From: a filamentous cyanobacterium CCT1
Lineage (GTDB): Bacteria > Cyanobacteriota > Cyanobacteriia > Phormidesmidales > Phormidesmidaceae
NCBI GenBank assembly: GCA_003017855.1
Contig: PYER01000008.1
Location: forward strand, 1-55,001
Direction: 5' to 3'
Length of the DNA: 55,001 nt
Below are positions 1-55,001 of this stretch, piece by piece (within the stretch, counting starts at the first letter, position 1; each line of letters begins with the position of its first letter). The translations under genes were made by a program, and so were the position numbers. The notes under the pieces were generated by a model. That model had not been told where the DNA came from, ran no database searches, and saw only the letters and a list, made by a program, of their open reading frames with translations.

Positions 1-20
1 TCTCGGGTTTTCGCTTTTTA

Positions 21-54
21 AAGAGCCGGTGGCATTTGCTGCCGGTTCTTTTTG
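21..54 (+). terminator. Rho-independent terminator
   Basis: A GC-rich hairpin (AGAGCCGG arm pairing with CCGGTTCT, one G-T pair) is followed directly by a T-run. It would end a plus-strand transcript entering from the left of the window. The next 220 bases up to position 275 hold no gene that I can support. Confidence 0.7.
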
Positions 55-275
55 CGTATTAAGGGTCTGGTCAGGACACTTAACACTGATTTCCGCGATC
101 GCCAGGTGGTCAGCCCAGCGGGGCGTCAATCATTGCCGGATCATAGTACAGGTGTCTAAACCGGGCAAGCCGACTCTAGATATTTGATTTCATCAGGTTT
201 TTGGGGTGGTATCGGTCTCCTTACGTGCAGCAAAAGACTGTAGTTACCGCTCGATCAGCGGTAGTTGCCAGGGCT

Positions 276-545
276 CTAGACCAGCGTCGCGGAGTTGCTG
301 GATCTGAACGCGCCCTTGTTCGGCGAATCCACTTCAATACTGTCCGGCGTATAAGCCTTACCCCACGAGGCTTTGATACCCATTGAGTCTAAAAACCGTC
401 GGGCGTTAATTTCAGGCTTGCCCACGCTTTCAGCCACCTGGGTTTGGATCATCTGATAGAAGCCATCGGGCATCTGGAAACCATCGACCAACAGCGGGCC
501 AATCGCACCTGTGGCGCGTTTAGCTTTGTCGCCGGTAGTGCTCAC
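276..545 (-). CDS. Small hypothetical protein, second gene of RHH pair
   Basis: An 89-residue protein with no recognised family. It starts with GTG inside the stop of the upstream ribbon-helix-helix gene (4-base GTGA overlap), so the two are probably translationally coupled. The middle is rich in charged residues (VGKPEINARRFLDSMGIKAS) and there is no membrane segment or signal peptide. The C-terminal tail is Ser/Asn-rich and could be a frame-shifted end. Coupling to a DNA-binding protein suggests a role in plasmid control or in regulating the divergent operon at 924; that is inference. Confidence 0.5.
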   Translation of the reverse strand: MSTTGDKAKRATGAIGPLLVDGFQMPDGFYQMIQTQVAESVGKPEINARRFLDSMGIKASWGKAYTPDSIEVDSPNKGAFRSSNSATLV

Positions 546-739
546 TTGCTGCCCTCTCCTGACTGGGCATCGCCATGCTCCCTCACAGCTTTTGCCGCTA
601 GATAGACAAGCAAGTTAGGTATGGTGCGCTGCTCTGATGCGGCCAGCGCCTCAACTTGTGCATAAAGCTCATCTTCAAAAGTGACAGTAGTTCGCTTAAC
701 CATGTCCTGCGGTGCCGTGGGATCTCCAATGCCCATCAT
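542..739 (-). CDS. CopG-like ribbon-helix-helix DNA-binding protein
   Basis: A short protein (about 65 residues) containing MVKRTTVTFEDELYAQVEAL followed by a second helix, the pattern of a ribbon-helix-helix (CopG/Arc/MetJ) fold: one beta strand (TTVTF) and two helices. Such proteins bind operators as dimers and control plasmid copy number, partition or transfer genes. I chose the ATG at 739 because AGGA lies 6-8 bases upstream; the frame stays open to 910, but that extension is not RHH-like. The inner ATG at 703 has its GGA too close. The gene is divergent from the operon beginning at 924, so it may repress both directions across 740-923. Confidence 0.65.
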   Translation of the reverse strand: MMGIGDPTAPQDMVKRTTVTFEDELYAQVEALAASEQRTIPNLLVYLAAKAVREHGDAQSGEGSK

Positions 740-923
740 CTTATTCCTACTTAAGGGTTTCAGCTTACAACTATGCAATATTAGCTCAATTGATGCCGTT
801 TTATGCCGATTCATGCTAACACTGTAACTATCCGTGGAACGTGACTGGAACGAATCAGTTCCACTGAACCGCCTAAAGCATTGATTTACCGAAGTTTCGA
901 GCTGTAACAAGAGGTGTAACGAC

Positions 924-1442
924 GTGGAACGTCAATCACTATCGATTCGCAAGTTTGCCGAGGTCTGTGGGGTGTCCCACACCGAAATAGGCCGCAAGAT
1001 GACCGCCCTGGGTATCTCAGGAACTCCCCAAGGCAAGGGTTTACCCACATTGCTGAGTCCGACTGAGCAAGACAGCATCGCTAAAACCCTGTTTATCCCT
1101 GATAAACCGCCCGCCGCGCCTGCACAACACGTCGAGGTTCTGGGCAATGGTTTATCGGTTTACACGCCGCCGCCGTTGGCAACTCGGGGCGTCAACAGCG
1201 AGCTGAGCCGCCACATTCAGCAGCAACAGCTCACCCAGGCGCTGGGCGCGTTTAAGGGCAATCAGGCCAGCTTTAGAAACGCTCTGTTGGGCATGGCCGC
1301 TGAGTCGGGTCGCCAACTGGGCCACGAAATGGCCGTTACCGAGATGAACTCCGCCCTGGCCACCCACGCGCAACTCCAACAAACCATGGGAAAGGAGTTG
1401 GGCGTCGTTGCGGATACGCCCGATACCGCTGCTGCTGGTTAG
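924..1442 (+). CDS. HTH-domain hypothetical protein, first gene of transfer-like operon
   Basis: A 172-residue protein starting at GTG 924 with GAGGTG just upstream. Residues about 5-45 (SLSIRKFAEVCGVSHTEIGR) look like a helix-turn-helix of the type found in phage or plasmid DNA-binding proteins. The remainder is predicted alpha-helical, Gln/Ala-rich, without a membrane segment (QQQQLTQALGAFKGNQASFR). It opens a run of five tightly spaced plus-strand genes up to 5504. Possible roles are DNA recognition for the adjacent ATPase or operon autoregulation; neither is shown by the sequence. Confidence 0.6.
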   Translation: MERQSLSIRKFAEVCGVSHTEIGRKMTALGISGTPQGKGLPTLLSPTEQDSIAKTLFIPDKPPAAPAQHVEVLGNGLSVYTPPPLATRGVNSELSRHIQQQQLTQALGAFKGNQASFRNALLGMAAESGRQLGHEMAVTEMNSALATHAQLQQTMGKELGVVADTPDTAAAG

Positions 1443-1505
1443 GGGGTTTAGCCCTGTTAACCGCCGTTTTCATCCTGTTAACGCCGTAACTCTGGTCATA
1501 ACGCC

Positions 1506-2168
1506 ATGGAAGCTAAATTCACTCCCCCTGCCGTCCCCCTCGAATACCGTCGCGAGGTCGTTAGCGGTGCATCGCCTATCCAAAACATCTACCTAACTCC
1601 CGTTCCCTGGTGGCAAAACCGCCGTTACTGGGCTGCTGGTGGCATCGCGGTGGCTGCCCTCTCTGGCATTGCCTTCGCCTTTGCACAGTCTGGCCGTACT
1701 GGCGACGAGGGCACCTATCAGAGCGAACTGCCCGCCCCTAACTACGAGAACGTGCTGGCGGCGGCTCAAGACCGGCTCTCGGGCAACTACGAAGACAGTC
1801 GTTTGGTGCTGGCCGATGTCGGTCGGTCGGTGCTCAACAATGAGGCCTATCGCTACCGCCAGCAGGCGGAGCAGGACGTTCTAAAGCCCACTGACCCCTG
1901 TTACCAACAGCAGATCATTTGCCCCCTCAACCGTTACCAGCGAGATGCCCAGGTGATGTTAGATGCCGCTAAGGGCGATCGCGATTGGCGACAGGCTAAT
2001 GCGGCGCTCTTTAGAGTCGAAGCCGTGGAGGTGGCGCGATCGATGGCGGCGCTGCCCCAAGACCCGCCGACCAACTTGGCCGTGGTGGCCATTGAAAACT
2101 TGGTTCAGTACCACGACCGCCAACACTCTTTGTCTGAAGAGGTGCAGGCCCATGAAGTTAGAGACTAA
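1506..2168 (+). CDS. Single-pass membrane hypothetical protein
   Basis: A 220-residue protein with an N-terminal cytoplasmic stretch of about 40 residues, one hydrophobic segment near residues 42-62 (AAGGIAVAALSGIAFAFAQ) and a large soluble helical region containing a CYQQQIIC pair of cysteines, possibly a disulfide outside the membrane. The ATG at 1506 follows a 64-base gap with near-repeats of CCTGTTAACNGCCG (1453-1486). The 3' end overlaps the next gene by 17 bases. I do not recognise the family; context suggests a component of an envelope-spanning assembly. Confidence 0.6.
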   Translation: MEAKFTPPAVPLEYRREVVSGASPIQNIYLTPVPWWQNRRYWAAGGIAVAALSGIAFAFAQSGRTGDEGTYQSELPAPNYENVLAAAQDRLSGNYEDSRLVLADVGRSVLNNEAYRYRQQAEQDVLKPTDPCYQQQIICPLNRYQRDAQVMLDAAKGDRDWRQANAALFRVEAVEVARSMAALPQDPPTNLAVVAIENLVQYHDRQHSLSEEVQAHEVRD

Positions 2169-3420
2169 TCATTTGCTCTATGGCTCCATTGGTGCCGCTG
2201 CCCTGGGGCTGTTCTGTGGTCTGCAACGGCCTGCTAGCAACCTTACTCCGGCTGACCTAGAGGCCTTCGCCAATGGGGCTCAGATTCGCTACGAGAAAAC
2301 CTATCCCTATCTGCCTGCGGCGATTGCGTTTGGGCTGGTGTCTGTGGGCTGCGGGGTGGCTTGGGCGCTGGGGGGAGAGCAACCTAAGGTGGCGATTGCA
2401 GGCCCCCAGATCGCGCCAGAACCCCAGAGCTGGAACGGGCAGGTGCCCTTTGCTGGGGCGACTGAGTCCTTTCGGGTGGGCAACCCTGCCGCTATTCTCG
2501 CCGCTCGTATGCGGCCCACGCTGATTTCAGCCAATCCTCGGGTCGGCAAGGGGCTCACGGTGGCCCACGCCTACCGGCAGGCCCAGGTGAAGCAGGGCGC
2601 GGTGGTGTGGGTGATTCAGCCTAAGTACCACCCAAAGGAGCATGGCTACTGGGAACAGGCTGACAACGTGCTCGGGTTCATGGCTGATTCGCTGGAGTCC
2701 AAAGAGGATATCGACGACATCTGCGAGCAGATGCAGAAATTCATCTTTGCCTGGCGGCAGCTGCCCCAGCGGCCCAAGGTGCTGATCATCGACGAGCTGG
2801 CGATGATGAAGACGGCTTTCAAGACCTGGTACGAGGGATTCCTGAAGTCGCAGCTCACGATGGAGCTGTCCTCGGGGGAGACGGATGACCGGGCGCTGTG
2901 GGCGATCACTCAGTCGTCACTGGTGGGCGATATCGGGGTCAGCGGCGGGATGCGGGCGACGTTTGATTTGCTCACTATTCAGACCCCCAGCAGTCAGAGC
3001 CATTTGGAGAGCCTGCGCAAGTCCGACACCAGCATTCCGCCGATTGAGGATGAGGTGATTTTTGAGCGCTCGTTCTCGCCGAAGCAGGCGGTCTTTTATC
3101 ACTCAGAGATCAAGGAATGGCTGCCGATGGTGGCCTATGAAGTGCCGAAACTGAGTTACGCCCCTGCAACGGCGGGTGCAACGGACGGAAACGAAGACGG
3201 GGTAAGGCTTTCACCGCTGGGTGAAACGAAAGTTTCCAAGTTTCCAGACCCCTCTTTAGCCCCAGATCTGCCCCTGATAATCGCGGTAACCAACGCTTTA
3301 GCCCAGGGGATGCCCCGCTCCCAAGTCATCAAAGAGGTGTTGGGTTGCACCGGCAAGAAGTACCAGGAGGGCTCCGATTTGTTCGACCGCATCAAATCCA
3401 TCATTGAGGAAAATTCCTAA
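2152..3420 (+). CDS. Membrane-anchored P-loop ATPase, coupling-protein-like
   Basis: A 422-residue protein. Two hydrophobic segments near residues 8-26 and 50-72 anchor it. A phosphate-binding loop follows (SANPRVGKGLTVAHAYRQ, about residues 125-142), and a Walker B strand VLIIDELAMM lies about 80 residues later. N-terminal membrane pair plus cytosolic ATPase is the layout of VirD4/TraG/FtsK-type pumps, but the loop is atypical (GKG rather than GKT/S) and the protein is shorter than most coupling proteins. The frame is open from 1963; the ATG at 2152 is preferred because it carries GAGGTG upstream and removes an Arg/Trp-rich non-native extension. It overlaps the next gene by one base (TAATG). 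I infer DNA- or protein-pumping in transfer. Confidence 0.6.
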   Translation: MKLETNHLLYGSIGAAALGLFCGLQRPASNLTPADLEAFANGAQIRYEKTYPYLPAAIAFGLVSVGCGVAWALGGEQPKVAIAGPQIAPEPQSWNGQVPFAGATESFRVGNPAAILAARMRPTLISANPRVGKGLTVAHAYRQAQVKQGAVVWVIQPKYHPKEHGYWEQADNVLGFMADSLESKEDIDDICEQMQKFIFAWRQLPQRPKVLIIDELAMMKTAFKTWYEGFLKSQLTMELSSGETDDRALWAITQSSLVGDIGVSGGMRATFDLLTIQTPSSQSHLESLRKSDTSIPPIEDEVIFERSFSPKQAVFYHSEIKEWLPMVAYEVPKLSYAPATAGATDGNEDGVRLSPLGETKVSKFPDPSLAPDLPLIIAVTNALAQGMPRSQVIKEVLGCTGKKYQEGSDLFDRIKSIIEENS

Positions 3421-3968
3421 TGGCTAGCTCTAAGAACAATCAACTTGCCAACGGCAACAATGGCCCTGAGATCATCGACGGGCAAATCATCGACATCACG
3501 CCTCAGTTCAGCTCGCCGGGACGGGGCAGCAGTGTCCAGCTCGCGCCACGCAATGCCATGCGCTCTAACGTGCAGGATGGCGGCTGGTTCGATGCCACCA
3601 GCGGCAAGCGCAAGCCCATCTTTGTCATCACGCCCACGACCGATCCATGGAGCATTTTTCCGGTGATTCGCAGCGGCCTCAGCTGCTTGCGAAACCACCC
3701 GTTACAAACGATGGGTGGAGCCTTCATCAGCGTATGGGGTGGGCTGTTTGTGCTCTCGGCGGGGCTGAATGTCCTCCAGGGTTCGGCGGTCAAAGCCGGG
3801 GGCGACATCTGGAATCCGGTGGTGGCGGGGACTAACTTTGGGGCGATGTTGGTGGTGCCGACTCAGAGCATCGCGGGCAGCGCTCACAAGGTCTTGACCG
3901 GGGAGGAGCGGGTGGGACAGCCAATTGAAACCCGTCCCTACACTCGCGCTGTGAAGGTCGGGGAGTAG
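3420..3968 (+). CDS. Membrane hypothetical protein of transfer-like operon
   Basis: A 182-residue protein whose ATG uses the last A of the preceding TAA stop. The first 90 residues are polar; a hydrophobic segment at about 100-122 (GGAFISVWGGLFVLSAGLNV) and a weaker one at about 132-150 suggest one or two membrane passes near the C-terminus. No family recognised. Direct translational coupling to the ATPase gene argues for a stoichiometric partner. Confidence 0.55.
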   Translation: MASSKNNQLANGNNGPEIIDGQIIDITPQFSSPGRGSSVQLAPRNAMRSNVQDGGWFDATSGKRKPIFVITPTTDPWSIFPVIRSGLSCLRNHPLQTMGGAFISVWGGLFVLSAGLNVLQGSAVKAGGDIWNPVVAGTNFGAMLVVPTQSIAGSAHKVLTGEERVGQPIETRPYTRAVKVGE

Positions 3969-3970
3969 CG

Positions 3971-4393
3971 ATGCTGTTCTGGCAAATCAGAACCCGGTAC
4001 CTGCTGGCCCTGGCGGCGTTGTTCGTCGGGGCCGCGTTTTTAGACCTGAAGCAGCCGGGCCGGGGGCAGTTCTACAACCCGGTCTATGGGGTGAGGTCTT
4101 GGGTCAATACCCACCAGCCTGCGGCGTGGCAGCTAGTGCATCGCCTTTCTGGCGAGGATGCCCGCCTACAAGCCTGCATGGCGGTGGCTCCTGACCCGGT
4201 TGTCCTCGATGCTACCAAGGCCGAGCTGCGCAAGGCGCTGGTGGGGGAGTCGGAGGCGATCGCCCTGGAGTGGCTGGGTCAGCCTGCCTGCGCCCTAGGT
4301 AACGGGGTCTATCGCTGGGCCTTAGACAACGGCCTGGCCCTCGATGTGACGGTGTCGGAGGGGGAGGTGACCCACAGTGAACTCAACCGTTAA
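3971..4393 (+). CDS. N-terminally anchored hypothetical protein
   Basis: A 140-residue protein with an N-terminal hydrophobic helix (YLLALAALFVGAAFLDL, residues 9-25) that could be a signal anchor, then a soluble region with two cysteines (LQACMAV and QPACALG) that could pair outside the cytoplasm. The tail GNGVYRWALDNGLALDVTV looks like a small beta domain. It begins 2 bases after the previous stop and overlaps the next gene by 17 bases. No family recognised. Confidence 0.55.
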   Translation: MLFWQIRTRYLLALAALFVGAAFLDLKQPGRGQFYNPVYGVRSWVNTHQPAAWQLVHRLSGEDARLQACMAVAPDPVVLDATKAELRKALVGESEAIALEWLGQPACALGNGVYRWALDNGLALDVTVSEGEVTHSELNR

Positions 4394-5504
4394 GGACATC
4401 AAGCCCCACTGGTCGGAGTTGCCGCCGACCTGGCGCTACGTGATTAGCACGGCGATGCAGGCGGGCGAGCTGGTGCTTAAGCTGGGCTGCGTGGGGGCGA
4501 TCGCCATCTCGACTTGGGTGATGGTCGATAAAGAAACCAACGAAACTTGGGGCGATCGCTTTAGGAAAGTCAGCGCTGTGGCGGAGGCAGTAGTTGGGTT
4601 TTACGACGATGACTTCAAGGCCCTGATCAGCAAGGGCGATGTGATTGCAGGCTACACCGTCAACTCGGGCTTTGGCCTACGGATGCATCCCATCCATCAG
4701 GAGATGCGGATGCACTCGGGTATTGATTTGCCGACGCCGGAGGGGGTGTCGGTTCATGCGATCGGCTATGCGGGCGATCGGGTGTCGGTGCGCTGCTGGA
4801 GCGACCCCAAGGGCTATGGCACGGTGGCGGATATGACCAGTTCGGCGTTCCCTGAGATCACCTTCAGGGCAGCTCACCTATCCCACTGCAAGGGGGGTGA
4901 GCATAGGGCCGGGGCAGTGGTGGCGAAGACCGGTAACACGGGCGGCAGCACGGGCGCTCACTTGCACTGGGAGCAGTTGCAGGGGGGCGTGGCCCAGGCT
5001 CCGCAAAAGGGTTACTTGGTCTGGGCGCTCAATGGCCGCAAGCCCAATGAGCGGTTGGGGGATACGATCGCCCTCTACCAGGCGATCGTCATTAAGGAGT
5101 CGGGTGGTGACCACAGGGCCGTCAACCCTGACACCGGGGCGCTGGGTCTGGGGCAGGTGATGCCGCAGAATCTCAACTGTTCCTGGGACGGCAAGCCGAA
5201 GAGCAACTGTGGCTGGGATTACGATGTGCTGGGCCGCGATGTGTCGCCCCAGGAGTTTTTGCAGAACCCTGAGATTCAGCAGCAGATCGTGGGGGTCAAG
5301 CTGGAGAGTGCTCTCCAGCGGCAAATTCAGGCGGGCCACGATATGAATACTGCTGTTAAGCGGGTGGCGGCGGAGTGGTACTCAGGCAATCCTGAGCTGG
5401 CCCACGATACGCGCCCCCAGGCGGGCTATGAGTCCATCAAGAGCTATGCCGACAGTGCGGCAGAGAAGTTTCACCGGCTCCGACAGGAGAACCTGGAAAA
5501 GTAG
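4377..5504 (+). CDS. Fused M23 endopeptidase and SLT lytic transglycosylase
   Basis: A 375-residue bifunctional peptidoglycan hydrolase. After a membrane segment at about residues 33-50, a LytM/M23 metallopeptidase domain spans about 88-205: GFGLRMHPI (98-106), HSGIDL giving zinc ligands H113 and D117, and GAHLHWE with H195/H197. A goose-type/SLT transglycosylase domain follows from about 232: catalytic E241 in VIKESGG, then GALGLGQVMPQN (254-265). M23 enzymes cut peptide cross-links and SLT enzymes cut glycan strands; together they would open a local gap in the wall, the role of VirB1-like enzymes in conjugation. GTG start at 4377 overlaps the previous gene by 17 bases. Last gene of the operon, with a terminator hairpin at 5585-5606. 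Confidence 0.85.
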   Translation: MNSTVKDIKPHWSELPPTWRYVISTAMQAGELVLKLGCVGAIAISTWVMVDKETNETWGDRFRKVSAVAEAVVGFYDDDFKALISKGDVIAGYTVNSGFGLRMHPIHQEMRMHSGIDLPTPEGVSVHAIGYAGDRVSVRCWSDPKGYGTVADMTSSAFPEITFRAAHLSHCKGGEHRAGAVVAKTGNTGGSTGAHLHWEQLQGGVAQAPQKGYLVWALNGRKPNERLGDTIALYQAIVIKESGGDHRAVNPDTGALGLGQVMPQNLNCSWDGKPKSNCGWDYDVLGRDVSPQEFLQNPEIQQQIVGVKLESALQRQIQAGHDMNTAVKRVAAEWYSGNPELAHDTRPQAGYESIKSYADSAAEKFHRLRQENLEK

Positions 5505-5516
5505 GCTCTCGCCGAA

Positions 5517-5613
5517 GATGGTGCCCTTGTCGGTGGGGGCGGTAGCAGGGGTAAGCTGTTTGGCGTAAATGGAATTTCACCTCTGCCCCTAGCGGTCGCT
5601 GGGGGCATTTTGT
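5517..5613 (+). repeat. Terminator-bearing repeat, copy 1
   Basis: About 95 bases lying just after the M23-SLT gene are roughly 80% alike to 13217-13312 (shared blocks TGCCCTTGTC, GGTAGCAGGGGTA, CTGCCCCTAGCG). The 3' end contains an inverted repeat GCCCCTAGCG/CGCTGGGGGC followed by ATTTTGTT, which would serve as the operon terminator. Confidence 0.7.
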
Positions 5614-6117
5614 TGGTTGTTGCCGTCGCAGCCCCACCCTCACAACCCATCAAATGGGCTTTGGGCGGTGGGGCAATGGCAGAGGGCCTATTGCGATCAT
5701 CCTGTCCCCGAAAATCACTAAAACGCTTAGTAGGTGGAGTTTAGGGGCATTTCATCCCGCCAGGGCTGGCGTAATGTCTGTACGGTTCGGAAGCGTAGCC
5801 CTCTTAGGGCGTAGCTCCCCCCATCGCTAGGGCTACTGCGCCATTCAACGCTCGGTGTCGCCTCATGACGTCCCATGTCGCCCAGGGAGGCAGAGGCAGA
5901 GAGCCCTGGCGGGGAAAAGCGGTAAGTGGCGGTTAAGTGGCGGTAACTGGCGTCAAAACGACCCAAAAAACACACACCACGGGGCAGCGGTGCCTATAGG
6001 GCTCGGTGTTGGTGCCTCTAGGCTCTCACCGCTGTTAGAGCGATGGTGCCCTGCATGGAAGGTGCGATCGCAGTCGTTATACTGACTCGGAGTGGATGCT
6101 GCTATTAAACGAAACCG
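5614..6117. other. Intergenic region with short tandem repeats
   Basis: No gene is supported here. Two perfect 11-base tandem copies of TAAGTGGCGGT (5923-5933 and 5934-5944) are followed by a partial third, AACTGGCGTC. The surrounding DNA is rich in short self-complementary words (GTAGCCCT/AGGGC near 5795-5850, GGTGCCT twice at 5990-6025). This could be a small control region or part of an origin; nothing decides it. A weak -10-like TATACT sits at 6078-6083, about 35 bases before the next gene. Confidence 0.35.
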
Positions 6118-6324
6118 ATGGATTTCCACGACGCCTTTAAGGAAACATTGAGCCGATTCGATCTCGATGTTGTTGATTTAGCCAGTGCCACTGGTTTGTC
6201 TGTTATGCGGATAGGGCAGTTCAAGAATGGCCAAAATATAAGGATAGATAACCTGCAAAGATTATTGGAAGCAATGCCCCCAGAAGCCAAGAAGTTTATG
6301 CTCTTACTTGTCGCCGAAGGATAG
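6118..6324 (+). CDS. Small XRE-like helix-turn-helix protein
   Basis: A 68-residue protein made almost entirely of a lambda-repressor-type HTH: LDVVDLASATGLSVMRIGQF, then QNIRIDNLQRLLEAMPPEA, the usual order of helices 2-4 and the conserved dimer/packing helix. It probably binds DNA as a dimer. It stands alone between two non-coding stretches, so the target is unknown. A hairpin-forming stretch (TGCCCC to GGGGCA, 6342-6375) follows without a clear T-run. Confidence 0.6.
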   Translation: MDFHDAFKETLSRFDLDVVDLASATGLSVMRIGQFKNGQNIRIDNLQRLLEAMPPEAKKFMLLLVAEG

Positions 6325-6463
6325 AGCCATCCTTCCACAGTGCCCCCCGGTGAGACCGGGTTGTCTGGGGCAGCACCGAGGGATAATTTTGGATAGGTCG
6401 CCAATGCTGCACCCCTCGTCGGTGCGATCAGCTATGGGCTGAGGGCAGAGAATGGGCACCGGC

Positions 6464-6485
6464 TAGTTGCGCCGGGAGGCAACTA
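6464..6485. repeat. TAGTTGC palindrome, solo copy
   Basis: A 22-base imperfect palindrome with arms TAGTTGC and GCAACTA around a GC-rich centre. It matches the terminus of the interspersed repeats at 10951, 30857 and 40137. No longer homology could be followed on either side. Confidence 0.6.
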
Positions 6486-6591
6486 TTCAAACTTTGCTTG
6501 GGAGAACCGGAACTACTGACGGTGGGCTATGAGATCGAGTAGGCGCTCCAGACGCGAAGGGCTCCTGATTTAGACGCCACTCTGGCCACCT

Positions 6592-9500
6592 TTACCGATC
6601 TTGACTAAAAGAATAGCCTGCCGCCAATAGTGCGGTAGCGGCGGCGGGGTTGAGGGGGCGAGATAGCAACCAGCCTTGACCGAGTTCACAGCCGAGGAGC
6701 TTTAACCACTCCAACTGCTGCTCGGTTTCTATGCCCTCAGCGATCGCCCCGATCTGCAGCTGATCGCTCAGCCCCACAATCGCCTGCACAATTTTGTAGT
6801 TTTTATTGCCGGGCTGCATATTGCTAACAAAGGAGCGGTCAATTTTTAGGTAATCAACCGGCAGGTTGTAGAGGTAGCTCAGCGACGAGTAGCCCGTGCC
6901 AAAGTCATCAATGCTAATGCGAAAGCCCATGGCGCGTAGCTGGTGCAGCAAATCAGTGGTGGTTTCTATATTTTGAACCAGCATGCTCTCAGTAATTTCT
7001 AGAGCCAAAGCCGTAGCGGGCAGTTGAGTTTGGCTGAGAACCTGCTGAATGGTATCAATCAGGTCGGCTTGCAATAAATCTGAGCCTGAGAGATTGATAC
7101 TGATCTTCAGATCATCGGCATGGGGAAACTGTTGTCGCCATGTAGCCATTTGTTCACAGGCGGCCTGCAGCATCCAGCGGCTAATGGGCACAATTAGCCC
7201 GGTTTCCTCCGCGACGGGAATAAAATCATCTGGGGAGATAAACCCTCGGAGGGGGTGTTGCCAGCGAATTAAGGCTTCAAACCCTGTCAGTTTGCGGGTA
7301 TTGAGGTCGATGACGGGCTGGTAGTACGCAATAAATTCTTGCTGGATGATCGCGAGCTGCAGATCATGTTCCAAAGTCAGGCGTTTGACCGCCTGGGTAT
7401 GCATCTCGGCGTCAAAGATTTCGTACTTGGCTCGTCCTTTAGCCTTGGCACGATACATGGCAATATCGGCATCTCGCAACAGATCAGAGACTTCGGTATG
7501 GTCTACGGTGCTCCAAACAATGCCGATGCTGGTGCTCATAAAGAAAGTATGACCCTCAATGGTGATGGTTCCTTCAAAATCTGCCAAGATGCGTTTCGCG
7601 ATCTGCACGACGGCCTGAATATCTGGGACATGCTCTACCAAAATGACAAATTCGTCTCCTCCCAGGCGCGCCACAATATCCGTTGGGCGTGCGATGGCCT
7701 GCAGTTTACGGGCAACGGTGATTAGCAGTTGATCGCCGACCAGGTGCCCTAGGCTATCGTTCACGACTTTGAACTGGTCAAGGTCGAGAAATAAAACGGC
7801 AAAATGATACGTGGGTGACTGCTGCGCTCTCTGAATGGATTTTTCAAGGCGATCGCTTAACAAGCTGCGGTTGGGCAAATCGGTCAAAGAATCGTGGAGG
7901 GCCCTGAAGACTAATTGATCTTCGGCCTGTTTGCGCTTGCTAATATCGAGGACGATCGCGAGAAAAACTGATTGCTCATTGTGTTGGCTCAACTGTAAAT
8001 GCACCTCCACTGGGTAGCAGCTGCCGTCAGATCGCTGATGCATCATTTCAAAATTGATCTTAGGGCTATCCCCTCGCCGCAGTGGGGCGAGCAGCCCGTC
8101 AAAGTCAGCGGCTGATAGTCTAGGTTTAATATGCAATGGGGTCATTTGCTGGAGCTGCTGCAGGGAATATCCCAAATTCTGTAAAGCGCCCTGGTTTACA
8201 TACTCAAACTTGAGCGTGTCACCATTGAAGAGATAAATTTCGTTGAGGCTAGCTTCAAGGACATCGAGTAAGCGGGTGCGTTCAGCTTCGGCTTGTTTGC
8301 GTTCGCTGATATCCCGACAAATACAAAAATGAACCGTTTCATCATTTAGAACGATTCGGTTATAGCTAATTTCCACATCATAGATGGAGCCATCTTTGCG
8401 ACGATGTCGAGTTTCAAAATAGGGGGGCAAGGGCATTGTTCCCTGAAGAACTGCTTGCAACTCTTCAGGGGTCCATTGAGCATCCCAATCCACTAAATTC
8501 AGACTGCCAGTCTCTGCGATTGTATAGCCCAGCATTTGGGCAAAGCCAGCACTGGCCTGCAACACATCGCCTTGGTGATTGAGCAGTACAATCCCGTCGA
8601 TCGAGGTGTTGAATAGGGTTTTACTCAGGAGTAATTCTTGCTCTAGGGCTAGTTCAGCCTGTTTGCGATCGGTGATATCCAAATTCACCCCAGTCATGCG
8701 AAGAGGTTGTCCTTCTGTATCCCGCTGCACTATGGCTTGAGCTTCTATATAGCGGACAGTACTATCGGGCCACAGGACACGAAACTCGGTATTAAAGTCT
8801 TTTTCGCCGCTCAGGACTTGTTCTACTGCCCGGCGAGAGGTGGGCAAATCCTCTGGATGGATACCCGCTTCCCAGGCTTCTAAGGCTTCACTAAAGGCTT
8901 CCGGGTTCAGTCCGTAGAGTTCGTACATGCGGTCGTCCCAGATCAGGCGATCGCTCACGATATTCCAATCCCAAATGCCCATGTTGGCCGCCTTTAGGGC
9001 CAGCCGCAGTCGTTCTTCGCCGATGACTAGCTGCAATTCATTTTGGGCGCGCTCTTGGGCGTTGGCGATGGTTTGGCCTTTAACCTGTAGCAGGCGAATG
9101 ATTTCGCTATCCCAGGTCATGGCCTGGTTGAATGAAGCAAACCCGATAAATCCGGTGATCCTTGATTTTTGCATCAAGGGCACGATCAAAATCGCTTGGA
9201 CATTAAACCGTTGCCAGCTGGCGCAATCGATCGCCGCTGCATCGGGTAAATCGGCCACCCAGGGGGCATGGATGACCTCGCGCTGCTTGAGCGTCGCAAT
9301 ACTCCAAGGAAAGGCCGCAAACGGGATATTTTGGGCTAGCGAGAGCTGTTGCGGGCAATCGGGTTGGCACCATTCATGAGTCATGCTGAGGGTTTGAGCC
9401 GCTTCATCAAATTTGAAGATATAGCTGGTATCGACCCCGGTAATCTCGCCGATGTGCCGTAGGGCATGGTCAATTTCGGCATCGAGTCTGGTGGGGCTAA

Positions 9501-10398
9501 CATCGACAAACCGACTGGTTATTTCGGCAATCAGTTGGGTAACGTCTCGCTGAGCGTTTAATGCCTGCTCGGCGATTTTGCGAGCGCTCACATCCAAAAT
9601 TACGGTGCTCCAAACGACATCGCCGTTGGGCAGGCGAGTGGGTTTACCTGTGCCCTGTAGCCACTTCTGCTGTCCCGAGGGCGTCGTAATCCGCCATTCA
9701 TGATTCCAGGTCTCTAAGGTTCGCGCCGATGCGGCAATAGACGCTTGCATGGCGGGCAGATCTGCAGGTTCAGTTAACGCCCAAATCACGCTGACATCCT
9801 GCTCGGCGATCGCCGCCTCAATTTCCCAAAGCTCATAGCAGCCCAGACTCATGTACGATGCACCATCGGTGCCGTCGGGCCGCAAGATATAGCGAATAAT
9901 GGCACCCGGCACACTCGCCGCCATCTCTCTAAAGTTAGCTTCGCTGGCTTGCAGCGAGGCTTCCACCTGTTTGCGCTCTTCAATTTCGGTGCGCAGGTCT
10001 CGGTTGGCTTGCTCAATGGCGGTGAGTTGAGGAATGTTTAGAGCCTGGGGAATGGAATCCATTAGGGCCAGCGCAGTCCACACCGAGACCAAGGCAGTAA
10101 TGGCTTTCACCCCCCCAGCAGCCCAGTAGTCTGGGTGCCAAATCGTCCAGATCGCCATTAGGTGAGTGGTGCCGCAGGCCAAAATAAAGGCCGCAAAAAG
10201 CCAAAACACTCGGTTAAAGGGGATGTCCTGGCGTTTCGTTGCGAAAACAGTCAAACCAATAGGAATCGAATAGTAGGCGGCGGCGATCAATCCGTCAGAT
10301 ATGACGTGAAGGCGAACTAGGTTTGGTTGCCACAGGTAGCAGTAGCCGTGGGGAACCATCTGGAAGCCGGACGCCATCAGGGCCGTCGCTACATTCAT
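6592..10398 (-). CDS. Ethylene-receptor-like PAS/GAF GGDEF-EAL c-di-GMP enzyme
   Basis: A 1268-residue protein. Residues about 15-115 form a three-helix ethylene-sensor domain: LHVISDGLIAAAYYSIPIGL and FILACGTTHLMAIW. Residues D35, Y42, I45, P46, I72, C75 and H79 match, at a constant offset of 10, the D25/Y32/I35/P36/I62/C65/H69 set that in plant ETR1 binds copper and ethylene. Then come PAS (about 150-275), GAF (290-450), three PAS units (460-840), GGDEF and EAL. The cyclase motif GGDEF (913-917) is intact and preceded by an RPTD inhibitory site; the phosphodiesterase motifs EAL (1041-1043), ITE, DDFGTGYS and AEGIET are all present, so either activity is possible. ATG at 10398 has GAGGGTG upstream. 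Monocistronic as seen. Cyanobacterial ETR homologues control phototaxis in other species; the signal here is inferred. Confidence 0.93.
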   Translation of the reverse strand: MNVATALMASGFQMVPHGYCYLWQPNLVRLHVISDGLIAAAYYSIPIGLTVFATKRQDIPFNRVFWLFAAFILACGTTHLMAIWTIWHPDYWAAGGVKAITALVSVWTALALMDSIPQALNIPQLTAIEQANRDLRTEIEERKQVEASLQASEANFREMAASVPGAIIRYILRPDGTDGASYMSLGCYELWEIEAAIAEQDVSVIWALTEPADLPAMQASIAASARTLETWNHEWRITTPSGQQKWLQGTGKPTRLPNGDVVWSTVILDVSARKIAEQALNAQRDVTQLIAEITSRFVDVSPTRLDAEIDHALRHIGEITGVDTSYIFKFDEAAQTLSMTHEWCQPDCPQQLSLAQNIPFAAFPWSIATLKQREVIHAPWVADLPDAAAIDCASWQRFNVQAILIVPLMQKSRITGFIGFASFNQAMTWDSEIIRLLQVKGQTIANAQERAQNELQLVIGEERLRLALKAANMGIWDWNIVSDRLIWDDRMYELYGLNPEAFSEALEAWEAGIHPEDLPTSRRAVEQVLSGEKDFNTEFRVLWPDSTVRYIEAQAIVQRDTEGQPLRMTGVNLDITDRKQAELALEQELLLSKTLFNTSIDGIVLLNHQGDVLQASAGFAQMLGYTIAETGSLNLVDWDAQWTPEELQAVLQGTMPLPPYFETRHRRKDGSIYDVEISYNRIVLNDETVHFCICRDISERKQAEAERTRLLDVLEASLNEIYLFNGDTLKFEYVNQGALQNLGYSLQQLQQMTPLHIKPRLSAADFDGLLAPLRRGDSPKINFEMMHQRSDGSCYPVEVHLQLSQHNEQSVFLAIVLDISKRKQAEDQLVFRALHDSLTDLPNRSLLSDRLEKSIQRAQQSPTYHFAVLFLDLDQFKVVNDSLGHLVGDQLLITVARKLQAIARPTDIVARLGGDEFVILVEHVPDIQAVVQIAKRILADFEGTITIEGHTFFMSTSIGIVWSTVDHTEVSDLLRDADIAMYRAKAKGRAKYEIFDAEMHTQAVKRLTLEHDLQLAIIQQEFIAYYQPVIDLNTRKLTGFEALIRWQHPLRGFISPDDFIPVAEETGLIVPISRWMLQAACEQMATWRQQFPHADDLKISINLSGSDLLQADLIDTIQQVLSQTQLPATALALEITESMLVQNIETTTDLLHQLRAMGFRISIDDFGTGYSSLSYLYNLPVDYLKIDRSFVSNMQPGNKNYKIVQAIVGLSDQLQIGAIAEGIETEQQLEWLKLLGCELGQGWLLSRPLNPAAATALLAAGYSFSQDR

Positions 10399-10571
10399 CG
10401 GTTCACCCTCTACATAAGAGTCAGAAACATAGTGCTAGGGGTCCAGGGCCAGACCGGCTAGAGGATTCTCAGGTACAGTTTTTGAACCGTATTTTTATCG
10501 TTCTTATACTTAACGATGCCCGTTCTGGCCAGAGATCGCCTGACGCCTCAACACATGATACAAAGCTGAGC

Positions 10572-10760
10572 ATCTTGGTGGTGCAGAAAACTTCTGAAAC
10601 CCTTATGAATAAAGGATTCTCATCGAGACAGTGATCTTGGGGCTTCTCAGGCAAACGAACGAAGGCAATGGGTTCCAGCCGCTGATTTGGCCGTCCAGGT
10701 CATCCAGCATGAGACTCAAAAAAGTTTTCTGCACCACTAAGGGTTTCAGACTCTCAGATA
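10572..10760. mobile_element. Degenerate transposon fragment with inverted modules
   Basis: The module GTGGTGCAGAAAACTT followed by CTGAAACCCTTA occurs at about 10577-10604, and both modules recur in reverse complement at about 10721-10750 in swapped order. Between them the plus frame reads RQTNEGNGFQPLIWPS, which may be a transposase tail. This looks like a decayed insertion sequence end; family not assigned. Confidence 0.4.
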
Positions 10761-10917
10761 ATAGTCACCATCTTGTATTGCCTGAAAGCCTTGCCAGTTG
10801 GGGCTTCACGATATGGGAGACCATGTTTTGTCAGGCAACCAGACTAGGCTCTAGCTTGCAAGCGATACAGAGGGCAATTTTTTGTCCAGAGTATTGCCGT
10901 TCCGTAGCTTTCTGCTG

Positions 10918-11123
10918 AGTAGCCCAAAGTAGCGAAATAGACTGTCTGGTTAGTTGCCCACGCCGCAGAGTAGCACCACAATCTCTCTCGACATCCCTTT
11001 CGTGAAGCGTGCCAAAATTTGTCTAACACTACGTTGGACAATTACCACTCAGCTACGTCAGGGCCTCCTATGAGCATAGGTGCAAGGTAAGCCAGAACGG
11101 CTAGTTGCGCGCGCAGGCAACTA
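10918..11123 (-). repeat. TAGTTGCC interspersed repeat, copy A
   Basis: Core 10951-11123 (173 bases), reverse orientation, starts and ends with TAGTTGCC/GGCAACTA. The 11102-11123 terminus is a 22-base palindrome. Homology to the copies at 30857 and 40137 covers the whole core, including blocks AGGAGGCCCT, GTAGCTGAGTG and ACAAATT. A flank extends to about 10918 and includes the complement of TTCGCTACTTTGGGC, which is also found beside the other copies. Confidence 0.75.
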
Positions 11124-11223
11124 CTCAACCCACCAGCCTTCAGCAGGTTAAGGCCATTAGGCACTCAGATTGATCGATAGTCACCTCAGCTACCTCTCAG
11201 CCGTATCATTCTGCCCGTTCAAA

Positions 11224-11330
11224 GTCGATATGGCGTTGCTGAAATGAGGGATGAACGGATTTATGAGACCTTGCTAGTGCTAGGCTTTCGAAAATAGATT
11301 CATCCCAGGAATCAGCAACGCCGTCGATAT
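11224..11330. mobile_element. 91-bp MITE with 8-bp target duplication
   Basis: Positions 11232-11322 are bounded by 24-base imperfect inverted repeats, each beginning GGCGTTGCTGA and containing GGGATGAA. The element is flanked on both sides by the identical 8 bases GTCGATAT (11224-11231 and 11323-11330), the signature of a target-site duplication. There is no coding capacity, so it must have been moved by a transposase encoded elsewhere. Confidence 0.85.
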
Positions 11331-11475
11331 TTCAGAAAACCAAGTTGGTTGCAGGAGGTCTAACGCGTCAGCTCACTTGCTAGGCCCGTCGACGTTATGA
11401 ATTGTTAGTGCACCACCAGAAGCGCTGGTTGAAAAGCGTGGATTTGATGCCATTCGATGCAGCAGTACCTTACGC

Positions 11476-12657
11476 TTACTGCCGATCGCCCTTCACCGGC
11501 CGCGGCTGTGGCAGGCGGACGGTGAAGGTTGTGCCCGCCTCTGCTGTCGAGGCGACCTCTACCGTGCCTCCATGGGCGACGACGATCTCACGCACGATAT
11601 ATAACCCTAAACCAACACTGCCTGGAACCCGTTGCGCTGTCGATTCTGGCAGGGTGTGGCGCATGAGCGGATCGAAGATTGTTGTTAGCTTATCTGGAGG
11701 GATCGACGGCCCTTCGTTATGTACGCTCAAAACTACGGATGAGTCTTCTGAAGTGAGCGATAGTTCGACTGGCCCCTCGTCTGACCCATGCTGAATTGCG
11801 TTACCCACCAGGTTGGAGACGACTTGGCGGAGTCGGGCCGCATCGCAGTCGCACGTAAGGTTGCCGTCTGAGTGAAAGCGCAGCGTGCGCTGCGGATGGG
11901 CAACGCAAAATTCCTCGAAAACTTGGCGGCAGAGTATTTCTAAATCGACTGGATCGCGCGTCAGCGGCATTCTGCTGCCCAACCCTGTCGAGGCGAAGTC
12001 GAGGAGGTCGCGAATCAACCGTGTGACTGCCTCCGTGTTTGTCTTGATCACTGACAGGGCTCTGGGAGAGTCTGGGTGTTTGCCAGAGGTGCGCGAGATC
12101 AACTGTGCCGCCATGCTGATAGAGTTTAGCGGGCTGCGCAGGTCGTGGCCGAGAATCGCTAGGAACATGCGGCGCGACTGATCGACGCGACGTGTGTAGC
12201 TGCCAACTGCGGCGGCGAGCGATTGATCGATCGACTCGTTGAAGCGAGTAATGTCGTTGACATCGTTGATGTCGAATTGCGGGTGGCTCTCAGTCCACAG
12301 GCGGAGCACGCTGGCGCGCAGGGCACGGTATTCGGAGATGACCTCCATGATGTCGAAGCCCGAGCCCATGCGGGCCACACCGTGCAGTACTGAGGCGTGG
12401 TCGAGCCCATCGCTCTCTTCACCAACAGCGCCGCCAAGGCCTTTGGACTTGCTTGCCTGCTGCGCGAGGCTCTGACCGCTCTGCATATCTCGCACGGCTG
12501 CCCGCAGAATTAACTCAGCATCGTTGCGCAAGGCGAGCTTGGTCATCTTCCCCCCAGGCGCGAGGCTACGCGCAAACGTCTCCCATTCTGAGAGGATCAG
12601 CTCGACGTTCCCGAGAATAAAATCTGCCAGTCGCATCGATTTTTCTGTTGGGAGCAT
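11476..12657 (-). CDS. RsbRD-type sensor histidine kinase
   Basis: A 393-residue soluble histidine kinase. Residues about 8-155 resemble the RsbRD N-terminal sensor domain (WETFARSLAPGGKMTKLALR), a helical globin-like module usually found in stressosome proteins and soluble kinases. A HisKA dimerisation domain follows with phosphoacceptor H171 in ILGHDLRSPLN, and an HATPase domain with N-box NLVGNAIQHG and G-box GSVGLGLYIVREI. No receiver domain and no adjacent response regulator, so the partner is elsewhere. Start is uncertain: ATG 12657 or the in-frame ATG 12636, neither with a clear ribosome site. The sequence style resembles proteobacterial homologues, so transfer is possible. Confidence 0.88.
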   Translation of the reverse strand: MLPTEKSMRLADFILGNVELILSEWETFARSLAPGGKMTKLALRNDAELILRAAVRDMQSGQSLAQQASKSKGLGGAVGEESDGLDHASVLHGVARMGSGFDIMEVISEYRALRASVLRLWTESHPQFDINDVNDITRFNESIDQSLAAAVGSYTRRVDQSRRMFLAILGHDLRSPLNSISMAAQLISRTSGKHPDSPRALSVIKTNTEAVTRLIRDLLDFASTGLGSRMPLTRDPVDLEILCRQVFEEFCVAHPQRTLRFHSDGNLTCDCDAARLRQVVSNLVGNAIQHGSDEGPVELSLTSEDSSVVLSVHNEGPSIPPDKLTTIFDPLMRHTLPESTAQRVPGSVGLGLYIVREIVVAHGGTVEVASTAEAGTTFTVRLPQPRPVKGDRQ

Positions 12658-12945
12658 GTTGGGAATAGAGGCATGATATTCATAGAGTGCTCAAAAAGAT
12701 GCCACCCAGGGTGTTTTGGCTGAGCTTGCTTTAGTGCTCTATTTTAAGCCTTTCGAGATTCTAAAGAGCAAAATAAACTCGCCACCAGCGTCTTTTCTGG
12801 CACAAGCGCTCGATTGCTAGCGCAGTCAGCACCAATAGGAGTACTTCCTGGGAAATCCACCGTTCGGTTGTGGCTCCTCAATCACAACGAGTGTTATCCC
12901 GTAAACAGAGAAATCAACCTGACGCAGCAGCAAGAAGGGTGGCAA

Positions 12946-13113
12946 ATGGTAATCAACGAATTTCGCATTTTGCTAGACGCCTATATCCAGGCCTCGAATG
13001 ACGGGGACACGAGTACTGCTGAAGCATTGATGAGAGAACTAGATGGCCTAGTCGTGTCATCCCGATACGACCACATGAAGACAGAGAAGGCTATGGGGTT
13101 GACAGTGGGGTAG
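12946..13113 (+). CDS. Short hypothetical protein
   Basis: A 55-residue acidic, helical protein (INEFRILLDAYIQASNDGDT) with ATG at 12946 and AAGGGTGG 5-12 bases upstream. The frame extends back to 12814, but the longer N-terminus is not protein-like. A strong hairpin terminator follows at 13137. No family recognised; the start site and terminator are the main support. Confidence 0.4.
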   Translation: MVINEFRILLDAYIQASNDGDTSTAEALMRELDGLVVSSRYDHMKTEKAMGLTVG

Positions 13114-13136
13114 TGCCTGCCCAGATGCCGAACAAA

Positions 13137-13169
13137 AACCCCCACTGGCACCGTTTGCCAGTGGGGGTT
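13137..13169. terminator. Bidirectional-looking terminator hairpin
   Basis: A perfect 14-base stem AACCCCCACTGGCA/TGCCAGTGGGGGTT with a 5-base loop. On the minus strand it is followed by TTTTTGTT, so it is best placed to end minus-strand transcripts arriving from the hybrid kinase gene at 13475; it may also stop the short gene ending at 13113. Confidence 0.7.
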
Positions 13170-13216
13170 AGTTCTAGGGTGCATCTACGATTCAGGACTT
13201 CTGCCCGTTACTGGCC

Positions 13217-13312
13217 TAGGATGCCCTTGTCAGTGGGGATGGTAGCAGGGGTACGCTGTTTGACGTACATGGAATCTTACATCTGCCCCTAGCGATCGCC
13301 GGGGGCTTTGTT
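13217..13312 (+). repeat. Terminator-bearing repeat, copy 2
   Basis: Second copy of the roughly 95-base element at 5517-5613. Its 3' hairpin (GCCCCTAGCGATCGCCGGGGGC region) is followed by TTTGTTTTG. Nothing else in 13313-13474 could be assigned. Confidence 0.65.
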
Positions 13313-13474
13313 TTGCTTTGTCCTCAGTCGGAAGTCAGGAGATGAGCGACCTTGCTAGCTGCGCGAGCTGGGGACACGCGTGAAGATCGAGAAGCCGGAT
13401 TACTTGGGGTTGGTGAAGGAAATCGAGCTAGTAGAACTAGCCAAGGTGGCACCGCTTGTAGCGAGGCACAATGT

Positions 13475-16400
13475 CTAGGCTCGCTTTGGCTTGAGCAGGG
13501 TTACAATTTCGCCAACAAATCGCTCTGGCTCTAACGGTTTCGTCAAGTGTGTTTGAAAGCCAACTTCAAGGGCTCTTTTTTGGTCAATTTCTACAGCATA
13601 GGCCGTGAGCGCGATCGCCGGCACTGTACCGCCCTGAGCGGGTGGACGCGAGCGAATCTGCTGCATCAGCTTATAGCCATCCATCTCTGGCATGCCAATA
13701 TCACTGACAATCACATCTGGAATCAACTGCTCCAAGGCTTGCAGCGCTTCTAAGCCAGAAGCCGCAGCGGTTACCGTTGCCCCGTATTGCTCTAGCAGAA
13801 AAATCTGAAACTCGCGGGTATCAGTATCATCATCAACGAGCAAGATTTGAACGTTGTCTAGGAGCGTTTCTGAGTTGAGTTGAGGCTGGGTTGAGTGAGA
13901 GAGAACAGGTGTTGGTTGATTCAGAACCGGTAGCTGCACGATAAAGGTTGCACCTTGATGTTCGCCGCTGCTCTTTACGGTGACCGTACCACCGTGGAGT
14001 TCTACGATTTGCCGCACGATGGCTAGACCTAAACCCAAACCGCCAAATTTACGGGTGGTGGAACCATCTTCTTGCCGAAAATACTCAAACACATAGGGGA
14101 TGAATTGAGCATTGATGCCAATGCCTGTATCCGTTACCCGAATCTGCGCCAGTTGCTCCACTTGCCGCAGTTCGACCATCACTTGCCCGCCCTGGGGCGT
14201 GAATTTGACGGCATTGGTCAGCAAGTTCCAAACCACTTGCTGGAGCCGGGCAGCATCGCCAAGGATGGGGGCGATTTGTGCATCGAGGTCAAGTGCAATC
14301 TCAATATTCTTGGCTGCTGCGGCCAACCGCACGGTTTCAACTGCCGCAGAAATCACAAATGCCAAACTGGTGGGAATCGGATTTAGGGTCAGCTTGCCCT
14401 GCATGATCCGCGAGATATCAAGCAAGTCTTCGATCAGTTGGGACTGCAGTTTGGCATTGCGCTCGATCGTTGCAAGTGCTTCGGCTTGGCGGGCTTGGTT
14501 GAATCTGCCGGTTTGCAGCAGTTGTGTCCACCCCAAAATTGGGTTCAGGGGCGATCGCAACTCATGAGACAGCACGGCGAGAAACTCATCCTTGATCCGG
14601 TTGGCGCGTTCTGCTGCTTCTCGTGCCGCTTGTTCTTGTTGTAGCAGTTGCTCTCGCTCCGATTCAGCTTGCTTTTGCTTGGTAACGTCGCGTGAGATTG
14701 CTAACAGTTGTGCGACCTTGCCGGATGCATCTTGGATAGGAGTGACGATGACATCCCACCACCTCAGGTTGCCCTTTGCTGTGGGGCAGCAGCCTTGAAG
14801 TTGGGCAGCATTGCCTGCTTTGGCGGCTACAAACGCTGCCTCTGCGTTTTGGCGATCTTCGTCTTGCCAAAAATCAAGCCATTTGACGTTCGAAACAGAG
14901 GCCGGATCATCAATTTCTAGGAGATCAAAGCCGCCTGCATTCAGGTAGAGGAGTCGTCCCTCTAACGTTAAAACTTTGATGCAGTCCTGACTGCTCTCTA
15001 AAATGCGTTGCTTTAGTTCTTCACTCTCTTGCAAAGCAGCCTCTGCCTGTTTGCGATCGCTAATATCTAGAACTGAGCCAATATACCCCTTAAATTGACC
15101 ATCCACTCCAAACCAAGGAGCGGCGGCATCGATCGCCCAACGATACTCCCCGTCTTTAGATCGCAGTCGATACTCTAACTGAAAGGCTTCATAACGCTCG
15201 TTCGCGGTTAGGAAAATAGCTTTAGATGCTTCAGAGTCCTCTGGATGAACCGCATTCAGCCACCCAAACCCTAAACCTGTTTCTTCAGTTTGACCGGTAA
15301 AGTCATACCAATTTCGGCTGAGATAGGTGCAATAGCCCGTAGAGTCAGTGACCCAAACCATAACAGGGGCATTGTCCGCCATGTTGCGGAATTGCTCCTC
15401 GCTCTCGCGCAGGGTAGTTTCGGCTTGAATTTGAGTCGTGACATTATTGAAATAAACCACAATCCCGTTTGCGGCAGGATAAGTGCGGACTTCATACCAG
15501 CGATCGTGGTCAGGGTAAAATGCGGTCAATGCCTGCGGAACGCGATCGCGCATCGCGCTTCGATAGACGGTTTCAAGTTCGTTACCTATCAGTCCTGGAT
15601 ATTCTTTCCATATATTTTTGCCAATCAAATCACCTGGCGATCGATTGAGCAACGCTTCGCCAGATTGGTTCATGTAAGTAAACTGCCAGTTCTCATCAAG
15701 GGCAAAGAATGCCTCAGCAATGCTTTCGAGAATATTTCGGCTCCGCTCCTCACTCTCCCGTAAGGCGGCTTCAATTTGTTTGCGATCGCTAATATCTTTG
15801 AACACGATTGCCACTTTTCGGTCTTCCGGTTGTCCAGTACGGCAAGCGTAGACATCAAACCAGCGGTTCATCGGTGCAGAACGATTCTCGAAGCGAATCG
15901 GTTCACCTGTTAAAGCAACTTTTCCGTAGGTTGCGATCCAAAAATCTTCTGGATCGTCCACTAACTGACGCGCTGTTTTACCGACGGCTTGTTGCAAGCC
16001 GGTTTGCTGCTCAAACACTGGATTAATTTCTAAGATGCGGTAATCAACGGGCGTGTCGTTCTCGTCAAACAGCGCCTCGACGACGCAAAAGCCCTCGTCG
16101 ATCGACTCAAACAAGGTGCGGTATTTGGCTTCCGACTCACGCAGGGCTGCTTCGGCATAGGCACGTTCAGCGGCTGCCCACGTCTGTTCAGCGGTTTCTT
16201 CAACCAGTTTGACCTCGGTTTCCGTCCACTGACGTGGCGTGGATTGTTGAGCGGCAAGTAGGGCAACAAACTGACTTTTTTTGATCAGCGGCACGTCAAT
16301 GTGGGCAGCGATATCAATCTCGCGGTATTTCTTTTTCTGGGCATCTGTATAGTTGGAGTCGTTGGGAATATCGGTTACGACCTGAGTGCGCCCAGCCTGA

Positions 16401-16864
16401 TGATCAGCAGTCAGGTTGCGCTGGTAGTCCTCCAAGCGGTATCGTCCGCTCAAGGGGGCTACACCATTGGTGTAGTTGCAACGAACAATGACCTCCTCAC
16501 CCTCCGACACGACTTCGATATAAATGACGCGAGTTGCCCCCAGAGACTCACCTAAAATGCGAGCGGCGATTGCCTGAATTTCTGCCGCATCAGTAATCGG
16601 GCGCAGGGCCTCTGCTAGTTTGACTCGAAACGCATTGAGCTGATTTGCTTGGTGTAAGGCATAGTCTTGCGACTTCTCTGGGGCTGACTGTACTGGCTCT
16701 AGTTCAGTCAGTAAAATTTGCACTGTCGTTTTCAGGTCGTCTGACCAGGTTTCGATAGCTCCCAATGGCGTTTGTGACCAATCGTGCGAGCGCAGGAGTG
16801 TTTCTATCTCATCACCCCATTTAAAGGGCTTGTTGGGCATCTCCTGGTGTGGCTCTGCCTTCAT
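13475..16864 (-). CDS. GAF/multi-PAS hybrid histidine kinase with receiver
   Basis: An 1129-residue soluble hybrid kinase. Order: short N-terminal segment typical of PAS-rich kinases (IETLLRSHDWSQTPLGAIET), GAF domain (about 75-235), four PAS domains (about 240-730; the third contains HPEDSEA), HisKA with phosphoacceptor H767 in LSHELRSPLNPIL, HATPase with NLLTNAVKFTP and GLGLGLAIVRQIVELHGG, then a C-terminal receiver with D1055 in VSDIGMPEMDG and lysine in LTKPLEP. It probably feeds a phosphorelay or acts through its own receiver; there is no output domain. Its ATG overlaps the stop of the XRE gene by 4 bases (ATGA), so the two are co-translated. Confidence 0.93.
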   Translation of the reverse strand: MKAEPHQEMPNKPFKWGDEIETLLRSHDWSQTPLGAIETWSDDLKTTVQILLTELEPVQSAPEKSQDYALHQANQLNAFRVKLAEALRPITDAAEIQAIAARILGESLGATRVIYIEVVSEGEEVIVRCNYTNGVAPLSGRYRLEDYQRNLTADHQAGRTQVVTDIPNDSNYTDAQKKKYREIDIAAHIDVPLIKKSQFVALLAAQQSTPRQWTETEVKLVEETAEQTWAAAERAYAEAALRESEAKYRTLFESIDEGFCVVEALFDENDTPVDYRILEINPVFEQQTGLQQAVGKTARQLVDDPEDFWIATYGKVALTGEPIRFENRSAPMNRWFDVYACRTGQPEDRKVAIVFKDISDRKQIEAALRESEERSRNILESIAEAFFALDENWQFTYMNQSGEALLNRSPGDLIGKNIWKEYPGLIGNELETVYRSAMRDRVPQALTAFYPDHDRWYEVRTYPAANGIVVYFNNVTTQIQAETTLRESEEQFRNMADNAPVMVWVTDSTGYCTYLSRNWYDFTGQTEETGLGFGWLNAVHPEDSEASKAIFLTANERYEAFQLEYRLRSKDGEYRWAIDAAAPWFGVDGQFKGYIGSVLDISDRKQAEAALQESEELKQRILESSQDCIKVLTLEGRLLYLNAGGFDLLEIDDPASVSNVKWLDFWQDEDRQNAEAAFVAAKAGNAAQLQGCCPTAKGNLRWWDVIVTPIQDASGKVAQLLAISRDVTKQKQAESEREQLLQQEQAAREAAERANRIKDEFLAVLSHELRSPLNPILGWTQLLQTGRFNQARQAEALATIERNAKLQSQLIEDLLDISRIMQGKLTLNPIPTSLAFVISAAVETVRLAAAAKNIEIALDLDAQIAPILGDAARLQQVVWNLLTNAVKFTPQGGQVMVELRQVEQLAQIRVTDTGIGINAQFIPYVFEYFRQEDGSTTRKFGGLGLGLAIVRQIVELHGGTVTVKSSGEHQGATFIVQLPVLNQPTPVLSHSTQPQLNSETLLDNVQILLVDDDTDTREFQIFLLEQYGATVTAAASGLEALQALEQLIPDVIVSDIGMPEMDGYKLMQQIRSRPPAQGGTVPAIALTAYAVEIDQKRALEVGFQTHLTKPLEPERFVGEIVTLLKPKRA

Positions 16865-17160
16865 GCTTCTTGCGTCCTTGAGGGCAGGTATTTTCCTCGG
16901 ATTACTTGGCTATATTCCCGTAAAGCCCTATCAGGTGACTCCACCAATTGGTCCAGCAAGCTTTCAATTTGCCTAAGGGCCAAGGAAGAAGGGGTCGCTT
17001 GTCCGTTTTCCCAACGATTGATGGTGGGAAGGGAGACTCCAAGCTGAGCCGCAAACTTCTCCTGGGTCAGCTCTAAGGTCTGCCGAATCTCTCGAATCAG
17101 TCGACCAATGGCGGGCTGTCCGATTCCTAAGTAGTTTCGCTGAGAAGCCACAGTACTCAT
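16861..17160 (-). CDS. XRE-family regulator coupled to hybrid kinase
   Basis: A 99-residue protein with a textbook HTH_3 domain: IREIRQTLELTQEKFAAQLG, then VSLPTINRWENGQATPS. It is probably a dimeric DNA-binding protein. It lies immediately upstream of the hybrid kinase and overlaps it by 4 bases. An XRE regulator in this position could take the output role that the kinase lacks, or autoregulate the operon. The start ATG at 17160 fits the domain boundary. Confidence 0.85.
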   Translation of the reverse strand: MSTVASQRNYLGIGQPAIGRLIREIRQTLELTQEKFAAQLGVSLPTINRWENGQATPSSLALRQIESLLDQLVESPDRALREYSQVIRGKYLPSRTQEA

Positions 17161-17391
17161 AGCTTATAACGTTCTTTACTGTTGCCAGCTTTAGTTAGTC
17201 TTATCAGAAATCAATCTATCTCTAGAGAGAAGCTGCTAAAACACCTCTAAAAATTCAGCCTCCGAAATTGCTGAATAGGCGTTTGAAGCCTGTCACGATG
17301 TTGATCTGGAACAGCCCCTGCCCTGTTCACCGCAGAGCCCGCTCGCCAGGTAGCCGCGCCGACAGCGTTAAGGGCGAGCTAATAAAACAAA

Positions 17392-17424
17392 CCCCTGCTA
17401 GAGCCTCAGAAACGCTAGCAGGGG
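17392..17424. terminator. Hairpin, terminator-like on minus strand
   Basis: A perfect 10-base stem CCCCTGCTAG/CTAGCAGGGG with a 13-base loop, preceded by AATAAAACAAA, which reads as a T-rich tail on the minus strand. No minus-strand gene that it would terminate could be found, so it may be a relic. Confidence 0.45.
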
Positions 17425-17591
17425 ATGTGAACCGAACCTGCAAAGGAAACGATTACAACCGCAATTCTAGCAGTACAGCCAGCCGTCAATTGTAGCTCTG
17501 GCTGTCGTGCACGCATTCGCCGATAACGGTGTCAGTGCGGAGGATATGAGCCAGTCCATACCGCTGCGGGGGAAATGCTGAGCACTGAATT

Positions 17592-17708
17592 GTGCTCGAC
17601 GGTTTCAACGTCGAGGTTACCAATACCTACCTAGGCCTGGGTACCCGGGATGCGATCGCAGCTGCCGCACTGGAGCACTGCCCCGGTAAGGAGCTGATTA
17701 ATTTATAG
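17592..17708 (+). CDS. Possible 38-residue protein or gene tail
   Basis: Starting at GTG 17592 the frame reads LDGFNVEVTNTYLGLGTRDA and continues to a stop at 17706. The composition is protein-like, but an in-frame TGA sits two codons before the GTG and no ribosome site is visible, so it could be the 3' end of a decayed gene. Family unknown. The rest of 17161-18379 holds only debris and the hairpin. Confidence 0.3.
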   Translation: MLDGFNVEVTNTYLGLGTRDAIAAAALEHCPGKELINL

Positions 17709-17786
17709 CCGTTGAGCAGCACACCTGATGACGAATTCTAGACCGCTTTGGGCCTGGCCCCGCTGGAGGTGGCTTGTGGAGTGCCT

Positions 17787-17970
17787 CAATGTACCCAAGA
17801 CCGGGAAGAAGCCTTAAGGTTGAGTCATTGAGAACAGACACCCCACGATATTTCTGAGTGTCTGGGCTGGCAAGTGGCCACGGCCCGCACGGTAATCTAT
17901 TGGTGACAGCAGGACGGTCTATATGGCTTATGGGATAGTCCCGACGCAGGTCGTCCATCAACCCAATCGT
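17787..17970 (+). pseudogene. IS630-like transposase N-terminal remnant
   Basis: On the plus strand one frame reads ECLGWQVATARTVIYW, a stop, then QQDGLYGLWDSPDAGRPSTQ. This matches the helix-turn-helix followed by a GRP-type hinge typical of IS630/Tc1-like transposases. Internal stops and the absence of any catalytic DDE region show that it is dead. Confidence 0.45.
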
Positions 17971-18379
17971 CTTCTCAGGGTCAGGCTATTGAGTGGGTGC
18001 GAGAGGCAAGCCAGGGCCAGAAATTTTGGCCGTCTAGAGGGCGGGCAATGTAGTACCCCTGGCTCGCCTCCCGACCCAGCTAACCCTATGGGGGTTAGAG
18101 CATTATGCCCTGTGAGAGAGTTGGAGAGACAGAGAAGAAAGCTAGTATTTAGCCATGGGACACCCTCAGCTTTAGCCCATCAGTTGAACAGTTGAAAACT
18201 AACGCTGTCCACACGCTTTGTTACACGAAATACAAACTGTGAAGCTCTAGGCAGCATCGGTCGCCCCTTAACTTGTAAGGGCACCATAAAGAAACGGTGC
18301 AAACTCGCATATTTGCAAATAAATCGTCATACAGGCCAGGATAAATGACACAACCGGCGATGCCGAACGGCTGGCGGTA

Positions 18380-19009
18380 GTGCAGCGATACCACATTTTA
18401 GACACGCCGCCGGATGGTGCCTTTGACCGCATTACGGCGATCGCGATTCATCAAGGGGAGCTATATCAGCGTCTAGAACTAGCGAATCACCAGCTCCAGA
18501 AACTCTCTCTCTTAGACGGACTCACTCAGGTGGCCAATCGCTACTGCTTTGACCAGCAGCTGCCCACCGAGTGGCAGCGGCTACAGCGAGCTCAAGCTCC
18601 CCTCTCGCTCATTCTCTGCGATATCGATTATTTCAAGCGGTACAACGACACTTACGGCCAACTAGCAGGCGATCGCTGTCTCCAGCAAGTGGCCAGGCTT
18701 CTCCAAAATACGGTGCATCGTCCTGGCAATTTAGTAGCTCGCTATGGCGGTGAAGAATTCGTCGCGCTGTTGCCCGAAACCGACTTGGTAGGGGCAAAGC
18801 TTGTGGCAGATCGCATCGAGCAGGGGCTGAAGCACCTTAACATTGCCCACGGCGAGTCACCAATGGGACGAGTTACTCTGAGCATCGGGGTTGCCTATCA
18901 GGTACCGCAGCAGTCTTCATCCCCAGAAGACCTGGTACGGCAGGCCGATCAATGGCTTTACCAGGCCAAGACAGCGGGCCGCAATACAATCCGCACCCAA
19001 AAGAGGTAG
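18380..19009 (+). CDS. Diguanylate cyclase with collapsed GAF domain
   Basis: A 209-residue protein. The N-terminus (QRYHILDTPPDGAFDRITAI) is the standard opening of a GAF domain, but it runs straight into IHQGELYQRLELANHQLQ, the helix that normally ends a GAF domain, so roughly 120 residues of sensor core are missing. The GGDEF domain is complete: LLDGLTQVANR, metal-binding CDIDYFKRYND, and catalytic ARYGGEEF. The inhibitory site is RPGN instead of RxxD, so product inhibition is probably lost. The GTG at 18380 is the only start candidate; in-frame residues AERLAV precede it without a start codon, which suggests the original start is also lost. May be active without input, or a decaying gene. 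Confidence 0.75.
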   Translation: MQRYHILDTPPDGAFDRITAIAIHQGELYQRLELANHQLQKLSLLDGLTQVANRYCFDQQLPTEWQRLQRAQAPLSLILCDIDYFKRYNDTYGQLAGDRCLQQVARLLQNTVHRPGNLVARYGGEEFVALLPETDLVGAKLVADRIEQGLKHLNIAHGESPMGRVTLSIGVAYQVPQQSSSPEDLVRQADQWLYQAKTAGRNTIRTQKR

Positions 19010-19246
19010 ATCCGACTCAAGCACTATTCTTACCGCACAGAACAATCCTACGTTCAGTGAAGCGCCTATGGCAGAACCATGAGCCGGTTGCAAAGGGAGA
19101 CACCCAGTGAAATAACTCTGAGTCCTGGACTAGCTGCCCCGCGCCGCAACCCCTCCGCTGTTGAAATTAAGACTCAAACACTTACCTGGTCTTGACTCCA
19201 GCTCCCTTGACTAGGGTTCAAGGTAGAGAGAAGACTGAACGAAATT

Positions 19247-19340
19247 ATCAGGATTTTGAGGAACTGGCACAAGCCAATATAGGCCATATTTAAGCCACTC
19301 AAGGAGGCCACTGTCACAGAGCACATTTGCTTGGGGTGCA
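19247..19340 (+). repeat. GGCACAAGCCA repeat, copy 1
   Basis: About 94 bases match the reverse complement of 29590-29681: shared blocks ATCAGG, TTTTGAG, AACTGGCACAAGCCAA, AGGCCA and CACAGAGCACAT. Around it, 19010-19521 contains no gene that I can support. Confidence 0.65.
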
Positions 19341-19521
19341 TAAGCCTCAATCCCAGCCTGGCCTTTGATCGTGAACTCGTTTGAGCCGCTACTCTAGCTT
19401 AATTTGGATCACCATCAAATCAGTTCAGAATAGCCGTTTGAGCTCCTTCCTCCCAGCTATTTGGATCACCCCATCAGAATCGCGTTTTGGGGGAAAGAGG
19501 GGGCCAGACAAAAGCCTCGCC

Positions 19522-22500
19522 TTAGCGTTCCATCTCGACCTGGCGAGAACGCTGGGGAGCCTGCATAGCCTGATGCAGCAGCCGATGGGCCTTTTGGATC
19601 TGGCCAACATCCTCTACCGTGAGGCCCTGGGCCAACTGCGGTTGCCAGGCACCCTGGTGCCGCTGAAGTCGGAGCAGCTCGCCGCGACCATCCTGGGCGA
19701 CTAGGGATCTCGTGTCGGTCGCTTGGCAAAACGACAGCGTGTAGTGTCGGCCCTTGAGCACCCAGGTTTCAGGCCCGGTTTGCTCCATCTGGCCTGCCCG
19801 CTTGGCTAGCGTCAGGATGCCTTTCAGCTCCGGCACCAGGCGTTCAGCCCACATCATCTGCTCGGCGCTGATCCGCTCCCGCTGCTCCCGCTGCTGGCGT
19901 CGTCGTTCAAGGCCGCGAGCGAGTTTATGAGCAAGGCGAGCGAGCGCTCCTGCCCATCGAGATTGCTGCTCACTTGCTGACTTAACGCGTTCAACTGTGT
20001 CACCAAGGCCGATAAGAGTGCCTGCAATTGCCTGGAGCTGTCGCTGCTGCTGCCAGCCTCTAGCCCCTTGAGCAATGCGTTCAAGGTCTGCTGGAAGTGG
20101 CTGTGTTCGGTGGTCATCTGCCTCAGCACCGCCTCCGATTGGGCCTGGTGGCGCACTAAGGTCTCGATCTGAGAGCGCAGTTGGGCGTTGTCCTGCTGGA
20201 GCCCCGCGATCTGCTGCTGGAGCGGTAGCAAGGCCTGCTGCAACGCGCTCACCAGCGCCTCGGCCAATATCCCTGGCGGCATCTCGACTGCCCACTGTTG
20301 AGGGGGCGGCGGCGGGGGTACTTTCCGGGGTCTGGCCATAGGTATTCACCAAATTAAAGAGCGGAATATAGTCGCTGACGTTTTCCTTGGCAGAGGATCG
20401 CTGCGCCAGGCGCAGTAGGTCATCCGAATCGGCGGTGTAGAGCGAGAGTTGATATTTGGCCCTGGACACGGCCACATAGAACGACTCCTGGCTGGTGGTG
20501 GCATCCATCAGGGCCATCACCCGGTCGGCGGTCTTGCCCTGGGCGCTGTAGGTGGTGCTCACTAGTCCGTAATCGACATACTGCAAGCCAGTTAAGTCCA
20601 CGGCGTCGCAGCGGCCATCGGGGTAGCGGATCTCGGCCTGGCCATGGGCATCGATGGACGTCAGGGTAAAGGCCTGCCCATTGCGGATGTTTTGCGTCCG
20701 GTCGTTGCGCGTCCAGCGCAGGCGATCGCCCACGGCAACGGGGATCGCCTGGCGGGTGTAAACCGTCTTGTTGGGGCAGGCCATGGGGTCAATCTCCAGC
20801 ATTTGCCCAGCTTCATTGGCCAGGGTCAGTCGGTTGCGGCGGGCATCTACCTGGATCACCTGGTAGGGCTGCTGTTTCACCAGGCCCTGGCGTTTGTAGG
20901 GCTGGTTCAGGGTAACGATGTCGCCGCTGGCGTAGTGGGCGGCATAGCCTGCCTGGGCCTGGGTCATGTCTTTGCGCCGCAGCGAGGTCAGAGTAAAGGC
21001 GTCGGTGCTTAGCTGGCCCTGAGCCTGAAGCCCGGTGCGAATCAGGGCGGTGAGAGCTAAGCGCTCTTGGTTAGTTCCGGCGAGCAGCAGAGTTTTGCTG
21101 CGCTCTGTCTCGCCCATGGCCAGGTAGTCGATGGCCACCTGCTGGAGGCGTGCTGGGGGGAATGGAATCGTTTGAATCACACCCGCTCCCATCAAGGTTT
21201 GAAAGGCAGCTTCCGTCTGGTCGGTGGCCAGCAAGTTAATGGCCTGCTTCAGGGCTGCCGTCTTCTGTCGTCGAGACTCATCGAGAAAGGCGGTTTGAAT
21301 GCCTCCAGCCTGCAAACTTTTGAACGGGTTGCCCGCCTCCACCGCCGAGAGCTGGCGGGTGTCGCCCACCAGAATGACGCGAGCCTGCTGCTCGACGGCC
21401 AGGCTTAGCAGTCCATGGGCATCTTTGGCGGAGAGCAGCCCAGCCTCATCGACGACCCAGATTTCTCGTTGTTCAGTTGCTGGCCCAGGCGCTGGGGCGT
21501 GCAGCAGGCTGGCCACGGTGTCGGTCGGTAGCCCGGCTTCTTTGCCCAGTACGTTGGCCGCCTCGGCGCTGGGGGCAAACCCTCGCACTGAAAAGCCCTG
21601 GGCTTCAGCAGTCTGCTTGAAGGCCTGCAACACAAAGGTCTTGCCGCTGCCCGGCAGGCCCTGCCAGGCCAACATCTGATCGCGACTGGTCAAAGCCAGG
21701 GTGAGCGCTCGCTGCTGCCCGGCGCTGAGGGTCGGCCACTGCCGCAGCTGCTCCTGGAGTTCGGCATCGCCTAGAATCGGTGCCCACTGGTGCTGCCCCT
21801 GGTGCATGAGCTGAATGGTGTCTCGTTCCCGGTGCAGGGCGGCGGCGGTGGTGTACTTGTCCTTGGTGGCCTCGACGGACAGCAGCTCGCCTTGGGCTGA
21901 GATCGCCTGGGATAGGGTGGCCCACGGCATTTCACCGAGGGCATGCTCTAGGGCAAAGCGCTCTACTTTCCCCCGGCGAAAGACTGACTCTCGCTCTGAG
22001 GCGTGGGCGGTGCCCAAGCGGGCCATCTCGTCTGCCTGGTAGTGGGCGGCAGTGGAAAGATCGCGCTCCTGGTGAGGCACCTCGGGCAGGGCAAGGGTTT
22101 GATCGCTAAGCTGCTGCTGCCAGGCCGCTAGCAGCACCTCGCGGGGCACGGCCTGTTTGCGTTTGCGGGTGCGCAGAGTGGCCTGCTTTTTCTGACTGGC
22201 ATGGAGTGGGGTGCCCTGGGTTTCCTCCAGGCTCTGCTGCCACTGCTGGAGGTAGGTTTCGATCTGGCGGGTGCGGGTTGAGAAGGTGCTGAGCAGGGTG
22301 GGGCTGTAGTCGTTCAGTTCAAATTGGCCTTTGCCCTGGGGGACGATGTCGTAGCCGAACTGCCGCAGCTGGTAGGCCAGCTCGTTTTGATAAATCTCTC
22401 CCAGCAGGATCTGGTTGGCCACAATTTCTTCGTTGCTAAGGCTGCGCCAGGCCCCGTCTGATAACTGGGTAGTGTTCATCACGACGCAGTGACTGTGCAG

Positions 22501-22974
22501 CTGCGGGTCGAGTTCGCGGCTGCTGTCGTGCTGAAACACCGCCGCGACGATGTTGCCGGTCACCACCCGCTGCCGCCCTTCGGGGGTGCTGACGCGGGCT
22601 TGGGCAAAGCGCTCCTGCAAAACGCCCAAGGCAGTATCGACGGCCTGGTTGTGGGCGGCGATCGCTCGCTCGTCGCCTTGCACCAGCCCGGCAATGGAGA
22701 CGCTCTTGGGGGCTGAGAAGGTGTAGTCGGTGGCGGCCCGATGACGGGTGGGATCGATGGCGCGGGCGTGGAGGCATTCACCGTTGGGGGCGGTGCCGTG
22801 GAGCAGGGCTTTGAAGTCCTCGGGCTTGACCTCGCCCTGGAGTCCAAGGGTGCTCGCGCCCTGGCCATACCACCGAGCGGTTGAGCGAGCCGCGTCGGTG
22901 CCTGCGGTGTAGTAGTCGTCTTTTTCGTAGTAGGTTTCGGCCTGAGCAGCGGAGACCGAGCACATCGAGAGCAT
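19522..22974 (-). CDS. MobF-family relaxase-helicase (TrwC/TraI-like)
   Basis: An 1150-residue conjugative relaxase. N-terminal relaxase domain: catalytic tyrosines Y15/Y16 and Y21/Y22 in ETYYEKDDYYTAG, and the metal-binding triad H149, H160, H162 in HDSSRELDPQLHSH. The middle is a RecD-like superfamily 1 helicase: Walker A GLPGSGKTF with K445, Walker B IWVVDEAGLL, motif III VGDTRQLSAVEAG, and late motifs STTYSAQGKT and AVSRAKYQLSLYT. Residues about 880-960 are low-complexity Ala/Arg/Gly/Pro, then a helical C-terminal domain resumes. It nicks oriT, stays attached to the 5' end and unwinds the transferred strand. Shares a divergent 309-base region with the ParM-like gene. A second frame is open inside it at 19854-20339. 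Confidence 0.95.
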   Translation of the reverse strand: MLSMCSVSAAQAETYYEKDDYYTAGTDAARSTARWYGQGASTLGLQGEVKPEDFKALLHGTAPNGECLHARAIDPTRHRAATDYTFSAPKSVSIAGLVQGDERAIAAHNQAVDTALGVLQERFAQARVSTPEGRQRVVTGNIVAAVFQHDSSRELDPQLHSHCVVMNTTQLSDGAWRSLSNEEIVANQILLGEIYQNELAYQLRQFGYDIVPQGKGQFELNDYSPTLLSTFSTRTRQIETYLQQWQQSLEETQGTPLHASQKKQATLRTRKRKQAVPREVLLAAWQQQLSDQTLALPEVPHQERDLSTAAHYQADEMARLGTAHASERESVFRRGKVERFALEHALGEMPWATLSQAISAQGELLSVEATKDKYTTAAALHRERDTIQLMHQGQHQWAPILGDAELQEQLRQWPTLSAGQQRALTLALTSRDQMLAWQGLPGSGKTFVLQAFKQTAEAQGFSVRGFAPSAEAANVLGKEAGLPTDTVASLLHAPAPGPATEQREIWVVDEAGLLSAKDAHGLLSLAVEQQARVILVGDTRQLSAVEAGNPFKSLQAGGIQTAFLDESRRQKTAALKQAINLLATDQTEAAFQTLMGAGVIQTIPFPPARLQQVAIDYLAMGETERSKTLLLAGTNQERLALTALIRTGLQAQGQLSTDAFTLTSLRRKDMTQAQAGYAAHYASGDIVTLNQPYKRQGLVKQQPYQVIQVDARRNRLTLANEAGQMLEIDPMACPNKTVYTRQAIPVAVGDRLRWTRNDRTQNIRNGQAFTLTSIDAHGQAEIRYPDGRCDAVDLTGLQYVDYGLVSTTYSAQGKTADRVMALMDATTSQESFYVAVSRAKYQLSLYTADSDDLLRLAQRSSAKENVSDYIPLFNLVNTYGQTPESTPAAAPSTVGSRDAARDIGRGAGERVAAGLATAPAADRGAPAGQRPTALSDRDLSAPPGPIGGGAEADDHRTQPLPADLERIAQGARGWQQQRQLQAIAGTLIGLGDTVERVKSASEQQSRWAGALARLAHKLARGLERRRQQREQRERISAEQMMWAERLVPELKGILTLAKRAGQMEQTGPETWVLKGRHYTLSFCQATDTRSLVAQDGRGELLRLQRHQGAWQPQLAQGLTVEDVGQIQKAHRLLHQAMQAPQRSRQVEMER
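19854..20339 (-). CDS. Coiled-coil protein nested in relaxase gene
   Basis: A 161-residue reading frame fully inside the relaxase gene, same strand, different frame. It has strongly protein-like character: a proline-rich start (MARPRKVPPPPPPQQWAVEM), then a long heptad-rich coiled coil (LPLQQQIAGLQQDNAQLRSQ, ETLVRHQAQSEAVL) and a Ser/Gly-rich tail. The relaxase frame opposite its first half is low-complexity, as expected if it is constrained by the nested frame. GGTGA lies 6-10 bases before the ATG. A small accessory mobilisation protein is possible. Alternatively the frame is fortuitous and reflects high GC; I favour it being real. Confidence 0.55.
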   Translation of the reverse strand: MARPRKVPPPPPPQQWAVEMPPGILAEALVSALQQALLPLQQQIAGLQQDNAQLRSQIETLVRHQAQSEAVLRQMTTEHSHFQQTLNALLKGLEAGSSSDSSRQLQALLSALVTQLNALSQQVSSNLDGQERSLALLINSLAALNDDASSGSSGSGSAPSR

Positions 22975-23283
22975 GGGGCTGAAAGTCCCTTAACCATTGA
23001 GCAGATGGGGTTTAGAAGGTTCTGCCCTGCCAGCAGTGGCATCGTGTCAGACCGTTGGAGAACGTCTTCCTCCTTGGGGGCAACCGTCACCGTAAGGGAG
23101 AAATCCCTCAAAATCCGTGCACGGGCTGCACGGACTTTGTGAAAGTTGCTCTCTATAGTCGGGACAGATCGCACGCCAATTACCGTCGTCTGACGCAGAT
23201 AGCCTCAGCTTGGTCACCTGGGGCTAGCCGCGTCTAACGCGGGTGGATGCCATCTAATCCCCATGCCGATAAAGGAACTATCC
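22975..23283. promoter_or_regulatory. Divergent control region, candidate oriT
   Basis: The 309 bases between the divergent relaxase and ParM-like genes contain a perfect inverted repeat TCCGTGCA/TGCACGGA with a 5-base loop at 23114-23134, next to CTTTGTGAAAG. MobF relaxases commonly recognise a hairpin beside nic, and oriT often lies next to the relaxase gene; it could equally be an operator. No nic sequence can be read with confidence. Confidence 0.4.
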
Positions 23284-24399
23284 ATGGCTACCCATCAACT
23301 CTTTATCGACCTTGGTATGTCCGGTACCAAGGCCTGTTTAACCGATGGCAACCGCTGCTACGGCTATGCCTGTCCACCCAAGGTGGCGGATTTGCCGCCC
23401 TCGGAGCTGGAGGTGCTGCGTCACCAGGGTCAGGAGTACGGGGGTGGCCTGGGGGCTGGGGCCTATCTCCAGTGGAACAATCAGGCCTATGCCCTGGCCG
23501 ATGATGCCGAGGGGCGACCGAACAAGTCCACAGCCACCCTGCGCAAGAGCACCCTGGCCCATCTCCGCAGCCTGGGCGCGGTAGGGGAAATGGCCCACAT
23601 CCATCACCTAGAAACCCTGCATCTGGATATTGGCATCGCGCTGCCGTTTGAGGAGTACCTGTCCGAGGCCGAGGAGTTGACTCAGCGGCTGCAAGAAACG
23701 GGTCGCTTTCTCTATCGAGGGCAGGCCTACGATCTCCAGATCGATAGCGTTAAGGTGCTGCCGGAGGCAGCAGGGCTGGTGCTCTGGCGCAAGCAGCAGC
23801 ACCTTGCGCAGCAGCATCAGGCCAGCCGCCAAAACTATGTCGTGCTGATGATTGGCCATCGCGATTTGAGCTTTTTGGTGTTTCGTCAGGGCAAGCCCCC
23901 GACAGGGAAGCCCAGTGATTCGGAAAAATTGGGCTATGTCGCTTTCCTTGAAGCGGTGGCCCAAACGCTCTGTGAGCCGGAAAATCCCTACCTGGTGCAG
24001 GCGCTGTTAACCCAGCAGGAGGCGGTGCAGTTTCCGGATCAGCCGGGCAAGGTGTTTCCGCTGAGCCAGCGCAGGCAGGAGGCGGAGGCGTTTTACTGGG
24101 AGCAAGTGCGGCACCATCTGAGTGAGCATTTTGCCGCCCTCGATTTGACGGAATACGAGGTGTTGATTGGCGGCGGTACCGCAGCGACGCTCTTGCGGCC
24201 ACATCTGACGGACTACCTGGCGACGTTACCTGGTGCGACGCCCAACTGGCTGCCCGATCTGGCTCAAGAAATGGCGTACCGGCTTCAGGAGGTCACCTCT
24301 GAGATCGACCAGGTGCGCTTTGCCGACTGCTATGGCGGGGTGAAGTGGTTGGCTACCAGGGCTTACAGCACCCAGGCACTCCAGCAGGTGCCAGCATGA
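23284..24399 (+). CDS. ParM/Alp-like actin-fold partition ATPase
   Basis: A 371-residue actin-like ATPase. Signatures in order: phosphate-1 loop LFIDLGMSGTKACL at the N-terminus, phosphate-2 strand VVLMIGHRDLSFLVF near residue 195, and the adenosine loop VLIGGGTAATLLRPHL near residue 300. Such proteins form filaments that push plasmid copies apart. ATG at 23284 is chosen because AAGGA lies 8-12 bases upstream; an earlier in-frame ATG at 23263 lacks this. Its TGA overlaps the ATG of the next gene by 4 bases, the usual ParM-ParR arrangement. Confidence 0.85.
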   Translation: MATHQLFIDLGMSGTKACLTDGNRCYGYACPPKVADLPPSELEVLRHQGQEYGGGLGAGAYLQWNNQAYALADDAEGRPNKSTATLRKSTLAHLRSLGAVGEMAHIHHLETLHLDIGIALPFEEYLSEAEELTQRLQETGRFLYRGQAYDLQIDSVKVLPEAAGLVLWRKQQHLAQQHQASRQNYVVLMIGHRDLSFLVFRQGKPPTGKPSDSEKLGYVAFLEAVAQTLCEPENPYLVQALLTQQEAVQFPDQPGKVFPLSQRRQEAEAFYWEQVRHHLSEHFAALDLTEYEVLIGGGTAATLLRPHLTDYLATLPGATPNWLPDLAQEMAYRLQEVTSEIDQVRFADCYGGVKWLATRAYSTQALQQVPA

Positions 24400-24812
24400 G
24401 CGGTCGGCAGCGGGTGATCTTGCGTCTGGATGTGGAGGTGGATTCAGAGGCGGGGCGGCTCTTCACCTATTTGAAAACGAACCCGGCAATATCACTGCGA
24501 GAGTCGGTGCTCAGGGCGTTGAAGGTGTTTTATCTGCCTTGGGCTTTGGAACCAGACCTGAGCCAGTTGGAGCTTCAGGCCTTGGCCCAAACCCTGCTGG
24601 AAGATATGCAGCTGCGCAGTCTACAGCTTCAGACCCGGTTTCTGGCGAGCGCCGGAACGCCGCCAGTACTCGTCATGGCTCAATCCCCTGGGTCTCAGCC
24701 GCTGTCTGCTCTAACAAGGGCGGCGGAGTCACGGGCACCGGTGCAAGCTGAACCTAAACCATTTATTGATATCGATGTGGATCTGGCAGCGGCGGGCCTA
24801 GATGATTTTTAG
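24396..24812 (+). CDS. ParR-like adaptor of the actin-type partition pair
   Basis: A 138-residue protein translated by ATGA overlap with the ParM-like gene. Residues 1-50 (RVILRLDVEVDSEAGRLFTY, then SLRESVLRALKVFYLPW) fit a strand followed by two helices, compatible with a ribbon-helix-helix DNA-binding domain. The C-terminal half is acidic and ends FIDIDVDLAAAGLDDF, like the flexible tail by which ParR proteins contact filaments. Call rests on gene order plus the N-terminal pattern; no centromere iterons were recognised nearby. Confidence 0.6.
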   Translation: MSGRQRVILRLDVEVDSEAGRLFTYLKTNPAISLRESVLRALKVFYLPWALEPDLSQLELQALAQTLLEDMQLRSLQLQTRFLASAGTPPVLVMAQSPGSQPLSALTRAAESRAPVQAEPKPFIDIDVDLAAAGLDDF

Positions 24813-24924
24813 CAGCCCACACTTGCATGACACGAGAACCGGCTTGGCCAAGCAACCGTCTCTATCCTAGATATGGCTCCGCTGGTACCGGCGGGGTTGA
24901 CTGTCCCTTGCTCTGACGATTGCC

Positions 24925-25668
24925 ATGGCGGTTGTTCTCATCATTGAAGATGACGCAGATGTGGCCGATACCATTCAGGCCTGCATTCAGGCGGCGGGCT
25001 ACACCAGCTACTGGGCCGAGACCGGCGAGCAGGGGCTAGAGCTATGCCAGCAGCTCCAGCCCGATGTCATCGTTCTGGATTTGATGCTGCCCGGTATGAA
25101 TGGCCTTGAGGTCTGTACCCGTGTCCGGCGGCTGGCTCTGAGGCCAGAACCCTACATTTTGATGCTGACGGCGCGGCGGGGGAAGACCGATGAACTTTCG
25201 GGCCTGGCTACCGGGGCCGATGACTACATAACTAAGCCCTTTGACACCGATCTGTTAATCGCTCGGCTGCAAGCGCGGCTACGGCGCGAGTTATACCATG
25301 CAGAAAATGCACCGTCCGCCGATGGGGCATTGATTTGGCACCAACATCTGCGGTTGCATCAAACCCATCGGCGGTGCAGCGTCCGGGCGTCGCCGAGCGA
25401 CACTTGGGTTGATCTGGTGCTAACGGCGCTGGAGTTTGATCTGCTGGCGAAACTGGCCCGGCAGCCGGGTCAGGTTTACCCCAGGTCACAGTTATTGGAC
25501 GATATTTGGGGCCTCGACCACCCTGGGAATGACTACAGTACGGTCGATTCTTGCGTCTTTAGGCTACGCAAAGCACTCCGCTCGAAACTGCGAGTGCCGG
25601 AGGGGGTGAATCCGTTGGTCAAAACTGTCAGAGGGGTTGGATACAAGTTTGAAGATGCCATCGATTAG
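24925..25668 (+). CDS. OmpR-family response regulator
   Basis: A 247-residue regulator: receiver domain (1-118) with acidic pair D9/D10, phosphorylated D52 in VIVLDLMLPGMNG and lysine in YITKPF, then a winged-helix DNA-binding domain (about 145-243: LTALEFDLLAKLARQPGQVY and VKTVRGVGYKFE). The linker is longer than usual and carries HQTHRRCSVR. It overlaps the downstream kinase gene by 14 bases, so the two form a cognate pair. The pair sits directly after the ParM/ParR genes with a 112-base gap. Confidence 0.92.
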   Translation: MAVVLIIEDDADVADTIQACIQAAGYTSYWAETGEQGLELCQQLQPDVIVLDLMLPGMNGLEVCTRVRRLALRPEPYILMLTARRGKTDELSGLATGADDYITKPFDTDLLIARLQARLRRELYHAENAPSADGALIWHQHLRLHQTHRRCSVRASPSDTWVDLVLTALEFDLLAKLARQPGQVYPRSQLLDDIWGLDHPGNDYSTVDSCVFRLRKALRSKLRVPEGVNPLVKTVRGVGYKFEDAID

Positions 25669-26674
25669 GCAGGCCTGGCGCTCTGCGCCGTTGCAGATGC
25701 AGCTGCTGACCTCCCACATCGTGACGTTGGGGTTGGGGGTGCTGATTGCGCTTAGCCTTACGGCGATCTATCCCTCGCTAGCGGAGGGAGGATTAGAAGT
25801 CGGTCTGGCAGTGATCACTATGGTCATCTTTCTGAGTCTGTCGTCGGGAGAAATCATTGTCAGGCCGCTCAAGGCGTTGCGGCAGGCGATGGCGGCGTTT
25901 ATGGCGGGTGACCTGGAGGCGCGGGCTCCGTTGAGTGATGTGCCGGAGCTGCGGCGCTTGGCGGTTGACTTTAACCGTTTGGCGATGAGTCTACAGACGG
26001 TGGAGCAGCGGCGGCGACAGCGGCTGGCCGTGCTGATACATGAGATCAACACGCCCCTGACGGTACTCAAGGGGGATTTAGAGTTGGCCCTTCAGGGGTC
26101 TCGGCCATTGACGCCTGACCTGTTGGGCAAGCAGCTGCGGCAGATCGAGCGGGTGAACCGCCTGGCGGAGGCGATCTCGGACTATTCAAAGCGGATGGAT
26201 GATTATCTGCCGACGCGCTGTCAGGTGTGTGCGCTGCCTGCCATCATCGGTGATGTGGTAGAGCTGGTGTCATCGCTGCCGGAGGCCCGAGGGCGGTCGA
26301 TTCCGATACGGTGCCCTGACGCCCTGCCTGCGGCGTGGGCGGATCCTGACCAGGTCTATGAGATTTTGGAGAATCTGCTGAGGAATGCGGTGCTGTACAC
26401 GCCCCAGGGCAGCGTTGCGGTCGAGGTTAAGGTGAAGCACAATTTCGTCTGGACGGCGGTTGTCGATACCGGCCTGGGGATTGCGGCGGCTGACCTCCAG
26501 ACGGTGTTTAAGCTGCATCGGCGCTCTGAGGCGGCGCAGCGGTGCAACCCAGGCGGAAAGGGGTTGGGGCTGACGATTGTGAAAGACCTGGTGGAGTTGC
26601 AGGGGGGTGCCGTTACCGTGGAAAGCCAGATAGGAGAGGGGAGCCGGTTTTCGTTTTCGCTGCCGGTAGCTTAG
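25655..26674 (+). CDS. Membrane sensor histidine kinase paired with OmpR regulator
   Basis: A 339-residue kinase. Two membrane segments (about residues 19-40 and 47-64) enclose only a few residues, so little sensor lies outside the membrane. A HAMP-like linker (VRPLKALRQAMAAFMAGDLE) leads to HisKA with H129 in LAVLIHEINTPLTVLKG, then HATPase with NLLRNAVLYTP and GKGLGLTIVKDLVELQGG. The membrane or HAMP region itself is the likely sensor. ATG at 25655 is preferred; a TTG at 25637 behind GAGGGG is an alternative start. Confidence 0.9.
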   Translation: MPSIRQAWRSAPLQMQLLTSHIVTLGLGVLIALSLTAIYPSLAEGGLEVGLAVITMVIFLSLSSGEIIVRPLKALRQAMAAFMAGDLEARAPLSDVPELRRLAVDFNRLAMSLQTVEQRRRQRLAVLIHEINTPLTVLKGDLELALQGSRPLTPDLLGKQLRQIERVNRLAEAISDYSKRMDDYLPTRCQVCALPAIIGDVVELVSSLPEARGRSIPIRCPDALPAAWADPDQVYEILENLLRNAVLYTPQGSVAVEVKVKHNFVWTAVVDTGLGIAAADLQTVFKLHRRSEAAQRCNPGGKGLGLTIVKDLVELQGGAVTVESQIGEGSRFSFSLPVA

Positions 26675-27072
26675 CAACTCAATCTCCACGCGCCCTCTCC
26701 AAAACCAGTGATGCTTAAAAGTTTTTGGGGCATGCCTTGCTCTTGCATCTAGCTTGGCCGCCACCGGGGGGAACCGCAGGCGTAGGAGGGCTGTATTGCC
26801 TTAGTTCTTTCTGTACAGTCAGTTCCGTCTGAGTTCGCAGTCAAGTGGTCAGCGGTGGTGGACTACTTGGTGCTGGTGCGATCGGGGCCTTCTAGGCCTA
26901 GGCGCTTTGCGGTGTCGGTGCCCTGCACGATTCCTCGTGGACATGTGCAGCTGCTCGATGGGCAGCGTGGCGGCAGGGTCCACTGTCAGTTGATGAGGTA
27001 GTTTTCGGGATCTTCGGCTCCCTTTTTTTGCGTAGGAACTCTCCCTCTGAAGTTTTTAGAGGACAAAGAGTT
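26675..27072. other. Intergenic region, weak terminator only
   Basis: About 400 bases with no gene that I can support. A short hairpin GGGATCTTCGGCTCCC followed by seven T residues (27008-27030) could end the two-component operon. Confidence 0.35.
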
Positions 27073-27225
27073 ATGGAAGGCTGGACGTTCGATTTCCCCG
27101 AGTGGGTTTGCCATGCTGTCGTAGCTTGGGCCATTACTACATCACTTAACACCGGGCTGAGTCACTTTCGCCGGATCTGCCAACGGCGCGAGGCCCAAGA
27201 CTCCAACAGCCGTGAGGAGTCATAG
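27073..27225 (+). CDS. Small hypothetical protein with amphipathic/TM helix
   Basis: A 50-residue protein, ATG 27073 preceded by AGAGGACAAAGAG. It holds one moderately hydrophobic helix (FPEWVCHAVVAWAITTSLNT) and a basic-then-acidic tail (RRICQRREAQDSNSREES). The ribosome site and the composition favour a real short gene, possibly a small membrane protein. Family not recognised. Confidence 0.4.
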   Translation: MEGWTFDFPEWVCHAVVAWAITTSLNTGLSHFRRICQRREAQDSNSREES

Positions 27226-27298
27226 GGTGCGATCGCAGTCAAATCTGAGAAATCACGCTACCCTCACTAGAAGTACATATGTTCTTGGAGTCGTTATT

Positions 27299-27676
27299 AT
27301 GTTTGAATGCGTTGTTAATGTTGAACTCCCAATTTATCCAGGGGAAGAGCGGGAAATAACAAGTTATCGGATTGCTTCCTATGATTTTGATCCTGGCTTT
27401 CAGGTAGGAGAGAAAGTGCAGGTCAATGATGCGTCTTTCTTTCGAAACAAGCGCAATGGTAAGCGAGTTAGATCCCCTCAAGCAGAAAGGTTTAGCTTTC
27501 AAGCTATTGTCAAAGAAAGAACAAAAATCATCGAGCCAGATGTTCAATTAGACAGTGGAGAAGTCATAGACCAGCTGATTTCGTTGATTGTTCTGGAGGT
27601 AGCTGACAAAGAACAATTACCCGAAATTTCAAGAATTATGAGGGAGTTCGAAGCTAGCACTCAGACGGAAAGATAG
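27299..27676 (+). CDS. Hypothetical protein, AT-richer than neighbours
   Basis: A 125-residue soluble protein starting at ATG 27299 with TTGGAG nine bases upstream; the frame opens earlier at 27212, but that part is not protein-like. It is rich in charged residues and beta-type strands (ECVVNVELPIYPGEEREITS, then SYDFDPGFQVGEKVQVNDAS). Base composition is clearly lower in GC than the surrounding genes, suggesting separate acquisition. No family recognised. Confidence 0.5.
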   Translation: MFECVVNVELPIYPGEEREITSYRIASYDFDPGFQVGEKVQVNDASFFRNKRNGKRVRSPQAERFSFQAIVKERTKIIEPDVQLDSGEVIDQLISLIVLEVADKEQLPEISRIMREFEASTQTER

Positions 27677-27713
27677 AGCGGGCGATCGCATTTCATCTCC
27701 CCCAGAACCTGCC

Positions 27714-27737
27714 CCTGCGCCCCGCCAAGGGCGCAGG
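27714..27737. terminator. GC hairpin after hypothetical gene
   Basis: A perfect 9-base stem CCTGCGCCC/GGGCGCAGG with a 6-base loop, 38 bases after the stop at 27676. There is no T-run after it, so it is only a possible terminator. Confidence 0.35.
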
Positions 27738-27905
27738 CTGTCAAACCTGCTTTAGGTCTACGATGGCCAAAGATTGGCCTCGGGCCATCGCACCCAGCAA
27801 AGCTACCTCACATCGTTGATTGACTTGTCCTTCCGCATCTATTAGGTCCATAGCGCTAAACTAAAGGGACTTTGTGCCATTGCCTAGCTGGGGCCATTTG
27901 TCACC

Positions 27906-28517
27906 ATGACTCAAGCCATTGCACCACCACTCAGCTTTCTAAATTTTCTGGAGACAACGCCTGAAGATGGCAATCGCTATGAATTGGTCAATGGGGAGCG
28001 AGTTCAGCTGATGGCGACCCGTGCCCATGATGACGTGGCCGATTTTATCTACGACGCTTTTCGAGACCAGGTCAAGCGCGATCGCCTGAATTACAAGGTC
28101 TCGCGGTTTGCCTCGGTTAAAACCCGCCGCGATGATGGCCTGGTGCAGGGCCGCACTCCTGATGTCAGCGTGATTGACAAAGCCGTTTGGGCGGCTGACC
28201 CCAAAGCCTATGCCGCTTTAGAGGAACCGATTCAGCTGGCGGTAGAGGTTAGCTCAACCAACTGGCGCGATGATTATCTTTATAAACTGGCTGAGTACGA
28301 GGCCCTTGGCATCCTAGAGTACTGGATTGTGGATTACCTGGCGGTAGGGGCTATCCGCTACATTGGCTCACCCAAGACACCGACGGTTTCGGTGTACACC
28401 CTGATCAATGGCGAATATCAGCTCCAGCAGTTTCGCGGGGGCGATCGCATTCTTTCGATCACATTTCCAGAGTTGGCCGTGACGGCGGCTGACATTTTTG
28501 AAGCGGCTGGCCTCTAA
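27906..28517 (+). CDS. Uma2-family endonuclease-fold protein
   Basis: A 203-residue member of the Uma2 (DUF820) family, which has a PD-(D/E)XK nuclease fold and is greatly expanded in cyanobacteria. The family core is visible: RYELVNGERVQ at the start, RTPDVSVID carrying the catalytic aspartate, LAVEVSS carrying the glutamate, and YKLAEYEALGILEYWIVD. All key residues seem intact. The biological role of the family is unsettled. Stands alone; no partner antitoxin recognised. Confidence 0.9.
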   Translation: MTQAIAPPLSFLNFLETTPEDGNRYELVNGERVQLMATRAHDDVADFIYDAFRDQVKRDRLNYKVSRFASVKTRRDDGLVQGRTPDVSVIDKAVWAADPKAYAALEEPIQLAVEVSSTNWRDDYLYKLAEYEALGILEYWIVDYLAVGAIRYIGSPKTPTVSVYTLINGEYQLQQFRGGDRILSITFPELAVTAADIFEAAGL

Positions 28518-28752
28518 TATCGCGATCGCCACGACTAAGCGGAAATTTGGACGGCGGATCCGTTCGAGCAGGTGATGGGGAAACTGAGTCCGAAGATGCG
28601 ATCGCACAACTATGGCCGCTGCTAACAATGGCGCACTGACAGCAGCACTGATCAAAAAGCTCGCCCTGCAATCCTTAAAATAAACACGAAGCGCCTCACC
28701 ACCAGGTGCATCCCAGTTTTGCCAATGTCATTTGGCATCAAGTGTGGACTCG

Positions 28753-29361
28753 TTACATGGGGAAACTGCCTTCAAACCCAGTGGTGTCATGGGGAATTGT
28801 CTTGAGCAAATGATTGACCTCATCGAGTTCAGCGTCTTCTGGGTCAAAAGAGCCACCCACCCATTCGAGCATTTCCTCATGTTCTGGATGGTCGGCGGAT
28901 TGGATCGCGTCTAGAAAATTCTGATAGCCCCAAACGCCGCCACAGTCTTCGGGAGGGCAGGCGCGTTTGGCTTTGATGCAAACCGGATAGCTAGCCTCAG
29001 GGTCAGCGGGCAGCACCTTCTCACCCAAAATCTCATGCTCCCAAGAGTCGCCAAAGTCGTAGAGGTATGAGAACTTAAACCCTTCTCCGGCAATGACTTT
29101 GCTCAGTTTGACCTTTTGCTCGTCACGCAGACCCAGCTCGTCAAAGCCTAAATCAGGCATTGGTTGTCCGTCGTCAATGTCGCGAATGGTAAATGAATGG
29201 AGGTGGGAGTTAGTCCAGCCCATGGCGTGCTGAATGACCCAGTGCAAATGGCCCAGGGTGACATCGCTACGCACCTGCACCCGTCGCCAAATCGGTGGGC
29301 GAATGTCTCTGAGCGTGATCTTGAGTTGATAAACCGACTGAGCCTGCTTGCGAGGGGCCAT
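28753..29361 (-). CDS. Plasmid pRiA4b ORF-3 family protein
   Basis: A 202-residue protein of the pRiA4b ORF-3 family, related to the IS1096 TnpR-type proteins: VYQLKITLRDIRPPIWRRVQ, HLHWVIQHAMGWTNSHLHSF, YDFGDSWEHEI, and CPPEDCGGVWGY are all family hallmarks. Full length with acidic C-terminus. The function of the family is not established; it is often found on plasmids and near mobile elements. Stands alone on the minus strand. Confidence 0.9.
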   Translation of the reverse strand: MAPRKQAQSVYQLKITLRDIRPPIWRRVQVRSDVTLGHLHWVIQHAMGWTNSHLHSFTIRDIDDGQPMPDLGFDELGLRDEQKVKLSKVIAGEGFKFSYLYDFGDSWEHEILGEKVLPADPEASYPVCIKAKRACPPEDCGGVWGYQNFLDAIQSADHPEHEEMLEWVGGSFDPEDAELDEVNHLLKTIPHDTTGFEGSFPM

Positions 29362-29843
29362 GCTAGGTCGAGGGGGTAAATATCTCCTACAAAAGGTACC
29401 CCACCTATGCCAATGCTCCCGCTAGGCACGCCTCAAACACCGACCTGCGATGGTTGAAGACCGGCCCCAAAGGGCGATACCCAACTTTGACCACCCCAGT
29501 AGCGCCATCTTGCTCCTGTTGTGAGGACTCTGCAAAGGGCTTGATGATAGCAAGGGGGAAGCCCCGTGCACTTCGCTACCCCACTTCATAAACCCTGAGC
29601 ATATGTGCTCTGTGCCAGTAGGGTAAAAAAGTGGGCTAAGTTTGGCCTGTGTTGGCTTGTGCCAGTTTTCTCAAAGCCTGATTTTGCCGTTCTACCTAAA
29701 AGTCGCATCCAAACCTCTCAATTGACTTGAATGCCGTGTGTAGTGAGGGGTTCCGCAGGAGATGCAGCTGCGGCCTGGTTGCGGCGCGGGCAACTAGACG
29801 ATCTGCCATCACCGCAATCGCATAGATGCAGAACCCAGATTCT
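29362..29843. repeat. Non-coding stretch with two repeat fragments
   Basis: 29590-29681 is the reverse-complement partner of 19247-19340 (shared GGCTTGTGCCAGTT and ATGTGCTCTGTG). 29776-29796 is a TAGTTGC-family palindrome ending GCGGGCAACTA. No gene is supported in these 482 bases. Confidence 0.6.
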
Positions 29844-30599
29844 TTAACCTTTGAAAATTGGGATGAGCCAGGCCGCTAGAATACTACCTAGTAGGGCCGC
29901 TTCGAGGCCAATTAGAGCAGACCGGGACTGCCACCACCCAGACCAAGGTCTGGGCCAGTAACGTCTCCACCACTGAGCCACCTGCTGGGGCCAACGGATA
30001 GGACTGTCTTGGGTTCGGTAGCGCCACTGCACCATGGAAAGCAGCAGCGGTGCCCCCCCAACCTTGGCGTTGATCAGGAGGTGAAGGGCGATCGCCGCCA
30101 CCATCACGACCCAAGATATGAGATGAGCATAGTACCATCCATGAGTTAACTCTCCTTCAGGTAGCCATTTTTCATCCATCATCTTGCCGCTAAAGAGGGC
30201 AAAGGTTAAGGCTAAAAGCGCCAAAGTATTGCAGATTTGATTTAGTGTATACCACCAGATTGGCTGACCAATTTTAGTGAGCTTTGTCAGAGAGTTAGCC
30301 TGGATTAAGCGCCTTTTACCTGATCGAGAGGCATAGACTACAAAAGCCGGAAAAATCAGTAATGTCCACAAGCCAAAAGTGCCGTGTATGCCCTCAATAG
30401 CTTGAAATTTAGGCAGTGAAATACTTCCCCATCGGCCATCGTAGCTGTTGTAAGTCCAGAATGCAGTCAAGATGGCGGCAATCAGACACAATCCTGTTAG
30501 CCCATGCAAGAATCTCAATAGTAGAGGTTGATAGGGCTGTATTGGACTCATATCAATGCGCTGATTAATTAATAGAAAATGCGGATCTATAGACAACAT
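29844..30599 (-). CDS. Cytochrome b561-like membrane protein
   Basis: A 251-residue integral membrane protein with about five hydrophobic helices and histidines placed as in di-heme b-type cytochromes: LRFLHGLTGLCL, EGIHGTFGLW, THGWYYAHLISW and IALHLLINAKVGGAP. Such proteins carry electrons across or within the membrane and often serve as anchors for oxidoreductases. No periplasmic partner gene is adjacent. Start is uncertain: ATG 30599 or the in-frame ATG 30551 nearer the first helix; neither has a good ribosome site. Confidence 0.8.
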   Translation of the reverse strand: MLSIDPHFLLINQRIDMSPIQPYQPLLLRFLHGLTGLCLIAAILTAFWTYNSYDGRWGSISLPKFQAIEGIHGTFGLWTLLIFPAFVVYASRSGKRRLIQANSLTKLTKIGQPIWWYTLNQICNTLALLALTFALFSGKMMDEKWLPEGELTHGWYYAHLISWVVMVAAIALHLLINAKVGGAPLLLSMVQWRYRTQDSPIRWPQQVAQWWRRYWPRPWSGWWQSRSALIGLEAALLGSILAAWLIPIFKG

Positions 30600-30856
30600 C
30601 TAACACATTTTTAACTAAACGCAAAATATCTCATTAGATTTTGGAAAATGAATAAAAAATGAAAACTCTAGGGTTTTATTTCTCTTGGATAAAGCATAGT
30701 AATCGGGGCGGCCTGTCTATGGAAGGCATAAGCTTCACACAATGAACCCAGAGAGGATGACCTGCCGGAAGTTAGTCTGGGGGCGTCGGTAACAGTGATG
30801 TTGCGATAGGCTTGTGCTCAGTGGCCTTAAGCGTGTTAAGGGCAAGACAGAACGAG

Positions 30857-31028
30857 TAGTTGCCTGCCCGCGCAGCTAGCTCTTCTGGCTGACCCCACCC
30901 CCATACCACCAGGAGGCCCTGCGTAGCTGCGTGGTAATTTTCCAGCACCGCGCTGGACAAATTGTGGAACGTTTCACGAAAGAGGTGCCGAGAGAGCTTG
31001 TGATGCTGCTTTGAGGCGCGGGCAACTA
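30857..31028 (+). repeat. TAGTTGCC interspersed repeat, copy B
   Basis: A 172-base copy beginning TAGTTGCC and ending GGCAACTA, aligning over its full length to copies A (10951-11123, reversed) and C (40137-40290). It ends 46 bases from the stop of the NarL-type regulator. Nothing else in 30600-31074 looks functional apart from the promoter region of the cytochrome gene. Confidence 0.75.
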
Positions 31029-31074
31029 AACAGTTAAGCCAAGAATCAAGGCATTGCTATTCCCTAAAATTTTC

Positions 31075-31743
31075 CTAGGGCGAAACCAGACCTATCTGCA
31101 TCGCCACAACAACAGCCTGGGTACGATCGCGCACCTCCAGCTTTTGCAAAATGGCGTGGACGTGAACGCGCACCGTGCCGGGGGCGATGTAGAGGGTTTC
31201 GGCAATTTCCTGATTACTCTGCCCGGCGGCCATCAGCTCTAGAATCTCATGCTCGCGCTTGGTGAGAGTGGGTGAGGTCGTCAGAGCATTGGCAGAGGGC
31301 GGTTTTAGAGTGGATGACTGGAAGGCAGCTTGAATCTCCTGGGAGGCGATCGCATCCCACCAGGTGGCCCCTACGGCGACCGAGCGAATCGCTAGTACCA
31401 GCGCCTCGGCGGCAATGCCTTTGACGCAGTAGCCTTGGGCCTGGGCCTCGATCAATCGGGCAATTAGGGCGGGCTGGTTGTGGGAGGTGAGGGCCAGTAC
31501 CGGCAGGTTGGGGTGCTGCTGCTTGATCTGGCGGCAGGCTTCGATGCCGCCAATTCCCGGCAGGCCAATATCCAACAGCACCACGTCGAAGGGTTGCTGA
31601 TTGACCAGGGCGATCGCCGTTTCGCCGTCTTCCGCTTCGGCGGCAACATGCAGCGTCGTCTCCTGCTGTAGCCGGGTAGAGAGCCCTAGACGAAACAGCT
31701 CATCGTCTTCGACCAGGAGAATATCGATGGGCTGGTCAGTCAT
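31075..31743 (-). CDS. NarL/LuxR-type response regulator
   Basis: A 222-residue regulator. Receiver domain: E12/D13/D14, phosphorylated D58 in VVLLDIGLPGIGG, lysine in YCVKGIA. A LuxR-type four-helix DNA-binding domain follows (about 155-220): LTKREHEILELMAAGQSNQE, then IAPGTVRVHVHAILQKLEV. Its ATG overlaps the stop of the kinase gene by one base (TGATG), so the two are a cognate pair. It is divergent from the potassium operon and is the nearest candidate regulator for it. Confidence 0.92.
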   Translation of the reverse strand: MTDQPIDILLVEDDELFRLGLSTRLQQETTLHVAAEAEDGETAIALVNQQPFDVVLLDIGLPGIGGIEACRQIKQQHPNLPVLALTSHNQPALIARLIEAQAQGYCVKGIAAEALVLAIRSVAVGATWWDAIASQEIQAAFQSSTLKPPSANALTTSPTLTKREHEILELMAAGQSNQEIAETLYIAPGTVRVHVHAILQKLEVRDRTQAVVVAMQIGLVSP

Positions 31744-32849
31744 CAGGAGTTAGCGGCACGTACCATCAGGCTATTATCCTGCACCGGAGGCTGGGCGGGC
31801 AGCCGAAAGGCAAACACGGCCCCCTTGGGCTGGCGCGACTCAGCCCAGATGGTGCCGCCGTGGGCCTCCACGATTTGGCGGCTGAGATAGAGGCCTAGCC
31901 CGGTGCCCTTGGCCTGGCGATCGCTGTGGCCCTGGTAAAACCGATCAAACAGGTGGGCCGTTTCATCGGTGGCGATGCCCTGACCCTGGTCGAGCACCTG
32001 CACCAGGCAATCATCCCCTTTGGGGCGAACCACCACTTCTACCAGGCTGCCTCGCAGGGAATGGTGAATGGCGTTGGCAATCAGGTTGCTCAGCACCCGC
32101 TGGAGCTGGAGCACATCAGCCCTGACCCAGCAGGGCTGGCGAAAGTCGGATTCCCCCTGGTGCAGGCGAATACGTACCTGCCGCGAGGCCGCGAGGGCCG
32201 CGAGCTGCATGATCGTGTCCTCCGCCAGGGCGACTACATCGACCGCCGTGGGGTTGAGGCGCAGCCCCTCGCTGTCGTTGCGGTAGACATCCATCAGGGT
32301 CTCAACCAATCGCAGTGTGGTCTGATGGCTGCGGGTCATGATCGCGATCGCGCGTCGCTGGGCCGAGGTGACAACCCCAAACTGCTCAGTATCGAGAGCC
32401 TGAAGAGTTTCTATCGCTCCCAGCAGCGGCGTTTTCAGGTCGTGGGTTAGGGTCGAGACAAAGTCTTCCCGCATGCGGGCCAGCTGGGCTTGGGCCAGAA
32501 TTTGGGCGTGCTGGTGAGTGATGGCCTTTTCGTAGCGCTGAATGCGTTCGCTCAGCCATCCCGTCACCGCTAGCGCCAGAACAGTAATGGCCCGGTTGGC
32601 GATGGTCACCGTGGTAATCGGCTCTAGGCCAGGAATCACCAGGTTTAGCAGGGTAAGGGCAATGGCGATCGCTGTTACCCACCGTGTCGCCCCGCGCCCT
32701 AACCGCCCACTGGCCAGTAACACTGCCCCAATGTACAGATAGCCAAACACATAAGGAGGTGGCGTGCTGTATTCCAACCCAATTACTACAACAAAGAGGG
32801 CGGCGATCAGCCAGTGGGTTCGTTGCCAATTGGGTTTGAAGCGACGCAT
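31743..32849 (-). CDS. Membrane histidine kinase next to kdp operon
   Basis: A 368-residue kinase with about four membrane helices in residues 11-98 (HWLIAALFVVVIGLEYSTPP, then ITVLALAVTGWL) and no extracytoplasmic sensor domain. HisKA has H136 in STLTHDLKTPLLGAI; the HATPase has NLIANAIHHS and GTGLGLYLSRQIVEAHGG. Full set of kinase motifs. Located back-to-back with the K+ uptake genes, whose own KdpD lacks a kinase domain, so this pair may replace the missing KdpD kinase/KdpE function; that is inference. Confidence 0.9.
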   Translation of the reverse strand: MRRFKPNWQRTHWLIAALFVVVIGLEYSTPPPYVFGYLYIGAVLLASGRLGRGATRWVTAIAIALTLLNLVIPGLEPITTVTIANRAITVLALAVTGWLSERIQRYEKAITHQHAQILAQAQLARMREDFVSTLTHDLKTPLLGAIETLQALDTEQFGVVTSAQRRAIAIMTRSHQTTLRLVETLMDVYRNDSEGLRLNPTAVDVVALAEDTIMQLAALAASRQVRIRLHQGESDFRQPCWVRADVLQLQRVLSNLIANAIHHSLRGSLVEVVVRPKGDDCLVQVLDQGQGIATDETAHLFDRFYQGHSDRQAKGTGLGLYLSRQIVEAHGGTIWAESRQPKGAVFAFRLPAQPPVQDNSLMVRAANS

Positions 32850-33144
32850 ACAGGGGAGGGGGAATGGGGCACCGGGGGCAGGAGCGCTTAAACGTCAAAT
32901 TTTGAACGTTCGAACTTTCCAAACTCAGCCATTTGTCAATCTATTCTAGGTGTTATTTTGAGCTGACTGTCAGTATTTATATCAAATGATATATGTCGTT
33001 TATTGCTTGTCTAAACGCTACTATATCTGCGGCTTAGACAAGTCAATATAATTTCGCTATAAACAGCTTTCTATACCTTGTTTTTGCCAGGCAAAGCGTC
33101 AGAATAGAGTTGTTCTACGCATTGTTTGACAAGGAATTTTCTCC
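32850..33144 (+). promoter_or_regulatory. AT-rich divergent control region of kdp cluster
   Basis: Between the kinase gene and the kdp-linked genes. It contains a palindrome ATATCAAATGATAT (32979-32992) and a spaced inverted repeat CTTGTCTAA/TTAGACAAG (33006-33014 and 33034-33042), both plausible regulator sites upstream of 33145. The stretch is markedly AT-rich compared with the genes. Confidence 0.5.
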
Positions 33145-33387
33145 ATGAAGGCGAAGATCTTAACCTGCACTATCTATTTTCATAGTGTTCATCTAGGTAA
33201 GTCGCTTGAGGCAATCGAGCTGCCCGAGGACTGTCATTTCTTAGGATTAGTTCGAACGGAACGCTTAGTTCCTGCTCATGAAAATCCAGTCGTTCAAGAT
33301 GGGGATTCGCTGATTGCGATCGCCATGAATCCTTCGATTTCACCTGCCTTAGAGAATTTTCTGCAACTTAAGCAAAAAGTGGCCTAG
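33145..33387 (+). CDS. TrkA_C (RCK_C)-like small potassium-linked protein
   Basis: An 80-residue protein resembling a lone TrkA C-terminal (RCK_C) domain: GKSLEAIELPEDCHFLGLVR, then NPVVQDGDSLIAIA, the usual strand order of that ligand-binding module. In K+ channels and Trk/Ktr systems this domain senses small ligands and gates transport. It has AAGGA 9-13 bases before the ATG and lies 51 bases upstream of kdpA, so it probably heads the operon. An RCK_C module serving a P-type pump is unexpected. Confidence 0.7.
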   Translation: MKAKILTCTIYFHSVHLGKSLEAIELPEDCHFLGLVRTERLVPAHENPVVQDGDSLIAIAMNPSISPALENFLQLKQKVA

Positions 33388-33438
33388 GGTTGCCTGTTTT
33401 CTGATGCACCATTTTTTTGCCCTCAATTTTTGAGTCCA

Positions 33439-35160
33439 ATGCTGCAAGGTTTTCTTCAAATTGCTCTAATGTTTGCTGTTTTGGCCATTGTTGCACCGCT
33501 TCTGGGACGCTATATGGCTCAGGTGTTTCTCGGTGAGAGAACTTGGCTTGATCGAGTGGCTTCGCCCATAGAGCGGGCAGTCTTTGCGGGATCGGGCGTG
33601 CTCGATGGCCGCCCAATGACCGGCGGGCAATATATCCGCGCTGTGCTAATCAGCAACCTCGTGATGGGGATTTTGGTATTTGCCATCTTCATGTTGCAGG
33701 GGGTGCTGCCGCTAAACCCCACCAATCTGAATGCGCCTGACTGGGATCTGGCGCTGCACACCGCCATCTCCTTTGTAACCAATACCAACCAACAACATTA
33801 TTCCGGCGAAACTACCTACAGCTATTTTAGCCAAGTGGGGGCGCTGGGTTTTTTGATGTTTACCTCGGCAGCCACAGGCATTGCCGTGGCGATCGCTTTC
33901 ATTCGCGGGCTAACGGGGCGTCCCCTGGGCAATTTCTACACCGATTTAATTGTGTCAATCACTCGGATTTTGCTACCTCTTTCGGTAGTGGGGGCGATCG
34001 CCCTGGTCATCGCCGGAGTGCCCGAAACCTTCGCTGGCCCTGCTGTGGCGCAAACCTTGGAAGGTACTACGCAATATATTGCCCGTGGCCCCGTGGCCCA
34101 CTTTGAAATCATTAAAGAGCTGGGTGAAAACGGTGGCGGCTTCTTCGGCATTAACTCCGCCCACCCCTATGAAAACCCCAACAACTTCACCAACCTATTG
34201 GAAACCATCATTATGGTGGTGATTCCGGCGGCACTGATTCTCACCTACGGCATCATGGCCGGAAAACCGCGCCAGGGCTGGCTGATTTTTGGCATGGTGT
34301 TCATCTTCTACGCCGTCATGGTCGGTATTACCGCTGTGGGCGAGTTCCATGGCAATCCGGTGGTGAATGGCATTTTGGGCGGCCAAGCCCCCAACCTGGA
34401 GGGCAAAGAAGTCCGCTTTGGCTGGGCCTTGACGGCGCTGTGGGCCGTAACAACAACCGGAACTATGTGCGGTGCGGTAAACGGCATGCACGACTCCCTC
34501 ATGCCCCCCGGCGGTTTTGCCACTCTCTCAGACCTGTTTTTGCAGATCATCTGGGGTGGTCAGGGCACCGGCACCGCCTACCTGTTTGTGTTTCTGATTC
34601 TCACCGTCTTCCTCACCGGGCTGATGGTGGGCCGCACCCCTGAATTCCTCAGCCGCAAAATCGAGAAGCGAGAAATCGTTCTGGCCAGCATCATTCTGCT
34701 GGTTCACCCGATCGCCATTCTGATTCCGGGTGCGATTACCCTGGCCTTTCCCGAAACCGTTGGTGCCCCCGATATCGCCACTCTGGCCGGTATCACCAAC
34801 CCCGGCTACCACGGCATCTCTCAGGTGATTTACGAATATGCCTCTGCTGCCGCCAATAACGGTTCCGGGTTTGAAGGGCTGGTAGACGACACCCCCTGGT
34901 GGAACCTCAGCACCAGCTTCTCGCTCCTGGTTGGCCGCTACGTCCCCATCGCCGCGTTGGTCTACCTGGCTGACAGCATGGCCCACAAGCAACCGGTTCC
35001 TGAAACCGCAGGCACCCTGCACACCGATACGTTTTTGTTTACCGGCGTCACCGCAGGCACCATCGTTATTCTCGGTGCGCTGACCTTCCTGCCGGTGTTG
35101 GTGCTGGGGCCGGTGGCGGAGGGGTTTGCGATCGTCCAGGCGGCCCTCGGACTGAGCTAA
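33439..35160 (+). CDS. kdpA: Potassium-transporting ATPase subunit KdpA
   Basis: A 573-residue polytopic membrane protein, the K+-binding channel subunit of the KdpFABC pump. The selectivity-filter-like loops of the family are visible: [52 protein letters not shown] (written in part) and [12 protein letters not shown]. About ten hydrophobic helices span the length. ATG 33439 is chosen over the TTG at 33430; neither has an evident ribosome site. Followed after 49 bases by kdpB. Confidence 0.96.
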
Positions 35161-35209
35161 CAATTTTTGCTTGAATCTCCAGCCTTTTTGAACTTCCTAG
35201 AGTTAATCT

Positions 35210-37306
35210 ATGACTGCTCAACAAACTGAAACGGCTACCCACCAGCCTGGCGGGTCTCGTGAAACTCGCCGCCATACCCCTAAAGTGAACACCTCTGGTC
35301 TTTACCAGCGCGCCTTTGGCCAGGCCTTTGCCAAGCTCGACCCCCGCGTCATGGTAAAAAACCCGGTCATGTTTGTGGTCTGGGTTGGCACCATCATCAC
35401 GGCCATTCTGACGGTCAACCCGTTTATCTTTGGCCCCGTACAGGACACCAGCCCCCGGCTGTTTAACGGCCTGGTGACGCTGATTCTGTTTTTTACCCTG
35501 GTGTTTGCCAACTTTGCCGAGGCGGTGGCCGAGGGCCGAGGGAAGGCCCAGGCTGATGCCCTGCGCTCCACCAAGTCGGAGACCACAGCCCGTCGCCTGC
35601 GCCCTAACGGCTCCGTTGAGGAGGTCAGCTCGACTCAGCTGCACCGGGGCGATCGCATCAAAGTAATCGCGGGCGATGTGATTCCGGTCGATGGTGAAGT
35701 GATTGAAGGCGTGGCTTCGGTCGATGAATCGGCGATTACCGGAGAATCGGCTCCGGTGCTGAAAGAGCCCGGCTCTGACGTGGCCAGCTCGGTCACGGGC
35801 GGCACCCGTATTCTGTCCGACGAGCTGACCATCCACGTCACCGCTGACCCCGGCAAGGGCTTCCTCGATCGCATGATTGCCCTGGTAGAAGGGGCCGAAC
35901 GCACCAAGACCCCTAACGAAATTGCCCTGACGGTGCTGCTGGCGGTGCTCACCCTGGTGTTCCTGATTGTGGTGGCCACAATTCCCACCCCGGCCAGCTA
36001 CGTCAATAGTCCAGTGGGCATTACCATTCTGATCGCGCTGCTGGTGGCGCTGATTCCGACCACCATTGGGGGTTTACTGAGCGCGATCGGCATCGCCGGT
36101 ATGGACCGGGTGGCGCAGTTCAACGTGGTGGCGACTTCTGGTCGGGCGGTGGAAGCCTGCGGCGACATCAATACTCTGGTGCTCGACAAAACCGGCACCA
36201 TCACATTGGGGAACCGTCTGGCGGAAGAATTCATTCCCCTCAACGGGCACTCAATGCAGGATGTGGCGGCGATCGCCCTGGCTGCCAGCGTGTTCGACAC
36301 CACCCCCGAGGGCAAATCCATCGTGCGACTGGCCGAAAAGCTGGGAGCACAGGTTGACTTCAACACCAATCGGGCCGAAGCCGTCGAATTTTCGGCCCGC
36401 ACCCGCATGAGCGGCACCGACCTGCCCTCCGGTGAAGAGGTGCGCAAGGGAGCCGTCGATGCGATTCGAGGCTTTGTGCGATCGCGGGGCGGACAGGCTC
36501 CGGCAGAACTCGAAGCGGCCTTTACCCGCGTTTCGGAGCTGGGCGGCACGCCCCTGGCCGTTTGCCGCAACGAAGATATCTACGGGGTGATCTACCTCAA
36601 AGACATCATCAAACCCGGCATTCACGAACGGTTTGACCAACTCCGCCGCATGGGGGTACGCACGGTGATGCTGACCGGCGACAATCGCATCACCGCCTCC
36701 GTGATTGCCAAAGAAGCCGGAGTCGATGACTTCGTGGCCGAAGCCACCCCCGAAGACAAGATTCAGGTGATCCAGGCCGAGCAGGCCAAGGGCAAGCTGG
36801 TGGCGATGACCGGCGACGGCACCAACGACGCCCCCGCCCTGGCCCAGGCCAACGTCGGCGTAGCGATGAACTCTGGCACCCAGGCGGCCAAAGAAGCCGC
36901 CAACATGGTTGACCTCGACTCTGACCCCACCAAGCTGATCGACCTAGTCACCATCGGTAAGCAGCTCCTGATTACGCGGGGGGCGCTGACCACCTTCTCC
37001 ATCGCCAACGACATCGCCAAATACTTCGCCATCATCCCGGCTATGTTTGCCGCCGCTGGCATCGGTGCCCTCAACGTCATGGGCCTGAACAGCCCCCAGT
37101 CGGCGGTGCTCTCGGCCCTGATCTACAACGCGCTGATTATTCCGGCGCTGATTCCTCTGGCCCTTAAAGGGGTTAAGTTCCGCCCGCTGACCGCCAACCA
37201 GCTCCTGCAGCGCAACATGCTGATTTTCGGCCTAGGTGGCGTCATCGCCCCCTTCATCGCCATTAAGGTAATTGACCTGATTGTGGGAGGCGTGGGGCTG
37301 GCCTAG
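35210..37306 (+). CDS. kdpB: Potassium-transporting ATPase catalytic subunit KdpB
   Basis: A 698-residue P-type ATPase that hydrolyses ATP to energise K+ uptake through KdpA. Phosphorylated D326 in [13 protein letters not shown], the actuator TGES loop (AITGESAPV), and the hinge [20 protein letters not shown] are intact. Membrane helices flank residues about 50-95, 240-300 and 610-690. Standard family length. Gene order kdpA-kdpB is conserved; the next genes are a TPR protein and a KdpF-like protein rather than kdpC directly. Confidence 0.97.
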
Positions 37307-37361
37307 CCCAACTATGAACCTTTTAGCGATCGCATCAACTGGACTTAAGAGCTTACGAAGC

Positions 37362-37661
37362 ATGTCTTTTTCAGACTCAAATAACTACGACGAGCTGATT
37401 ACCCTGGCTCGGCAAGCGGCTCAACAATGTGATTTTGACCAGGCCCGTGAGCTGATTGGAGAAGCGCTCAAGCTAGCTCCTGAACGCCCCGAGGGACTGA
37501 CCTTGCTGGGGCAAATTACCGAGCACCTGGGGGATTGTCTAGAAGCGCTCAAACTCTACCGAGCGGCTTACAGCCTGGACCCAGCCTATCAGCCCGCCCA
37601 GGAAAACTTGGACCGAGCCGCCTTTAGCCAGGGTAAACTCCGGCCCCGCTTCAATCGCTGA
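37362..37661 (+). CDS. TPR protein inserted in kdp operon
   Basis: A 99-residue tetratricopeptide-type protein: ELITLARQAAQQCDFDQARE, LIGEALKLAPERPEGLTLLG and CLEALKLYRAAYSLDPAYQP form about two and a half TPR helix pairs. TPRs mediate protein contacts, so it may bind a pump subunit or regulator. ATG 37362 gives a clean TPR; ATG 37314, just after the kdpB stop, is an alternative. Its final codons lie inside a 29-base tandem duplication. Confidence 0.7.
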   Translation: MSFSDSNNYDELITLARQAAQQCDFDQARELIGEALKLAPERPEGLTLLGQITEHLGDCLEALKLYRAAYSLDPAYQPAQENLDRAAFSQGKLRPRFNR

Positions 37662-37710
37662 AGACAGCCACAACATTCCCTAATCGCTGAAGACAGCCAC
37701 AACATTCCCT
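37653..37710 (+). repeat. Perfect 29-bp tandem duplication
   Basis: Two identical adjacent 29-base units (37653-37681 and 37682-37710), each beginning AATCGCTGAAGACAGCC and ending ACATTCCCT. The first covers the last codons and stop of the TPR gene, the second lies in the spacer before the KdpF-like gene. Identity is complete, so the duplication is recent. Confidence 0.9.
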
Positions 37711-37736
37711 ACCTATTAGTAACGGAGATTTACGCC

Positions 37737-37988
37737 ATGAATTGGTCTAACTTACAGCCCCTAGAACGTCTCAATACCTGGCTTGAAACCGTGCAGCAGC
37801 GCCGCCACCGGGTCGCGGTGGGCTTGTTTATAGCGCTTTGCTTAAACCTTGTGATCGCACCCGCCCTCTACGCCGCCACCGAATCTCTCGAACGCGGCAA
37901 CGCCTACGCCCTGGGGCTGCTCGGCCTCGTTGTCACGGGCCTCGCCGTCTACCTCACCGCCGTCATCCTTCAGCCAGAGCGATTTTAA
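37737..37988 (+). CDS. KdpF-like small membrane protein, extended N-terminus
   Basis: An 83-residue protein with ACGGAG upstream of the ATG. Two hydrophobic helices: residues about 25-46 (RVAVGLFIALCLNLVIAPAL) and 55-78. The last 30 residues (ALGLLGLVVTGLAVYLTAVI, then LQPERF) resemble KdpF, the 29-residue subunit that stabilises KdpFABC. Here it is fused to an extra N-terminal helix, as in the cyanobacterial gene called kdpG in Anabaena operons, which lies in the same place between kdpB and kdpC. The kdpG comparison is from memory. Confidence 0.7.
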   Translation: MNWSNLQPLERLNTWLETVQQRRHRVAVGLFIALCLNLVIAPALYAATESLERGNAYALGLLGLVVTGLAVYLTAVILQPERF

Positions 37989-37990
37989 TC

Positions 37991-38143
37991 ATGCTGAAAA
38001 AACTGATCAACCAAATTCGTGAGCAGCTTCGCTTAGGCCGAGTGCAGCGACAAATTCGACAAGCAGACCTGGAGCGGATTCGCGATCGTCACTATCGTCG
38101 CCATAACAACAAATTCTCCAACGTTGGAACGTTAGAACGTTGA
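37991..38143 (+). CDS. Small basic hypothetical protein in kdp operon
   Basis: A 50-residue highly basic protein (KKLINQIREQLRLGRVQRQI) starting 2 bases after the previous stop, consistent with coupling. It is a single predicted amphipathic helix with no membrane segment. The 3' end runs into an array of AACGTT repeats, so the natural stop may have been lost or moved. Function unknown. Confidence 0.45.
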   Translation: MLKKLINQIREQLRLGRVQRQIRQADLERIRDRHYRRHNNKFSNVGTLER

Positions 38144-38152
38144 AACGTTAGG
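38119..38152. repeat. Four-fold AACGTT array
   Basis: The palindrome AACGTT occurs four times at 8-9 base intervals (CAACGTTGGAACGTTAGAAC continuing to GAAACGTTAGG), straddling the stop codon before kdpC. A similar GAACGTT word occurs at about 32902-32908. Could be a small regulator-binding array or slippage product. Confidence 0.6.
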
Positions 38153-38187
38153 AACCTGTCCCCATCACCATAATTCCCCTAAAAACC

Positions 38188-38769
38188 ATGCTTCAAGACG
38201 TTATCACCAGCATCCGCACCACTGTCGTCCTCTGGATTCTGACCGCAGCCCTTTACCCCCTGCTGATCTTCGGCATTGGCCAGCTTGCATTTCCCGCCCA
38301 GGCCAACGGCAGCTTAATCGTCAACGACCAGGGACAGGTCATCGGCTCAACCCTAATCGGTCAAGCGTTTACCAGCGCAGAATACTTCTTGAGCCGCCCC
38401 AGTGCCGTCGATTACAGCATTGGCGAAGATGCGGCCCCCACCGGCCTATCTGGAGCCACCAACCTGGCCCCCAGTAACCCAGACCTAATTGCCTTGGTTG
38501 AGGAAAGAGCAGAGATCCTTGAGTTGGCAGAAGTTGAGCCCACCGCCGATCTGGTCTACAGCTCCGGCTCCGGCCTCGACCCCCACATCTCCCCCGCCAG
38601 CGCCCTGGCCCAGGTAGCCCGCGTCGCCGCCATCCGCAATATCTCCCCGGACGACCTGCAAACCCTGATTGCTGACCATACCGAAGGTCGCTTCCTCGGC
38701 ATCTTTGGCGAACCCGCCGTCAACACTGTCACCTTGAATCTAGCGTTGGATCAATTGGGGAATGCGTAA
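38188..38769 (+). CDS. kdpC: Potassium-transporting ATPase subunit KdpC
   Basis: A 193-residue subunit with one N-terminal membrane helix (VVLWILTAALYPLLIFGIGQ) and a soluble domain. Family motifs: GSTLIGQAFTSAEYFLSRPS, SGATNLAPSNPDL, and DLVYSSGSGLDPHISPASAL, GRFLGIFGEPAVNTVTLN near the end. KdpC is needed for assembly and raises the nucleotide affinity of KdpB. Complete by length. Confidence 0.95.
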   Translation: MLQDVITSIRTTVVLWILTAALYPLLIFGIGQLAFPAQANGSLIVNDQGQVIGSTLIGQAFTSAEYFLSRPSAVDYSIGEDAAPTGLSGATNLAPSNPDLIALVEERAEILELAEVEPTADLVYSSGSGLDPHISPASALAQVARVAAIRNISPDDLQTLIADHTEGRFLGIFGEPAVNTVTLNLALDQLGNA

Positions 38770-38841
38770 GAGCGTTGGGACTGCTACCTTTCTCAACGCA
38801 CCAACCCATCACCGCGCTACGCACCCTCGCACCCTCTCCCT

Positions 38842-39948
38842 ATGTATGATCCCGCATCAATCTCATCCTCAAACGCTGCTCTGCCCGCCCGCCGAGGTAA
38901 GCACAAGATCTTCATCGGTATGTCTCCGGGTGTTGGCAAAACCTATCGCATGCTGGAGGAAGGCCAGCAGCTCAAGCAAGATGGCGTAGATGTGGTGATC
39001 GGCTTGCTAGAAACCCATGGCCGAGAAGAGACTGCCCGTATGGCCGATGGGCTCGAACTCATTCCCCGTAAACCCGTCCTCTGGCAGGGACGAACGCTGA
39101 GCGAAATGGATGCTCAGGCAATTATAGAGCGTCGACCACAACTCATCCTGATTGACGAGTTGGCCCATACCAACGTCCCTGGCTCCGCCTATGAAAAGCG
39201 CTACCAGGATGTGGAAGTCGTGCTGGATGCCGGTATTGACGTTTACTCCACCGTCAATATTCAGCACCTGGAAAGCTTGAATGATCTGGTACACCGCATT
39301 TCTGGCGTAGTCGTACGGGAGCGGGTACCCGATCGCTTGCTAGATGAAGCCGATGAAGTTGTCGTGGTAGATGTCACCCCCGAAATGCTTCAGGAGCGAC
39401 TGATAGAAGGCAAAATCTACGCCCCTGCCAAAATTGATGAGGCCCTGCAAAACTTTTTTCAACGGCGCAACCTGGTAGCCCTGCGGGAGCTGGCCCTGCG
39501 CGAAGTGGCCGACAACATTGAAGAAAATGGGCACGACGGCCATACCCAAAGCTACTGCAATGTTCATGAACGCATTCTGGTCTGTGTTTCGACCTATCCC
39601 AGTTCAATTCAGCTGCTGCGGCGGGGGGCACGCATTGCTAGCCAGATGAATGGTCGCCTCTTCGTGTTGTTTGTTGCCCATCCTCGTAAGTTCTTGTCTA
39701 AGGAAGAAGCCCTCCATATTGAAACCTGCAAACAGCTCTGCGACGAATTTGAGGGTGAGTTTCTGCGGGTAGAGTCAGAGGATGTGGTAAGAGCCATTGC
39801 CAGCGTTGCCGCCGAAAATCACTTTAGCCAAATTGTTTTGGGCGAAACTCAGCGATCGCGCTGGCAACTGCTTACCCAAGGCTCGATCGTGCAGCGGCTG
39901 ATGCGAGCGCTTCCTAGCGTAGATCTTCATATCATTGCAGCCAAGTAG
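38842..39948 (+). CDS. kdpD: KdpD N-terminal domain protein without kinase
   Basis: A 368-residue protein equal to the cytosolic N-terminal half of enteric KdpD. The KdpD domain carries a Walker A motif GMSPGVGKTY (K33, T34) and Walker B LILIDELAHTNVPG; a universal-stress-protein-like domain follows (about 240-368: HERILVCVSTYPSSIQLLRR, IVLGETQRSRW). No membrane helices, HisKA or ATPase domain are present. This short form is usual in cyanobacteria and cannot phosphorylate a partner alone. Start ATG 38842 has no strong ribosome site. The adjacent divergent kinase/NarL pair may supply the missing signalling. Confidence 0.9.
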   Translation: MYDPASISSSNAALPARRGKHKIFIGMSPGVGKTYRMLEEGQQLKQDGVDVVIGLLETHGREETARMADGLELIPRKPVLWQGRTLSEMDAQAIIERRPQLILIDELAHTNVPGSAYEKRYQDVEVVLDAGIDVYSTVNIQHLESLNDLVHRISGVVVRERVPDRLLDEADEVVVVDVTPEMLQERLIEGKIYAPAKIDEALQNFFQRRNLVALRELALREVADNIEENGHDGHTQSYCNVHERILVCVSTYPSSIQLLRRGARIASQMNGRLFVLFVAHPRKFLSKEEALHIETCKQLCDEFEGEFLRVESEDVVRAIASVAAENHFSQIVLGETQRSRWQLLTQGSIVQRLMRALPSVDLHIIAAK

Positions 39949-40136
39949 TCTAGATTCACTTTCGGACGTTATCTTCCTACATTGGTCTAAACACTGTGGT
40001 ATGGGAATTGAGTTTTAACACTGTCACGCCATTTTTTGCCTTTTCTTACCATGCGGCTTTACTGCTCACTCTCCGGGCGTCACGGGTATCTAATGGCCCT
40101 GCTCCAGATCCATAGCTGAGAGCAGGGTGGGTTGAA

Positions 40137-40349
40137 TAGTTGCCTGCGCGCGCAACTAGCTAATCTGGCTTACCCCAGTCTTATACCCACAGGAGGCCCT
40201 AACGTAGCTGAGTGAGAATCGTCCGTGCAGAACTGGACAAATTTTGGAACGTTTTACCAAAGAGATGCTGCTCTGAGGCACGGGCAACTAGCCTGACAAC
40301 ACGAAGAACCTAAATGGGCCAAAATCGCAGCTTCGCTACTTTAGGGCCT
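40137..40349 (+). repeat. TAGTTGCC interspersed repeat, copy C
   Basis: Core 40137-40290 (154 bases) with TAGTTGCC and GGGCAACTA ends; 12-18 bases shorter than copies A and B through an internal deletion. A conserved flank CGCAGCTTCGCTACTTTAGG runs on to about 40349 and meets the truncated 3' end of the AraC-like gene at 40341. The remaining sequence of 39949-40136 shows no gene. Confidence 0.75.
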
Positions 40350-40970
40350 CGAACCGGCATCGATATAGTATCGAATTTGATGGAGCTGCTCGGTCGGTAA
40401 CCCACCTTCATAACTTGGTAACGGAACCGAGGTCGTTCGATAGTTGCGCAGCAGTTGTACCGCTAGCACGGTTGCTAGTGAGTTTAAATACACCCTACTG
40501 CTAGCTTGGCGTTCCTGTGCCTCTGCGATCAGTAGGGTGGAGAGCGCTGCTAGCTGCTGCTGGCGACTTTGAACTGTCGGCACTAAGGTGAGGCGATCGC
40601 CATCCGTTTCCAGCGTTGCTGCCGCGACCTGCTTTAAGAGTGTTACTGACAGTTGAACCCTGAGGCAACTGTCATCTCCCTCCCAGTGCACAAAAAGCGG
40701 AGTGTTAGCCGGGGTAACCCACATATCGTCATGGCGATAGAGTTCGATATGGGTTTTGCCATCTTGAGCCTGTAGGCAATACAAGGACAGATCTACAAAC
40801 AGCGTGGGGGCCGTCTCACCCTGAAAGTCTGCTTGACCTGGAGGCAATTCAAGCTGTTCAATTTGAACTTGCCCTGTGTTCAAAACGAGAGCTGGCTCAC
40901 TTGAATGTGAGTCTTCAGGAAACGCATCGGCTGGCTGGGACGGTTCAAGAGTCATCGGTTCAAAGCACAT
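40341..40970 (-). pseudogene. AraC-family regulator truncated before its HTH domain
   Basis: A 209-residue protein alike throughout to the N-terminal 210 residues of the intact AraC regulator at 43511 (both share ANTPLFV, GDRLTLVP, LAVQLLR and YIDAG). It ends three residues after YIDAG, exactly where the intact paralogue enters its two helix-turn-helix motifs. The break coincides with the edge of repeat copy C, so insertion or repeat-mediated deletion removed the DNA-binding domain. It cannot bind DNA as an AraC protein; a residual ligand-binding or dominant-negative role is conceivable but speculative. Confidence 0.8.
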
Positions 40971-41156
40971 TTACAGGGTTGATCGGCTCTAAACTGGCGA
41001 AGATGATTTCGGCCCAGTTATAGCGGCAATAACCACTGAATCAGGTATTTATGTTTAATACCTTTGGGGCGAATTCAGGCTCTGGATTGATGATGAAGAA
41101 CCCGAAACCTTGATTATTTCGTTGAGAAAGTCAATCAAGAATATTCAATGAACTTC

Positions 41157-41184
41157 AATCGCAGCGTGGCTACTTTAGGGCCGA
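41157..41184 (+). repeat. Isolated fragment of TAGTTGCC-repeat flank
   Basis: ATCGCAGCGTGGCTACTTTA and the following GGGCC repeat the sequence flanking copy C at 40325-40349 and resemble 48632-48657. No TAGTTGCC end is present here. Confidence 0.45.
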
Positions 41185-41207
41185 GATGATGTCAGACGTC
41201 ATCAAAG

Positions 41208-41615
41208 TTAGTTAGCAGAAACAGTCGCATCGACACCAGGCTGGCGATAGAGCATGATGAGCCCGATCACCGCCACGATCAACTCCACCCCAGTCGCTAT
41301 CACGAAATTGCTAGACGGCATTCCATCCAAAGCGAAACCAACTAGACGTGAAAGGCCAAAAGCACCGTAGACCAGGACCGTGAGCGTGATTGAGAGTGAT
41401 CTTAAACGAGCCCGAAATGCTCCGAGAAGGATGAGCAAACCACTACTTGCCAGCAAGCCACCGGGAGCCCGAATTTCTGAGAGTAGACTGGGGTCATTGC
41501 CAAGCACGATCCCATCACTCGCGTAAAAGGTGTGGGGTACCAGCAGGATAGTGCCGCCAATGGCCAGTAGTAATAAGGCGGCAAAAACGAGAAAGACAGA
41601 AGTGAGGCGGTTCAT
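41208..41615 (-). CDS. DUF4345-like four-helix membrane protein
   Basis: A 135-residue membrane protein with four hydrophobic helices: VFLVFAALLLLAIGGTILLV, GGLLASSGLLILLGAF, LTVLVYGAFGLSRLVGFALD and GVELIVAVIGLIMLY. The pattern, with EIRAPGG after the first helix, fits the DUF4345 family. ATG 41615 is preferred with GGAG nine bases upstream; a TTG start at 41630 is less likely. Function unknown; part of the redox/stress island. Confidence 0.7.
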   Translation of the reverse strand: MNRLTSVFLVFAALLLLAIGGTILLVPHTFYASDGIVLGNDPSLLSEIRAPGGLLASSGLLILLGAFRARLRSLSITLTVLVYGAFGLSRLVGFALDGMPSSNFVIATGVELIVAVIGLIMLYRQPGVDATVSAN

Positions 41616-41712
41616 GGGACGTTTCTCCAAGTTTTAGGGTTAACGAGTAGCGCCACGGTTTCCCTCGGATTCTGCAGCTGAGCACACCAGAACCCGAGGT
41701 TTGCTCCCGAGG

Positions 41713-42195
41713 CTAGAGCGTCAGGGTAAAGAGGACAGCGGCGATCGCGGCCGCTATGGTCCGCACATGGTTCCAAAACGTCCAATCGGTCAAAAAGTTG
41801 GTCCAGAGATAGGCTCCGGCCGCACTGTTAGGATTCACCACAGCCAGGGCGTCGTTCAGCGGCACGTTACCGGCAATGGTGACGCCAATGGTGCCGATGA
41901 GATAGATCACCGTTCCGGCCAATCCATACCATGCCCGTGGCTGCTCGAACTTACGAAAGGTCGTCAGGGTCAAGAGCAAACCGATGACCCCTGGGCCAAA
42001 GAAGACTGCCATAAACCAGGGATTGATGACCGTGATGTTAATCGACTGCATGGCGGCAATCCCAACGGCAGCCGATTGTTGGCCGAGGGCTTTCATCAAA
42101 AAGGTCGAAAACGCAAAGAAAATGCCGGCCGTCAGGCCGCTGCCGATGGCAACGAATAGCACCAAGGGGGAACGCAAACTTTGTACAACTGTCAT
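41713..42195 (-). CDS. DUF1772/anthrone-oxygenase-like membrane protein
   Basis: A 160-residue protein with four membrane helices and the DUF1772 signature: GSGLTAGIFFAFSTFLMKAL, then NVPLNDALAVVNPNSA. DUF1772 includes fungal anthrone oxygenases, but the bacterial role is unknown. ATG 42195 is preceded by AGGAGGCGAC, an excellent ribosome site; the frame continues upstream to 42297 but without support. A second member of the family lies at 47838. Confidence 0.8.
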   Translation of the reverse strand: MTVVQSLRSPLVLFVAIGSGLTAGIFFAFSTFLMKALGQQSAAVGIAAMQSINITVINPWFMAVFFGPGVIGLLLTLTTFRKFEQPRAWYGLAGTVIYLIGTIGVTIAGNVPLNDALAVVNPNSAAGAYLWTNFLTDWTFWNHVRTIAAAIAAVLFTLTL

Positions 42196-42414
42196 GTCGC
42201 CTCCTGTGAGCATGAATGCAATGAGAAAATGGTCAACCGTCGATACATGGCCCTCGATGAGGGTGAGTGGGGGATGCAGGCGATGCAGCTCCGACAAATG
42301 ACGGTTTTAAGAACGTTTATTCCAGACCCGCCGCCGTTGCCCCAAAAGCCGGTCAACAGCGGCTATAAACGTCTCAGTTCAGCGAGTTTTGCTGGGATGG
42401 AGAGAGAGAACGGG

Positions 42415-43287
42415 TCATACCACGGCTGCTGCTGGCTGCAGTAATGGGGCACAGTCACGGGCATACTGCGCAAATCGTCGCGGTTCCTGACCGGTCACCC
42501 GCTGAATATCATTAGTGGTGCGGCTGGCTTGGCCTTCGCGGTAGTACCGTTCGAGATCGAGCATCCGATCCGCGATCGCTTCGGGCAAACCTCCTGCCAG
42601 CATGCCGCGCTTCAAGTCCTCCGGGGGAAGACTAATATGGCTGATGGAGCGCCCTAGCACCGCCGAAAGTTCCTGCGCAAGTTCGTCGTAGCTTAGGGCT
42701 TCGGCTCCCGTCAATGTATAAGCCTGTCCCGCATGGGTCGGTTTCGTCAAGGTTTTCACAGCCACTGCGGCAATGTCCCGCACATCGACATGGGCGATCT
42801 TGGCATCGCCGCTGGCGCTGTAAAACGCGGATTCCGCCTTGATGGTTTCGCTCATGAACGTGATGACATTCTGCATAAAGCTGTTCGGGCGCAGAAACGT
42901 CCAGGTCATGCCGCTGGCTTCAATCGCTTGCTCGACGGGGCGATGCAGTCGGGCAAGACTGTAGGACTCGGACTCAGCCCCCATCACGGACTGCTTCACG
43001 ATGTGCTGCACGCCAACGGCTTTGGCCGCTTCGACGGCGTTGAGTTCAAGCTGCGTTTGGTTTAAGTCGTTGGGTCCCAGGAGGAAGAGCTGGTCACAGC
43101 CTTTAAACGCGGCCTGCAGGGTCTCAGGGTGGTTGTAGTCAATGATGACGGCATCGAGCCCTTTACCCAGGGCCGCGTCTACCTTCGCTTTCGAGAAGTA
43201 GGCTGCACGAAACGGCACCCCAACTGATTCAAGCTGTTGGATAACTTCGCGACCAACCGTTCCACCGGCTCCAGTGATGCAAATCAT
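42415..43287 (-). CDS. NmrA-like NAD(P)-binding oxidoreductase
   Basis: A 290-residue atypical short-chain dehydrogenase of the NmrA/QorB type. Rossmann motif ICITGAGGTVGREVIQQLES at the N-terminus, VIIDYNHPETLQAAFKGCDQ, and FLRPNSFMQNV mark the family. The active-site Tyr-x-x-x-Lys of classical SDRs is not evident, so it may be a redox sensor or quinone reductase. AAGGAAGG lies upstream of the ATG. Divergent from the AraC gene at 43511 across a 223-base region with the tandem CGCAAGAA sites. Confidence 0.85.
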   Translation of the reverse strand: MICITGAGGTVGREVIQQLESVGVPFRAAYFSKAKVDAALGKGLDAVIIDYNHPETLQAAFKGCDQLFLLGPNDLNQTQLELNAVEAAKAVGVQHIVKQSVMGAESESYSLARLHRPVEQAIEASGMTWTFLRPNSFMQNVITFMSETIKAESAFYSASGDAKIAHVDVRDIAAVAVKTLTKPTHAGQAYTLTGAEALSYDELAQELSAVLGRSISHISLPPEDLKRGMLAGGLPEAIADRMLDLERYYREGQASRTTNDIQRVTGQEPRRFAQYARDCAPLLQPAAAVV

Positions 43288-43347
43288 GGGTCATTACCTT
43301 CCTTAATAGAGACATCCTTACCCTACGGAGCGTGACCGATGGACGCT

Positions 43348-43382
43348 TGTCCTTTCTTGCGAAGTTGTCACGTTCTTGCGGT
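43348..43382 (-). promoter_or_regulatory. Tandem CGCAAGAA operator, AraC-type candidate
   Basis: Read toward the NmrA-like gene: CCGCAAGAACGTGACA then TCGCAAGAAAGGACA, with 19 bases between equivalent positions. The pair lies about 61-95 bases before the NmrA-like ATG. A pair with the same spacing and placement stands before the gene at 47076. Two-turn spaced direct repeats are typical AraC-family sites, and an AraC gene is adjacent. Confidence 0.6.
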
Positions 43383-43510
43383 GACTTGTGAGGTCGGGGG
43401 GTAAGGCTTAAGATTGAGGAACATTGCCATGTGTAGATAAAAATCCGAAACGGATGCGTAATATGCAGCCAGTATTTCGCTATCAATGACGTGACTATGG
43501 CATTGAACCA

Positions 43511-44392
43511 ATGGCGCTTGCTCAGCCCCAGGCAACCGATTCCTTTCCTGAAAACTCGCATCCGAGCGAGTCAGCGCTAGTCCTGGGAACAGAGACGATT
43601 CAGATTGAGCATCTGCAATTGCCTCCCGGAGAAGGCGAATTTCATGCTGAAACGGCCCACACGCTGTTTGTGAATCTGACGCCGCGCCCTCTCCATTACC
43701 TGCAGCAACAGGATGGTAAAACCCATACTGGGCTGTATTGCCATGGCGAGATGTTGATCACCCCGGCCAATACTCCCCTCTTTGTGCGGTGGGAGGGAAT
43801 TGAAAATTGTCTGCAGATTCAGCTTCCAGATGCATTTCTGAAGCAAGTCGCGGAAGAATCCCTGGGAAAGGACGGCGATCGCCTTACGTTAGTGCCGACG
43901 TTTCAGAGTCGAAACCAGCAGCTCGAATCAATCGCCACCCTGGTGATGGGAGAAGTCCAGCAGCGTCAACCGGGAGGTGAGCTGTATCTAGACTCTCTGG
44001 CCAATATGTTGGCGGTGCAACTGCTGCGCCACCATGGTACAACCTCAGCCCAGTTGCCCAGTTATGCAGGCGGGTTGCCGACCTATCAGCTCAATCAAGT
44101 CCTCGACTACATTGATGCCGGATTGACCGGGGACATCAAGCTGGCTGACCTGGCCGAATTACTGGGGATGAGCCCGTTCCATTTTGGGCGGATGTTCAAG
44201 CAATCGATTGGGATTTCGCCCCATCAATACGTGATTCAGCAGCGGGTGGAGCGAGCCAAGCGGTTGCTAAAACAAACTGATCAAGCCATTATCGACATTG
44301 CCCTGGAATGCGGGTTCAACAGCCACAGCCACTTGAGTAAACAGTTCCGGCAGGTGACGGGCGTCACCCCCAGGGGATTTAGACGCGGATAG
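43511..44392 (+). CDS. AraC-family transcription regulator
   Basis: A 293-residue regulator. The N-terminal ~190 residues are a cupin-like ligand/cofactor domain of the type found in AraC proteins. The C-terminal double HTH spans about 195-293: IKLADLAELLGMSPFHFGRM, ISPHQYVIQQRVERAKRLL, and IIDIALECGFNSHSHLSKQF with VTGVTPRGFRRG. It is divergent from the NmrA-like gene and convergent with the oxidoreductase gene, whose end it overlaps by 14 bases. It probably binds the tandem CGCAAGAA sites; this is inference. A truncated paralogue lies at 40341-40970. Confidence 0.93.
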   Translation: MALAQPQATDSFPENSHPSESALVLGTETIQIEHLQLPPGEGEFHAETAHTLFVNLTPRPLHYLQQQDGKTHTGLYCHGEMLITPANTPLFVRWEGIENCLQIQLPDAFLKQVAEESLGKDGDRLTLVPTFQSRNQQLESIATLVMGEVQQRQPGGELYLDSLANMLAVQLLRHHGTTSAQLPSYAGGLPTYQLNQVLDYIDAGLTGDIKLADLAELLGMSPFHFGRMFKQSIGISPHQYVIQQRVERAKRLLKQTDQAIIDIALECGFNSHSHLSKQFRQVTGVTPRGFRRG

Positions 44393-45395
44393 TGACTTTG
44401 CCTTTTACACTGCGGTCTTCCAGATAGCAAATTGCGGTCGGAACTTCCCCCAGGGAAAAGGTCCGGTCGATAAATGGGATTAGTTTGCCCGCTTCGGCCA
44501 GTTCTTTGAGCGTCATTAAATCGGCTTGATTGGGCTTCGATTCCAAACTTTTTACCTGTTTCCCAGCCGCCTTAGAGGCAAACGAACCCAGCACCATCGC
44601 CCGCAGAAAATCCCCGGTAGAGCCGCCCACTGCAACATAGGTGCCCGTAGGGGTCAGAATTGGCAGGTAGGCGGAAAAGGGGCGGAAGGCCGCTGCATCA
44701 AGGATCAGGTCATACTGCTTCCCGGCCAGGGTGACATCCGTTTGGGTGTAGTCGATAACGTAATCTGCGCCGAGCTTGGCCACCATCTCGACTTTGTGGG
44801 TGCTGGCAACACCGGTCACGTCTGCACCCAGGGCCTTAGCAATTTGTACCGCAAAGGAACCTACCCCACCGGAGGCTCCCAGCACCAGGACTTTTTGCCC
44901 GGCCTGGAGCTGCCCTACATCCCGCAGAGCCTGCAGGGCCGCCAGGCCAGAGACGGGAAGCGTGGCCGCTGCCTCGAAACTCAAATTGCCGGGCTTGGGG
45001 GCCAGCGCCTCCTCTGGAGCACAGGCATATTCTGCAAAGCCTCCAAAGCCCGATTCGGAAAGGTCTCCAAACACCTCATCCCCTGGCTGAAATTGGGTAA
45101 CCGCTGTGCCAACGGCTTCCACCCGTCCAGCAATGGCTGAACCGAGGATGGCATGCTTGGGTTTGCTTAACCCGCCGAACACCAGGCGAATCAGAAACGG
45201 CGTGCCTCGCATCAGGTGCCAGACCCCCGCATCCACAGAAGCTGCGTGGACTTTCACGAGCACTCCATCGTCAGGGACGAGAGGCCGTTCAACCTCAGCC
45301 AGACTCAGCACATCGGGAGACCCATATTCGGACTGAACAATGGCTTTCATAGTACGAACCTCTGGCAGGGGGACAGTAGAACTGGGAGCTGGCAT
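44379..45395 (-). CDS. MDR-family NADPH:quinone reductase-like oxidoreductase
   Basis: A 338-residue zinc-independent medium-chain dehydrogenase: GroES-like N-terminal domain (MKAIVQSEYGSPDVLSLAEV), Rossmann motif LVLGASGGVGSFAVQIAKAL, and VIDYTQTDVTLAGKQYDLIL. These enzymes reduce quinones or enals with NADPH. ATG 45395 is chosen with GGAGG about 10 bases upstream; an upstream extension to 45518 would read through the operator. Divergent from the TetR gene at 45552; the two palindromes at 45444-45474 suggest direct TetR repression. Confidence 0.9.
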   Translation of the reverse strand: MPAPSSTVPLPEVRTMKAIVQSEYGSPDVLSLAEVERPLVPDDGVLVKVHAASVDAGVWHLMRGTPFLIRLVFGGLSKPKHAILGSAIAGRVEAVGTAVTQFQPGDEVFGDLSESGFGGFAEYACAPEEALAPKPGNLSFEAAATLPVSGLAALQALRDVGQLQAGQKVLVLGASGGVGSFAVQIAKALGADVTGVASTHKVEMVAKLGADYVIDYTQTDVTLAGKQYDLILDAAAFRPFSAYLPILTPTGTYVAVGGSTGDFLRAMVLGSFASKAAGKQVKSLESKPNQADLMTLKELAEAGKLIPFIDRTFSLGEVPTAICYLEDRSVKGKVTIRV

Positions 45396-45443
45396 CAGGT
45401 AGCCTCCGCTTGAAAAGGAATGAGAGAATGGAAAAATTTTCAG

Positions 45444-45474
45444 CTTACGGTGTAAGCTTAACTTACGGCGTAAG
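45444..45474. promoter_or_regulatory. Twin TetR-type operator palindromes
   Basis: Two near-identical palindromes CTTACGGTGTAAG (45444-45456) and CTTACGGCGTAAG (45462-45474), 18 bases apart, in the divergent promoter region between the oxidoreductase and TetR genes. This is the classic layout for autoregulated TetR-family control. Confidence 0.85.
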
Positions 45475-45551
45475 TTTGTCAACATAAAAGACAAATTCAC
45501 CCGTACAAATGCTGGCACAGCAGCATTTGGCGATAATTAAGAACCGTAACG

Positions 45552-46226
45552 ATGCCTCAAACCCCGTCACCAGAATCCACCGCTCAGCTTCCCCTCAGTC
45601 GGGAGCGCATTTTGCAGGTCGCCCTTCAGAAAGCCGACGCAGAAGGGATTGAAGCGCTATCGATGCGTAAGCTGGCTCAGGAGTTGGGGGTAAAGGCCAT
45701 GTCCCTCTATAACCACCTCGCTAACAAAGACGATATGGTAGATGGCATGGTCGATCTGGTGGTGGGAGAAATTGAGTTGCCCAGCCTGAAGGTCGATTGG
45801 AAAAACGCCATGCGGCAACGGGCCATTTCAGCCCATACTGTGCTGTTGCGCCACCCCTGGGCCACCCTGGCGCTGATGTCGCGGGTGAATGTGGGGCCTG
45901 CCATGTTGCATTATGTGGATGCCACCCTAGCCTGTCTGGTGGAAGCGGGCTTCTCTTACCCCATGGCCGATTATGCCTGGAATGCCCTCGACAGCCACAT
46001 CTATGGCTTCACGCTGCAGGCCCTGAACTTTCCCTTCGAGGCGGAAGAGTATGCGGCGGCAGCAAAAGACTATGTAGCCATGATTCCGCCTGAAAAATAT
46101 CCTTACCTGAACCAACTCACCCACCAGGTCATGGATGGCCACCACGATGGGTTGCACAATTTTGAGTTTGGGCTAAACCTGCTGCTCGATGGGTTAGAAA
46201 CCCTGGTGGGTTCCCATAAATCATGA
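45552..46226 (+). CDS. TetR-family transcription repressor
   Basis: A 224-residue repressor. The HTH spans about 16-62: RERILQVALQKADAEGIEAL, SMRKLAQELGVKAMSLYNHL and ANKDDMVDGM, with the TetR_C-type C-terminal ligand domain (WATLALMSRVNVGPAMLHYV) after it. Normally a dimer released from DNA by a small hydrophobic ligand. Its probable operators lie at 45444-45474, 78 bases upstream. Confidence 0.93.
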   Translation: MPQTPSPESTAQLPLSRERILQVALQKADAEGIEALSMRKLAQELGVKAMSLYNHLANKDDMVDGMVDLVVGEIELPSLKVDWKNAMRQRAISAHTVLLRHPWATLALMSRVNVGPAMLHYVDATLACLVEAGFSYPMADYAWNALDSHIYGFTLQALNFPFEAEEYAAAAKDYVAMIPPEKYPYLNQLTHQVMDGHHDGLHNFEFGLNLLLDGLETLVGSHKS

Positions 46227-46279
46227 GGGACTGCTGCTTATCTAGGCGGGCTTTATACTTGGAGGCGTCGGGGCTCTTC

Positions 46280-46744
46280 ATGTATAGGCAAAATGCACAG
46301 GTAAAACCCAATTTCATGGTCAACAGAATTAGTTTCCCTCTAGCCGCCAGAGTGAACATCGGAATTTTTGGGTGCTTGATCCTATTCCACCTGGGAATCA
46401 TTGTGGGAATTCTGCTATTCAACTATGTTCCAATTGATTTTCTTTGGGGCGGAAGACTACAGTCAAAAGAGCAGTTTTTTCTATTCGAGGCCATATCAAT
46501 CATTATTCAAGCTATCTGCTTATTCTTGACGTTGATCAAAGCTGGATACTTAAGGCTGGAAAGACTAGGAAACATTGCTCACACTGGCATGTGGGTTTTG
46601 TTTGCTATTTTTTCCCTTAATACGGTGGGCAACATTCTAGCAAAAACCGCTTTTGAGAAGGCATTTACAGTCGTCACGATCATTCTGGCCCTGTTTTCGT
46701 TAAGGCTCGCCCTGGAAAATAACGTGGACGAGGAATTCCAGTAA
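46280..46744 (+). CDS. Four-helix membrane hypothetical protein
   Basis: A 154-residue membrane protein with four hydrophobic segments (IGIFGCLILFHLGIIVGILL; FEAISIIIQAICLFLTLI; TGMWVLFAIFSLNTVGNIL; FTVVTIILALFSLRLALE). The gene is AT-richer than its neighbours. ATG 46280 has GGGG upstream; 46316 is a shorter alternative. I do not recognise the family. It follows the TetR gene by 53 bases on the same strand and may be co-transcribed. Confidence 0.6.
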   Translation: MYRQNAQVKPNFMVNRISFPLAARVNIGIFGCLILFHLGIIVGILLFNYVPIDFLWGGRLQSKEQFFLFEAISIIIQAICLFLTLIKAGYLRLERLGNIAHTGMWVLFAIFSLNTVGNILAKTAFEKAFTVVTIILALFSLRLALENNVDEEFQ

Positions 46745-46981
46745 GTAGATCAGGGGAATTCTGTGTAGTTACTCTGCGCCGCAAACCCTCGGAACCTTAG
46801 CCGCCACAATCACTCCGAGTCCATAGACACTGTTCACGAACTCATCAAAATCGTGCTCCACGAGGAGACGGAACAACTTCTGGATGTGATGAAGCAGCAG
46901 AAGAGGGGGCGGCATATCAGGCCTTTCAAAGCCACATTCGTATGCTGTCTCAGTCAGAACGTCTTAGTTCTGGAAAAGAGA

Positions 46982-47020
46982 TCGCAAGAAAGTGATAGTC
47001 CCGCAAGAACCTGACAGCTT
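46982..47020 (+). promoter_or_regulatory. Tandem CGCAAGAA operator, second copy
   Basis: TCGCAAGAAAGTGATA then CCGCAAGAACCTGACA, 19 bases between equivalent positions, ending 55 bases before the ATG at 47076. The 21-base proximal unit matches 18 of 21 bases of the site at 43362-43382 (reverse strand). A -35-like TTGACG follows at 47025. Otherwise 46745-46981 holds no gene. Confidence 0.6.
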
Positions 47021-47075
47021 GGGTTTGACGACTTCTCTAAGCTGAAACTGTCATTACTTAGAGAGCTTTCAAGCC

Positions 47076-47705
47076 ATGAAACTAGTTGTTTTTGGTGCCA
47101 CTGGAACGGTGGGTAAGCAGGCCGTTCAACAAGCTTTAGAACAGGGACACACCGTCACTGCCTTTGCTCGCAATTTGACCAAGCTCGATATCCAGCATCC
47201 TCAACTCCGTCTTACCCAAGGAGACGTAATGAACGATGCAGCAGTAGAAGCTGCCATTCAGGGACAAGACGCCGTGGTATGCGTACTGGGTGCAGGCAAA
47301 CAGTTAAAGAGCACTATTCGCTCAGAAGGCACCCAACAAATTATCCAGGCGATGCAGCAGGTGGGCGTGCGTCGGTTAATTTGCCTATCGACCCTAGGCG
47401 CTGGCGATAGTTGGAGCAACCTGAACTTTTACTGGAAGTACGTCATGTTTGGCTTCATTCTGCGGCAGGTCTTTGCCGATCACCAACGGCAAGAAGCGCT
47501 GGTAAAAAGCAGCGGTCTAGATTGGACCATCGTGCGCCCGAGTGCCCTGACCGATGGGCCGCGCACGGGGCAGTATCGCCACAGTTTTCCTAGCAGCGAT
47601 CGCAACATCACGCTACAGATTTCTCGGGCCGACGTCGCCGACTTCATCCTGAAGCAGCTCTCGGATCAATCCTCCCTGTACCAAAGCCCCAGCTTGTCTT
47701 ACTAA
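47076..47705 (+). CDS. NAD(P)-binding SDR, flavin/biliverdin reductase B-like
   Basis: A 209-residue atypical short-chain dehydrogenase: KLVVFGATGTVGKQAVQQAL with the GxxGxxG loop, LRLTQGDVMND, and DWTIVRPSALTDGPRTGQYR. It belongs to the NAD(P)H-binding (NmrA/BLVRB-like) group; the reductase substrate cannot be read. Sits just downstream of the tandem CGCAAGAA sites, so it probably shares AraC control with the NmrA-like gene at 42415. A DUF1772 gene follows after 132 bases. Confidence 0.88.
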   Translation: MKLVVFGATGTVGKQAVQQALEQGHTVTAFARNLTKLDIQHPQLRLTQGDVMNDAAVEAAIQGQDAVVCVLGAGKQLKSTIRSEGTQQIIQAMQQVGVRRLICLSTLGAGDSWSNLNFYWKYVMFGFILRQVFADHQRQEALVKSSGLDWTIVRPSALTDGPRTGQYRHSFPSSDRNITLQISRADVADFILKQLSDQSSLYQSPSLSY

Positions 47706-47837
47706 GCTGCGCTTCCTCGAACGGCTCCATTCGGCCAGTCGCCACCGCGATCTCGGGTTCTCTGCCTGGTTGCCTAGCGACCATCCAATTCTTTGTTATT
47801 GCCCGCAACTAATTTTGAACATTGAGGAACTTGAACC

Positions 47838-48341
47838 ATGTCTACCGAAGTAACTTTTCAAATTCTGTTGATTGTGACGACTTTGCTGTGCTCCCTTGTC
47901 GCAGGCTTCCTATTTGCTTTTGCCACCATCGTCATGCCCGGAATTAAGCAATTGAGAGATCGCGACTTTATCCGCGCCTTTCAAGTCATCGACGGTATGG
48001 TGCAAAACAACCAACCCGTTTTTGTGGCAGTCTGGGTCGGCTCTGTGGTGGCATCGTTAGCGGTAGCCGGTCTTGGCTTTGATCGACTAGAAGGCACTCA
48101 GCGGCTGCTATTGCTCGCCGTCCCGCTGATTTACATGCTGGGGGTGCAGCTCTCCACCTTTACGGTTAATGTGCCGCTCAACAATCAGCTCCAAGCGCTC
48201 AATGTGGATGCCATGGGCGAAGCGGCCCTCAAATCCGCTCGTCTACGCTTTGAACCCCGCTGGAATCGGTGGAACGTCAGTCGGGCGCTGCTGGCCAGTC
48301 TGACCTCGATCTTCTTGCTGGTGTTGCTCTTTCAACTCTGA
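47838..48341 (+). CDS. DUF1772 membrane protein
   Basis: A 167-residue protein with four membrane helices and DUF1772 landmarks: LVAGFLFAFATIVMPGIKQL, FTVNVPLNNQLQALNV and RWNRWNVSRALLASLTSIFL. A likely relative of the 160-residue protein at 41713. Pairing of DUF1772 with NAD(P)-binding proteins in both halves of this island suggests a joint redox function, not demonstrated. Ends at a strong hairpin. Confidence 0.85.
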   Translation: MSTEVTFQILLIVTTLLCSLVAGFLFAFATIVMPGIKQLRDRDFIRAFQVIDGMVQNNQPVFVAVWVGSVVASLAVAGLGFDRLEGTQRLLLLAVPLIYMLGVQLSTFTVNVPLNNQLQALNVDAMGEAALKSARLRFEPRWNRWNVSRALLASLTSIFLLVLLFQL

Positions 48342-48364
48342 ATCACAACGGCGTGACGTTGACT

Positions 48365-48410
48365 GGACAAGCGACCCATCCGGCCAAACTGTCGGATGGG
48401 TCGCTTGTCC
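48365..48410. terminator. 18-bp perfect hairpin after DUF1772 gene
   Basis: GGACAAGCGACCCATCCG pairs fully with CGGATGGGTCGCTTGTCC across a 10-base loop, 24 bases after the stop at 48341. There is no long T-run (CTATTG follows), but length and position favour a terminator. Confidence 0.6.
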
Positions 48411-48578
48411 CTATTGCGGCAGAAAGGTCCAGTTGGTAATCCCAATTTAGTTTTGAAATGTCCCTGTACGTTCGGCTATTGGCCGTGCATTGCGCCCAAC
48501 AAGCTTCCAAGAGTCTCAACTCTGATGTAAGACATTGCAAAACCAAAAACGTATCACTTATAAGAACATACCTGTGAA

Positions 48579-48660
48579 TAGTTGCCTGCGCGCGCAGCTA
48601 TCCAGAAACAGAAAGGGACTAAATTGCTCCAAATAGCAGCACCGCTACTTGATGGCCTAG
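48579..48660 (+). repeat. TAGTTGCC repeat, internally deleted copy D
   Basis: The 22-base palindromic end (48579-48600) is followed directly by sequence alike to the flank of copy C (ACTAAAT, CCAAAT, GCAGC, CGCTACTT, GGCC), so about 150 bases of the core are missing. It abuts the stop of the DUF3368 gene at 48657. Confidence 0.6.
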
Positions 48661-49148
48661 AAGGCATTAAGTTGCTCTTCGAGCCAGGCTAGTAATCGAG
48701 GGCTCAAGCGAATACAACTTTTGCTGAACGTCTCTACAGCCTGTGCTGCATCTTGCCTAGTTAGCAGCCCTACCTGACAAGCTACCAAGAGTAATCCCAG
48801 CGTTCCTTTAACCTGAAAACCCATGGCCTGAGCAATTTTGCGACCAAGGCGCTCGTCAATAATGAGCCAATCGACCGCCAATTCTTGCCCCAGCAAAATG
48901 ACATCTTGCTCACCGAGGTCTAGGCCCATCAACGCCACAGGAATAGGGGAGGTGAGGGCAGGCTGCTGAACGATGAGCCAATCAGCATTGCGAACGACAT
49001 CACTCCCAGGTCGCTGCCGCCCCTGGGTTACAACTTCCTGGTAAACAGATGTAGGAACGTAGACCTCAGAGAAGAGCTGATTTAGTAGCTGAAGATGGCC
49101 CGTCAAAGAGAGAGAAATTAGTGGCGTGGCGTTGATGACGGCCTTCAT
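48657..49148 (-). CDS. DUF3368 PIN-like toxin candidate
   Basis: A 163-residue protein of the DUF3368 family, a PIN-domain relative: [40 protein letters not shown] and [15 protein letters not shown]. Acidic residues typical of PIN nucleases (the first position is N rather than D, then E/D in [12 protein letters not shown] and IIDERLGR) are largely kept. Its ATG overlaps the UPF0175 stop by 4 bases. The pair fits a type II toxin-antitoxin module common in cyanobacteria, useful for plasmid retention. Confidence 0.85.
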
Positions 49149-49414
49149 TCAGCCTCAGAAGGTAGGGGCCAATCTGAAATATCGGCTTCAGCAGCCAGCT
49201 CATCTTCGGGGTAGTCAATGACGGAAAACCCGTTTTCAGACAGCAGACGGTAAAACTCCCAGCGATCGCAGCCCAAGATTTGTGCACCAAACCCGCCGGA
49301 TATGCGGCCCATTTCGTAGAGCTTGCCCAGGGTATAGATCAAGACTTTTTGGCGAAAGCCCTCGGGTTCTTCCCGCAGGGCAACCAACAATTCGTTGGGA
49401 AACGCGACTTCCAT
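49145..49414 (-). CDS. UPF0175 antitoxin candidate
   Basis: An 89-residue protein of the UPF0175 family: [20 protein letters not shown] and [20 protein letters not shown], with VIDYPEDEL after it, are the family core. UPF0175 proteins have an HTH-like fold and are paired with DUF3368 toxins, for which they are the presumed antitoxin and autorepressor. First gene of the pair, ATG 49414. Confidence 0.88.
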
Positions 49415-49489
49415 AGGTATGAGCCGTAAGACGGTGCCCCCATCGTAACCAATCTAGGTCAGCCCACAAAGCGGCAAGCGTGCGATCGC

Positions 49490-49663
49490 CTGAACCTGCG
49501 TGGCTACAGCACCCACAGCAACCGGCGCACCTGGGCGACTCGGCTAGATAAGGCGGTGGTAAAGTTGCAAGTATTTCAAGACCTAGACCACGGAGCAGCT
49601 AACCATCTCAGTACCCGAATGATCCAAATACCGCGCCGTCATGGTGGCCGATTCATACCCTAG
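49490..49663 (+). pseudogene. Tyrosine-recombinase C-terminal fossil
   Basis: The plus frame from 49490 reads LNLRGYSTHSNRRTWATRLD, KAVVKLQVFQDL, then HGAANHLSTRMIQIP. It matches the end of phage-type integrases: HSxRRT box, VQxxQDLxGHA-like second half, but the catalytic tyrosine is absent (MIQIP). There is no N-terminal part. It converges with the intact recombinase gene on the other strand. Confidence 0.5.
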
Positions 49664-49686
49664 CAGCCGTGCAATCTAGAGCCAGA

Positions 49687-50235
49687 TCAGTATGCCAAAG
49701 CCGAGATCGCCCGCTTCTTCTGCTCCGGGCTCACCTCCAGATACCGCTGCAAGCTGGCCAGGCTGCGGTGGCCGCTAATCTCCTGAATCACTCGTAGGGG
49801 CACCCCGGCATTACTCAGATTGGTTAGGGCCGTGCGCCTAAAGCTGTGGGTGCTAATCCCCACCCCATCTAGCCCAGCGTAGGCCAGCGCCTGGTCGAGC
49901 AGCCAATCCGCCGACGATCGGGCCAACCGGCCCCGGCCATGCCGACCGGGAAATAGGTACTCAGGCCCGCCATTGTCGTAGGCCGCCAGCAGTGCCGCCA
50001 GCTTGGGGTGGATGTCGATCTGCCGGGTGGCCAGTTTGCCCTTCGTCGCCTTGGCCGGCAGCACCAGCACATCCCCCTTGATGTCGCCGGGCCGTAACGA
50101 GATCGCCTCACTCACCCGCAGCCCACAGTAGAGCATGATACCGAACAGGGCTTTATCCCTGGGAGAGTCCATCGCCGCAAACAACCGGGCAATTTCACCG
50201 TGGGTCAATACCTTCGCCTGGCCATTCGTGCTCAT
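49687..50235 (-). CDS. Tyrosine recombinase (XerC/D-like catalytic domain)
   Basis: A 182-residue recombinase consisting mostly of the catalytic domain: arginine in YCGLRVSEAISL, THSFRRTALTNL (H and R), EISGHRSLASLQRYLEVS with the second H and the catalytic tyrosine. The N-terminal SAM-like DNA-binding domain is nearly absent, so it is shorter than XerC/D (about 300 residues). On plasmids such enzymes resolve multimers. ATG 50235 is preferred over the upstream 50256. Upstream 50257-50460 shows no gene. Confidence 0.88.
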   Translation of the reverse strand: MSTNGQAKVLTHGEIARLFAAMDSPRDKALFGIMLYCGLRVSEAISLRPGDIKGDVLVLPAKATKGKLATRQIDIHPKLAALLAAYDNGGPEYLFPGRHGRGRLARSSADWLLDQALAYAGLDGVGISTHSFRRTALTNLSNAGVPLRVIQEISGHRSLASLQRYLEVSPEQKKRAISALAY

Positions 50236-50484
50236 CGGATCCGTTATGCGCCTCACTCATCCTACTAGACAGAATTGAGATTCTGTTGAGTAGAAATCGA
50301 CGAGTTATAAGGGTTTCCGGGCATTAGGCCATAGAGTGGTTTCGTGTCTCAGGTGAGACAGCCGAAAACCCTTGGTTTTGCGTTGCATTGTCTCAGGGCT
50401 GGAATGATGAGATGGAACCTGAGTTATGGTGCTGAGTCACCTCCACTATTGGCTGTCCAATTAACTACTTACACAAAAACTTAT

Positions 50485-50525
50485 ATACACAATGTATTCA
50501 TTACACAATTAGATAATTGTGTAAT
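50485..50525. promoter_or_regulatory. Centromere/operator-like AT palindrome
   Basis: ATTACACAATTA (50500-50511) faces TAATTGTGTAAT (50514-50525) as a perfect 12-base inverted repeat with a 2-base spacer, next to a further TACACAATGTA at about 50486. The same word recurs upstream of parA at 51793 and 51956, so the partition genes are bracketed by these sites. Confidence 0.65.
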
Positions 50526-50533
50526 AGTCTTAT

Positions 50534-51013
50534 TCACCCTTTGAGCTTTTGCATTTGGCTGTAGATCCGGCGTAGCTTGCCCGCTTCTTTGCGTTCAGCT
50601 AGCCTTTCTGAGGCCTGGGAGACAACCCGAGCTTGTAGTTCAGAATCCTCTTGCAGGATTAGGTAGCAAGCCTCTAGCAACGTATCTATAGTCAAATCCT
50701 GGTCTTGGACAAAGCGCTCAATTTCCTTATCCAGGTTTTCTTCTAGGCGGATGTTGCGCCGAGGTGCGACCTGAATTAACTGTGCTAGCTGGTCTTCCAG
50801 AGAAGGTGTTTCAACCCCAGGCTTTTCAGCAGTCACTTTGGGAGGCTCATGAAGATGCGCTGGTTCATCTGTTGCCAGTGGTGATGGCTCCATCGCCACT
50901 GCTTCAAAAGCCTGGGAGTCTTGGGCAGATGAAATTAGGGATGTGTCTCGCGCTACCTTAGGTCGCTGACTCCGAGACTTAATACGAGCCAACATATCTT
51001 GTCCATCGCTCAC
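50534..51013 (-). CDS. RHH centromere-binding partner of ParA
   Basis: A 159-residue protein. Residues 1-85 are polar and probably unstructured; about 85-125 carries a ribbon-helix-helix pattern (RRNIRLEENLDKEIERFVQD, then LTIDTLLEACYLIL), followed by a basic helix. GTG start overlaps the ParA stop by 4 bases (GTGA). An acidic/disordered N-terminus that stimulates ParA plus an RHH that binds the centromere is the ParG/Omega-like plan. The repeated TTACACAAT words on both sides of the operon are its likely sites. Confidence 0.75.
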   Translation of the reverse strand: MSDGQDMLARIKSRSQRPKVARDTSLISSAQDSQAFEAVAMEPSPLATDEPAHLHEPPKVTAEKPGVETPSLEDQLAQLIQVAPRRNIRLEENLDKEIERFVQDQDLTIDTLLEACYLILQEDSELQARVVSQASERLAERKEAGKLRRIYSQMQKLKG

Positions 51014-51780
51014 TTCAGCACCTCCCGAATACGATCAATCAATGATTCAAAGGGATAGGCCAGGTCTGGATAGCCTAGATCTTCTAGGAGAACGCCCTGG
51101 CTGATGGCCTGCTTATATTTTTCTGACTCTCGAATCGAAGGCAGCATCACGTTCTCTCCAACCTCTCCTGCCATTTCGCTAATGACCATGTCACTCTCCT
51201 TGGTGCGAGAGCGACCTACCCATCGATCTCGAAAGGGAATCACGCCTAGAACTTTTGCGTCAGAAACGCCATCTTCTGTCAGCTCGCGAACAGCCTCCAC
51301 TGTACGAATCAGCGAACCATATCCCTTGACCGTAGCCTCACAAGGAATCACGATCTGATCCGCAGCCCCAATTATGCTTTTACAAATCTGACTCCGTTGA
51401 GGTGGAGAGTCGATCACTACGACATCAAAGGAGCCTTCGGCAGGTTCTAACCGTTTACCCAAAGCTAAAGCCCCTACCCCGGAGCTGGCCAAATACTCCT
51501 GAACTTGATCTAGCCCATCGTCGGACGGAATTAGGAAGAGATTTTTTGTTGCTGTCGGGTAGGTTGCATCTTCTAGGCTTACCTGCTTGCGATAAAGCTC
51601 TAGCAGGGTTGGCTGATCAACTGCGACCTCATGCTGTAAAAATGTGGTTAGGTTGCTCTGGGGGTCTGCGTCTACCACAAGCACGGTATAACCAGCACGG
51701 GCCAGGTACTTGCTTAGCAGGACAGCCACCGTGGTCTTACCCTGCCCCCCGGATAGAGAAAGAGACGCTAGTGTCAGCAT
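51010..51780 (-). CDS. parA: ParA-family partition ATPase
   Basis: A 256-residue ParA/Soj-like ATPase without an N-terminal HTH (type Ib plan). Walker A is SLSGGQGKTTVAVLLSKYLA; A' motif VVDADPQSNLTTFL and Walker B VVVIDSPPQ are clear. The signature lysine that normally opens the deviant Walker A (KGGxGKT) is replaced by serine/glycine here. It moves the plasmid by nucleoid-bound gradients with its RHH partner. ATG 51780; first gene of the pair. Confidence 0.92.
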   Translation of the reverse strand: MLTLASLSLSGGQGKTTVAVLLSKYLARAGYTVLVVDADPQSNLTTFLQHEVAVDQPTLLELYRKQVSLEDATYPTATKNLFLIPSDDGLDQVQEYLASSGVGALALGKRLEPAEGSFDVVVIDSPPQRSQICKSIIGAADQIVIPCEATVKGYGSLIRTVEAVRELTEDGVSDAKVLGVIPFRDRWVGRSRTKESDMVISEMAGEVGENVMLPSIRESEKYKQAISQGVLLEDLGYPDLAYPFESLIDRIREVLK

Positions 51781-51792
51781 GAATTAATCACC

Positions 51793-51968
51793 TAATTACA
51801 CAATCACACAATTAGCTAAAGACATAGTAAATTGATTAAGCCAGAATATAGCGAGACTTGAATAGGCTCAAGCCCTTATATATTAAAGATTAGCAGGTGG
51901 AGCTTGTTCAGTTCGAAGTTAAAGCAACTGTGAGCTATGTCATTGCCTAATTGTATAATTACACAATG
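51793..51968. promoter_or_regulatory. TAATTACACAAT sites upstream of parA
   Basis: TAATTACACAAT occurs at 51793-51804 and again at 51956-51967; an adjacent CACACAATTA lies at 51805-51814 and an inverted half TAATTGTATAAT at 51948-51959. Together with 50500-50525 they form a set of sites around the ParA operon, fitting centromere and autorepression sites. The remaining DNA up to 52120 contains no gene. Confidence 0.6.
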
Positions 51969-52120
51969 ACTACTTCAAGGGCAGATAGGGTATGGCACTG
52001 ATACGTGTGAACATGGGCCACATCTCTTGAAGCTCTTGTAAAACAGTGGTTACAAGATTCAGAATTTCTGCGCTGGTCACGTCTCTTTATGGCCGCTGAT
52101 CCACCAATGACTATTGCTTT

Positions 52121-53188
52121 ATGCCCCAACCCCCTGCCCTATTTCCCGAAGACGAAAACTACTTTGCCCTGCTTAATGGCCTAAAGCAACGCATCCGTGG
52201 AGCGCAACTTAAAGCTGCCCAGGCCGTCAACCAGGAGCTGATCATGCTCTATTGGCATATAGGCCAAGAAATTGTGAATCGCCAGCTAACGCAGGGTTGG
52301 GGCAGCAAAGTTATTGAGCGCCTAGCCAAGGATTTGAAAAAAGAATTCCCGGATGTATCGGGATTCTCGACGCGGAATCTGAAATACATGCGGTCATTTG
52401 CCGAGGCCTACCCCGATGAAACATTAGTGCAACGCAGCGTTGCACAATTACCCTGGCGACACAACATCGCCTTGCTATCCAAGCTGAATAGCCCGGAAAT
52501 GCGCGTCTGGTATGCCCAGAAGGCCATCAATCATGGGTGGAGTCGCGACATTCTAGCCATGCAGATAGACAGCAATCTGTATGGGCGACAGGGCGGGGCA
52601 ATAACGAACTTTGAGCGAACATTACCCCCTGAAAAGTCTGATTTAAGCCACCAATTGCTGAAAGATCCTTATAACTTCGATTTTTTGACGCTTGGGGAAG
52701 ATGCACAGGAACGGGATTTGGAACGGGGCCTGTTAGGCCATATCCGGGCATTCCTGATGGAATTAGGCGTCGGCTTTGCTTTCCTCGGAAGCCAGTATCC
52801 GATTGTCGTGGATGACAAAGAGTATCGGATAGACTTGCTCTTCTACCATGTTCGCCTGCATTGCTATATCGTTATCGACCTTAAGATGCGGGAGTTTGAA
52901 CCTGCTTTCTCAGGCCAGATGAATTTCTATGTTTCGGCGGTTAACCACACGCTACGCGCCGAGGGGGATCATCCGACCATTGGCATTATTCTCTGTAAAT
53001 CAAAAAGCAAAACCGTCGTTGAGTACGCCCTTGATACTGTACAGAACCCAATCGGCGTCTCAACGTATATGGTGCGTGACGAACTCCCGCCAGCTCTGCA
53101 AGACAGTCTACCGACTGCCGAGCAGCTGGAAATGGAGTTGGAAGCCGCTGTGAAAGAGCTAGGAGACGATCAGCCGGATGAACCGTGA
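52121..53188 (+). CDS. YhcG/DUF1016-type PD-(D/E)XK nuclease
   Basis: A 355-residue protein with the DUF1016 layout. The N-terminal helical domain (about 20-160: LIMLYWHIGQEIVNRQLTQG, GFSTRNLKYMRSFAEAYPDE, LPWRHNIALLSKL) precedes a C-terminal PD-(D/E)XK nuclease (about 200-330) with YRIDLLFYH and YIVIDLKMREFEP carrying the D...DxK acids. The family is thought to act on Holliday-like or foreign DNA. No methylase or other restriction genes accompany it. Start ATG 52121. Confidence 0.88.
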   Translation: MPQPPALFPEDENYFALLNGLKQRIRGAQLKAAQAVNQELIMLYWHIGQEIVNRQLTQGWGSKVIERLAKDLKKEFPDVSGFSTRNLKYMRSFAEAYPDETLVQRSVAQLPWRHNIALLSKLNSPEMRVWYAQKAINHGWSRDILAMQIDSNLYGRQGGAITNFERTLPPEKSDLSHQLLKDPYNFDFLTLGEDAQERDLERGLLGHIRAFLMELGVGFAFLGSQYPIVVDDKEYRIDLLFYHVRLHCYIVIDLKMREFEPAFSGQMNFYVSAVNHTLRAEGDHPTIGIILCKSKSKTVVEYALDTVQNPIGVSTYMVRDELPPALQDSLPTAEQLEMELEAAVKELGDDQPDEP

Positions 53189-53237
53189 AATCCTGTGGCT
53201 TTACCCATACCCTGCTGCTTGAATAAGAACCTATCGG

Positions 53238-54935
53238 TTAGTGAGTGAGAATGCCTTGGATAGTCACGTCAGCAGGATCTCCAGCATCAAGGGAACCAAG
53301 CCCACGCAGATGATAGAGCAGTAGCAACCGCTCCTCGTCCGCCAGCTCAAACCAGCGCTTGCCCTCAAATCGGTCAGCGATGAACTGGCGAATCACCTCC
53401 ACAGACCACCCCAGGCTTCTAACCTGCTGTTGAATCTGTTCGTGTAGGGCTAAGTCGTAGGCAACAGGCTCTGCTTCCTGTGGAAAAGAGGTCTCATCCC
53501 CCCGCACCCCCCTTTCCGGAGAAAAAGAGGTTTTATCCGAGCCCAAATCACCGGCGCAAAGCGCCTCACCCTTCATATATCCCTCCAAGGGGTGTAATTC
53601 CTTGATTTCTAGGGGTTCTAGCGATTCTGGTATCGCTTCAGAAGTCGCCTCTCCAGGGGCTAAAAGGCTTGCTAGCTGGGCTATTACACCCTCTTGATGG
53701 GCAGGGTGCCAAAGGTTGAGGTGCTTGTAGAGGGTCTGCTGGCTGACTTTAGCCAACTGGGCGATCGCCTTAGCTCGGGCTGTAATCTGCTCGGGCAGTT
53801 CTCCTGCCTGCTCTAGCTCGGCATAGGCGGTGCGAATGCGGTGCTGGGCGTCTTCGGCCTGCTGCTGGTTAAAGGGCACCAAATTGTTTTTGGGCTGGCT
53901 GGTGTCGCGGCTGGGGGTGGTACCCAGGGGCCAGTAGTAGCCTTCGACGGCTCTGGCCCAGGCGATAACTTTACGCTCGAGGTCGTGCTGGTGGCGGCAG
54001 TACTGCTCGTAGCCGGGGCAGGTGAGGGCGATGCGCAGGGTGTAGTCGATCAGGGCTTGGCCCTGGAGACCATCAAAGACGCGACCATAGCAGGCGATGG
54101 TTTTGAGTAGTTGGTTGGTCTGGCCGTAGGCGGTCCAACCCTCGGTGATGACGGTATCGAGGTCGTGTCGCCAGCTCTCGACGGGGTGGCTGCGGCGCTT
54201 GGGTCGCTTGCGGTGGTTGTCGCGACCAATTTTCATCGCATGGCGCAGGGCCTCCATGTCTTGGTGGCCAGCTGCACCGTCCCAGAGCCAGAAGAACCGA
54301 GCTAGGCTGCTGCCGATGGGGTTAAGGGCATCGTCAAGCAAGCAGGAACCGCTGCCTGGCTGGAGGGGCAGCCGGTGGCCCATGTATTCGATGAATGTCT
54401 GAACGCCATAGGCTTTGACGTTGGGAAAGATTTCGAGCTGCCCCGCCTGAAGCCGAAACCCCTGGCTCTGGAGACACTCTTTGAGGGTGACGGCCAGGTT
54501 GAAGGTGTTAACCAGCTCCGCAAAGGGGAGGTACAGGTGTAGACCACCGCTCCAGCTAGAGCGAATCAGCAGGGTGCGGGTGATGCCTATGGTCTCTAGG
54601 GCGGCACGGATCTGGGCGACGCCTTCGGCGGTACAGTAGTCGCCACCGGCATCAAGGTCGAGCAGGGCGTAGCGGGTGTCGTGGGTAAAGCGGACGCCGA
54701 TCAGCTGGTTGGCGTCTTGCCAGTGGTTCCACAGCACCCGAGGCCGCAACGGATAGGTGTTAACGGTTGTCCAAGCGGCTTTGGTGGTGGCGTCATCCGG
54801 CAGATCGGCACGAATGAAGCTCCAAGGGTAATGGCCAAAGATTTCACACAGCCGCTGGCCGGTGGGGTCAGCGGGAAGGGGTTCGGAACGGGGAGTCTTA
54901 CACGACTCCTCGCCCCATCCTATCGATGCGGTCAT
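53238..54935 (-). CDS. Plasmid replication protein with AEP-type primase domain
   Basis: A 565-residue protein. Residues about 30-200 look like an archaeo-eukaryotic primase-type domain: D93 and D95 in YALLDLDAGGDY, RSSWSGGLHLYLPF with H133, and an acidic QLEIFPN (E168). A helical region follows and then a helix-turn-helix (QLAKVSQQTLYKHLNLWHPA, about 400). The tail has Gly/Ser/Glu-rich linkers. This is the plan of cyanobacterial plasmid Rep/primase proteins; the primase would make the primer and the HTH bind the origin. A GAGAGAGG stretch precedes ATG 54935. The origin itself is not identified. Confidence 0.8.
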   Translation of the reverse strand: MTASIGWGEESCKTPRSEPLPADPTGQRLCEIFGHYPWSFIRADLPDDATTKAAWTTVNTYPLRPRVLWNHWQDANQLIGVRFTHDTRYALLDLDAGGDYCTAEGVAQIRAALETIGITRTLLIRSSWSGGLHLYLPFAELVNTFNLAVTLKECLQSQGFRLQAGQLEIFPNVKAYGVQTFIEYMGHRLPLQPGSGSCLLDDALNPIGSSLARFFWLWDGAAGHQDMEALRHAMKIGRDNHRKRPKRRSHPVESWRHDLDTVITEGWTAYGQTNQLLKTIACYGRVFDGLQGQALIDYTLRIALTCPGYEQYCRHQHDLERKVIAWARAVEGYYWPLGTTPSRDTSQPKNNLVPFNQQQAEDAQHRIRTAYAELEQAGELPEQITARAKAIAQLAKVSQQTLYKHLNLWHPAHQEGVIAQLASLLAPGEATSEAIPESLEPLEIKELHPLEGYMKGEALCAGDLGSDKTSFSPERGVRGDETSFPQEAEPVAYDLALHEQIQQQVRSLGWSVEVIRQFIADRFEGKRWFELADEERLLLLYHLRGLGSLDAGDPADVTIQGILTH

Positions 54936-55001
54936 GGGGGCCTCTCTCTCCTAAAAAAGAGCAATGGGTATTGCCCCGAGAGAGATCCGGTGTTACCATA
55001 G

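Follow-up and report, generated by a model that had tools for sequence, protein, structure and literature searches.

In the literature considered, the bacterial ethylene receptors backed by experimental data are SynEtr1 and AzoEtr1, and both are described as acting via histidine kinases and response regulators. SynEtr1 (UirS, Slr1212) of Synechocystis has an N-terminal ethylene-binding domain (EBD) followed by cytosolic sensor modules, and is described as a bilin-binding cyanobacteriochrome and histidine kinase that works via a response regulator (PMC6682694, PMC5812497) and whose bearer shows ethylene-promoted motility. AzoEtr1 of Azospirillum brasilense is described as a PAS-histidine kinase of 525 aa paired with a response regulator, and ethylene reduces biofilm formation there (PMC11819568). 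According to these sources, ethylene binding in ETR1 requires seven residues, the first 130 amino acids of AzoEtr1 and SynEtr1 bind 14C-ethylene when made in yeast, and neither the D35A nor the C75A variant of AzoEtr1 restores biofilm formation (PMC11819568, PMC6682694).

We analysed a window of 55,001 nucleotides from a Nodosilinea-type cyanobacterium, which encodes a protein (hereafter, the receptor) that like SynEtr1 is cyanobacterial and places cytosolic sensor modules behind an N-terminal ethylene-binding-type domain, but that lacks a bilin motif and has a GGDEF-EAL output. The seven-residue set is complete in AzoEtr1 too, where D35 and C75 bear the same numbers as in the receptor, whereas the receptor is by its domains a c-di-GMP-type enzyme.

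An ETR1-type domain ahead of GGDEF and EAL

The receptor reading frame begins with ATG, contains no internal stops and is intact. Its features, all on the minus strand, are as follows.

6592-10398, minus: receptor gene, ETR1_N-PAS-GAF-PAS-PAS-PAS-GGDEF-EAL, 1268 aa (PAS count partly inferred)
10036-10320, minus: ETR1_N, ethylene-binding-type membrane domain, residues 27-121 (Pfam; seven of seven ETR1 residues)
9058-9486, minus: GAF, residues 305-447 (Pfam; lacking bilin-type Cys-His or DxCF)
8683-8943, minus: PAS, residues 486-572 (Pfam)
8302-8598, minus: PAS, residues 601-699 (Pfam)
7429-7902, minus: GGDEF domain, residues 833-990 (Pfam; GGDEF motif at 913-917, I-site-type RxxD at 904-907)
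6655-7365, minus: EAL domain, residues 1012-1248 (Pfam; signature residues present)

The preliminary description of this DNA had placed seven ETR1 residues at one constant offset, and this was borne out: D35, Y42, I45, P46, I72, C75 and H79 of the receptor correspond one for one, at an offset of +10, to D25, Y32, I35, P36, I62, C65 and H69 of Arabidopsis ETR1, while the next best ungapped offset (range -20 to +39) matched three of the seven. The alignment with ETR1 that it had proposed gave 42 identical among 109 aligned residues. A profile search that might have placed residues 15-115 in another membrane family did the opposite, assigning residues 27-121 to Pfam ETR1_N (E=7.5e-41; 138.8 bits, curated cut-off 27). 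Because of this match, the likeness of the receptor N-terminus to ETR1 is, on sequence grounds, homology and not chance, and we consider it quite probable that the receptor binds copper and ethylene.

Hydropathy was centred at about residue 44 and at 67-78 and 101-111, with no other such region in the protein at that threshold, indicating three N-terminal transmembrane helices. An AF2 model of low confidence (only two input sequences, mean pLDDT 62) placed helices at 25-55, 61-85 and 89-120, followed by a further long helix; a PDB fold search returned nothing below E 0.46, so that these structural comparisons told us little, and phmmer found no match up to E 1 between the receptor EBD and PDB sequences. 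The single N-terminal cysteine, C20, parallels that described for cyanobacterial receptors (PMC6682694).

Behind this domain the PAS_3 and PAS_9 profiles matched two stretches apiece, and the second stretches, together with homologues, suggest additional PAS regions at about residues 155-275 and 705-820. The Pfam scan detected neither HisKA nor HATPase in the receptor, the output being GGDEF plus EAL instead. The PAS/GAF modules and intact GGDEF and EAL domains of the preliminary description were all recovered, with signature residues in place; in EAL these are E1041, N1102, E1134, D1164, D1165, K1185, E1221 and Q1241, which we take to be the complete set of metal and substrate residues. The receptor thus has the GGDEF motif and complete EAL site expected of a bifunctional enzyme, and its tandem (about 833-1257) is close to the solved 4rnh (E=3.8e-110) and 5m3c (E=5.1e-109), presumably MorA and MucR, whose sensor regions we assume to differ from that of the receptor. 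It is moderately probable that the receptor is active at least as a phosphodiesterase, and it may act in both directions.

ETR1_N fusions among cyanobacteria and the origin of the receptor

The uniqueness implied for this protein was overstated: of the 291 genomes of the class, 161 contain ETR1_N, and its fusion to c-di-GMP domains is a recurrent arrangement. We surveyed 95 distinct ETR1_N open reading frames, which remained from 129 hits after removal of identical or contained EBDs (this set takes in L047, L053 and L054, which came from other searches; among the 96 matches listed, contig-edge fragments G010:C29 and G010:C4 were left out). The full seven-residue set occurred in 43 of the 95, and is therefore a mark of the family and nothing unusual in the receptor. 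By motif, 34 of the 95 were fused to c-di-GMP domains, and regular expressions sorted the outputs into none (36), HATPase (25), GGDEF+EAL (16), GGDEF (16) and EAL (2). The class "none" includes L126, whose motif is a degenerate IGDDEF, and L091, which is truncated by the end of its contig; both look like c-di-GMP group members and were labelled as such in the EBD tree. Three others of this class that were scanned with Pfam (L065, L100, L054) were all histidine kinases. A short EBD-GGDEF protein was found in 15 of the 26 genomes of the genus, and also in other cyanobacterial families. Fusions of ETR-type and c-di-GMP domains are common in these cyanobacteria.

Proteins such as P0002 (same genome, C90) and P0003 (G030), with EBD-GGDEF (about 300 aa) or EBD-GGDEF-EAL architecture, resemble the receptor in having ETR1_N, all seven residues and c-di-GMP domains, but are direct fusions with no PAS/GAF relay, whereas the receptor gene is plasmid cargo and its product includes such a relay. 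No orthologue sharing its domain order was found: in the listed matches from 57 genomes, with 11 candidates scored in each, the window itself was the one match that covered residues 1-1268.

The receptor EBD took no firm position by phylogeny. In a quick EBD tree it fell among those of histidine kinase type, outside both the 16-row short EBD-GGDEF clade and the clade of D-to-N variants. A more careful tree, in which bootstrap values had not settled, required 7 changes among five labels, the least possible being 4, and the c-di-GMP group formed one side of a branch in 0% of 200 bootstrap trees. A constraint uniting the 36 c-di-GMP rows as a single clade was not rejected (p-AU 0.246), and the EBD tree therefore gives no demonstration of separate origin; independent origins of the fusions were not retained as a result. 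Residues 818-1263 of the receptor were 71% identical to a dCache-HAMP-PAS-GAF-PAS-GGDEF-EAL protein that the same genome encodes (G000:C257) and which has a similar body and PAS/GAF relay but carries dCache and HAMP where the receptor has its ethylene-binding-type domain, and the gene therefore looks like a sensor swap. In its best segment the body also shared 67% identity with a UBA2566 protein that, by eye, has no ETR-like N-terminus. As the closest body relatives carry other sensors, the receptor gene probably arose by placing an EBD-type sensor on a GGDEF-EAL body.

Plasmid context of the receptor gene

The window also contains the following features.

19522-22974, minus: TrwC/MOBF relaxase, plasmid backbone (Pfam)
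23263-24399, plus: actin-like (ALP_N) plasmid segregation-type protein (Pfam; 94-96% identical reading frames in G015:C320 and G004:C25)
51010-51780, minus: ParA-type ATPase (Pfam)
6325-10951, strand not applicable: receptor-bearing variable cargo segment (no DNA match in five relatives; lower GC3)

The contig shares backbone blocks of about 90% identity with two circular replicons of 41-51 kb from the same genus, of which Nodosilinea sp. FACHB-131 is a member. Terminal overlaps of 127 and 101 bases led us to read these relatives as circular. The window itself lacks such an overlap, but its ends lie 38 bases apart in both of them, and it is therefore well supported that the contig represents almost all of a plasmid of about 55 kb. 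Together with the MOBF relaxase, this circularity, read from the relatives, agrees with the earlier designation of the element as a mobilisable plasmid. Pfam scanning of 38 of the 54 reading frames of at least 150 aa, plus one shorter frame, found no coupling protein or type IV secretion ATPase, where the 16 frames left out overlap others and distant relatives could hide among frames with no hit; by these sequences the element does not qualify as a self-transmissible conjugative plasmid.

Backbone sequence up to 6001 and from 19125 matched contigs of several same-genus genomes, whereas 6325-10951 had no DNA match in five relaxase-bearing relative contigs (two of them partial or short), and the receptor gene has a GC3 of 0.58 versus 0.66-0.77 in five backbone genes. 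The informative plasmid relatives were these same-genus genomes and not PLSDB, in which megablast with 18000-42000 gave 57 records (all 15 rows among the matches listed fall on kdpB) and with 1-18000 a single Leptolyngbya plasmid covering 5% of the query. Among the best 5000 plasmid records, no single locus spans 80% of the receptor protein. The window contained no tRNA and no Rfam hit at gathering thresholds.

Proposed mechanism, alternatives and meaning

We propose that the receptor is a membrane-bound one-component protein, the cargo of a mobilisable plasmid, that would set c-di-GMP directly if Cu(I) and ethylene are bound as in its relatives (probability roughly 0.6). A dimer would hold Cu(I) at C75/H79, and binding there of a small olefin, most likely ethylene, would shift the three helices; the connecting helix and PAS-GAF-PAS-PAS-PAS relay would then alter the balance of c-di-GMP synthesis and breakdown by GGDEF-EAL, a coupling of sensor to output that we infer. 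That ethylene would lower net c-di-GMP is a tentative guess by analogy with AzoEtr1 and SynEtr1. Counting against this mechanism, the true input could lie in some five other sensor-type domains (a GAF plus four PAS, in part inferred), none of the neighbouring genes seen points to ethylene, the listed genome matches and best plasmid records yielded no orthologue of like architecture, close GGDEF-EAL paralogues lack the Asp of the site, and an isolated plasmid gene whose composition differs may help its host little, although its reading frame is intact.

The alternative that survives best, which we consider unlikely but deserving of weight, is that the ETR1-type domain does not sense ethylene and serves as a membrane anchor or dimeriser, or senses copper, redox state or another olefin, with PAS/GAF as the real input. 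The several PAS/GAF domains favour it, as does the lack of any ethylene-linked gene seen among the neighbours of the receptor. So do the paralogues of the genus and family, as 14 of the 16 GGDEF+EAL proteins surveyed lack the full residue set, all 14 having D-to-N at the D25 position, and still have GGDEF-EAL, so that c-di-GMP enzymes can retain an ETR1-type domain whose site is altered. The seven-residue set, with C75, H79 and D35 among its members, is however complete in the receptor, and an anchor would have no use for it.

It is improbable that the receptor mainly senses light or redox state through GAF/PAS cofactors, in the manner of the cyanobacteriochrome half of SynEtr1. Its domain order loosely resembles those of SynEtr1 and GeiEtr2 (PMC6682694), and Cph2 and SesA are described as linking light to c-di-GMP (PMC5812497). 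However, the receptor GAF (residues 300-455) contains neither a Cys-His pair nor DxCF, and a motif search found no LOV-type NC[RH]F in the protein. Cys-His is the bilin-binding cysteine motif of cyanobacteriochrome GAF domains, and DxCF is another of their motifs. The best solved relatives of this GAF were sigma-54-dependent regulators (E=0.0022), with miRFP670nano3, presumably bilin-binding, at just 0.064. The light signal suggested earlier accordingly found no backing in bilin motifs, LOV motifs or a best match to a bilin GAF, and was set aside.

An assembly or binning artefact, for which the draft state of the genome (546 contigs, 3.97% contamination), the lower GC3 and the failure to find a second plasmid with the receptor gene could be cited, is very improbable in view of the single uninterrupted frame with coherent domains, the flanking backbone matched in several same-genus genomes and the adjoining of the window ends in both circular relatives.

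The c-di-GMP fusions take the form of the common short EBD-GGDEF, the N-variant EBD-GGDEF-EAL and larger fusions. If the proposed reading is true, ethylene would act on c-di-GMP directly through an EBD-type domain on GGDEF-EAL, and one purified protein would suffice to examine the link; the short EBD-GGDEF (296 aa) is a smaller and more tractable protein for study than the plasmid receptor. More speculatively, and we think this doubtful as a whole, an ethylene-type sensor wired straight to c-di-GMP may be an established signalling layer in relatives of Nodosilinea as well as in other cyanobacteria, undescribed in the literature searched, and the plasmid copy may impose an ethylene-responsive motility or biofilm switch on its host.

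Domain composition of the receptor protein

The receptor gene is an intact open reading frame on the minus strand (window 6592-10398) whose 1268-aa product contains, by Pfam, an ethylene-binding-type domain (EBD; ETR1_N, PF25487, 'Ethylene receptor 1-like, N-terminal domain') at residues 27-121 (E=7.5e-41), followed C-terminally by GAF, PAS, GGDEF and EAL domains. In an alignment of this protein with Arabidopsis ETR1, 42 of 109 aligned residues were identical. The seven ETR1 residues claimed in the preliminary description were all present, one-for-one at an offset of +10. Its assignment of intact GGDEF and EAL domains likewise agreed with the sequence, in which the GGDEF motif, an upstream RxxD and 8 EAL signature residues, all of established roles, were in place; its suggestion of a possible light signal was unsupported, as the protein has no bilin or LOV motif. 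The GGDEF-EAL tandem also matched the solved structures 4rnh and 5m3c in sequence comparison. Because the signature residues are intact, a c-di-GMP output via GGDEF-EAL is predicted. The receptor is real, lies on a plasmid and belongs among the proteins with an ETR1-type domain; its predicted output is c-di-GMP.

A plasmid backbone with variable cargo

The window spans the whole contig (55,001 bases) and encodes a TrwC/MOBF relaxase, a ParA-type ATPase and an actin-like protein. Of the 26 genus genomes, 18 had relaxase matches; outside the window, the highest identity (92%) was on contig G004:C25. This contig (40,518 bases) and G015:C320 (50,942 bases) have exact terminal overlaps of 101 and 127 bases, respectively, as expected of circular replicons assembled from short reads. 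The blocks that they share with the window (1-300, 1418 to ~6000, ~19,200-19,500 to 28,500, and 53,303-55,001) are mostly 88-93% identical, with gaps; identity falls to 75% in one more shared block (51,988-53,148). As 38 bases separate the window's last base from its first in each of these circular-type relatives, the window represents a nearly complete circular plasmid, and the plasmid location of the receptor gene is well supported. Pfam scans of 38 of the 54 ORFs of at least 150 aa (the other 16 overlap these) detected no coupling protein or secretion ATPase, so that, given the MOBF relaxase, the earlier label 'mobilisable' appears to fit and 'conjugative' does not. A tyrosine-recombinase (Phage_integrase) ORF lies at 49687-50256(-), with distant relatives (30-46% identity) on related plasmids.

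Comparison with five relative contigs, two of them short or partial, revealed no DNA match to the receptor segment (6325-10951), to other signalling genes (11232-19124), or to Kdp and others (31028-49470). Among ORFs of at least 180 aa on the three larger relative contigs, none contained GGDEF, GGEEF, EALIRW, EALVRW or EALLRW. The GC3 of the receptor gene was 0.58, relative to 0.66-0.77 for five backbone genes; four genes elsewhere in the genome, outside this contig, had values of 0.69-0.78, and other cargo genes 0.52 to 0.75. The receptor gene is variable plasmid cargo of lower GC.

The cargo block that holds the receptor gene also encodes, at 11476-19009, two kinases (a histidine kinase and a GAF-PAS hybrid kinase, the latter with GC3 0.52) and a short GGDEF protein. 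A potassium-transport gene set (KdpA, KdpB, KdpC, KdpD-Usp) forms plasmid cargo at 33430-39948; kdpB is also present on Picosynechococcus plasmids. Upstream of the receptor gene is a dispersed repeat:

10952-11231: dispersed ~280-base repeat
30854-31027 and 40126-40267, -: partial copies in the window

Of the 38 genomes searched, 15 (all of the same genus) held copies; these cluster on particular contigs and are present on the plasmid relatives as well. By eye, the repeat has a short conserved core with a small inverted repeat (TAGTTGC...GCAACTA); a computed search at 12 bases or more found no inverted repeat in it, and Rfam gave no match in the window. The repeat may mark the borders of cargo modules or help to mobilise them.

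Plasmid-borne EBDs have precedents: tblastn (1e-5) detected one in 18 of 72,556 PLSDB records, among them large Azospirillum replicons and plasmids of cyanobacteria; this count may omit records closely related to the genome of the window. The two plasmid EBD proteins scanned (Pseudanabaena PCC 7367, Kovacikia) were histidine kinases.

Origin and proposed mechanism

A comparison with 57 genomes, in which 11 candidates were scored for each, listed no other protein that covers the receptor from EBD to EAL. The proteins that best match the receptor body, among the matches listed, are a G026:C4 protein (70% over residues 569-1261) in which the EBD is absent by eye (the ETR1_N matches listed for that genome all lie off C4); a protein encoded on contig C257 of the receptor's own genome (71% over residues 818-1263) with a dCache-HAMP N-terminus; and a UBA2566 protein (67% in the best segment) whose N-terminus is, by eye, not ETR-like and whose neighbours look, again by eye, like groEL and a dehydrogenase. 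The simplest account of the receptor gene would be a sensor swap onto the GGDEF-EAL body of such relatives. The EBD tree points to no source for the receptor EBD, and does not reject a single clade of all c-di-GMP-linked EBDs. One same-genus genome shares an exact 2001-base stretch with Nodosilinea sp. FACHB-131, which places the latter in this genus.

In published experiments with protein expressed in yeast, the first 130 residues of the bacterial receptors AzoEtr1 (Azospirillum brasilense) and SynEtr1 (Synechocystis) bound ethylene; the D35A and C75A variants of AzoEtr1 gave no biofilm rescue, in an experiment for which the authors flag possible confounding (PMC11819568, PMC6682694). Residues 35 and 75 of our receptor have the same letters and numbers as in AzoEtr1 (D35, C75), and experiments on these relatives support, by analogy, its putative ligand binding. 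The receptor would then be a Cu(I)/ethylene-responsive dimer, in which the ethylene signal would pass through a helix and PAS/GAF relay to c-di-GMP; our guess is that ethylene more likely lowers c-di-GMP. In the open-access literature searched, we recognised no description of an ethylene receptor or EBD fused to a c-di-GMP output (GGDEF or diguanylate cyclase); such a fusion may already be drawn in a published figure.

Distribution of EBD-to-c-di-GMP fusions

Across the class, 161 of 291 sampled genomes carried ETR1_N, as did 40 of 57 relatives; it was absent from all 14 well-known control genomes. Four ETR1_N genes are present in the receptor's own genome, the other three being:

724-aa histidine kinase, one of the seven residues changed (P to A)
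G000:C90 (L003:952-1839), -: 296-aa EBD-GGDEF, all seven residues; the ~300-aa form is in 14 other genus genomes too
649-aa EBD-GGDEF-EAL, D to N

All seven residues occurred in 43 of 95 distinct ETR1_N ORFs, and 34 of the 95 carried GGDEF and/or EAL (motif-based). The full set was present in 15/16 ORFs with GGDEF only, 2/16 with GGDEF and EAL (the window receptor and P0003, from genome G030), 0/2 with EAL only, and 26/61 of the others. Of the 26 genus genomes, 15 have the short EBD-GGDEF form; nearly all of these copies were confirmed to have the seven residues, and one (G022) has a degenerate GGDEF. Two other genera of the same family have the form as well. A class-wide search with this form yielded 20 matches, defined by spanning both domains and not by the seven residues, in 19 of 291 genomes of several families; one (G008) is interrupted by an internal TAG. 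These counts indicate that direct fusions of EBDs to c-di-GMP domains are recurrent.

EBD-GGDEF-EAL proteins in which N stands for the D equivalent to D25 are present in the genus and family; they are 641-673 aa long, score weakly against ETR1_N and are possibly a divergent sensor class:

G000:C405 (L092:2-1948), -: N-variant EBD-GGDEF-EAL, homologues in genus and family

The receptor itself is less singular than it first appeared. A stronger finding than the receptor is that wiring of EBDs to c-di-GMP recurs in this lineage, and this wiring lends itself readily to testing.
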